The notes beneath the pieces were generated by a model. It made no database searches. It saw only the letters and a list, made by a program, of their open reading frames with translations, and had not been told where the DNA came from. The translations under genes were made by a program, and so were the position numbers. From an uncultured Treponema sp. (lineage in GTDB: Bacteria > Spirochaetota > Spirochaetia > Treponematales > Treponemataceae), in the NCBI GenBank assembly GCA_947167345.1, contig CAMVHR010000031.1, positions 1-36,403 of the forward strand: a stretch of DNA of 36,403 nucleotides. Reading direction: 5' to 3'. This document shows, one piece after another, positions 1 to 36,403 of this stretch; within the stretch, counting starts at the first letter, position 1; each line of letters begins with the position of its first letter.

Positions 1-2
1 CC

Positions 3-1286
3 GGCAGTGATGACGATGAGTGGGACGATTGGGATGACTGGGACGACGACTGGGGCGACGGACTCGGCGAGGCAGGGTTCGGCTTCGGCATGGGCGGAAG
101 CGGTTCAGGTTCTGGAACTGGTGGCAGTGGTACAGGTTCTGAAACCCAATCCCCTGTCTATGAAAGAATATATGAATGGGACGAGCGAGATAGGCTTACT
201 GGAACAACAGAGGGTACGACTGTAGTCGGATACGTTTACGGTGAGGACGGAAATAGAACCAATAAATTCAGTAGTATTGGTGAGACCATTTATTTCAATG
301 AGCTTTGGACTTGGCATGATGCCAAGAGTCTTGGCAGTGGCGGACAGACTACAAAGAACATATATCTTGGTACGGAAAGAATTGTAAGTAAATTGAACCG
401 AGGGGAAGGACACGACACGTACAGCGAGGAATACCACAAGGCATACTACTGGCATTCCGACCACCTAGGCTCAGCACACTTCATCACGGACTATCAGGGT
501 AACGAATACCAGCGCATCGAGTACACGCCTTACGGTGAGGAGTGGATTGAGCTTAAGTCCGACAGCGGAGATCAGTACCTTCCGTACAAGTTTACAGGAA
601 AGGAGAGGGACGAAGAAACTGGACTTTATTACTATGGGGCAAGGTATCTCGACCCGCAGACATCCGTGTGGCTTTCGGCAGACCCGGCTCTGGGTGATTA
701 CATGGCTGGCAGCTCAGAAGGTGTAGGCGGAATATATAATACAGTCAACTTAAATCTTTACCATTATGCTGGGAATAATCCAATAAGGTATATTGACCCT
801 GATGGAAATAAGACTGATAGATTTGGCAATAGATTGAAACGAGGTCCTGATATAAATTTTATGCCTAAAAATCTTGAATCGCAATATCGTCGAGCTATAT
901 CTCATTGGAGATATGAAAATATATTTGTCATTGCAGCTCATGGAAATTCTGAGATGATTGTAAAATATGGGGGAACTGTTGAGACTACAATGGATAGAGG
1001 TACTGAGATACCAGTATCATTGGATGAATTGGTGAATATGATAGAAAATAATGAAAACTATCATTCTGGAATGATAGTAGAATTATGGGCATGCGATGTA
1101 GGAGGTGATTCTGGAGAAACTTGTTTTGCACAGCAGTTAGCAGATGCACTTGGAGAAGGTTCTATTGTCCGAGGACCAGATGGTCATATAACAGTTGGTT
1201 TCGATGATACAGAAAATGTAATTGTGCGTAAGGATGGTACTCGTGGATTACAGAAGGAATTTGTAGTCCGAAGGAATGTACAATGA
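3..1286 (+). CDS. RHS repeat protein, 3' part (5' end outside window), with caspase-like C-terminal tip
   Basis: The frame is open from base 3, so the gene is cut by the left edge; an internal ATG at base 90 is not its start. RHS proteins are large surface or secreted shells that deliver a variable C-terminal toxin. In order, the visible part holds an Asp/Trp-rich stretch and a Gly/Ser linker, RHS/YD-type sequence, and the RHS core with YYWHSDHLGSAHFITD, PYKFTGKERDEETGLYYYGA and NNPIRYIDPDG. The tip (from about base 807) is AT-rich and unlike the other cassettes. It contains IAAHGN (His codon 939-941) and ELWACDVGG (Cys codon 1092-1094), then FAQQLADALG, the layout of CHAT/C80-like caspase folds. 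Core identity is certain; the protease or toxin role of the tip is inferred. Its stop overlaps the next ATG by 4 bases, so the next gene is the likely immunity gene. Confidence 0.9.
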   Translation, partial: GSDDDEWDDWDDWDDDWGDGLGEAGFGFGMGGSGSGSGTGGSGTGSETQSPVYERIYEWDERDRLTGTTEGTTVVGYVYGEDGNRTNKFSSIGETIYFNELWTWHDAKSLGSGGQTTKNIYLGTERIVSKLNRGEGHDTYSEEYHKAYYWHSDHLGSAHFITDYQGNEYQRIEYTPYGEEWIELKSDSGDQYLPYKFTGKERDEETGLYYYGARYLDPQTSVWLSADPALGDYMAGSSEGVGGIYNTVNLNLYHYAGNNPIRYIDPDGNKTDRFGNRLKRGPDINFMPKNLESQYRRAISHWRYENIFVIAAHGNSEMIVKYGGTVETTMDRGTEIPVSLDELVNMIENNENYHSGMIVELWACDVGGDSGETCFAQQLADALGEGSIVRGPDGHITVGFDDTENVIVRKDGTRGLQKEFVVRRNVQ

Positions 1287-2083
1287 AAAATAAAGGTATT
1301 AGAAACATCATTATTATATATTTTATTTTTCAGGTAACAATGTTTTATACAGATTATAAATATTCAAAAATTTTCGGACAGGGGCAGGTGGAGTACTATA
1401 ATCTAAAAGGGGATGAATTATCAGAGCTAATTCTTAATGCTTTAAAGGGAGACTATTATTCTGCTGCAAGGATTACTATGTATTTTGGAATGTCGAAATT
1501 TGATTATCATAATAGCCATTTTTGGATGTATATAGGATTTGAGAATAATCCCAATCAAACTGAAAGCATTGCTAGTGTTAAGGATATATTTAATACGCTT
1601 ATTATGCGTTTAAATTCAGATTCTGATACCACTTATGCCAGGAAAATGGAGAGGAGTTTTTATTTTTTCAACATGGCAAGGAAAAACGGAGCAACGTGGT
1701 GTAAGTATTCTATTAATAGATATAAAAATATAGATGAATGGGAACATCTTTCAGATGATGAGAAATACATGTCGGCAAAAATAACGGAGGAAAATTTAGA
1801 TGCATATATAAGAGGTGCTTTATTGGGGAGCGGTATCGCAGCATTAAGGCTTGCAAAGAAATATGAGGCGGATGGAAATGTCAATGAATATATCGAATGT
1901 CTTTCCTTTATGGGAGCGGAGTTTGATGAAAATGAATTTTACATTCCAGCTTATTGGTACAGAATAGGTGCTCAAAATGGAAATAAGGAATGTATGAAGG
2001 AATATGCGATTCTGCTGTATAATAGTTCCAATGTGTATGATAATATACGTGCTGACTTTTGGAAGGCAAGAAGTGCTGATTAA
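1283..2083 (+). CDS. Sel1-like repeat protein, candidate immunity protein of the preceding RHS tip
   Basis: The 266-residue product starts at an ATG overlapping the rhs stop codon (ATGA), which implies translational coupling. An N-terminal hydrophobic stretch (about residues 6-20, IRNIIIIYFIFQVTMFY) suggests a membrane anchor or signal sequence. The second half has alpha-helical repeat units resembling Sel1/TPR (GSGIAALRLAKKYEADG, AYWYRIGAQNGNKECMKEYA). Sel1-like and other helical-repeat proteins are common among polymorphic-toxin immunity proteins. Its position directly behind the variable tip and its low GC content support that role, but no specific immunity family was recognised. A lipid-anchored or periplasmic location would fit a toxin acting outside the cytoplasm. 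Confidence 0.75.
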   Translation: MKNKGIRNIIIIYFIFQVTMFYTDYKYSKIFGQGQVEYYNLKGDELSELILNALKGDYYSAARITMYFGMSKFDYHNSHFWMYIGFENNPNQTESIASVKDIFNTLIMRLNSDSDTTYARKMERSFYFFNMARKNGATWCKYSINRYKNIDEWEHLSDDEKYMSAKITEENLDAYIRGALLGSGIAALRLAKKYEADGNVNEYIECLSFMGAEFDENEFYIPAYWYRIGAQNGNKECMKEYAILLYNSSNVYDNIRADFWKARSAD

Positions 2084-2235
2084 GAGCTTTAACATTTGAG
2101 TTTCCCTTGTCTGATGTAAAGTAAAACTAACCTATATGCAATAATAATCACTTATGATATTATAAATGTAGCCTTTCTCCATCAAGAAGGAAACTGAAGT
2201 TTTTTGACATTGACAGATACGTGCATGATGAATGA

Positions 2236-2439
2236 TGGCTCATTGCATTTAAAGATGTCAGTCCTTGGCTAAAATGGGGAAACGGTACTGCTAACAATCA
2301 GATAATGCCTGATGCATTAGAATCTGCCGTGATGAGTATTTTAGATGGATATGATAAAAATTTAATTACTAAAGAACAAGCTAAGGCATCTATAGAAAAC
2401 ATTGTGAAAAATTATTACAATGCCAATCTTAATGATTAG
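2236..2439 (+). pseudogene. Orphan 3' fragment of a toxin or immunity gene
   Basis: The 370-base gap between the Sel1-like gene and the next ORF is mostly empty, but this frame is open for 67 codons to a TAG at 2437-2439. It has protein-like composition (DVSPWLKWGNGTANN, then LITKEQAKASIENIVKNYY). There is no start codon at its left end; the frame begins after a TGA at 2233-2235, and the first ATG (2305) would leave only 44 residues. I read it as the tail of a degraded cassette, either a lost RHS tip or its immunity gene. The family was not recognised. The rest of the gap (2084-2235) shows nothing I can support. Confidence 0.4.
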
Positions 2440-2453
2440 AGGAGAAGAATACT

Positions 2454-3002
2454 ATGTTGAATGCTTTAATTTTGGTTTTAATTGGTGCAAAAATAGTAAC
2501 GTGGACTTATATATTGGATCCTACAGAAGTTGGATGGGCAGATACAAAGGCAGGAATTTATACTCGAATTGATTTTTATCCGACCTCTGAGAATCACTTC
2601 TTTCGTATAATTGATAAATCTCCTTATGATATGAGTATTAATATTGATAATATGAGAATGGCAGATACAGATGGGCATTTCGAAAAAATAAATATAAAAA
2701 ATATAGAAGTAATTTTTGAAAATTCAAATACAGAGTCCTTGTTAAAATACATAAATGTAATTAGAACAGGAGATTTTTTAGAATGGAATCCAAATATATT
2801 ATTTAATAATGAGATTATGATTCTTAAAGATGAGCTATTTTTTCATTTTTCAAAGATTCCAATAAATGAAAAAATAAATAAAAAATTTAAAATCTATATT
2901 GAGTTAGAAATTTTTTATGATACTGGTGAAGTGAAACTTTATAATAGGAATTTTTCATTTATCCAAAAGATTAACTATGGGCGTTGGTTTCCAACAGTTT
3001 GA
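2454..3002 (+). CDS. Hypothetical protein with N-terminal hydrophobic segment, candidate orphan immunity protein
   Basis: The 182-residue product starts at an ATG preceded by GGAG at a suitable distance (gaggagaagaatactATG). Residues 1-18 (MLNALILVLIGAKIVTWT) form a short hydrophobic segment, a possible signal sequence or anchor. The rest alternates beta-type strands with Asn/Lys/Ile-rich stretches. No family was recognised. It lies between RHS cassettes in very AT-rich sequence, 14 bases behind the orphan fragment ending at 2439, so it may be the immunity gene of a cassette whose toxin part has been lost. Confidence 0.6.
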   Translation: MLNALILVLIGAKIVTWTYILDPTEVGWADTKAGIYTRIDFYPTSENHFFRIIDKSPYDMSINIDNMRMADTDGHFEKINIKNIEVIFENSNTESLLKYINVIRTGDFLEWNPNILFNNEIMILKDELFFHFSKIPINEKINKKFKIYIELEIFYDTGEVKLYNRNFSFIQKINYGRWFPTV

Positions 3003-3033
3003 GTTTTTTAATAACAGATTTATAAGGTGTATA

Positions 3034-3120
3034 ATGAAAACTTACGACAGATTAATGAATAGTATGGGAATTACTCCAATCAAAAAATATCATAAGATTC
3101 TAAAGGGAACTTTGAAATGA
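3034..3120 (+). other. Possible tail of a lost coding region (28 codons)
   Basis: A short frame begins at ATG 3034 and ends at TGA 3118-3120, with lysine-rich protein-like content (YDRLMNSMGITPIKKYHKIL). It stays open upstream of the ATG across the end of the preceding gene, which fits a leftover C-terminal tail more than a real small gene. There is no convincing ribosome binding site. It could equally be chance in AT-rich DNA. Confidence 0.2.
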
Positions 3121-3158
3121 GTTTTTGTATTGCTCATAGATTTTAGGGAGATTTCACT

Positions 3159-4154
3159 ATGAAAAAAATATTTCTTATTACATTATTAGTTCTTTTTACT
3201 ATGAAAGTTTTTCCACAAGCCTTTTATATTAATCCAATAAAAGTTGATCCAATAAAAAAAGCGGAAGAACTTTACATGGCAAATCAATGTGAAGAGTCAT
3301 TAAATATTCTGAATCAGGTAATTTCTCAAAATCCGAATAATATGTATGCATTGTTAGACAGGAGTTGTGTACTGGATGCACTTGGAGAATATGAAAAAGC
3401 ATTACAAGATATAGAAATTGTCATAAAGAATGAACCTCATAATCTAAAGGCTCATCATATTCGAGGTGCAATATATGAAAATATGGGACTGCATGAGAAG
3501 GCTATTGATGATGAAAATTATGTTTTAGAAAAAGTTTCAACATTCAGTTCTGGACTTAACGTAAGGGGAATGGCATACGGTCGTTTGGGGTTATACGAGA
3601 AATCCTTGAAGGATTTTACAGATGCTGTGACCAATGCCCTTATTCAGAATGAATATGCAGAACCCTATTTTTTGAACAGAGCATATACTTATTATTTTAT
3701 GAAGAGATATGATGAGGCTTTATCTGATGTTGAAAATGCCATAATGCTAAATGATAAGAATCCAGAATCCTTTATTTTGAAAAGCTTGATTTTTAGATTA
3801 AAAGGAGAAATAGAGGAGTCTATAAAATTGGTCTCAGAAGCTATAAATATACGTCCTGATTATTATGAAGTCTATTATTTACGAATTATAGACTATCTGC
3901 AATCTAGACAGTATAAGAAAGCAAAAAGGGATTTGGAATATATCAAAATGCCAATGTCAGATTATTCAGCTTACCATTCATTGCTGGCTATTTACTATTA
4001 TTTGATTGGAGATGATGATAGGGCTAAAGAAGAATATAAATTGAGTTCTGCAATGAGTTCTGAAGAAAAGAACTCGTTCGTAATAAAAATAATAGCAGAT
4101 GATATTGAAGGGTATGTAAAAAATAGAAAATTTGATTTCATAGAAATAAAGTGA
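3159..4154 (+). CDS. Secreted TPR-repeat protein in the RHS locus
   Basis: The 331-residue product has a clear signal peptide (MKKIFLITLLVLFTMKVFPQA) and a ribosome binding site (tagggagatttcactATG). From about residue 35 onward it consists of tandem tetratricopeptide repeats: NPNNMYALLDRSCVLDALGE, EPHNLKAHHIRGAIYENMGL, then further units to about residue 300. TPR arrays bind other proteins. In RHS loci such exported helical-repeat proteins often act as immunity factors in the envelope or as delivery adaptors. Here it follows toxin debris and precedes another rhs cassette by 22 bases, so it may be an orphan immunity protein. The fold is secure; the role is inferred. Confidence 0.8.
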   Translation: MKKIFLITLLVLFTMKVFPQAFYINPIKVDPIKKAEELYMANQCEESLNILNQVISQNPNNMYALLDRSCVLDALGEYEKALQDIEIVIKNEPHNLKAHHIRGAIYENMGLHEKAIDDENYVLEKVSTFSSGLNVRGMAYGRLGLYEKSLKDFTDAVTNALIQNEYAEPYFLNRAYTYYFMKRYDEALSDVENAIMLNDKNPESFILKSLIFRLKGEIEESIKLVSEAINIRPDYYEVYYLRIIDYLQSRQYKKAKRDLEYIKMPMSDYSAYHSLLAIYYYLIGDDDRAKEEYKLSSAMSSEEKNSFVIKIIADDIEGYVKNRKFDFIEIK

Positions 4155-4176
4155 AAAGGAAACTGGGATTTTATAA

Positions 4177-6024
4177 GTGATTGTAAAGATTGGTTATACT
4201 TATTGTGTTCCTGGGGTTGCCGACAATTTAGCAGTAAAGGTTACTCAGATGGTCGATGTGTTGGGAAGCACAAGATATGAACCAGTTATCGGTGGAGTAG
4301 TGCCGGAACATGAAAGCACCTATACCCAGAGCTTTAACTTTGATATACTTGGAAATATGACCACCAAGACAAGTGTGGAGACCGTGTACCCGGAAAAGAC
4401 AATCGGAGACGCACTCAACTACAGCATTGATTTCTCTTATGCGGAGGGCTTTGCCCACAGGCTTGACCACGCAGGTGACAGATATTACTCTTATGACGAT
4501 GACGGCAACGTTGTGCGTGAGCGGAATGAGGCAATGACGGATAGCTCTGGTACTGACACCGGCAGTGATGACGATGAGTGGGACGATTGGGATGATTGGG
4601 ACGACGACTGGGGAGACGGACTCGGAGAGGCAGGGTTCGGCTTCGGCATGGGCGGAAGCGGTTCTAGCTCTGGAGAAGGTGGCAGTGGAACTGCAAACTC
4701 GCAGGCTACAGTTTATGAACGCATATACGAATGGGACGAGCGAGATAGGCTTACTGGAACAACAGAGGGTACGACTGTAGTAGGCTACGTTTACGGCGAG
4801 GACGGAAATAGAACCAATAAATTCAGTAGCATTGGCGAAACGTTGTATTTCAATAACTTATGGACTTGGCATGATGCCAAGAGTCTTGGTAATGGTGGAC
4901 AGAATACGAAGAATATCTATCTTGGTACGGAACGTATTGTAAGCAAGCTGAACCGTGGGGAAGGGCTTGATACATACAGCGAGGAATACCACAAGACATA
5001 CTACTGGCATACAGACCATCTAGGTTCTGCGCACTTCATTACTGACTATCAGGGTAATGAATATCAGCGCATTGAATACACGCCTTACGGTGAGGAGTGG
5101 ATTGAGCTGAAATCTGACACAGGAGACCAGTACATGCCGTACAAGTTTACAGGCAAGGAGAGAGACGAGGAGACTGGACTTTACTATTATGGTGCACGTT
5201 ACCTAGATCCTGTTTACTCGCGGTGGCTTTCCACCGACCCCGCGGTGGGTGAGTACATCCCCGCAGCTGGTGCGGATAATTCTAACTTGCCTGGTATGGG
5301 TGGGGTGTTTAATCATATCAATGGCAATTTATACCACTACGCGGGAAATAATCCTATCAAGTATACAGATCCAGATGGAAGGTTTGCACATATTATAGGA
5401 GAAATTATTGCAGGAGTATCTATTGGAGCTGTAGTTGTTTTAGTTTCACAGGTTATTCAAGATGTCGTGATAAATGGAGAAATTTCTGATTTTGCTACAT
5501 ATGCAGGTGCGGCGGCAGGAGGTGCAGCAGGAGGATTGGTATTAGCTGTTACAAAAAATACAAAACTTGCAAATTTTACTGCAGGTTTTGTAGGTGGTGC
5601 CGTTGGAAATACAACTAAACAGATTATAAAGGAATATAATGGTGAGCAAGATTCTTTTGATATTGTAGATTGTGCAGAGGAAGCAATTATAGAAGGTTCT
5701 GTTGGAGCTGTATTGCACGGTGGAAAAGTAAAAGGTATTACATCTGGGCGTAATTCATTTGAGGCTATAGCAAAATCTATTGCAACAAAAATGGATAAGA
5801 AACTTATAAAAGGTGCTACATTAAAGACTGGTGTAAAAATTGGTGTTAGTAGGTGTGTGAATGGAACTTTGGTTGAGGGGTCTATCGTTGCTCCATTTAT
5901 TAAAAACGAAGTTGAAGTTCAAAAATCTTATTTGAATGGTAAAGTTGATAATGTAAAAAAAATAACTGAATTAGAACGTCAAAAAAAAATGACAAACTAT
6001 TATAGACAGTTATATGGAAATTAA
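4177..6024 (+). CDS. 5'-truncated RHS cassette with glycine-zipper-like C-terminal tip
   Basis: The open frame begins at a GTG (4177) without a good ribosome binding site. The first ~30 residues do not match the other copies; homology starts at GSTRYEPV (about base 4260). This is therefore an orphan cassette lacking the large N-terminal part of RHS proteins. It has the shared core, an acidic Trp-rich plus Gly-rich insert (residues 131-174), PYKFTGKERDEETG and NNPIKYTDPDG (to base 5379). The tip has a Gly/Ala-rich hydrophobic region (IIAGVSIGAVVVLVSQVI, YAGAAAGGAAGG) and then GRNSFEAIAKSIATKM, a segment type often seen in RHS tips. No nuclease or other catalytic family was recognised; a membrane-acting toxin is possible. 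Whether it is expressed alone or serves as a silent donor is unknown. Confidence 0.85.
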   Translation: MIVKIGYTYCVPGVADNLAVKVTQMVDVLGSTRYEPVIGGVVPEHESTYTQSFNFDILGNMTTKTSVETVYPEKTIGDALNYSIDFSYAEGFAHRLDHAGDRYYSYDDDGNVVRERNEAMTDSSGTDTGSDDDEWDDWDDWDDDWGDGLGEAGFGFGMGGSGSSSGEGGSGTANSQATVYERIYEWDERDRLTGTTEGTTVVGYVYGEDGNRTNKFSSIGETLYFNNLWTWHDAKSLGNGGQNTKNIYLGTERIVSKLNRGEGLDTYSEEYHKTYYWHTDHLGSAHFITDYQGNEYQRIEYTPYGEEWIELKSDTGDQYMPYKFTGKERDEETGLYYYGARYLDPVYSRWLSTDPAVGEYIPAAGADNSNLPGMGGVFNHINGNLYHYAGNNPIKYTDPDGRFAHIIGEIIAGVSIGAVVVLVSQVIQDVVINGEISDFATYAGAAAGGAAGGLVLAVTKNTKLANFTAGFVGGAVGNTTKQIIKEYNGEQDSFDIVDCAEEAIIEGSVGAVLHGGKVKGITSGRNSFEAIAKSIATKMDKKLIKGATLKTGVKIGVSRCVNGTLVEGSIVAPFIKNEVEVQKSYLNGKVDNVKKITELERQKKMTNYYRQLYGN

Positions 6025-6041
6025 CTTTGGAGAATTCGAAT

Positions 6042-6464
6042 ATGAAAAATAAGGTGAATAAGACTTACAGACCTGGAATAGAATCTTATGTTATACTACT
6101 TATATTATCTATTATAATTTTTACACCTTTTTTGTGTTTAAAGATTCTTGAGTTAAGAAGAGGTAAGATTTTTTTTAAGGGAAATGATTTTTATAAATGT
6201 TGTTTTCTTTGTTTTTTTTCCATTTTTTTATTATGGCTTGAGCTATGTGCTACGAAAGTTGAAATAAAAGATAATAGAATTGTCTATACAGAACATTTAC
6301 TAAAAAAAACAAGTTTTCACCTTGATTCAATAAAATTTATAGGATATGGGGTTGGAACTTTTGTAATAGTATCTAAAAATGAGAAAAAAATAGAAATAAA
6401 TTTAAATTCAATTGATAAAAACGATTTGGAACAGCTTATTGAAGATTTAAAATATCGTTCTTAG
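6042..6464 (+). CDS. Small two-TM protein with PH-like C-terminal domain, candidate immunity protein
   Basis: The frame is open from a TTG at 6027, but ATG 6042 sits 9 bases behind GGAG and is the better start, giving 140 residues. There are two membrane segments near the N-terminus (YVILLILSIIIFTPFLCL and CFLCFFSIFLLWLEL). The soluble tail (VEIKDNRIVYTEHLLKKTSF, then VIVSKNEKKIEINLNSID) resembles the beta-rich bacterial PH-like domains that follow paired TM helices. It lies immediately behind the rhs tip with the glycine-zipper region, so a membrane-resident immunity protein against a membrane-acting toxin is a reasonable guess. The family assignment is by pattern only. Confidence 0.6.
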   Translation: MKNKVNKTYRPGIESYVILLILSIIIFTPFLCLKILELRRGKIFFKGNDFYKCCFLCFFSIFLLWLELCATKVEIKDNRIVYTEHLLKKTSFHLDSIKFIGYGVGTFVIVSKNEKKIEINLNSIDKNDLEQLIEDLKYRS

Positions 6465-6479
6465 TCAGGAGAATGTAGA

Positions 6480-6815
6480 ATGAAAAAAATCTTATTGTTG
6501 ATACTATGCATGGAATGCTTGTTGTTGCCTGTGTATTCCAGAAAAAAAGAGGAAAAGGAATTTTCTTTAAGTAACAGCCATTTTTTTTTAGCTATTGATC
6601 ATGCCGATGTAAGATGGGGCAAGAGACATTTAGAAGCTGGATTCAATGCAAATTACTGTAAGGGAGAAATTGGATGGTATGTTTCAGATCCATTAAAAGT
6701 CGTGATGCGGACTTCTATGGGCTGTGATAAATATGATAAATTATCACCTAATGCAGAAGTAATAGAACTGCTCATTTCTTATGGTGCAGATTTTAACCGT
6801 TATCCGTATGTCTAG
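6480..6815 (+). CDS. Exported ankyrin-like protein, probably truncated
   Basis: The 111-residue product has a signal peptide (MKKILLLILCMECLLLPVYS) and a ribosome binding site (caggagaatgtagaATG). It ends in NAEVIELLISYGADFNRYPYV, the second helix and turn of an ankyrin repeat (VIELLISYGADxN). Ankyrin proteins normally carry several repeats; here the gene stops after the first recognisable one, 5 bases before the next rhs reading frame. That suggests insertion or recombination of the next cassette cut it short. A role as a former immunity protein is inferred from position. Confidence 0.55.
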   Translation: MKKILLLILCMECLLLPVYSRKKEEKEFSLSNSHFFLAIDHADVRWGKRHLEAGFNANYCKGEIGWYVSDPLKVVMRTSMGCDKYDKLSPNAEVIELLISYGADFNRYPYV

Positions 6816-6820
6816 CATAA

Positions 6821-8713
6821 TTGCTGAAATTTCTGATTTTGGATATTCAAGGAGATGGCTTATTGTACAGTATTAGAAGTTATAGAACAATAGACTTACT
6901 TTCAACCAGATGGCTTTCTTCTATAAATACTGCTAAGAGTCAGAATATGTATCAGAACATCTCATATTCGTTTGACCTTGTAGGCAACGTTCTTGGCTAC
7001 ACGAATGACTGTAGCTCTGGCGGTGGATACAAGACATCTCAAAACTACAGCTATGACTCTTTGTACCAATTGATAAGTGCGAGCGGAAGTACACGTTACG
7101 AGCCTGTTGTAGGCGGAGTCGTGCCAGAGCACGAGAGTACCTATACTCAAAACTACAGCTTTGATATACTGGGAAATATGACTACCAAGACAAGTGCGGA
7201 GACAGTTTTTCCCGAAAAGACAATTGGAGACGCACTCAACTACAGCATAGACTTCTCCTACGCGGAGGGCTTCGCGCACCGCCTTGACCACGCTGGGCAG
7301 CGTTACTACTCCTACGATGCGGATGGAAACGTTATCCACGAGCGGAATGGTGGAATGTCAGACGGTGGCAGCACTGGCACAGGCGACGACGAGTGGAATG
7401 ACTGGGACGACGACTGGGGAGAAGGTCTTGGAGAGTCTGGATTTGGCTTCGGCATGGGCGGAAGCAGTACAGGCTCTGGTGGAAATGTTGGCGGAAACGG
7501 CGGCCAGTCTACAGTGTATGAGCGCATATACACATGGGATGAATGTGACAGGCTTACTGGAACGACAGAGGGAACTACCGTTGTCGGGTACGTTTACGGA
7601 GAGGACGGCAAACGTACCAACAAGTACAGCAGTGCGGGCGAGACCATATATTTTAGCGACCTCTGGTCATGGCACGAGGGCGGAAGCATAGGCACTGGCG
7701 GTCAGACTACGAAAAATATCTACATTGGCACTGAGCGTATTGTAAGTAAGCTAAACCGCGGAGAAGGACTCGATACATATAGCGAGGAATATCACAAGAC
7801 ATATTACTGGCATTACGACCATCTTGGTTCTGCACATTTCATTACTGACTATCAGGGCAACGAGTACCAGAGGATAGAGTATACGCCTTACGGCGAGGAG
7901 TGGGTAGAGCTGAAATCTGACAGCGGAGACCAGTATCTGCCGTATAAGTTTACAGGAAAGGAGAGAGACGAGGAAACTGGACTTTACTATTATGGTGCTA
8001 GGTATCTGGATCCTGTTTACTCGCGGTGGCTTTCTACTGACCCTGCTGTAGATGACTACATTCCTGTAGCTGGTGCGGATAATTCCAATCTGCCTGGTAT
8101 GGGAGGGGTGTTTAATCTTGTTAATGGTAATTTATACCACTACGCGGGAAATAATCCTATAATCTATAATGATCCTAATGGCACAACAGAAGTTTATTTT
8201 TTGTATGTTTATACTCAATCAGAAGATGATCAGGATATGAAAGCTTATGAACGGCATAGTATAGATGAAGAAAAGGCTATGCTTGATAATGCTGGAGTAT
8301 CTGTTGAGGTTGTTGAAAATGCTACTAGGCAAAATGTAATAAATGCTTTTAGCGATCCTGAAGTAAGAATGATAGTTACGAGTGGACATGGATATGATGA
8401 CGCTAAAATACAAACTTATGAAGGTGGTGAGAATGGTTATTTTAGTCCTGCTGATGTTCCTATCGACAAAGAAATGTCAAAAACTCTGGAATATGTAATA
8501 TTTGAGAATTGTCATCAAGGAACAAAAGAATATAAAGAACAATGGCAAAATGCTATGAAGAAAACCAAAATAATTGGGTGGAAAAGTTTTACCTATAAAG
8601 AAGAATCTGTTGCATTTAATGATAATGGTGTGTCGGACAGAAAAGTTTTTAACTTGGAATATTATGTAAAAAGAATTATTAGTAAACATAATAAGGAAAA
8701 GAAGAGGAAATAA
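6821..8713 (+). CDS. 5'-truncated RHS cassette with second caspase-like C-terminal tip
   Basis: The 630-residue frame opens at a TTG (6821) with no ribosome binding site. It reaches further upstream into the RHS repeats than the other orphan cassettes: SFDLVGNVLGY and NYSYDSLYQLISASGSTRYE are present. It carries the acidic/Trp insert (residues 189-200) and Gly-rich linker, then the core with PYKFTGKERDEETG and NNPIIYNDPNG (to base 8182). The AT-rich tip has VTSGHGYDD (His codon 8387-8389) and IFENCHQG (Cys codon 8510-8512), again a caspase-like His/Cys layout but with different surrounding sequence from the tip at 807-1283. Its TAA overlaps the ATG of the next gene by one base. The His/Cys dyad is seen; peptidase activity is inferred. 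Confidence 0.88.
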   Translation: MLKFLILDIQGDGLLYSIRSYRTIDLLSTRWLSSINTAKSQNMYQNISYSFDLVGNVLGYTNDCSSGGGYKTSQNYSYDSLYQLISASGSTRYEPVVGGVVPEHESTYTQNYSFDILGNMTTKTSAETVFPEKTIGDALNYSIDFSYAEGFAHRLDHAGQRYYSYDADGNVIHERNGGMSDGGSTGTGDDEWNDWDDDWGEGLGESGFGFGMGGSSTGSGGNVGGNGGQSTVYERIYTWDECDRLTGTTEGTTVVGYVYGEDGKRTNKYSSAGETIYFSDLWSWHEGGSIGTGGQTTKNIYIGTERIVSKLNRGEGLDTYSEEYHKTYYWHYDHLGSAHFITDYQGNEYQRIEYTPYGEEWVELKSDSGDQYLPYKFTGKERDEETGLYYYGARYLDPVYSRWLSTDPAVDDYIPVAGADNSNLPGMGGVFNLVNGNLYHYAGNNPIIYNDPNGTTEVYFLYVYTQSEDDQDMKAYERHSIDEEKAMLDNAGVSVEVVENATRQNVINAFSDPEVRMIVTSGHGYDDAKIQTYEGGENGYFSPADVPIDKEMSKTLEYVIFENCHQGTKEYKEQWQNAMKKTKIIGWKSFTYKEESVAFNDNGVSDRKVFNLEYYVKRIISKHNKEKKRK

Positions 8714-9105
8714 TGAAAAGAAGGTTTTTGATACTATTTTTCTTATGTTGTTCATGTGCATTTTGTAATTCTGAAATGAAATTATATTGGATACCTGAAT
8801 CAGATAAAAAAATACTAATATATACAGGAGATAATATCCCTTCAATCTCAGAAAAAATCAAAAAGGCAAAGTCAGCAAATAAAGTTGAAAAATGTGTAGT
8901 ATTTGATGGAGTTTATATATTAGAATATGAAGAAAAAAGTTTTATAATTCGAAATCAATATTGGATTTTTGAAACAAAAAATAAAAAATATTTAAAAACT
9001 AATCTTTTAGAAAACTGTAGAGAATGTTTAATAAAATACTTCATTAAGGAAAAATTTGGAGAAAATTTATCTGGTAATTCAGAGTTTGTAAGCAAAGAGG
9101 AATAG
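8713..9105 (+). CDS. Exported small protein, candidate immunity protein of the preceding tip
   Basis: The 130-residue product starts at an ATG sharing one base with the rhs stop (TAATG), so it is probably translationally coupled. The N-terminus is a signal peptide (KRRFLILFFLCCSCAFC), and one of its cysteines could be a relaxed spirochaetal lipobox. The mature part is Lys/Glu/Asn-rich with no recognised family. An exported partner implies that the matching toxin acts in the envelope, or that the immunity protein is stored there. Function is inferred from position. Confidence 0.65.
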   Translation: MKRRFLILFFLCCSCAFCNSEMKLYWIPESDKKILIYTGDNIPSISEKIKKAKSANKVEKCVVFDGVYILEYEEKSFIIRNQYWIFETKNKKYLKTNLLENCRECLIKYFIKEKFGENLSGNSEFVSKEE

Positions 9106-9110
9106 GAGAA

Positions 9111-10424
9111 ATGTCTGAGAGCTGTGATACAGGAAGCGGAACTGGAAACTGTGGTGCTGGTCAGGCTTCAGTCTATGAACGTATATACACATGGGATGAA
9201 CGTGACAGGCTCGCTGGAACAACGGAAGGTGAGAAAGTTGTCGGCTACGTATACGGCGAGGACGGTAACCGCACCAACAAGTACAGCAGTGCAGGAGAAA
9301 CGATTTATTTCAACGACCTATGGTCATGGTACGAGGGTGGCAGCATCGGCATTGGCGGCCAGACTACGAAAAATATATACCTTGGAAGTGAAAGAATAGT
9401 CAGCAAACTCAACCGTGGGGAAGGGCTCGACACCTACAGCGAGGAATACCACAAGACGTACTACTGGCATTCTGATCATCTTGGTAGTGCACATTTCATT
9501 ACTGACTATCAGGGCAACGAGTACCAGAGAATTGAGTACACGCCTTACGGCGAGGAGTGGGTTGAACTTAAGGCCGACAGCGGAGAACAGTACTTGCCAT
9601 ATAAATTTACAGGAAAGGAACGTGACGAAGAGACTGGTCTGTATTATTATGGGGCTAGGTATCTGGATCCTGTGTACTCGCGATGGCTTTCTACCGACCC
9701 TGCGGTCGGGGACTATCTGCCATTAGCACCTACAAGTGATGACGCACGTAAGCATAATAAGAATCTGCCTGGTATGGGAGGTGTATTTAGTACTGTTAAT
9801 ATGCAGTTGTACCACTATGCAAATAATAATCCTTTGAGATATATTGATCCGAATGGAAGCGATGCAATAAATTTTACAAAAGACTATATATTACTTCGAT
9901 TGGAAATAGCTTTAGTGATACCGCTTTATGACAAAAATGGTAATAGACAAATTGATCGTAATGGTCAAAAAAAATCTGTTGAAATTGATACACTTGTTGT
10001 GAAGCCTAACGAGTATGCTTGTGGAGCATTCGATGGTGGAAAAAATAAAAAAGGAGATTATTTTAAAGTTACTGCAAGAGATGGAATAATTGTCAGTTTT
10101 ATTGTGGCTGAAGATTCTATATATTTTTTTGACGGAGGACTTTTAAACTTTTTAGGAGATGCTGGAAAATTCTTTTCTAATATCAGAAAGAAAAGAACTG
10201 ATAAGGATTATAAAGAATATTCAGGCTTTAAAAAGGCAGGTAGTAAGGGAGCTGCTTTCCTGAAAGCTGAATGGGATGAAACATTCGATGAAGATTTGAA
10301 AGATGAAAATGGTAACATTATGACAATGGAAGAAGCGTACAATACAGATAAGCAGGCATCACTTAGATATTATTTAAATCAAATCGGACGTTTATCAACT
10401 GACATAACAACGAGTATAGAATGA
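9111..10424 (+). CDS. Short RHS cassette (core plus unknown C-terminal tip)
   Basis: The 437-residue frame has a proper start: ATG 9111 preceded by ataggagaa. It begins exactly in the variable linker (MSESCDTGSGTGN), lacks the acidic Trp stretch, and runs into VYERIYTWDERDRL and the full core (PYKFTGKERDEETG, NNPLRYIDPNG to base 9857). This is the minimal orphan unit in the window. The tip starts SDAINFTKDYILL and includes KPNEYACGAFDGGKNKKGDYFK and a Lys-rich middle (FFSNIRKKRTDKDYKEY). I recognise no toxin family in it. Its stop overlaps the next ATG (ATGA), so the gene behind it is the likely immunity gene. Confidence 0.85.
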   Translation: MSESCDTGSGTGNCGAGQASVYERIYTWDERDRLAGTTEGEKVVGYVYGEDGNRTNKYSSAGETIYFNDLWSWYEGGSIGIGGQTTKNIYLGSERIVSKLNRGEGLDTYSEEYHKTYYWHSDHLGSAHFITDYQGNEYQRIEYTPYGEEWVELKADSGEQYLPYKFTGKERDEETGLYYYGARYLDPVYSRWLSTDPAVGDYLPLAPTSDDARKHNKNLPGMGGVFSTVNMQLYHYANNNPLRYIDPNGSDAINFTKDYILLRLEIALVIPLYDKNGNRQIDRNGQKKSVEIDTLVVKPNEYACGAFDGGKNKKGDYFKVTARDGIIVSFIVAEDSIYFFDGGLLNFLGDAGKFFSNIRKKRTDKDYKEYSGFKKAGSKGAAFLKAEWDETFDEDLKDENGNIMTMEEAYNTDKQASLRYYLNQIGRLSTDITTSIE

Positions 10425-11083
10425 GACGTTTATTTTCATTTTTTAAATTTATTGCTATAATTTTTTTTATTATTATTCTTTTCGAACTTCCTTTTATCAA
10501 AGATGATATACGGTATAAAAAAGAATTATCCCAAATTTGTACTGAGATTAAGAAAGTTCCTCATGTAGAAAAAATATATTACAAATCACTGAAGGATTTT
10601 GCTCCCATCTTTGATTTCTATATAGAGATGGATGATGGTGTTAAAATAATATTTAGGAAAGTACATTATGAAGGAAATTCTATAATTTTTGAGAAACTCC
10701 CAAGAATAGGAGATTTTGCTTTTTGGACATGTCGCTATGATTCAGTAAAAAAAGGTTCGTCATTTTATATTTTTGATATTTATGATGAATTTGAGACTGG
10801 ACTTCCAGAAGTCGGAAAATCTCTCTTTCATAGAAAAAATGTCATAGTAATATTAGAGAATTATAGGAAAATTCTGGATAAAGTAAGCTCATTTCACATC
10901 GCAAGTAAAGAATTTTTGGATTATCTAAAACAAGGAAAGGAGGCTGATGCATTTAGTATTTTTGATTTGGAGGTGGCCAAAGGTTCTTGGGGAATAGGGT
11001 GCTATGAAATTAAATGTACGTATGAATACTGTGATGAATATAAGAATAGTTTCTTTGGACGTCAGGCAGCATGGTATGAATGA
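10421..11083 (+). CDS. Membrane-anchored candidate immunity protein
   Basis: The 220-residue product begins at an ATG overlapping the rhs stop by 4 bases. Residues 5-25 form one strong hydrophobic helix (FSFFKFIAIIFFIIILFELPF), a signal anchor. The rest is soluble, mixed alpha/beta, rich in aromatic and charged residues (FDFYIEMDDGVKIIFRKVHY), with no recognised family. Position and coupling make it the probable immunity gene for the tip at 9858-10421. The very next sequence is a broken rhs core copy. Confidence 0.65.
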   Translation: MRRLFSFFKFIAIIFFIIILFELPFIKDDIRYKKELSQICTEIKKVPHVEKIYYKSLKDFAPIFDFYIEMDDGVKIIFRKVHYEGNSIIFEKLPRIGDFAFWTCRYDSVKKGSSFYIFDIYDEFETGLPEVGKSLFHRKNVIVILENYRKILDKVSSFHIASKEFLDYLKQGKEADAFSIFDLEVAKGSWGIGCYEIKCTYEYCDEYKNSFFGRQAAWYE

Positions 11084-11098
11084 TTAGTTATTTTCAAG

Positions 11099-11211
11099 AA
11101 AGCACAAGCTACGAACCAGTGGCAGGAGGCGTAGTCCCTGAGCATGAAAGCACCTATACTCAAAACTACAGCTTTGATATACTTGGAAATATGACCACTA
11201 AGACAAGTGTG
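11099..11211 (+). pseudogene. RHS core remnant
   Basis: This stretch encodes STSYEPVAGGVVPEHESTY and then NYSFDILGNMTTKTS, matching the internal part of the other rhs copies. Homology starts at the same codons where the cassette at 4177 starts to match, and stops abruptly after aagacaagtgtg at about 11211, where an unrelated frame takes over. It is a fifth, inactive copy marking the right end of the array. Confidence 0.8.
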
Positions 11212-11498
11212 CAGCTGATGTCCGTACTGACAGAAGGTTTGCAGATATACAGGTGCCGCTAAATGTTGCGGAAGGAGGTACGAGTATGTGTGAGGTTTTG
11301 GACAAGATAGAAAACAGAGGTATTGCAACAGGATTAGCCAGAGGAAGAGAAGAAGGCTTAGTCACTGGAGTTTCATCTACTCAGGCACTCATTAACCGTT
11401 TGTTTGAAGAAAACCGACTGGAAGACTTGCGCAGGGCATCTACAGACAAGGAGTATCTTCTGCAGCTGCTTAAAGAGGAAGGACTATTGAAGGAATAG
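11212..11498 (+). pseudogene. 3' end of an Rpn-type (PD-(D/E)XK nuclease/transposase-like) gene, 5' part lost
   Basis: From base 11214 the frame reads ADVRTDRRFADIQVPLNVAE and continues in frame to 11498. Sequence of this kind, ending in a Gly-Arg-Glu helical region (GIATGLARGREEG) and a short tail, is typical of the C-terminus of the Rpn/PDDEXK family of putative transposases. The catalytic N-terminal domain is missing and is replaced by the rhs remnant, joined at about 11211. Family assignment rests on the tail only. Confidence 0.5.
11286..11498 (+). CDS. Small protein from the C-terminal part of an Rpn-type gene, with its own start
   Basis: Within the Rpn-type remnant an ATG at 11286 is preceded by a near-perfect ribosome binding site (AAGGAGG at 11272-11278, 7-base spacer). 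It would give 70 residues (MCEVLDKIENRGIATG to LLKEEGLLKE), helical and charged. Full-length Rpn genes in enterobacteria are known to make a C-terminal short product from an internal start that inhibits the long toxic form. If this family behaves alike, the surviving piece may be a still-translatable antitoxin-like product. Translation is inferred from the site, not shown. Confidence 0.5.
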   Translation: MCEVLDKIENRGIATGLARGREEGLVTGVSSTQALINRLFEENRLEDLRRASTDKEYLLQLLKEEGLLKE

Positions 11499-11555
11499 TT
11501 CTGCTTCTTTCAAAACAGATATTACTATTTCTTGTCAGTCGTTAAATATTAAAAA

Positions 11556-12185
11556 TCAAATAAAATCGTACAGTTTGTACCAGCCTCCGGTAAGGTACTT
11601 CATTATATGAGGAAGGATTTTTTCTGCCTTTTCTTCAGAGTCAACATGAGTAAGAAGGTAAGCAAAAGCTTCTATCTGAACATGCGAAATCCAGTGTATG
11701 ACGCGCTCATCTACATTGGGCATGTTCTTTTTTTTGCATATAATTTCTGAAAGCCTTGCGTAATGCTTTTCCGTAATGCGTACAAGTTCGTCCAGACAGT
11801 TTGAAAATTTTGAACCTTGTGATTTTACAATCAAAAGATTCATTTCGTCATAATGGGCGTAAAGAAATTTTATGGCATTGACGCTTGAAGTAAAGTCGTC
11901 AGAAGTCTCAATATCTTCTGCTACAGCATAATCTTCATTTTCCTCAATTTGCTCAGCTTCCAAGTTATAATGCTCTTCCATCATGCTAAGGATATTTTGG
12001 AATGGTTCTTTAACCAGAGATTCAAATAAATCTTCCTTGTCCTTAAAGAAAAAGTAAAGAGCACCTGTGGTTACTCCAGCGTTTTTACAGATAGAGCGTA
12101 AGGATGCCGCCGCATATCCTTTTTCCATAAATTCAGCCTTTGCACTTTTTAGGAGCTTTTCCTTTGTTTCTTTTTCGCCTTCCAT
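11556..12185 (-). CDS. TetR/AcrR-family transcriptional regulator
   Basis: The 209-residue product has a TetR DNA-binding domain at residues 10-57 (LLKSAKAEFMEKGYAAASLR, then VTTGALYFFFKDKEDLFESL), followed by an all-helical ligand-binding region that is variable, as usual in the family. The regulated genes are unknown. It is divergent from the HAD phosphatase gene with 57 bases between, so that gene or itself are the nearest candidate targets. A 13-base palindrome (ATAACA-A-TGTTAT, 12184-12196) overlaps its start codon. Confidence 0.9.
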   Translation of the reverse strand: MEGEKETKEKLLKSAKAEFMEKGYAAASLRSICKNAGVTTGALYFFFKDKEDLFESLVKEPFQNILSMMEEHYNLEAEQIEENEDYAVAEDIETSDDFTSSVNAIKFLYAHYDEMNLLIVKSQGSKFSNCLDELVRITEKHYARLSEIICKKKNMPNVDERVIHWISHVQIEAFAYLLTHVDSEEKAEKILPHIMKYLTGGWYKLYDFI

Positions 12186-12207
12186 AACAATGTTATGCTA
12201 CTTTGTA

Positions 12208-12236
12208 TTGAAAAAAAATGCAAGAGGGTGTAAAAT
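12208..12236 (+). promoter_or_regulatory. Promoter of the HAD phosphatase gene, possibly leaderless
   Basis: TTGAAA (12208-12213), a 17-base spacer and TAAAAT (12231-12236) fit a sigma-70 promoter. The start codon at 12243 lies 7 bases beyond the -10 box, where transcription would begin. Confidence 0.6.
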
Positions 12237-12242
12237 CTGTAG

Positions 12243-13037
12243 ATGGTAAAACTTATTCTTTCTGATTTAGACGGAACACTTCTCCGTGACGACAAGACTA
12301 TTTCCAAAGCGAGCGAAGAGGCATTCTCACAGGCTCGTAAGAATGGTGTTTTGGTCGGTTTCTGTACTTCACGCGCAAGGCTGAACGTAAAGGAATATCT
12401 CAAACAGGTACAGACAGATTTTCTCATTTCGAATGGCGGTGCATGTGTTTTTGTTGGAGATTCCATAATTTACAACAATTCTTTTACTGTAGAAGAAAGT
12501 CGTAAGATGTTTTCTGCGATATATGACATTTGCGGCAAAAACATTGAAATGACAGCCGACATGCCTGATGCACTGTATTGGAACAGAACGAAAGAAGAAC
12601 AGCAGTATGTATACTCTCGAGATTCCATTTATGATGATTTTTCGGACTTTAAGATGCCGGTCATGAAGATTTGTGTTCATACTTGGGATCAGGATATTGC
12701 TGAGCGTATAGCACAAATCCTTGGTGATGATGCTGTTGATGTAAGTAAGTTCTCAGATATTCCATGGTACAAGTTTTCAAAAAAGAATGCTACAAAGGAA
12801 AGGGCTGTGCAGGAACTTTCTTCTTATTTGGATGTTTCTTTGTCTGATATGGCGGCTTTTGGAGATGACTTTAATGATATTGGAATGTTAAAGATGTGTG
12901 GATGCGGAATCGCAATGCAGAATGCCATTGATGAAGTAAAACTTTGTGCAGACGAAATAACTCTTTCAAATGAAGAAGATGGCGTTGCTCACTGGATTTA
13001 CAAAAACGTATTGCACTACAATTCATTGCGGCAGTAA
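12243..13037 (+). CDS. Cof-type HAD-superfamily phosphatase (IIB)
   Basis: The 264-residue protein has the HAD motifs in order: DLDGTLL at residues 8-14 (nucleophile Asp8, acid Asp10), a CTSR segment in the motif II region (41-44), a conserved Lys near residue 185, and GDDFNDIGML at 207-216 for Mg2+ binding. Between them lies the alpha/beta cap of the Cof/YidA group. These enzymes dephosphorylate sugar phosphates, phospholipid head-group intermediates or cofactors; the substrate cannot be told from sequence. The start is firm because the nucleophile motif must lie near the N-terminus, yet no ribosome binding site stands at the proper distance. The 3' end overlaps the convergent HMA gene by 22 bases. 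Confidence 0.92.
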   Translation: MVKLILSDLDGTLLRDDKTISKASEEAFSQARKNGVLVGFCTSRARLNVKEYLKQVQTDFLISNGGACVFVGDSIIYNNSFTVEESRKMFSAIYDICGKNIEMTADMPDALYWNRTKEEQQYVYSRDSIYDDFSDFKMPVMKICVHTWDQDIAERIAQILGDDAVDVSKFSDIPWYKFSKKNATKERAVQELSSYLDVSLSDMAAFGDDFNDIGMLKMCGCGIAMQNAIDEVKLCADEITLSNEEDGVAHWIYKNVLHYNSLRQ

Positions 13038-13393
13038 TTTTGTATCGAATACCCTGCCTGCTGTATAAGGTCTTTTACTGCTTCATCAGCAATTTCTGCT
13101 TTTAGCAGGATATGGGCTTTTTTTGCCTTTGGATTTATTTTTTCTGCCCATATTCCGTCATGTGCATTCAAGGCATTGCTTATTTTCAATGCACAGTTAG
13201 AACACATGATGTCTGGTATTACCATGTCTGCACTGTATTTGTAGTTTGCCCTGTTTTTGTCTGACGGTTGAATTTTGACTGTTCTGCTTCCTCCTCCACA
13301 GCAACTGCTTTCTCCTTTCAAGTGTTTTATGTAGCTTTTTATGCTAATGACAATAAATACTGCAAAAATAAAGATAATAATTGCATTAATCAT
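13016..13393 (-). CDS. Membrane-anchored heavy-metal-associated protein with FeoB-associated-type N-terminus
   Basis: The 125-residue product starts at an ATG behind aaggaggctaaa. Residues 3-18 form one membrane helix, followed by a short basic stretch and a CCGGG motif (31-35), as in FeoB-associated Cys-rich membrane proteins. Residues 55-120 look like a heavy-metal-associated (HMA) domain with MCSNC at 63-67 in place of the usual MxCxxC, and an HMA-like C-terminal half (EIADEAVKDLIQQAGYSI). It is the last gene of the feo operon. A role in handling iron or another soft metal at the membrane next to FeoB is inferred. It overlaps the convergent HAD gene by 22 bases. Confidence 0.7.
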   Translation of the reverse strand: MINAIIIFIFAVFIVISIKSYIKHLKGESSCCGGGSRTVKIQPSDKNRANYKYSADMVIPDIMCSNCALKISNALNAHDGIWAEKINPKAKKAHILLKAEIADEAVKDLIQQAGYSIQNYCRNEL

Positions 13394-13403
13394 TTTAGCC
13401 TCC

Positions 13404-13628
13404 TTATTTATTATGGTTCAGATTTTTCTTTGCCTGCTCTATCATTTTGTCAACTTCTTTTTCTGCAGTGCAAGAGTGGTTTGTACAGGTTCCGTTTTTA
13501 TGTGCTGAACAGGAATAACATCCAAGAGATGTTCCTTCCATTCCTGCTTTTTTATAGTTATGAATGACTTTGTATATTATGTAAAAAGAATATACTGTAA
13601 TAAGACAAATCAACAAGTAATTAATCAT
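13404..13628 (-). CDS. FeoB-associated Cys-rich membrane protein
   Basis: The frame is open from 13673, but the ATG at 13628 has a good ribosome binding site (agggagtttt) and gives the expected size, 74 residues. It has one N-terminal membrane helix (INYLLICLITVYSFYIIY) and a Cys-rich tail (GCYSCSAHKNGTCTNHSC; Cys 37, 40, 48, 53). This layout matches the small FeoB-associated family encoded behind feoB in many anaerobes, thought to assist Fe2+ uptake. It lies between feoB and the HMA-type protein in one operon. Confidence 0.8.
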   Translation of the reverse strand: MINYLLICLITVYSFYIIYKVIHNYKKAGMEGTSLGCYSCSAHKNGTCTNHSCTAEKEVDKMIEQAKKNLNHNK

Positions 13629-13730
13629 AAAACTCCCTGTCATGCAAAAAAGGAGACTGCAATATTTAAGCAATAGCCTGTTTGCAATCCCCCATTATTT
13701 TAAATTTCTTTTAGAACGTTATCAATTCTG

Positions 13731-15938
13731 TTAAGCTCTTTTTCTTGCGTCTTCTTTTGCGTAAGGATTCGGACGGAAAAGCATGAACAGTATGAATGCA
13801 AATGCTATCAGTGCTATAATGAAACCTATGATTCCAGCTCCAGTATCTGCCATTCCCCTGTGAACAAAGAACATTCCAAACTGATAGAATATAAATGTCA
13901 CCACCCATGCAAATACATTCTGGAAAACAATTGCAAACCAGAACCATTTTCTGCTCTTAAGTTCGTTTGCCATTGTTGCAATAGCTGCAAGACAAGGTGA
14001 GTCAAGCAAGTTGAACAGAAGGAATGAGAATGCAGCAAGAGCTGTTGGGAACCATGATGCAATTCCTGATACAACTGTTGCAATGGCTTCTTCTTCTTCA
14101 AGTGCTGCTTCGGCAATTTCAGGGTCAACGTTTGCAAGAACACCCATTGTAGATACAATGGCTTCCTTTGCAGAGAATCCAGAAAGTGAAGATGCCGCTG
14201 CCTGCCAACCGCCGTCAGCACCGCCAAATCCGAGAGGAATGAATATCCAGCGGATTGCGTTACCGATTGAAGCAAGAATAGATTCGTTTGGATCTACAAG
14301 ACCGAATCCTTCTTCTCCAAAACCGTAGCTTGAAAGGAACCACATGACAATACATGCAAGGAAAAGGATTGTACCAGCTTTCTTGATGAAGCTCCACAGG
14401 CGTTCCCATGTGTGCAAAAGTACTGTCTTAAGTGAAGGTATGTGGTACTGTGGCAATTCCATTACGAATGGTGCTGCAGGACCGTGAAAATACTTTGTCT
14501 TTTTAAGACCGATTGCTGCAACAAGAACTGCTACAATTCCAATCAGGTACATCAAAGAACCAAGCCATGCTACAGCACCGTTGCCTTCTCCAAGAACGTG
14601 CTGACCGATTACTACTGCAAACAGACCTATTACAGGAAGCTTTGCTCCGCAAGGAATCCATGTTGTCGTCATGATTGTCATGCGGCGGTCATTTTCGTTT
14701 TCGATTGTACGGCTTGCCATGATTCCTGGAATGCCGCATCCAGATGAAATAAGCAGTGGAATGAATGACTTTCCGCTTAAACCAAAGTGGCGGAACAGAC
14801 GATCCATGACGAATGCAATGCGAACCATGTAACCTACATCTTCAAGAATTGAAAGGAGCAGGAACAAAATTGCCATCTGAGGTAAGAATCCGAATACTGC
14901 TCCAAGACCACCGACAACTCCGTTTACAATACAGTCTGTAAGTATTTCATTTGCACCAGCGTTACCAAGAGCCTCTTCCAGCCAGCCCTGAAGTCCACCT
15001 ACAACCGTATCATTTGCCCAGTCAGTTCCCATTGTACCTATTGTACTTACTGCTACCCAGTATACGAACCACATGACAACAAGGAAGATTGGAAGACCAA
15101 GCCATCGGCTTGTTACAATGTTGTCGATTTTGTCAGACATTGTTTCTTTTCTGCCGCTTTTTACAAGAACACCCTTGAGCAGGGCTGTAATGTATTCATA
15201 GCGCTCATTTGTAATGATTGAGCTGATGTCGTCATCCATGTCCTTTTCAAGCTTAGCAGTGATTGCTTCGGCTACACTTGTATCTGTAAGTCCTATTTTC
15301 TCAATGACTTTTTCATCACGTTCAAGAACCTTTATGGCTGTCCAGCGTTTTATTTTTGAGTCTACAGATGAAGGTAGCAAAGCTTCTACTTTTGAAATTG
15401 CTTCTTCAACGTTATTTGCAAAACAAGCTTTTGGTACTGGTGCTGAAGAGTTTGCTGCTTTAACAGCTTCGTCTGCAGCTTCTTTTACGCCCTTGTTGTG
15501 CAATGCTACAGTTTCTATTACCTTGCAGCCGAGCTTTTCTTCAAGTTTTTTTGTATCAATCTTGTCACCGGCCTTTTTGAGTGCATCAACCATGTTGAGG
15601 GCAACGACAACTGGTTTTCCGAGTTCAAGAATCTGTGTTGTCAGGTACAGGTTACGTTCGATGTTAGTAGCATCTACGATGTTTATGACAGCCTGAGGCT
15701 CATTACTTGCAAGATAGTCGCGTGAAACAACTTCTTCATTTGTATATGGGGAAAGTGAATAAATTCCAGGAAGGTCTGTTACAATTGTTTCTTCCGACCC
15801 CTTTACCTTTCCTTCTTTTTTTTCAACTGTTACTCCAGGCCAGTTTCCTACATACTGTACTGTGCCAGTAAGATTGTTGAACATTGTTGTCTTGCCACAG
15901 TTTGGGTTTCCGGCAAGTGCTATTTTTGTTGCAGCCAT
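13731..15938 (-). CDS. feoB: Ferrous iron transporter FeoB
   Basis: The 735-residue protein imports Fe2+ across the inner membrane. The N-terminal G domain has the P-loop GNPNCGKTT (residues 10-18), a switch region with GNWPGVTVEKKEG, DLPGIYSLSP and the NMVD guanine-specificity motif. The middle helical region precedes a C-terminal membrane domain with two Gate motifs, including ISSGCGIPGIMASR and the matching segment SPCLAAIATM. Length and order are normal for FeoB. The start is 11 bases behind feoA, with a gagtgagg ribosome binding site. Two FeoA-type genes stand upstream and two small Cys-rich genes downstream, so this is a complete anaerobic Fe2+ uptake operon. Confidence 0.97.
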   Translation of the reverse strand: MAATKIALAGNPNCGKTTMFNNLTGTVQYVGNWPGVTVEKKEGKVKGSEETIVTDLPGIYSLSPYTNEEVVSRDYLASNEPQAVINIVDATNIERNLYLTTQILELGKPVVVALNMVDALKKAGDKIDTKKLEEKLGCKVIETVALHNKGVKEAADEAVKAANSSAPVPKACFANNVEEAISKVEALLPSSVDSKIKRWTAIKVLERDEKVIEKIGLTDTSVAEAITAKLEKDMDDDISSIITNERYEYITALLKGVLVKSGRKETMSDKIDNIVTSRWLGLPIFLVVMWFVYWVAVSTIGTMGTDWANDTVVGGLQGWLEEALGNAGANEILTDCIVNGVVGGLGAVFGFLPQMAILFLLLSILEDVGYMVRIAFVMDRLFRHFGLSGKSFIPLLISSGCGIPGIMASRTIENENDRRMTIMTTTWIPCGAKLPVIGLFAVVIGQHVLGEGNGAVAWLGSLMYLIGIVAVLVAAIGLKKTKYFHGPAAPFVMELPQYHIPSLKTVLLHTWERLWSFIKKAGTILFLACIVMWFLSSYGFGEEGFGLVDPNESILASIGNAIRWIFIPLGFGGADGGWQAAASSLSGFSAKEAIVSTMGVLANVDPEIAEAALEEEEAIATVVSGIASWFPTALAAFSFLLFNLLDSPCLAAIATMANELKSRKWFWFAIVFQNVFAWVVTFIFYQFGMFFVHRGMADTGAGIIGFIIALIAFAFILFMLFRPNPYAKEDARKRA

Positions 15939-15949
15939 TCTATATTACC

Positions 15950-16171
15950 TCACTCAACTTCAATGCATTCTGCATCATCTTTGCGGACAGAAAGTTCATA
16001 TCCTCTGATTGTTACTTCAACAGGATCTCCAAGTGGGGCAACCTTGCGGATGTAAACTTTGCATCCTTTGGTAAATCCCATATCCATAAGGCGGCGTTTT
16101 AGCGCACCTTCACCGTTCAGGCTCTTTACTTTTACTTCAGAACCTACTTTTGCTTCTCGCAATGTACCCAT
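15950..16171 (-). CDS. feoA: FeoA-family protein
   Basis: The 73-residue product is an SH3-like FeoA domain: MGTLREAKVGSEVKVKSLNG, then LKRRLMDMGFTKGCKVYIRK and GDPVEVTIRGYELSVRKDDA. FeoA is a small cytosolic partner required for FeoB activity. It has a TAGGAG ribosome binding site upstream and is followed by feoB after 11 bases. Confidence 0.93.
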   Translation of the reverse strand: MGTLREAKVGSEVKVKSLNGEGALKRRLMDMGFTKGCKVYIRKVAPLGDPVEVTIRGYELSVRKDDAECIEVE

Positions 16172-16282
16172 TTTATTTTACTCCTATAATAGCCACTAGA
16201 TAATAATGCCCCTGTCCGACTGAAGTCTTTGTGCGCCAAAGAAAACGTTATGAGATGCTTGTTTTTTACTTTATTAGTTTTT

Positions 16283-16492
16283 TTAGATTAAAACTTTTGA
16301 AGCCATGCCTTTGTCTAAAGCGATTCGGGCTTCTTTTACTTTTACTATAAGACCTGTTTTGACTTTCTGAATCACTGTAACAGTGCTTCCTGATGTAAAG
16401 CCTAAATCAACCAGATGCTGCTTTACGTCTGGTTCACCTCCAATGCTTTTAATAGTTACTTCATCTCCGATAGATGCAAAAAGTAATGGCAT
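16283..16492 (-). CDS. Second FeoA-family protein, first gene of the feo operon
   Basis: The 69-residue product is also FeoA-like (MPLLFASIGDEVTIKSIGGE, then VKQHLVDLGFTSGSTVTVIQ, VKVKEARIALDKGMA). It starts at an ATG behind caggagttttat. Tandem FeoA proteins ahead of FeoB are seen in several anaerobes and may act as separate regulatory partners. The 111-base gap to the next feoA holds no gene I can support. The feo promoter lies upstream. Confidence 0.9.
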   Translation of the reverse strand: MPLLFASIGDEVTIKSIGGEPDVKQHLVDLGFTSGSTVTVIQKVKTGLIVKVKEARIALDKGMASKVLI

Positions 16493-16561
16493 ATAAAACT
16501 CCTGTCTTCTATTAGCAAAGGGTTACAAATATAGATTGGATATAACCTATACGCATAAAGT

Positions 16562-16575
16562 CTAACTATAATTAG
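16562..16575. promoter_or_regulatory. Candidate operator at the feo promoter (inverted CTAA-N6-TTAG)
   Basis: CTAACTATAATTAG is an inverted repeat covering the expected transcription start of the feo operon and touching its -10 box. With TTAG-N6-CTAA sites at rpsD and pyrKD it suggests a shared factor. DtxR/MntR/TroR-type regulators bind TTAG/CTAA-rich palindromes, so metal control is plausible here. Confidence 0.4.
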
Positions 16576-16602
16576 CATAAATCAATTATTTAAATAAGTC
16601 AA
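16574..16602 (-). promoter_or_regulatory. Promoter of the feo operon
   Basis: On the - strand TTGACT (16602-16597), a 17-base spacer and TATGCT (16579-16574) form a good sigma-70 promoter upstream of the first feoA gene. Confidence 0.65.
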
Positions 16603-16615
16603 TAGCCTAGGCTAA
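16602..16615. promoter_or_regulatory. Palindrome abutting the feo -35 box
   Basis: TAGCCTAGGCTA (16603-16614) is a perfect 12-base palindrome directly upstream of the -35 box. Read on the - strand with one more base at each side, it is TTAGCCTAGGCTAT, close to TTAG-N6-CTAA. It resembles half-sites of DtxR-family iron boxes. Confidence 0.45.
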
Positions 16616-16647
16616 CAGTTATTATGTTGGCATTCCTAAAATAAAAA

Positions 16648-16673
16648 AGGTCTGATTTTAGTAAATCAGACCT
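16648..16673 (-). terminator. Terminator behind the P-type ATPase cluster
   Basis: An 11-bp perfect stem (AGGTCTGATTT / AAATCAGACCT) with a 4-base loop is followed on the - strand by TTTTTAT. It lies 25 bases beyond the end of the 16699-17010 gene and separates the cluster from the feo promoter. Confidence 0.85.
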
Positions 16674-16698
16674 AAAAGCTCATTTTCACAACAGCTTG

Positions 16699-17010
16699 TT
16701 ACCACTGTCCTACGGCTTGTCCTATTTTTTCAATTTCACTTAGGATTTCATTTTTCTTGTTTGGCGTGTAAAAAGTTGCCTTGGACTGAAGTTTTCTTGC
16801 CATTGGTATGAGTGATTGAAGTTTTTCTAACGGAAGAGTTTCCTTTTGAAATTCAATAAGGACACTTCCAGTCTTTTCGTTGTATTCCATATTTTTTATG
16901 GTACATATTTTCTGCACTACATTAGTCGCTGCCTTACGGATGTCATCATCCTTAAGAATTTTGTCCCTAATTCTTATTCTTTCCGTTTCTTCATAATAGT
17001 TAATCTGCAT
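16699..17010 (-). CDS. Small HMA-like protein of the P1B-ATPase (ferrosome-like) cluster
   Basis: The 103-residue product overlaps the ATPase stop by one base, so the two are coupled. Its N-terminus (YYEETERIRIRDKI) repeats the Arg-rich GRIRIR theme found at the start of the ATPase. The middle (NMEYNEKTGSVLIEFQ) matches the beta-alpha-beta plan of the HMA-type domain in the ATPase N-terminus (VTVNFTTGSFLIYYD). No CxxC metal site is present. In ferrosome gene clusters small Arg-rich partners accompany the P1B-6 ATPase; assignment here is by pattern and context. Confidence 0.6.
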   Translation of the reverse strand: MQINYYEETERIRIRDKILKDDDIRKAATNVVQKICTIKNMEYNEKTGSVLIEFQKETLPLEKLQSLIPMARKLQSKATFYTPNKKNEILSEIEKIGQAVGQW

Positions 17011-19109
17011 TAGTATTTCTCCTGTAACAGGGATTGTGTCGCCTGAACGCTGAAAAGTATTGTTGATGAGTTGTGAAGGATTGCCGCCAGAGAAGGATTG
17101 ATTAATCCGAATAATCCTAGCCCAATGAGTGCAGAATTGACAGCAATTATGCCTCTGTTGTTGCGGTCAATTTTATTCATAAGCCTCTTGCCCATAATCC
17201 TCATCTTATATAGTCCGTCAAGTCCGTCATCAGATGATAGCATTATGTCAGATGTTTCTCCTGTAATTGCTGCACAATCACCCATTGCAATGCCTGTGTC
17301 TGCTGCTGCAAGTGCTGGAGCATCATTTATGCCGTCTCCAATCATTATGACTTTATGACCTTTCTTCTTTTGTTCATTGATGTATTTTACTTTGTCTTCC
17401 GGCAGGGCATGAGAAATATAATGGTCTACCTTCGTTATTTCTGCAGCCGTTTTTGCGGCTCCCTCATCGTCTCCTGTAATCATGGTACAGTTTACTATGC
17501 CGCTTTTATGCAGTTTTCTTATGATTTCTGCCGCATTATCTCGGACTGGGTCTGATATTGCAAATATTCCAAGCAACTGACTTTCTTCTGCTAGGTACAG
17601 GAGGGATTCTCCTTTATTTATAGCTTCTTCCTGAATATGCTTCAGTCTGTCAGGCTCGGTAATATGTTCGTCTTCAAAAATAAAGTGGCGGCTTCCTATT
17701 AATAATCGTTTGCCGTCTAGAGATGTTGCAATTCCATGCGCAACAATATATTCAACTTTTGCATGTTCTTCCGGGTGCTGGAGTCCCTTGTCTTTTGCAG
17801 CGTGTACTATGGCTGTCGCAACAGGGTGTGCAAAATGTTCCTCCAGACAGGCGGCAATGCGCAAAAGTTCTTCTTCGCTTTTATCGCAGAACGGAATGAC
17901 TCTTGAAAGCTTTGGCTTTGCTGCTGTAAGTGTTCCAGTTTTGTCTAGAACTACAGTATCTGCAAGTGATACATCTTCAAGATATTTTCCCCCTTTGACT
18001 AAAATTCCGTGCTGTGCACTTTCCTTCATTGCACTCAAAACTGCAATAGGGGCTGCAAGTTTCATTGCACATGAGTAGTCTACCATGAGTGTTGCCATTA
18101 CTTTTGTAATGTTTCTTGTAAACATAAAAGTAAGCAGTGAAAGTATAAAGTTATATTTTACAAGTTTGTCCGCAAGGTGTTCAGAACGCACTTGTGAAGA
18201 AACCTTCAACTGCTGAGAATTTTCTATCATGCTCAGTATGTTCTGGACTTTTGTCTGTGAGCCGACAGCCCTTACTATAATGAAAAGTTCTCCTTCCTGA
18301 ACAACAGTACCTGCAAATACACTCTGTCCTTTTCTTTTTTCAACAGCAAGAGGCTCTCCAGTAATGGAAGCCTGATTTACCAGTGCCTCTCCGTCAACAA
18401 TGTCTCCGTCAGCAGGAATTAATGCTCCAGTCCTTACGGCAACAATGTTTCCTGGTTTTACCATGTATAAAGGAACTGATTTTTCTGTATTGCCTTCTAC
18501 AACCTGTACCATGTCCTTGTCGGAAAGCATGGTTATTGCAAGGTCTGTATATGATTTTTTCTTTGTATATTCTTCAATCGTCTCGCCGATGTCTAGCAGA
18601 AAATTAATGTTTGATGCAGTATTTGCATCTCCTGTCAGAATAGACATTGTTATTGCTGTTGCATCAAGCACATCGGCTTTGAATACTTGTCCTTTTCGGA
18701 TGCAGTTCAATCCTTTTAGAATGCGTGGGGTAAGGTTAAATACCCGTAAGACTGTACGTATTGGAATCGGAAGGAAATGCTTTAAATAATGCCTTATCGT
18801 CATTTCGGCAAGAATCTGAATAAGGCTCGGCTGATTCTGGGGAACTTCGACAGAATTGAGCATTTCTTCATCTTTCAGATATTTATCTGAAAGTGCCATA
18901 AAGAAGGCCTTAATCTGTTTTTCTGAAAGAATCTCTGTGTCATAATAAATCAGGAAAGAACCTGTTGTAAAGTTTACAGTTACCTTTGTCATTCCTTCCT
19001 GTACGGAAAGCAGACTCTGCGCGAGAGTTGCCTGACGAGGTGTAGTTGTTCCTTTATCGTATCGTATCCTGATACGTCCCGGCAGGGAATGCTTTACGTA
19101 ATAATCCAT
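17010..19109 (-). CDS. P1B-type metal-transporting ATPase, FezB/P1B-6-like
   Basis: The 699-residue protein carries the P-type ATPase motifs: SITGEP (248-253) in the actuator domain, DKTGTLT (389-395) with the phosphorylated Asp, and GDGINDAPAL in the hinge. The N-terminus has an Arg-rich GRIRIRYDKG (11-20) and an HMA-like fold without CxxC. The intramembrane metal motif is SCAMK (346-350), not the CPC or CPH of Cu or Zn pumps. Arg-rich N-termini and a non-CPx motif are features I associate with P1B-6 pumps, including FezB of ferrosomes, which loads iron into intracellular granules. A small Gly-rich membrane protein upstream, an Arg-rich partner downstream and the nearby feo operon support an iron role. 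The exact metal cannot be proven from sequence. Confidence 0.85.
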   Translation of the reverse strand: MDYYVKHSLPGRIRIRYDKGTTTPRQATLAQSLLSVQEGMTKVTVNFTTGSFLIYYDTEILSEKQIKAFFMALSDKYLKDEEMLNSVEVPQNQPSLIQILAEMTIRHYLKHFLPIPIRTVLRVFNLTPRILKGLNCIRKGQVFKADVLDATAITMSILTGDANTASNINFLLDIGETIEEYTKKKSYTDLAITMLSDKDMVQVVEGNTEKSVPLYMVKPGNIVAVRTGALIPADGDIVDGEALVNQASITGEPLAVEKRKGQSVFAGTVVQEGELFIIVRAVGSQTKVQNILSMIENSQQLKVSSQVRSEHLADKLVKYNFILSLLTFMFTRNITKVMATLMVDYSCAMKLAAPIAVLSAMKESAQHGILVKGGKYLEDVSLADTVVLDKTGTLTAAKPKLSRVIPFCDKSEEELLRIAACLEEHFAHPVATAIVHAAKDKGLQHPEEHAKVEYIVAHGIATSLDGKRLLIGSRHFIFEDEHITEPDRLKHIQEEAINKGESLLYLAEESQLLGIFAISDPVRDNAAEIIRKLHKSGIVNCTMITGDDEGAAKTAAEITKVDHYISHALPEDKVKYINEQKKKGHKVIMIGDGINDAPALAAADTGIAMGDCAAITGETSDIMLSSDDGLDGLYKMRIMGKRLMNKIDRNNRGIIAVNSALIGLGLFGLINPSLAAILHNSSTILFSVQATQSLLQEKY

Positions 19110-19126
19110 GTGATTTGCCTTAAAGA

Positions 19127-19339
19127 TTAAGCCTTGGCTTTTTTCTGTTTTGATTCTGCAGAAACATCTTCCGCATCTTCTTTTACAGATTCAATAAATT
19201 CTGAAGCATCATCCTTAAGCTGCAATCCTGCAGCAACCACCTTTGCACATCCCTTGCGGAATGTCTGTGTCTGAAGGAAGGCGACTAAAGCACCTCCGAT
19301 AAGACCACCAATCAATAACTGTTTGCAATCAAATGTCAT
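19127..19339 (-). CDS. Small Gly-zipper membrane protein of the ATPase cluster (DUF6110/FezA-like)
   Basis: A TTG at 19345 is possible, but ATG 19339 has AAGGAG at a 7-base spacing and gives 70 residues. One membrane segment with a glycine pattern (LLIGGLIGGALVAFLQT) is followed by an amphipathic acidic helix (LKDDASEFIESVKEDAEDVS) and a Lys-rich tail. Small proteins of this design stand upstream of P1B-6 ATPases in ferrosome-like clusters. It is the first gene of the operon; the ATPase follows after 17 bases. Similarity to DUF6110 is from memory and unverified. Confidence 0.6.
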   Translation of the reverse strand: MTFDCKQLLIGGLIGGALVAFLQTQTFRKGCAKVVAAGLQLKDDASEFIESVKEDAEDVSAESKQKKAKA

Positions 19340-19372
19340 AATCAAGCTCCTTCTATTGATTTTCTAGCGTTT

Positions 19373-19401
19373 ATAATAATGTATGATTTTAAAAAATACA
19401 A
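19373..19401 (-). promoter_or_regulatory. Promoter of the P1B-ATPase cluster
   Basis: On the - strand TTGTAT (19401-19396), a 17-base spacer and TATTAT (19378-19373) stand 34 bases upstream of the first start codon. The surrounding sequence is very AT-rich, so alternatives a few bases away are possible. Confidence 0.5.
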
Positions 19402-19485
19402 TACAAAATTATTTGCCATGAACCAAGATTGTTTTTTGCAAAATTAAAATGTAGTATGCTAATTTAATTTGTGCTAAAATAAAAA

Positions 19486-19516
19486 CCGGTCTTTAAGTCA
19501 AACTACCAAAGACCGG
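19486..19516 (-). terminator. Terminator of the rpsD-orf-eno operon
   Basis: A 9-bp perfect stem (CCGGTCTTT / AAAGACCGG) with a 13-base loop is followed on the - strand by TTTTTATTTT. It stands 48 bases behind the eno stop. Confidence 0.85.
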
Positions 19517-19563
19517 CTAACTCTATTTACTACCAGGCTCGAGGTTACCTGTCAGTACCAAAA

Positions 19564-21286
<1,723 letters not shown>

Positions 21287-21309
21287 ATGATTCTCTCTCT
21301 TTACATTTT

Positions 21310-21903
21310 TTATTTTGAGTAGAATTCAACAACCATCTGATCATTGATTTCTACAGGAATTTCTTTTCTCTGTGGCATGGAAATAAGTTTTCCCGAAAAA
21401 TCTTCTTCGTTTTTCTGCAGGTATGGAAGGGGTTTTGAATTTGTGTCAAAAAAACTCTTTTTAAACTGCTCGTTCTTTCTGGACTTTTCTTTCAGACTTA
21501 TTACTTGATTTACTTTTATATTCTGTGATGGAATAGTTATCTTTTTGCCGTCAACCGTAAAGTGTCCGTGTGTTACCATCTGGCGTGCCATTCTGATTGA
21601 GTTTGCAAATCCCAGTCTGTATACAAGATTGTCAAGTCTGCATTCAAGAGTTGTAATGAGTGCTTCGCCAGTTTTTCCTTCTGCTTTTAAAGCCATGTTA
21701 AAATAGCGCTGAAGCTGGCGTTCCATTATGCCGTAGTAAGCCTTGATTTTCTGCTTTTCTATGAGTTGCTTTCCATATTCTGAAATTTTGTGGGTCTTCT
21801 TGAACGCTGGGGCGTCTATTCTTTTCATTGCCTTAGGATGTCCGCAAACGTTTACTCCAAGTCGTCTGCATTCTTTGAAGCGTGGACCTCTTCTTGTTGC
21901 CAT
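21310..21903 (-). CDS. rpsD: 30S ribosomal protein S4
   Basis: The 197-residue protein has the usual S4 layout: N-terminal MATRRGPRFKECRRLGVNVC, the YGIMERQLQRYFNMAL segment, then an S4 RNA-binding domain (TTLECRLDNLVYRLGFANS, ARQMVTHGHFTVDGKKI). S4 starts assembly of the small subunit. In this window it is not beside other ribosomal genes but heads an operon with an unknown gene and enolase. The start has AAAGAGGTATTACA in front. Confidence 0.97.
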   Translation of the reverse strand: MATRRGPRFKECRRLGVNVCGHPKAMKRIDAPAFKKTHKISEYGKQLIEKQKIKAYYGIMERQLQRYFNMALKAEGKTGEALITTLECRLDNLVYRLGFANSIRMARQMVTHGHFTVDGKKITIPSQNIKVNQVISLKEKSRKNEQFKKSFFDTNSKPLPYLQKNEEDFSGKLISMPQRKEIPVEINDQMVVEFYSK

Positions 21904-21926
21904 TGTAATACCTCTTTATAATAATA

Positions 21927-21942
21927 GTTAGATATGTCTAAC
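21927..21942. promoter_or_regulatory. Inverted repeat at the rpsD transcription start
   Basis: GTTAGATATGTCTAAC is a perfect 6-bp inverted repeat with a 4-base centre. Its TTAG-N6-CTAA core (21928-21941) begins 9 positions from the end of the -10 box on the - strand, the same spacing as at pyrKD. It could be an operator or a hairpin at the mRNA 5' end. Confidence 0.5.
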
Positions 21943-21949
21943 GAAAGTG

Positions 21950-21978
21950 ATAATAACACACTTGCACTATAATGGCAA
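21950..21978 (-). promoter_or_regulatory. Promoter of the rpsD-orf-eno operon
   Basis: On the - strand TTGCCA (21978-21973), a 17-base spacer and TATTAT (21955-21950) predict a start near 21943 and a 5' leader of about 40 bases. Confidence 0.65.
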
Positions 21979-22007
21979 GATGTAAATGAATATTTTTTTG
22001 TGGTGAT

Positions 22008-22030
22008 GCCACTCCCTTTTGAGGAGTGGC
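22008..22030 (-). terminator. Hairpin behind xylA
   Basis: GCCACTCC / GGAGTGGC form a perfect 8-bp stem with a 7-base loop, 12 bases beyond the xylA stop. No U-run follows on the - strand, so it may be a weak terminator or an mRNA 3'-end stabiliser. Confidence 0.5.
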
Positions 22031-22041
22031 TTTGATAATTC

Positions 22042-23361
22042 TTATTTGAACAGAATGTTGTTTAAGACGCCTTCAAGATATTCTTCTCGCCCAGAACCTG
22101 GATTGCAAGGCTTTTTCATTTCTGATGCTTTTGCTGCAAGTTCTTCAAGAGTGGTGTCTTTATCGCGAATCTTTTTTCCTATTCCGCTTTCAAAGCTTGA
22201 ATACTTCTCTTTTATGAAATTATCAATCCTTCCGTCTTCAATAATTTCAGCAGCCTTAATGAGTCCCAGTGCAAAAGTATCCATTCCCATTATATATGCA
22301 TGGAACATGTCTTCAAAAGTATTTGAAGGACGGCGGTTCTTTGAGTCAAAGTTGAAGCCTCCTGTGAGTCCTCCAGCTTTTAAAACTTCATACATTGCCA
22401 TGGTTGCATCATATACATTCCATGGGAAGTTGTCTGTATCCCAACCTAAAATAGGATTGCCTTGATTTGCATCTACAGACCCTAACATGCCGTTTATGCG
22501 GCTTATGCAAAGTTCATGCTGGAAGGTGTGGTTTGCCAGCGTTGCATGGTTTGCCTCAATATTCATCTTAAAGTCTTTGTCGAGACCATATTGTCTAAGG
22601 AAGCCTATTGCAGTTGCAGCATCAAAATCATATTGATGAGTCATTGGTTCTTTTGGTTTTGGTTCAATATAGAAATCTCCCTTGAATCCAATTGATCGAC
22701 CGTAATCAACCGCCATGTGCATGAGGTTCGCAATGTTTTCTTGTTCTAGTTTTACGTCCGTGTTTAAAAGTGTTTCATAACCTTCTCGTCCGCCCCAGAA
22801 GACATATCCCCTGCCACCGAGTTTTACTGTAATGTCAAGAGCCTTTTTTACCTGTGCTGCAGCAAAACAATAAACGTCGGCTGAGTTTGTAGAACCTGCG
22901 CCATTCATAAAGCGGGGATTGCCAAACATGTTTGCCGTTCCCCAAAGGCATTTAATGTCAGTTCCCTTGGTCTTTTCAAGAATGTAATCTGAAATTTCAT
23001 CAAGCCTTTTGTTTGTTACGTTGATGTCATTTGCATCTTCTGGAACAAGGTCTACATCATGCCAGCAGTAATACTTGATGCCAAGTTTCTGCATGAATTC
23101 AATTCCTGCGTCAACCTTAGCCTTTGCATGTTCCATTGTCCCAGGAATCTGACCGAAAGACTTGTCGGCAGTTCCAGCTCCAAACATGTCCACACCATTT
23201 GCACCAAGGTTGTGCCACCATGCCATTGCAAAAGGAAGATGTTCCGACATCTTTTTACCCATAAGCATCAGTTCTGGATTGTAGTACTTGAATGCCCATG
23301 GATTTTTACTTTCTTTTCCTTCAAATTTGATTTGAGGAATGTCCTTAAAAAATTCACTCAT
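22042..23361 (-). CDS. xylA: Xylose isomerase
   Basis: The 439-residue enzyme converts D-xylose to D-xylulose and also isomerises glucose. The frame runs from 23391, but ATG 23361 follows AGGAGG at 9 bases and gives the normal N-terminus ([16 protein letters not shown]). Family motifs include [12 protein letters not shown] (catalytic His region), [16 protein letters not shown], the metal ligands in [20 protein letters not shown], and [20 protein letters not shown]. Length fits the class II enzymes of anaerobes. The expected partner xylB is absent; instead it follows pyrKD after 34 bases. Pentose use fits a plant-fibre-fed gut habitat. Confidence 0.97.
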
Positions 23362-23395
23362 GATTAGAGTCCTCCTATCTTTTTTTTTCAAAATG

Positions 23396-25285
23396 CTATT
23401 TCATCATTTCTTTTAAATCTGCAAAATGTCCCTTTTCATCGGTGTGGGCTGAGTTGTGTCGTTCTACTTGTGCAATTCCACGCATTTCTGCAAGATTGTG
23501 GTACCCATGCGTCTTCATAAAAGTCCTTAGACCTTTTTGAATGTCCAAGGCAACATTTGGATTTATAAATTTTGCCTGTCCAATTTCGACGGCACTTGCT
23601 CCTGCCATAATGAATTCCACTGCATCTTGCCATGTACAGATTCCTCCAATACCGATAACAGGAACCCGTTTTTCTGGCGGAAGCTTGTTTATCTCTTGAA
23701 CTACATCATAAACAATTCTGAGGGCAAGGGGTTTTAACCCCGGACCTGAGTAACCTGCATGGACGTTGTTGAAGAAAGGTTTTCCCTTGTCAATATCAAT
23801 TGCAACTCCGTGAATCATATTTATAAGGCTGATTGCGTCTGCTCCAGCTTTTATGCAAGCAAGTGCAATTGGTCGGTTGTCAGCGGCGTTGGGAGAAAGC
23901 TTTACCATGAGAGGCTTTTTTGTAACCGCACGAACGGCTGAAACACAGTAAAAGGCTGTTTCCGCACTCATGCCCCATGCAAGACCCGCCGCCTTTATGT
24001 TCGGACAACTGATGTTAAGTTCTATCATGTCACATTCTGTTTTATCCAGGAGTTTTGCTCCTTCAACATAAGATTCAATATCACTTCCTGCAAGATTTGT
24101 AATTACGACAGGACCAAGTCCGATCATATTGGGCAGTAACTTTTCTATGTAATAAGGTATTCCCGGGTTTTGAAGTCCAATTGAATTCATGTTACCACCA
24201 GCCACTTCAAGACTGCGTTCTCCATGGTTTCCTTCTCTTGGTTCAAGGGTAACACCTTTTGAAACGATTCCTCCCCAATATGAAACAGGACTTACTCCAC
24301 GGAAATTCTGTCCGAATGCAAAAGTTCCTCCACTTGCAATTGTAGGGTTGTTAAAATGGACTCCTGCAATGTCTACACTTAAATCTGGCTCTTCATATTT
24401 TTCAAGAGGCGGTCTGCGTGGCGAGGGCTTGTCAAATATGATTTTCTGAGCTTCAAAAACAGGTCCGTCTTTGCAGCATCGCTTAAGCCCCTCGGTTGTT
24501 TCCAATGTGCATCCAAGACAGGCTCCCAGTCCGCAGAGCATTCTGTGCTCCATGCTTATATAACATTTTATGCCAAGTTCCGAAGCCAGTTTTTGTATGT
24601 AAACTAATGCAGGAGTAGGGCCACATGCTAAAATCAGTTCATAACCTGCTTGTTTTACGGCATCTTTTGTAAGTGCGCACGGCAACATTCCGTGAATGCC
24701 ACAGGAACCGTCATCTGTTGTAATAAGTAGTTTTTTTGCCTTTACTCGTTCCAATCCGTAAGAGCCGGATTTAAAGGCTGCATAAAAATCGTATGAATAA
24801 TCTGGTAAGCTGTGTGCAAGATTTGCAACAGGTGCAACACCTATTCCTCCTCCAATGATGCATATTTTTGGCTTATCTTGATTTCTTTTTACTATTTCAA
24901 GACATTCTTCTACAGGCCATGGTGTTCCTAAAGGACCTATTATGGAAATATCATCCCATAGTGTCATGTGGCAAAGTTCTTCTGTTCCCCGTCCTTTTTC
25001 AAGTATCATGAACTGAATAAGAATCTTTTTTTTGCCTTCGTTGTTTATCCACTCTTCACTATGATAAACACTAATCGGACGATTGTAATTTACTGATGAT
25101 TTTGCACTTCTGATAAGATAGAACTGCCCTGGTTTGGGCGCACTCTGATTCTTGCGTTCACATTCAACCGTTGTCTGTAAGATGTAAACATTGGGCTGAC
25201 CTTCTATTTTTTCAAGCCTTTCAACTTTGGTCTTGCCATAAAATTGCAATCCGTGTCCTGCTTCATCGATTTCTGCTGTATCCAT
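23396..25285 (-). CDS. pyrD: Dihydroorotate dehydrogenase, PyrK-PyrD fusion
   Basis: The 629-residue protein joins the two subunits of class 1B dihydroorotate dehydrogenase, which makes orotate with NAD+ as acceptor. Residues 1-290 are PyrK-like: FAD motif RPISV (69-73), GGGIGVAP (145-152) for NAD(P)H, and cysteines 251, 256, 259 and 270/271 (C-x4-C-x2-C-x10/11-C) for the 2Fe-2S cluster. Residues from about 300 are Pyr[33 protein letters not shown] with the catalytic Cys, KLSPNAADN, and [20 protein letters not shown] for FMN. In Bacillus and Lactococcus the two parts are separate chains; here no stop or frameshift lies between them. It heads an operon with xylA. Confidence 0.93.
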
Positions 25286-25310
25286 AAATAAAACCTTGAA
25301 AGATAATAAA

Positions 25311-25326
25311 GTTAGATTGAGCTAAC
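25311..25326. promoter_or_regulatory. Inverted repeat at the pyrKD transcription start
   Basis: GTTAGATTGAGCTAAC is an inverted repeat (one mismatch) with TTAG-N6-CTAA at 25312-25325. It lies at the same distance from the -10 box as the repeat at rpsD. Operator or 5'-terminal hairpin. Confidence 0.5.
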
Positions 25327-25333
25327 AAAACTT

Positions 25334-25362
25334 AGTATAATCTTTTATCTCTATAAATGCAA
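25334..25362 (-). promoter_or_regulatory. Promoter of the pyrKD-xylA operon
   Basis: On the - strand TTGCAT (25362-25357), a 17-base spacer and TATACT (25339-25334) predict a start near 25327. Confidence 0.65.
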
Positions 25363-25561
25363 GAAGTTTTATGCGTATTACTTAATAAGGGAAAGAACAT
25401 TCGCATTACAAAAATACAGAATGCCCCGAATAATCATTCTTGTATACTAATTGTCTTGCTTATTGCACTGGGAGTAAAGTTGGTTGTGAATCCGAGAATG
25501 CTTGATTTTTCTGGGGCTCGCCAGACACGAGTCCTGCAACACCAATGTACAAAAAAAATCT

Positions 25562-25590
25562 TTGACAAGAGCATTGATTTATAGTAAAAT
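25562..25590 (+). promoter_or_regulatory. Promoter of the candidate small RNA
   Basis: TTGACA (25562-25567), a 17-base spacer and TAAAAT (25585-25590) are near the sigma-70 consensus, with no open reading frame behind. Confidence 0.65.
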
Positions 25591-25596
25591 AATTTA

Positions 25597-25670
25597 ATCC
25601 TTTTTGATTCTGCTATGGAATCTATACCCAGCTTCTGTTTAACGTCAATTAGGCAGAAGCTGTTTTTTTT
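25597..25670 (+). ncRNA. Candidate small RNA of about 75 nt
   Basis: Between a strong promoter and a strong terminator lie about 75 bases with no start codon in a useful context. The 5' half can form a small hairpin (GATTC TGCTATG GAATC, about 25605-25621), the 3' half the terminator. It could be a trans-acting sRNA or a decoy transcript separating the - strand operon from the hsd locus. No known family was recognised. Confidence 0.45.
25629..25670 (+). terminator. Intrinsic terminator
   Basis: A 9-bp perfect stem (CAGCTTCTG / CAGAAGCTG) with a 16-base loop is followed by eight T. It closes the candidate small RNA. Confidence 0.85.
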
Positions 25671-25674
25671 GCCC

Positions 25675-25695
25675 CAATCCTCATGATGAGGATTG
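25675..25695. repeat. 21-base palindrome behind the terminator
   Basis: CAATCCTCAT and ATGAGGATTG are exact inverted halves around one G. There is no T-run on either side; function unknown. Confidence 0.45.
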
Positions 25696-25828
25696 TTCCG
25701 ATAACTGCCGTGCTACATAGGCTCTTTTTTTCGATATTAGTCTTAGCAGACAATTTTTTATTTCTGCAAGATGATTCCTGTTCATCTGCGACAGGACATG
25801 TGCAAACATACCAGTTATTTTATAAAAA

Positions 25829-25849
25829 CTATTTACAAATTGTAAATAG
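25829..25849. promoter_or_regulatory. Candidate operator upstream of hsdM
   Basis: CTATTTACAA and TTGTAAATAG are exact inverted halves around a central A. The site is about 90 bases upstream of the hsdM -10 box. Helix-turn-helix regulators of restriction loci often use such sites, but no such regulator gene stands next to it. Confidence 0.45.
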
Positions 25850-25939
25850 GTGCGATAGCGGCCTTTATCTAGGGTGTGTCATGCAGGTGAGAAAATATTG
25901 GTATTTTTGGACGACTCCATCATATTTTTACCATATTTG

Positions 25940-25948
25940 TGATATAAT
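25940..25948 (+). promoter_or_regulatory. Extended -10 promoter of hsdM
   Basis: TGATATAAT is an extended -10 element; no good -35 is visible. The same string ttgtgatataat occurs before the gene at 34485. Confidence 0.5.
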
Positions 25949-25981
25949 TAAGGGAACTTCGAAAAATCATAGGATTTATAA

Positions 25982-27547
25982 ATGGCAAAAGCAAAAAAAC
26001 AGGTCAGCTTTGAAGACGCTCTTTGGGGGGCATGCGATAAACTTCGCGGAACAGTTGAACCAGCAGAATATAAACACGTTGTACTTAGTCTAATCTTTTT
26101 GAAATTTGTTAATGATAAGTTTGAAGCTCGCCGCGAAGAACTTAAAGCTGAGGGCAAAGAAAAATATTTAGATGTTCAGGCATTTTATACACAAAAGAAT
26201 GTCTTCTTTTTGCCAGAAGAAAGTCGCTGGCCTTTCATTATGCAAAATGCAAAGCAGAATGATATTGCTCTCAAAATCGACACTGCGCTCAATACAATAG
26301 AAAAACAAAATCCGTCTCTAAAGGGCGCACTTCCAGATAACTATTATTCCCGACTTGGAATTGATGTTTCAAAGCTTGCAGCCCTTTTAGATGAAATAAA
26401 CAACATCCAGACAAATGCAGATAAAGAAAACGACATCATGGGCCGTGTATACGAATATTTTCTTACAAAGTTTGCTCTGCAGGAAGGAAAAGGAAAGGGA
26501 GAATTCTACACTCCAAAATCTGTTGTAAATCTTATTGCAGAAATGATTGAGCCATACAAAGGAAAAATCTATGACCCTTGCTGCGGTTCCGGTGGTATGT
26601 TTGTTCAGTCGCTTAAGTTTATAGAAAATCATGCCGGAAACTCAAAAGATATTTCAGTTTATGGTCAGGAAGGAACAACGACTACATATAAACTTGCAAA
26701 GATGAATCTTGCAATTCGTGGCATTCCATGCGACCTTGGTGAAAAAGCTGCCAATACGTTTACAAACGATCTTCATAAAGATTTACGTGCTGATTACATA
26801 ATGGCTAATCCACCATTTAATCAGAAAGACTGGCGCGCAGAAAATGAACTTGTAAACGATGCCCGCTGGAACGGCTATACAGTTCCACCAACAAGTAATG
26901 CGAATTACGGTTGGATTTTGCACATGGTTTCAAAACTCAGCACAAACGGAACAGCAGGCTTTCTTCTTGCAAACGGTGCATTGAGCGGCGAAGGTCAGGA
27001 ATTAGAAATCCGCAAGCAGTTGATTGAAAACAATCTTGTGGAAGCAATTGTAATTCTTCCAAGAAACCTTTTTTATACAACTGATATTTCCGTAACGCTT
27101 TGGATTTTGAATAAAAACAAAAAAAGCCGCACAGTTGAACATAACGGAAAAATCAAAAACTATCGCAACCGTGAAGACGAAGTTCTTTTTATGGATTTGC
27201 GTCAGATGGGAAGTCCTTTTGAAAAAAAATACATCGAGCTGACTCAAGAAGATCGCGACAAAGTAACATCAACCTTCCACGCATGGCAGCAGGCCGGAGC
27301 TAACGAAACTTACAAAAATATTCCGGAATTCTGCTACAGTGCAAATAAAAAGGAAATTGTTGAAAAAGGCTACAACCTGGTTCCAAGCCGCTACATTGAA
27401 TTTGTAAACCGCGATGAAACTCAAGATTATGATTCTGCCATGAAAGCTCTTCAATCTGAACTGACAGACCTTCTCAAACAGGAAGAAGAAAGCAAAAAAG
27501 AACTGCTTGGAGTTTTCAAAGACTTGGGTTACGAGATTAAACTGTAG
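25982..27547 (+). CDS. hsdM: Type I restriction-modification DNA methyltransferase subunit
   Basis: The 521-residue protein methylates adenine in the target site set by HsdS. It has the HsdM N-terminal helical domain (EDALWGACDKLRGTVEPAEY), the linker GKGEFYTPKSVVNLIAEMI, the AdoMet motif DPCCGSGGMF (198-207), and the catalytic NPPF (276-279) of gamma-class N6-adenine methylases. Length is usual. It is the first gene of the hsd locus. HsdS follows only after two cargo genes, and HsdR lies about 8 kb downstream. Confidence 0.96.
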   Translation: MAKAKKQVSFEDALWGACDKLRGTVEPAEYKHVVLSLIFLKFVNDKFEARREELKAEGKEKYLDVQAFYTQKNVFFLPEESRWPFIMQNAKQNDIALKIDTALNTIEKQNPSLKGALPDNYYSRLGIDVSKLAALLDEINNIQTNADKENDIMGRVYEYFLTKFALQEGKGKGEFYTPKSVVNLIAEMIEPYKGKIYDPCCGSGGMFVQSLKFIENHAGNSKDISVYGQEGTTTTYKLAKMNLAIRGIPCDLGEKAANTFTNDLHKDLRADYIMANPPFNQKDWRAENELVNDARWNGYTVPPTSNANYGWILHMVSKLSTNGTAGFLLANGALSGEGQELEIRKQLIENNLVEAIVILPRNLFYTTDISVTLWILNKNKKSRTVEHNGKIKNYRNREDEVLFMDLRQMGSPFEKKYIELTQEDRDKVTSTFHAWQQAGANETYKNIPEFCYSANKKEIVEKGYNLVPSRYIEFVNRDETQDYDSAMKALQSELTDLLKQEEESKKELLGVFKDLGYEIKL

Positions 27548-27556
27548 GAGGATGAT

Positions 27557-28666
27557 ATGTCAGAAAAAAATCCATACGAAATAGATTTTGAAGAATACAT
27601 CCGCCATACAGATGCTAGTAAAAAAGACAAAACTTTTGCTTGGTCTACAGCCATTGGTTTGCAGCAGGTTGATGGTCTTAAGACTTCTTCTTATTTGTAT
27701 GAAACCGCAAAAAAGAATATAGAAGGCGAGCTTTCTTTTGATGAAGCAAAAAATCTGATTGATTCTTATTATGAAAGCCGTACAGCCCGAAATCAGGATG
27801 ATGAAAGAACCGAAGAGGCCGATAAAGTTTCCAGCCGTATTGCTCAGATTCTCAGTGAGCCATCTTTTAATTTTAGTCCTTCTCATCTGATTGCAATTCA
27901 CAAAAGACTTTTCGAAGGAATCTTTAAGTTTGCTGGTAAAATCCGCGATTACGATATTACAAAAAAAGAATGGGTATTAAATGGCGATACCGTAATGTAC
28001 GGAGCTTCTTTTGAACTTAAGGCTGCTCTTGATTACGATTTTGAAATGGAACGTAATTTTAAGTACACAGGGCTTTCTACAGATGAAATCATAAAGCATA
28101 TTACTTTTTTTGTTTCAAGGCTCTGGCAGATTCACGCATTCGGAGAAGGAAATACCCGAACCACAGCCGTTTTTACAATTAAATATCTTCGTTCAATGGG
28201 CTACAAAGTTGATAACGATATTTTTGCCCAAAACAGCTGGTACTTTAGAAATGCCCTTGTACGTGCAAATTACAAAAATATTAAAGAAGGAATAGAAGAA
28301 AATCCTGTCTATCTGGAAAATTTTTTCCGAAACCTTATTCTTGGCGAAAACAACGAACTTAAAAACAGATATACCCATATTGATTATGATGAATACATCA
28401 AAAAGTTCGGAGAAAACGAAAAAAGTTCGGTGCAAAATCTGCCTGTAAATGATAAAAACCTGCCTGTAAATCTGCCTGTAAATAAAGTACAAGCTGAGTT
28501 GATAAGTTTTCTAAAAGAAAACCCATCTTATACCTATGATGATTTAGCAGAAAAGATAAACCGGACACGCGAAACAGTCAGAGTAAATCTTAGAAAACTT
28601 GAAAAAATGAATTTACTCAAACGAGTAGGCGCAGACAAAAACGGCCATTGGGAGGTGATTGAATGA
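27557..28666 (+). CDS. Fic-family protein with N-terminal VbhA-like antitoxin domain and C-terminal winged helix
   Basis: The 369-residue protein starts behind taggaggatgat. Residues 27-75 resemble the VbhA antitoxin (WSTAIGLQQVDGLKTSSYLY, then GELSFDEA) with a candidate inhibitory S-x3-E motif (SYLYET, 45-50). A Fic core follows with HAFGEGNTR (193-201), close to HPFx(D/E)GN(G/K)R; the usual Pro and second Gly are replaced by Ala and Thr. A winged-helix domain ends the chain (YDDLAEKINRTRETVRVNLR, to 369). Fic enzymes transfer AMP or related groups onto target proteins; the VbhA part would hold the active site closed. Fic proteins of this kind are often found inside hsd loci. The gene overlaps the next ATG by 4 bases. 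Confidence 0.85.
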   Translation: MSEKNPYEIDFEEYIRHTDASKKDKTFAWSTAIGLQQVDGLKTSSYLYETAKKNIEGELSFDEAKNLIDSYYESRTARNQDDERTEEADKVSSRIAQILSEPSFNFSPSHLIAIHKRLFEGIFKFAGKIRDYDITKKEWVLNGDTVMYGASFELKAALDYDFEMERNFKYTGLSTDEIIKHITFFVSRLWQIHAFGEGNTRTTAVFTIKYLRSMGYKVDNDIFAQNSWYFRNALVRANYKNIKEGIEENPVYLENFFRNLILGENNELKNRYTHIDYDEYIKKFGENEKSSVQNLPVNDKNLPVNLPVNKVQAELISFLKENPSYTYDDLAEKINRTRETVRVNLRKLEKMNLLKRVGADKNGHWEVIE

Positions 28667-29529
28667 CAGAAAATACCCAGATAAAACTGTTTGAAGACAA
28701 AAAAGTCCGTACCCTTTGGGATAAAGAAAGCGAAGAATGGTATTTTTCGGTTGTGGATGTTATCGCCGTTTTGACGGAAAGCAAAGATGCTCCAGCCTAT
28801 TGGCGAAAATTAAAACAACGTCTCAAAGAAGAAGGAAATGAAACCGTGACAAATTGTCACGCTTTGAAAATGCCAGCTCCAGATGGAAAAATGCGTCTTA
28901 CGGATTGCCTTAATACCGAGCAGCTTTTCCGCCTGATTCAATCAATTCCTTCTCCAAAGGCGGAGCCATTTAAACTCTGGATGGCTCAGATTGCAAAAGA
29001 ACGACTTGATGAAATGCAGGACCCGGAGCAGGGAATTCAGCGGGCTTTGGCAGAATATCATGCTTTGGGATATTCGGATAATTGGATTAATCAGCGTCTT
29101 AAATCTATAGAAATCCGCAAAGACCTTACTGACGAATGGAAAAAGCACGGTTTAAAAGAGGGCGTTCAGTTTGCCACTCTTACCGACATTATTTACAAAA
29201 CATGGGCCGGCAAAACTGCAAAAGAATACAAGGAATACAAAGGCCTCAAAAAAGAAAATCTACGCGATAACATGACAAACAAGGAACTTGTCTTGAATAT
29301 GCTGGCAGAACTTTCTACAAAAGAAATCTCTGAATCCAACGACCCTAAAAACTTTGGCGACCATGTAAAGAACGCTGTAGACGGTGCAAGCATCGCAAAA
29401 AACGCCCGCATTGAACTTGAGCAGAAAACAGGAAAGAAAGTCGTTACACCACTCAATGCAAGAGATGGAATCGGCCTTACAGAAGATACAAAGGCGTCTG
29501 TCTTTTTGGAAGATGAGGAAGAAAAGTAG
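28663..29529 (+). CDS. BRO-N domain protein (phage antirepressor-like)
   Basis: The 288-residue protein has an N-terminal BRO-N domain (residues 6-110: VRTLWDKESEEWYFSVVDVI, then YWRKLKQRLKEEGNETVTNC). A conserved C-terminal part follows (GYSDNWINQRLKSIEIRKDL, LKKENLRDNMTNKELVLNML). BRO-N domains bind DNA in phage antirepressors and are also found in host genes beside restriction systems; the family resembles DinD in its long C-terminal part. It is translationally coupled to the Fic gene (ATGA) and ends directly before hsdS. A regulatory or DNA-damage-linked role is likely but unproven. Confidence 0.85.
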   Translation: MTENTQIKLFEDKKVRTLWDKESEEWYFSVVDVIAVLTESKDAPAYWRKLKQRLKEEGNETVTNCHALKMPAPDGKMRLTDCLNTEQLFRLIQSIPSPKAEPFKLWMAQIAKERLDEMQDPEQGIQRALAEYHALGYSDNWINQRLKSIEIRKDLTDEWKKHGLKEGVQFATLTDIIYKTWAGKTAKEYKEYKGLKKENLRDNMTNKELVLNMLAELSTKEISESNDPKNFGDHVKNAVDGASIAKNARIELEQKTGKKVVTPLNARDGIGLTEDTKASVFLEDEEEK

Positions 29530-30696
29530 ATGAGTGCGAATTTAACAGAATATCCTTTTTTAGATTTAATTGAAGAAGTTGCAGAAAGAAATACATCTCT
29601 TGAGTATGGTCTTGAAGATATTGTTGGCGTAACAATTGAAAAGGGACTAATTCCAACTATTGCAAATTTGACACAAACAGCACTTGATAAGTTTTATATT
29701 GTAAAACCAGATACATTTGTTTATAACCCTCGAACGCATGGTGTTAGACTCGGAATGGGATACAATGATACTGATAAAACATTTATAACAAGTTGGAATA
29801 ATGTTGCATTCTTTGTAAAAGAAGATGCAAAGAAGATTGTTCTTTCTGAATATTTATGGATTTATTTTAACCGTTCAGAATGGGATAGACAAACTAACTT
29901 TATGGCCTGGGGAAGTTCTACAATTGTTTTTGCATGGAATGATTTTTTATCAATCAAAATACAACTACCCGATCTAAAAGAACAACAGAAAATCGTAAAC
30001 ACCTACAACGCCATCACAAAACGCATCCAGCTTAAGCAGAAGATAAATGAAAATCTGGAAAAGACGGCAATTCTGAAATTAGAGAATATGCTTGATGATG
30101 AATCTCTTGAAAAGAAAACTATAAAAATAGAATCAATTTGTGAAGTGAAAGGTGGCAAGAGATTACCATTAGATTCAGATTTAATAGAAAATAGGAATTC
30201 TCATCCGTATATAAGAATACGCGATATAAAAGAGAATTGCTTTGTTATTCTGAATAATAACTTTCTATATGTTGATGATGAAACCCAAAAAGAAATTGCA
30301 AGATATATAACTGAAACTAACGATTTATTGATTTCGATTGTAGGTACAATTGGACTTACCGCGATAGTTCATAAATCGCTTGATAAAGCAAATCTTACAG
30401 AAAATTGTGTAAAACTTACAAAGATGAAAAATCTTATTCCAGAATATGTTCTTATTTATTTACGAAGTAAAGCTGGACAATATGCAATTTCACAAGCAAC
30501 TGTTGGAGCTGTTCAAGCTAAGTTACCTTTGAAAAATATCCAAAATTTGAATATTCCATATTTTGATGATTCAATTATGAAAGAATACAATGACTTTTTA
30601 AGAAAAACATTTACTTGTATTTCAGATAATCTGGAAGAGATTATAAAATTACAATCTTTTAGGCAGCTTGTAATTTCTCGCATAAGCGGAATGTAA
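29530..30696 (+). CDS. hsdS: Type I restriction-modification specificity subunit
   Basis: The 388-residue protein sets the DNA target. It shows two target-recognition domains and two helical spacers: TRD1 to about residue 150, spacer LKEQQKIVNTYNAITKRIQL, TRD2 from about residue 200 (ESICEVKGGKRLPLDSDLIE, with VQAKLPLKNIQNLNIPYFDD) and a C-terminal helix. Its ATG follows the stop of the previous gene without a gap. Length is normal, so both half-sites should be read. TRD sequences vary freely, so the target cannot be predicted. Confidence 0.92.
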   Translation: MSANLTEYPFLDLIEEVAERNTSLEYGLEDIVGVTIEKGLIPTIANLTQTALDKFYIVKPDTFVYNPRTHGVRLGMGYNDTDKTFITSWNNVAFFVKEDAKKIVLSEYLWIYFNRSEWDRQTNFMAWGSSTIVFAWNDFLSIKIQLPDLKEQQKIVNTYNAITKRIQLKQKINENLEKTAILKLENMLDDESLEKKTIKIESICEVKGGKRLPLDSDLIENRNSHPYIRIRDIKENCFVILNNNFLYVDDETQKEIARYITETNDLLISIVGTIGLTAIVHKSLDKANLTENCVKLTKMKNLIPEYVLIYLRSKAGQYAISQATVGAVQAKLPLKNIQNLNIPYFDDSIMKEYNDFLRKTFTCISDNLEEIIKLQSFRQLVISRISGM

Positions 30697-30708
30697 GGAG
30701 AGAATGCA

Positions 30709-31212
30709 ATGAAAGAAGAAGATCTAAAATTATTTTCGCATTTTTTATCATATTTTCAATCAGAAACAGACAGAGGTGCAGCACTTGTTGGAGCTGCTAT
30801 GATAGATTCCAAATTAGAACGAATACTTGATATTTGCTTGTTAGATAATAAAGCGAAAAAAGATTTGCTTTGTGGTTCAAATGCTCCGATTGGAACTTTC
30901 AGTGCTAAAATAAACCTTTGTTTTGCACTTGGTTTTATTACTCCAAAAGAATATGAAGAAATAAATCTTATAAGAAAGATAAGAAATGAATTTGCACATA
31001 AGTTAGAAGAGTTGAGTTTCTCAAGTCAGCCGATATGTGATTTTTGTTTGCAATTGAAGGCGGATCCCCCTGTGGACTTTAAGAAAGAAAAAAATTATCG
31101 AGGTATGTTTGTTAATTCTGTTGTGCTTACAACTATGGCCTTATGGTATAGACCTGAATATATAAAACGAGACAAGCCAATTAAATTAATTGATTATGAA
31201 TATCACTTATAA
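30709..31212 (+). CDS. MltR/HEPN-like protein with RX4H motif
   Basis: The 167-residue protein starts behind aaggagagaatgca. It resembles the MltR family (ESDRG-type segment SETDRGAALVGAAMIDSKLE, GTFSAKINLCFALGFI, then LIRKIRNEFAHKLEEL). RNEFAH (92-97) is an R-x4-H motif, the catalytic signature of HEPN ribonucleases in toxins and defence proteins. MltR was named as a mannitol-operon repressor, but no sugar genes are near; the gene sits behind hsdS and before two PIN-like genes. An RNase or abortive-infection role is inferred from motif and context. Confidence 0.7.
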   Translation: MKEEDLKLFSHFLSYFQSETDRGAALVGAAMIDSKLERILDICLLDNKAKKDLLCGSNAPIGTFSAKINLCFALGFITPKEYEEINLIRKIRNEFAHKLEELSFSSQPICDFCLQLKADPPVDFKKEKNYRGMFVNSVVLTTMALWYRPEYIKRDKPIKLIDYEYHL

Positions 31213-31229
31213 TAGGAGAAAAATTCTCT

Positions 31230-32276
31230 ATGGAAAACAAAATTGCACTAATTTTTGATACAAATTTTATAATTGAACATTCAAAAGACTTAAATTCAGT
31301 TGTTGAAAAACTAAGTAAAAGTTATGAAGTTTTTGTTACGCAGTTGTCAATTGATGAGCGGATTTCTCAGCAATATTTAGATTTAAGAGCAAATTACGAT
31401 AAGATAGAAAAATTAGCAACTGAGATAAAACCTTTTGCAAAAGTTGATGTTCTTGTCGAATTTGATAAATGTTTTGAATCTCGTAAAAAAGGAATACAAA
31501 ATAATTATGATACTCTTTTTTCGGGAAAAATAATTCCATTTTCTAAATCACAAGAAACCTTTTCAGAGATAATTGATAGAGTTAATAAGAAGATGCCTCC
31601 CTTTATCAAAGGGGCAAGTGATAAAGGTTTTAAGGATACAATCCTATGGCTTTCATTAATGGATTATTTCTCAAAGAATTCAGAAACTGAATCCGTATTA
31701 TTTGTTTCAAATGACCATGGTTTTACAGAAAATGCTGATACATTAAAGAAGGAATTTAATTCAAAAACTTCTTTGACAATTGAAATAGAGAATAATGACT
31801 TTTTAAACAAATTAGTTCAAGAGAAAAAAGAAGTAGAATTGAAATCAAATGTTATGGACGATTTGAAGTTAGAAGAATTAAATGAATTGCGTCATGAAAT
31901 CCAACGAATTATGTCTAGAATATGTACAGGCTCTTCATATGATCCATATGAAGACGGATATAGAAGTTTTCCACTTTTTAAGACAACATCATATTTAGAG
32001 ATAAATCAAATTGAAGATATGTTGAACAATCTTCATAATATATTATTTCGCGATTTATTTGCTACACAATTTGTTTTTAGTACGTTGTTTCTTAACTTAC
32101 ATATTTTTAAGGAAGAATATTATATTCCAAGAGAAGATATTGAATCATTAAATAATTTACATGACAAAATAAAATCAAATTACAAGCAGGTATTACCTCA
32201 GTTTTATAAAGTTGTTACTGAGCTAATAAACAGGAACTTTGATTCAAGTGGATTTCCAGAAGATATTCCATTTTAA
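31230..32276 (+). CDS. PIN-like (DUF4935-type) nuclease-fold protein 1
   Basis: The 348-residue product starts behind ataggagaaaaattctct. The N-terminal ~170 residues follow the PIN plan: IFDTNFII with Asp10, QLSIDE with Asp42/Glu43, GFKDTILWLSLMDY with Asp136, and FVSNDHGF with Asp162. These four acidic positions would bind metal ions for RNA cleavage. The C-terminal half is a helical domain of unknown family. A gene of the same class follows directly, so the pair may form a heteromer or be a duplication that diverged. Confidence 0.7.
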   Translation: MENKIALIFDTNFIIEHSKDLNSVVEKLSKSYEVFVTQLSIDERISQQYLDLRANYDKIEKLATEIKPFAKVDVLVEFDKCFESRKKGIQNNYDTLFSGKIIPFSKSQETFSEIIDRVNKKMPPFIKGASDKGFKDTILWLSLMDYFSKNSETESVLFVSNDHGFTENADTLKKEFNSKTSLTIEIENNDFLNKLVQEKKEVELKSNVMDDLKLEELNELRHEIQRIMSRICTGSSYDPYEDGYRSFPLFKTTSYLEINQIEDMLNNLHNILFRDLFATQFVFSTLFLNLHIFKEEYYIPREDIESLNNLHDKIKSNYKQVLPQFYKVVTELINRNFDSSGFPEDIPF

Positions 32277-32286
32277 GGATGAAATT

Positions 32287-33384
32287 ATGAAAGTAATTAT
32301 TTACGATACAAGTGCAATTGTTTCTAGTGGTTTTCTTATGAATGATTTAGATTTTTTGAATACTATAAAATCTAATGCTGATTTAATGGATTTATATGTC
32401 TATTTCCCACAGATTGTTATAGATGAAAGTCTAAATAAACTAAAAGAATTTATAAGAAAAACAAATAAGGAACTTTCTAGTTCGTTTGGTAATATTTTTT
32501 CAATTATTAAAGAAATTAAGAAAGATGCAGAGCAATTAAAAAACGGATATATTTCGGAAGAAAATGAAAGAGAATCAATAGATTTATTCAATTCTCAAAT
32601 TAATAAGATTGGAAAAACTATTCCATATCCAAAAGTTCCTCATTCAAACATAGTAGAGCGTGCATTAAGTAGAAAGAAACCTTTTGATGAAAAAGGACAC
32701 AATGGGTACAGAGACACTTTAATATGGGAAAATATAAAAGAATTACTTCAAGATAAAAAAATTGAAGAAGTTATATTTATTTGTAATAATCCTGTCGATT
32801 TTTTTGATACAGAATTATATAAAAAGAATGATATTAGACTCAATTCAGATTTATCTGATGAATTAAATTCTCTAAAACTGCAAGATAAATTATTTTGTTG
32901 CAAGAACCTTTCCGATGTTTATAAAACAAAAATTGAACCTGAATTAAAATCTATACAACAAGAATATAAAATTGAAGCATGCAGGTTTATGAAAACAGAA
33001 AAATTCAAAACTATGCTAAAACCTTATATTCATGAATCTTTGTTTGATGAAAATGATTTCTTGGAGTTTTTAAATTTTCCTCATGATTCTGTTGATATTA
33101 TGTACATTGGTCTATCAATGGTAGAAAACATAAGTGATGCAAAAGAAATAGAAAATAATATTGGTGCATTTGTACTTGAATGTGATATAGATTTTTCTCT
33201 TGATGTCTATATATATAAATGGGATTGGGAAGAAGATATGGGGTATCTGGAAGATTGGAACGAATCTTATTTCTTAAAGGAAATAGCAGAAAATAAATCA
33301 TTTAAATTTATTGTACAATTGGATTATGTAAATGAAGAGATTATTTCTGTCAATAAAATGGATGAAACTGAAAATAATGTATGA
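32287..33384 (+). CDS. PIN-like (DUF4935-type) nuclease-fold protein 2
   Basis: The frame is open from 32239, inside the previous gene, but ATG 32287 (behind taaggatgaaatt) puts the PIN start at the N-terminus: MKVIIYDTSAIV with Asp7. Further motifs are IVIDES (Asp46/Glu47), GYRDTLIWENI (Asp143) and FICNNPVDFFD, where Asn replaces the usual last Asp although Asp171 is close. That gives 365 residues. The C-terminal half has many acidic and aromatic residues. Motif order matches the preceding gene, but overall similarity is low by eye. Confidence 0.68.
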   Translation: MKVIIYDTSAIVSSGFLMNDLDFLNTIKSNADLMDLYVYFPQIVIDESLNKLKEFIRKTNKELSSSFGNIFSIIKEIKKDAEQLKNGYISEENERESIDLFNSQINKIGKTIPYPKVPHSNIVERALSRKKPFDEKGHNGYRDTLIWENIKELLQDKKIEEVIFICNNPVDFFDTELYKKNDIRLNSDLSDELNSLKLQDKLFCCKNLSDVYKTKIEPELKSIQQEYKIEACRFMKTEKFKTMLKPYIHESLFDENDFLEFLNFPHDSVDIMYIGLSMVENISDAKEIENNIGAFVLECDIDFSLDVYIYKWDWEEDMGYLEDWNESYFLKEIAENKSFKFIVQLDYVNEEIISVNKMDETENNV

Positions 33385-33386
33385 AT

Positions 33387-33510
33387 AGGGGCGTTGCGGG
33401 GTATCCCCGCTAGAAGGGGTAGCGCAAGACAGCTGTGTGGGCGCGGGCTGGAGCGAGGGGAAGGCTTTCCCCTCCTAACAATAAATTCCGAAGCAAGTTC
33501 GGAATGACAG
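33387..33510. repeat. GC-rich element with three hairpins
   Basis: This gap is far richer in G and C than its surroundings. It holds three perfect inverted repeats: GCGGGG-TAT-CCCCGC (33396-33410), GAGGGGAA-GGCT-TTCCCCTC (33455-33474) and ATTCCGAA-GCAAG-TTCGGAAT (33485-33505). None is followed by a T-run. The last, with the adjoining gaca, looks like repeat hairpins scattered in many genomes. I read it as a dispersed non-coding repeat element. Confidence 0.6.
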
Positions 33511-33523
33511 TTTGGAGGTTCAA

Positions 33524-34405
33524 ATGATGAACAAGATTTCTATTCGCTTTTTTAATGACAGGGAAGTTCGCGCTGTTTGGGATGAGGAGAATTCTAAATG
33601 GTGGTTTTCTGCGATTGATATTATAAGGGCAATAAACAATGAAGAAGATTATGTAAAGGCTGGAAACTACTGGCGATGGCTAAAAAAGAAATTTAGCTCA
33701 GAAGGAGTTCAACTCGTGAGTATCACTCACGACTTCAAATTTACAGCTCCAGACGGTAAAAAGCGTGCGGCAGATGCCCTTGATTATGACTGCGTTCAGA
33801 TTCTTGCAAAGCATTTTCCTAACAACAATGCCGCCAAATTTCTTGATTGGTTCAATTACAGCGACAACACGATTGACGGACAAAGCAAGAAAAAAGCCTA
33901 TACATTTTTAAATAGTGATTTGGTTTCGGATGAAGATGTTGGAACTACAAAGGCTTTACAACAGATTCATGCGTATATTTTTGGCGGTCTTTATGATTTT
34001 GCAGGAAAAATAAGAACTAAAACTATAAGCAAAGGGGATTTTACTTTTTGCGTTGCTCAGTATCTGAATGAGGCATTGGCGAATATAGACAAAATGAGCG
34101 AAAACTCTTTTGATGAAATTGTCGATAAATATGTAGAAATGAATGTGGCTCATCCTTTTATGGAAGGAAATGGTCGCAGCACTCGAATATGGCTTGATTT
34201 GATTTTGAAAAAACGCCTTAAAAAGTGCGTAGACTGGAGTAAAATTGGCAAGAATGAATATTTACAGGCTATGATGGAAAGCCATTCAGACAGTACAAAG
34301 ATTCGTGACCTTTTAAAAAACGCTTTGACCGATAAAATTGATGACCGCGAAATGTTTATGAAAGGCATTGATTATTCATATTATTATGAGGAAGTGGAGG
34401 AATAA
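33524..34405 (+). CDS. BRO-N-Fic fusion protein
   Basis: A TTG at 33512 is possible, but ATG 33524 (or 33527) follows GGAGG and gives 293 residues. Residues 5-115 are a BRO-N domain (VRAVWDEENSKWWFSAIDII, AGNYWRWLKKKFSSEG, FTAPDGKKRAADALDYD), clearly related to the one at 28663. Residues 140-290 are a Fic domain: LQQIHAYIFGGLYDFAGKIR and the full catalytic motif HPFMEGNGRSTR (210-221). No VbhA-like part and no clear S/T-x3-E-G/N inhibitory motif are visible, so its antitoxin, if any, may be another protein. BRO-N would supply DNA or partner binding. Confidence 0.85.
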   Translation: MMNKISIRFFNDREVRAVWDEENSKWWFSAIDIIRAINNEEDYVKAGNYWRWLKKKFSSEGVQLVSITHDFKFTAPDGKKRAADALDYDCVQILAKHFPNNNAAKFLDWFNYSDNTIDGQSKKKAYTFLNSDLVSDEDVGTTKALQQIHAYIFGGLYDFAGKIRTKTISKGDFTFCVAQYLNEALANIDKMSENSFDEIVDKYVEMNVAHPFMEGNGRSTRIWLDLILKKRLKKCVDWSKIGKNEYLQAMMESHSDSTKIRDLLKNALTDKIDDREMFMKGIDYSYYYEEVEE

Positions 34406-34457
34406 AATTGAAAAACGCATAAAGCGAGGCTCTCTCCATCCTAAATACAAGAAATTG

Positions 34458-34466
34458 TGATATAAT
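34458..34466 (+). promoter_or_regulatory. Extended -10 promoter of the DUF3791-DUF3990 unit
   Basis: TGATATAAT stands 18 bases before ATG 34485, with AGAGGA between. No good -35 is visible. Confidence 0.5.
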
Positions 34467-34484
34467 ATAACAGAGGAATAGCTT

Positions 34485-34703
34485 ATGAACGAGGCACAGC
34501 AGATTTTATTTATGCAGATTCGCCTTTTGCGCATGATGGCAGAAAAGTATTCGCTTTCATTAAAAGAAGCAGCGGAGATTTTTGATCAATATAAAGTACT
34601 GCCATTTATTCGGGATGGCTTCGGTATTTTTCATGTGGAAGGTGATGAGGCTGTTTTTGAAGAAGTAAAAGATTTCCTCAAAGCTAAAGGAGCAGCATTA
34701 TGA
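34485..34703 (+). CDS. DUF3791-type small protein, candidate antitoxin
   Basis: The 72-residue product (QQILFMQIRLLRMMAEKYSL, SLKEAAEIFDQYKVLPFIRD) has the size and pattern of DUF3791 proteins, which stand directly before DUF3990 genes in many bacteria. Its stop overlaps the next ATG (ATGA). The arrangement is that of an antitoxin before its toxin; no DNA-binding motif is evident. Confidence 0.7.
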   Translation: MNEAQQILFMQIRLLRMMAEKYSLSLKEAAEIFDQYKVLPFIRDGFGIFHVEGDEAVFEEVKDFLKAKGAAL

Positions 34704-35266
34704 ACGAGTTGAAAAACGGAATGCTGTTGTATCACGGAAGCTATTGTGTTGTGGAAAATCCTGATTTAACAAAATGTGCTATGTACAAGGATTTTGGGCA
34801 GGGCTTTTATCTTACAACTTCTAAAGAACAGGCTAAGTCTTTTGCCAAGATTTCTGCAACAAAGGCAAAATTAAAAGGAGTGATTCCTTATTCTGAAAAG
34901 TTTGCACATATCTCTTTTTTCAAAGTGAGTGCTTCTGATTCTCTGAAAACTTTTGCATTTGAGACAGCTAACCTTGAATGGCTTCATACCATTGTTGCTC
35001 ACAGACGAAACGGGGTATTTCCTAACATAAAAAACTCTATGCAGAATTATGATGTGATTTCCGGCAAGATTGCAAATGATGATACTAACGCAACTATCAT
35101 TGCATATATGAATAATGTTTTTGGTACAATGGGAAGTGAACAGGCTGATAAAATGTGCATAAGTCTGTTGCTGCCTGAACGTTTGAAAGATCAGTTTTGT
35201 TTTAGAAGTGAAAAAGCGATTGCTGCATTGGAATTTTTGAAAAGCGAAAAGGTTTCTTTGGAGTAA
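34700..35266 (+). CDS. DUF3990-type protein, candidate ADP-ribosyltransferase-like toxin
   Basis: The 188-residue product begins LYHGSYCVVENPDL and has FGQGFYLTTSKEQAKSFA, the two conserved segments of DUF3990. The pattern HGS ... GFYLTT resembles the NAD-binding face of ADP-ribosyltransferase-fold toxins (such as RES and Tpt1/KptA relatives). The middle (LEWLHTIVAHRR) and the end are family-typical. It is coupled to the DUF3791 gene. Toxin function is inferred. Confidence 0.75.
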   Translation: MNELKNGMLLYHGSYCVVENPDLTKCAMYKDFGQGFYLTTSKEQAKSFAKISATKAKLKGVIPYSEKFAHISFFKVSASDSLKTFAFETANLEWLHTIVAHRRNGVFPNIKNSMQNYDVISGKIANDDTNATIIAYMNNVFGTMGSEQADKMCISLLLPERLKDQFCFRSEKAIAALEFLKSEKVSLE

Positions 35267-35269
35267 GAA

Positions 35270-35485
35270 ATGGAAAACAAACCCAGTGATAAAACTTTGT
35301 TTGCCATGGATTTGACTGCAAAAATGGCTGTTGAACAGCTTGCTTTGGAAACAAATCAGCCGCAGGAAAAAGTCCTTCTTGATTTTATGAAATCTAATAC
35401 TGCAAAAATGCTTTATGATGATTCAACAAAACTCTGGTGGGATGGTCCGTCTGCTGTTGCCGAAGAATTTAAGAATCAAAAATAG
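35270..35485 (+). CDS. Small protein, third gene of the DUF3791-DUF3990 unit
   Basis: The 71-residue product (TLFAMDLTAKMAVEQLALET, then TAKMLYDDSTKLWWDGPSAV) starts 3 bases behind the DUF3990 stop. Similar short proteins often follow DUF3990 genes; an accessory antitoxin role is possible. No formal family was recognised. Confidence 0.65.
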   Translation: MENKPSDKTLFAMDLTAKMAVEQLALETNQPQEKVLLDFMKSNTAKMLYDDSTKLWWDGPSAVAEEFKNQK

Positions 35486-35497
35486 AAGGAGAGTTTT

Positions 35498-36403
35498 ATG
35501 CAATTCACAGAACACAGTCTTGAACTTTCGATAATGGAGCTCTTTGAAAACGAAGGATATACTCACCAGACTGGGCAGGATATTCACCGTGAAAAGACTG
35601 ATGTTCTTCTGCCTGAATTGCTTGCGGCATTTTTGCGCCATCGATATGCTGCTGATTTTCTGTCTGAAAGTGAAATCTCTTCCATTATAACTCAGCTAAA
35701 AAACATAAGCGGTTCTGATTACGATGCAAACAAGCGGATGCTGGATTTAATCTGCAACGGCTTTACCTTCCGCCGCGAAGACACAGGAACCAAAGGTTCC
35801 TGGCAGAAGGACCTTTTTATTCAGCTTATTGATTTTGAAGAGCCAGAACTAAACTTTTTTGAAATTGTAAATCAGATTGAGATTCAGGGACGCGAACAGC
35901 TTCGTATTCCAGATGGTATTGTTTATGTAAACGGACTTCCGCTTGTTGTCCTTGAGTTTAAGTCGGCAATCAAAGAAAACACAACAATTGAAGATGCTTA
36001 TAAGCAGCTTACAATCCGCTACCGCCGAGATATCCCAGAACTTTTCAAATACAATGCTTTTGTTGTAATCAGCGACGGAGTGAATAATAAGATTGGTTCG
36101 CTTTTTAGCTCTTATGAATATTTTTATGCCTGGCGTAAGGTTGAAAGTACAGACAAGGAAGTTGATGGAATCTCTTCTCTTATCACAATGGTAAAGGGGC
36201 TTTTCCGTAAAGACAGGCTTGTAAAAGTTATAAAAGACTTTGTTTACTTTCCAGATTCCAGCGATAAGGAAACAAAAATTGTCTGCCGTTATCCTCAGTT
36301 CTTTGCGGCTGAATCTTTGTATAAAAGTATTGGTTCTGCAATCCGTCCTAATGGAAATGGTAAAGGTGGTATTTACTTTGGAGCTACAGGCTGCGGTAAA
36401 AGT
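35498..36403 (+). CDS. hsdR: Type I restriction enzyme R subunit (3' end outside window)
   Basis: The gene starts at ATG 35498 behind agaaggagagtttt and stays open for 302 codons to the right edge. HsdR is the nuclease and DNA-translocating motor. The N-terminal nuclease has the PD-(D/E)XK pattern: RIPDGIVYVNGLPLVVLEFK with Asp139, Glu153 and Lys155. The last visible residues, FGATGCGKS, are Walker A of the first helicase domain. N-terminal motifs such as LFIQLIDFEEPELN and QIEIQGREQLRIPD fit the family. It follows the DUF3990 unit after 12 bases. Confidence 0.93.
   Translation, partial: MQFTEHSLELSIMELFENEGYTHQTGQDIHREKTDVLLPELLAAFLRHRYAADFLSESEISSIITQLKNISGSDYDANKRMLDLICNGFTFRREDTGTKGSWQKDLFIQLIDFEEPELNFFEIVNQIEIQGREQLRIPDGIVYVNGLPLVVLEFKSAIKENTTIEDAYKQLTIRYRRDIPELFKYNAFVVISDGVNNKIGSLFSSYEYFYAWRKVESTDKEVDGISSLITMVKGLFRKDRLVKVIKDFVYFPDSSDKETKIVCRYPQFFAAESLYKSIGSAIRPNGNGKGGIYFGATGCGKS

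Follow-up and report, generated by a model that had tools for sequence, protein, structure and literature searches.

A probable ferrosome-type fezAB operon with a conserved third gene next to feoAAB in an uncultured Treponema

Ferrosomes, granules that store iron inside a membrane, have been demonstrated in a handful of bacteria, and iron storage in spirochaetes is, to our knowledge, poorly understood. In C. difficile, ferrosomes depend on FezA and FezB, whose genes are under Fur repression (PMC12574912). P1B-6 ATPases, the class to which FezB belongs, are listed with Fe(II) as substrate (PMC7558416), and the HN motif of TM6 is a feature of these enzymes (PMC9374683). DUF6110 proteins have been described as PacL-like, their genes usually accompanying those of P1B6 ATPases, and PacL proteins use a GxxG motif in the TM helix to scaffold patches of ATPase (PMC9374683, PMC13043812); with CtpC, PacL forms membrane efflux patches (PMC9374683).

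The window analysed here, i.e., the whole stretch of 36,403 nucleotides of contig CAMVHR010000031.1 from an uncultured Treponema sp. (assembly GCA_947167345.1), carries a cluster that shares with C. difficile fezAB (CD630_05910-05920) a DUF6110 FezA followed by a P1B-6 FezB in the same order, 44% identity between the FezB proteins, and the SCA, HN and RxR motifs. In contrast, the C. difficile pair has no third gene, its FezA tail is longer (131 aa), no feo link is found within about 8 kb of it, and its Fur repression (PMC12574912) differs from the treponeme, where the single FUR-family protein found is Zur-like. Six-gene fez clusters of the R. palustris RPA2333-2338 type, here represented by Azospirillum and Vibrio loci assigned to that type by gene count and domains, also place a P1B-6 ATPase after a small YtxH/Gly-rich membrane protein and include stand-alone HMA_2 proteins; however, they comprise six genes against three, and their ATPase belongs to a sister clade (100/100), the window ATPase falling outside this proteobacterial clade. 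The D. magneticus fezABC operon likewise contains a FezB P1B-6 ATPase, but its FezC is a DUF4405-like cytochrome (PMC10979944), whereas the third gene of the window cluster encodes an HMA_2 protein and no DUF4405 gene is present in the cluster. Finally, the mycobacterial PacL1-CtpC system resembles the window in having a small GxxG-TM scaffold whose gene precedes that of a P1B ATPase with the TM6 HN motif, DUF6110 and DUF1490 being related; nevertheless, CtpC carries CPC in TM4, moves Zn and occupies a separate tree branch, and the DUF1490 scaffold of that platform bears a C-terminal metal-binding motif, whereas the window proteins show no His motif and SCA in TM4. The novelty of the locus is a spirochaete cluster with a conserved extra gene, the ferrosome kind itself being already known.

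The three-gene cluster and its feo neighbours

The initial annotation had described, in the 16648-19401 region, a small membrane protein, a P1B ATPase and an HMA-like protein next to ferrous iron uptake genes. All three are present there, intact, on the minus strand, encoding a 70-aa Gly-zipper membrane protein, a 699-aa P1B ATPase and a 103-aa HMA_2 protein, and the neighbouring feoA-feoA-feoB genes were confirmed by Pfam. The order on this strand is enolase, hairpin terminator, 70-aa protein, ATPase, 103-aa protein, terminator, feoA, feoA, feoB, Cys-rich protein and CxxC HMA protein. The features, by coordinate, are:

19485..19517, minus: hairpin that terminates the enolase gene upstream and sets the fez operon apart (folding z = -3.9)
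19127..19339, minus: FezA-like protein, 70 aa, DUF6110/PacL-like; one TM helix with a Gly-zipper (GGLIGG), then a charged amphipathic stretch
17010..19109, minus: FezB-like P1B-6 ATPase, 699 aa (motifs, tree, 44% identity to the C. difficile P1B-6 ATPase)
19062..19082, minus: PGRIRIR in the N-terminal HMA_2 domain, which lacks CxxC; G11, R12 and R14 conserved without exception in 15 FezB proteins from spirochaetes and clostridia
18060..18074, minus: SCAMK, TM4 metal-site motif of P1B-6; DYSCA/DFSCA also found in C. difficile and the six-gene clusters
17070..17078, minus: LHN, TM6 motif of P1B-6 and P1B-6-like ATPases (described in PMC9374683)
16699..17010, minus: stand-alone HMA_2 protein, 103 aa, spirochaete-specific third gene (Pfam HMA_2 35.0 bits, cut-off 30)
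16648..16673, minus: intrinsic terminator closing the fez operon (stem of 11 bp plus T run, folding z = -6.1)
16601..16616, no strand assigned: degenerate GTTAG-N6-CTAAC site, 8/10, overlapping the -35 of the feo promoter
16283..16492, minus: feoA, first copy (Pfam FeoA 1.1e-16)
15950..16171, minus: feoA, second copy (Pfam FeoA 2.1e-22)
13731..15938, minus: feoB, ferrous iron importer (Pfam and NCBIfam feoB 2.9e-160)
13404..13622, minus: FeoB-associated Cys-rich membrane protein, weak match (PF12669 4.9e-4, below cut-off)
13016..13393, minus: last gene of the feo operon, encoding a CxxC-bearing HMA protein anchored in the membrane (PF00403 1.5e-7)

Both hairpins fold far better than shuffled sequence (z of -3.9 and -6.1), and the three genes thus constitute one isolated transcription unit, in which the third gene and the fezB stop have a single base in common. 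The cluster had also been credited with its own promoter and terminator; the terminator stands, with its 11-bp stem and T run, while the interval ahead of the first gene in which a promoter is expected (19340-19485) showed no recognisable sigma-70-like site, and a promoter of its own is predicted because a terminator lies between the cluster and enolase. No Rfam match to a riboswitch was obtained within the window. The same three-gene order was found in about 25 other spirochaete loci, a repetition that excludes chance.

Kinship of the ATPase and the small membrane protein

The ATPase displays the Pfam domains HMA_2, E1-E2 ATPase and hydrolase and a full set of P-type catalytic motifs; the motifs located were PGRIRIR (residues 10-16), SCAMK (346-350), DKTGT (389-393), GDGINDAP (591-598) and LHN (678-680). 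The Arg-rich N-terminus and the SCAMK in place of CPx noted initially were both observed, with RIRIR instead of CxxC in an N-terminal HMA_2 domain devoid of cysteine. SCA is the TM4 motif of P1B-6, and the window ATPase combines it with the HN of TM6; NCBIfam returned only generic heavy-metal names. As FezB reference, two C. difficile genomes (HC132 and CD160) were used, which were located by a published 16S primer, the orthologue being chosen by uniqueness and not by locus tag. Each contains one full-length relative of the window ATPase, 44% identical over residues 2-697, the next matches being ordinary pumps at 32% or less, and its upstream neighbour is a protein of 131-132 aa, of which the one scanned matched DUF6110 (E 1.5e-23). 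Given this uniqueness in both genomes, we infer that the ATPase and its upstream protein are the fezAB pair.

In maximum-likelihood trees, the window ATPase was placed in a spirochaete clade (100/100), itself within a larger clade that comprises clostridial FezB, including that of C. difficile, and two outliers (100/99). The next branch outward corresponded to the six-gene Azospirillum/Vibrio ATPases (100/100), followed by Fusobacterium/Priestia-type ATPases with DYSCG or a related TM4 motif and then by the CtpC-like pump of a Rhodococcus; CopA and ZntA-like pumps fell outside all of these, and pumps of both these kinds are encoded elsewhere in the window's genome. Cu, Zn/Cd and CtpC-like pumps were thus covered, and the tree held no Co (P1B-4) pump and no named FezB of R. 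palustris, S. putrefaciens or D. magneticus. The proposed affinity with P1B-6 members including FezB was borne out, as the ATPase groups inside the P1B-6 clade with C. difficile FezB; of the Cu, Zn and Co pumps from which the initial annotation had set it apart, it is separated from the first two in a tree without a Co pump. An identity as a Cu, Zn/Cd or CtpC-like pump was ruled out by motifs and tree. The P1B ATPases of Fusobacterium, Priestia plasmids and one spirochaete (L033/L099, L037, L038) form a sister group whose TM4 motif reads DYSCG or DFICG and whose genes are surrounded by two or three HMA_2 genes.

The small membrane protein has, as described, a single hydrophobic segment with a Gly-zipper (GGLIGG), and its homology to the C. 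difficile DUF6110 protein identifies it as FezA-like. By itself, it matched YtxH and DUF6110 below cut-off (DUF6110 24.5 bits against 26, i.e., 1.5 bits under), and it is as a member of its family profile that it is assigned to DUF6110, a domain matched by 28 of the 34 FezA family members from spirochaetes and clostridia. Moreover, alignment of the spirochaete FezA profile with the clostridial profile including C. difficile (hhalign) gave a probability of 98.7, E 1.8e-16 over 71 columns. Judged by their sequences, fezA and fezB are clear relatives of the C. difficile ferrosome pair. DUF1490, the PacL family, was matched by 9 of the 34 members (best 8.5e-7), and in an alignment with the Rhodococcus DUF1490 protein the TM glycine and A..D..A positions are in common, while the His-rich tail of the latter is absent from FezA. 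Together with PacL scaffolding through the GxxG TM motif, this relation supports a predicted role of FezA as a self-associating scaffold and suggests how it may work; the ferrosome connection is not made in the DUF6110 papers PMC9374683 and PMC13043812.

Iron uptake and storage, and competing explanations

Of 35 genomes, 6 had a feoB gene no more than 8 kb from fezB, whereas the numbers of feoB copies and the genome sizes predict 0.35 (P about 1e-6 on the assumption of independence, which does not hold for these genomes); with the shared ancestry of G218 and G197 allowed for, the count is nearer 4-5 and P lies between 4e-4 and 3e-5. The linked loci are those of the window, G218, G197, G410, G414 and G426 (in G290 the distance is about 10 kb), and they belong to both Spirochaetota and Clostridia. 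Since gene orders differ, with fez before feo in the window and feo before fez in G218, the link appears to recur, and this recurrence supports iron as the predicted substrate of FezB. A homologue of the CxxC HMA protein that ends the window feo operon is encoded directly upstream of fezA in L073.

Our preferred reading, to which we assign a probability of about 0.74, is a fezAB operon of the ferrosome type whose third gene is specific to spirochaetes and which would constitute, with FeoAAB, an uptake-then-store module. Iron would enter via the adjacent FeoAAB importer, hence the coupling of uptake to storage. By analogy with the respective families, the Gly-zipper TM helix of FezA would self-associate and gather FezB into membrane patches that give rise to small vesicles, and FezB would use ATP to load the lumen of these vesicles with cytosolic Fe(II), to be stored there as mineral. 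As fezAB are relatives of the C. difficile pair and the feo genes lie alongside, imported iron is probably packed into ferrosome-like granules in this spirochaete. The original proposal of a fez cluster building an iron organelle holds for fezA and fezB, by homology and tree, the organelle being predicted through that homology, but it does not extend to the third gene, which lies outside the C. difficile pair.

This third gene, first reported as a small Arg-rich HMA-like protein of the cluster, does encode an HMA_2 protein with R13 and R15, both invariant across 25 relatives, but it is neither part of the C. difficile fez pair nor FezC, the latter identity being ruled out by its HMA_2 domain and by the lack of a DUF4405 match. 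HMA_2 was found in 24 of the 25 family members, and the domain corresponds to the N-terminal domain of FezB (hhalign E 1e-9), with RIRIR in both and no CxxC. The gene adjoins fezB in the spirochaete loci examined (about 24-25), the exceptions being the Brachyspiraceae-like L095 and two divergent loci, L099 and L100; no such neighbour of fezB was observed in the clostridial loci examined, which points to a lineage-specific spirochaete addition. Because it shares the FezB N-terminal domain and RIRIR motif without a metal-binding CxxC, the free protein probably attaches to FezB or FezA in a regulatory or scaffolding role and not in that of a thiol chaperone, and it offers a new conserved subunit for study. 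Within the ferrosome reading, the third gene could even be essential and replace functions of the remaining genes of the six-gene clusters, so that assembly would differ from that of C. difficile; its retention beside fezB in about 24 spirochaete loci and the HMA_2 proteins that lead the Azospirillum and Vibrio six-gene clusters agree with this variant, which we nonetheless consider doubtful, given that FezA and FezB are reported as the required pair for C. difficile ferrosomes (PMC12574912).

The main competitor of granule storage is an iron detoxification platform, in which FezB would be held in plasma-membrane clusters in the PacL/CtpC style and would expel Fe(II), with no organelle involved. 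This is consistent with the DUF1490 matches and shared positions of FezA, with a CtpC-like ATPase that branches off next, beyond P1B-6 and the DYSCG sister group, and with the efflux patches made by PacL-CtpC (PMC9374683); it is nevertheless unlikely, because the ATPase groups with C. difficile FezB, required for ferrosomes, and not with CtpC, linkage to feo uptake would be odd for a pure efflux pump, and FezA is devoid of the His-rich tail. A pump with a scaffold subunit that would export Zn, Mn, Cd or Cu instead of iron, suggested by the Zn-moving CtpC family just outside the clade and by the generic NCBIfam names, is highly improbable in view of SCA rather than CPC in TM4, the position of the genome's own CopA and ZntA-like pumps outside the clade, and the feo linkage.

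Returning to the ferrosome reading, we tentatively propose that ferrosomes and mycobacterial metal effluxosomes might be two outcomes of one ancient module, consisting of a Gly-zipper scaffold (FezA/DUF6110 or PacL/DUF1490) and a P1B-6-like ATPase with an RxR HMA_2 domain; the spirochaete version would have gained a free HMA_2 subunit and, in some species, been wired to FeoB import, serving as the iron store of ferritin-less treponemes.

Regulation and distribution

For classical Fur or DtxR boxes, the best matches upstream of fez were no better than elsewhere in the window. One DtxR-family repressor is encoded in the genome, and the only FUR-family protein above cut-off (G000:C8, L101) adjoins a ZnuA-like binding protein and is thus probably Zur; with no good operator upstream of fezA either, Fur control as in C. 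difficile was not seen. Of 24 spirochaete loci, 7 have a TTAG-N6-CTAA dyad upstream of fezA; the sites number 12, compared with 0.17 in shuffled sequence, and the enrichment is almost confined to spacing 6. In the clostridial L117 the same dyad precedes both the dtxR-fezAB operon and feoA. Exact 16-bp GTTAG-N6-CTAAC sites are present in the window at 21927-21942 and 25311-25326, preceding a dihydroorotate dehydrogenase (DHOD) fusion gene and a ribosomal protein S4-like gene; upstream of the window fezA none was convincing (best 7/10). The dyad looks like a putative regulon operator common to spirochaetes and clostridia. The full form or its 14-bp core was observed in the window, L073, L074, L076, L078, L085, L087, L088, L095 and L117, ahead of fezA, feoA, dtxR, enolase, a xylose-isomerase-like gene, an ABC exporter and the DHOD fusion gene, and in L095 also ahead of flavodoxin-like and ExbB/D-like genes.

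Among 296 Spirochaetota genomes, FezB relatives, counted at an identity of at least 45%, were mostly found in the genus of the window (18 of 29 genomes, one broken) and in its family, including other genera, other P1B matches reaching at most 38%. If the ferrosome reading is true, the lipid-bounded iron organelle would extend to spirochaetes, with fez mostly intact across these carriers. The broken copy, in L097 (G157, 7446-11769), is interrupted by a stop and an inserted transposase-bearing element, which indicates loss of the cluster in some members. An Arcobacter plasmid (L035, 2809-6878) harbors a fez-like cluster including a DUF2202 protein; plasmids can thus carry such clusters. Neither ferritin, Dps nor encapsulin was found in the window's genome (assembly 95.6% complete), the sole ferritin-domain match being rubrerythrin. 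Within the genus, 7 of the 18 genomes with fez and 4 of the 11 without it have ferritin/Dps, counts that do not support fez as a ferritin replacement across the genus; the coexistence of fez with ferritin/Dps in 7 relatives indicates that it is not simply a substitute. Elsewhere in the window, positions 90-10424 contain repeated large ORFs with YERIYEWDERDRLTGTTEG-type motifs (RHS/YD-repeat-like) and interleaved small membrane proteins, which looks like a polymorphic repeat-protein array.
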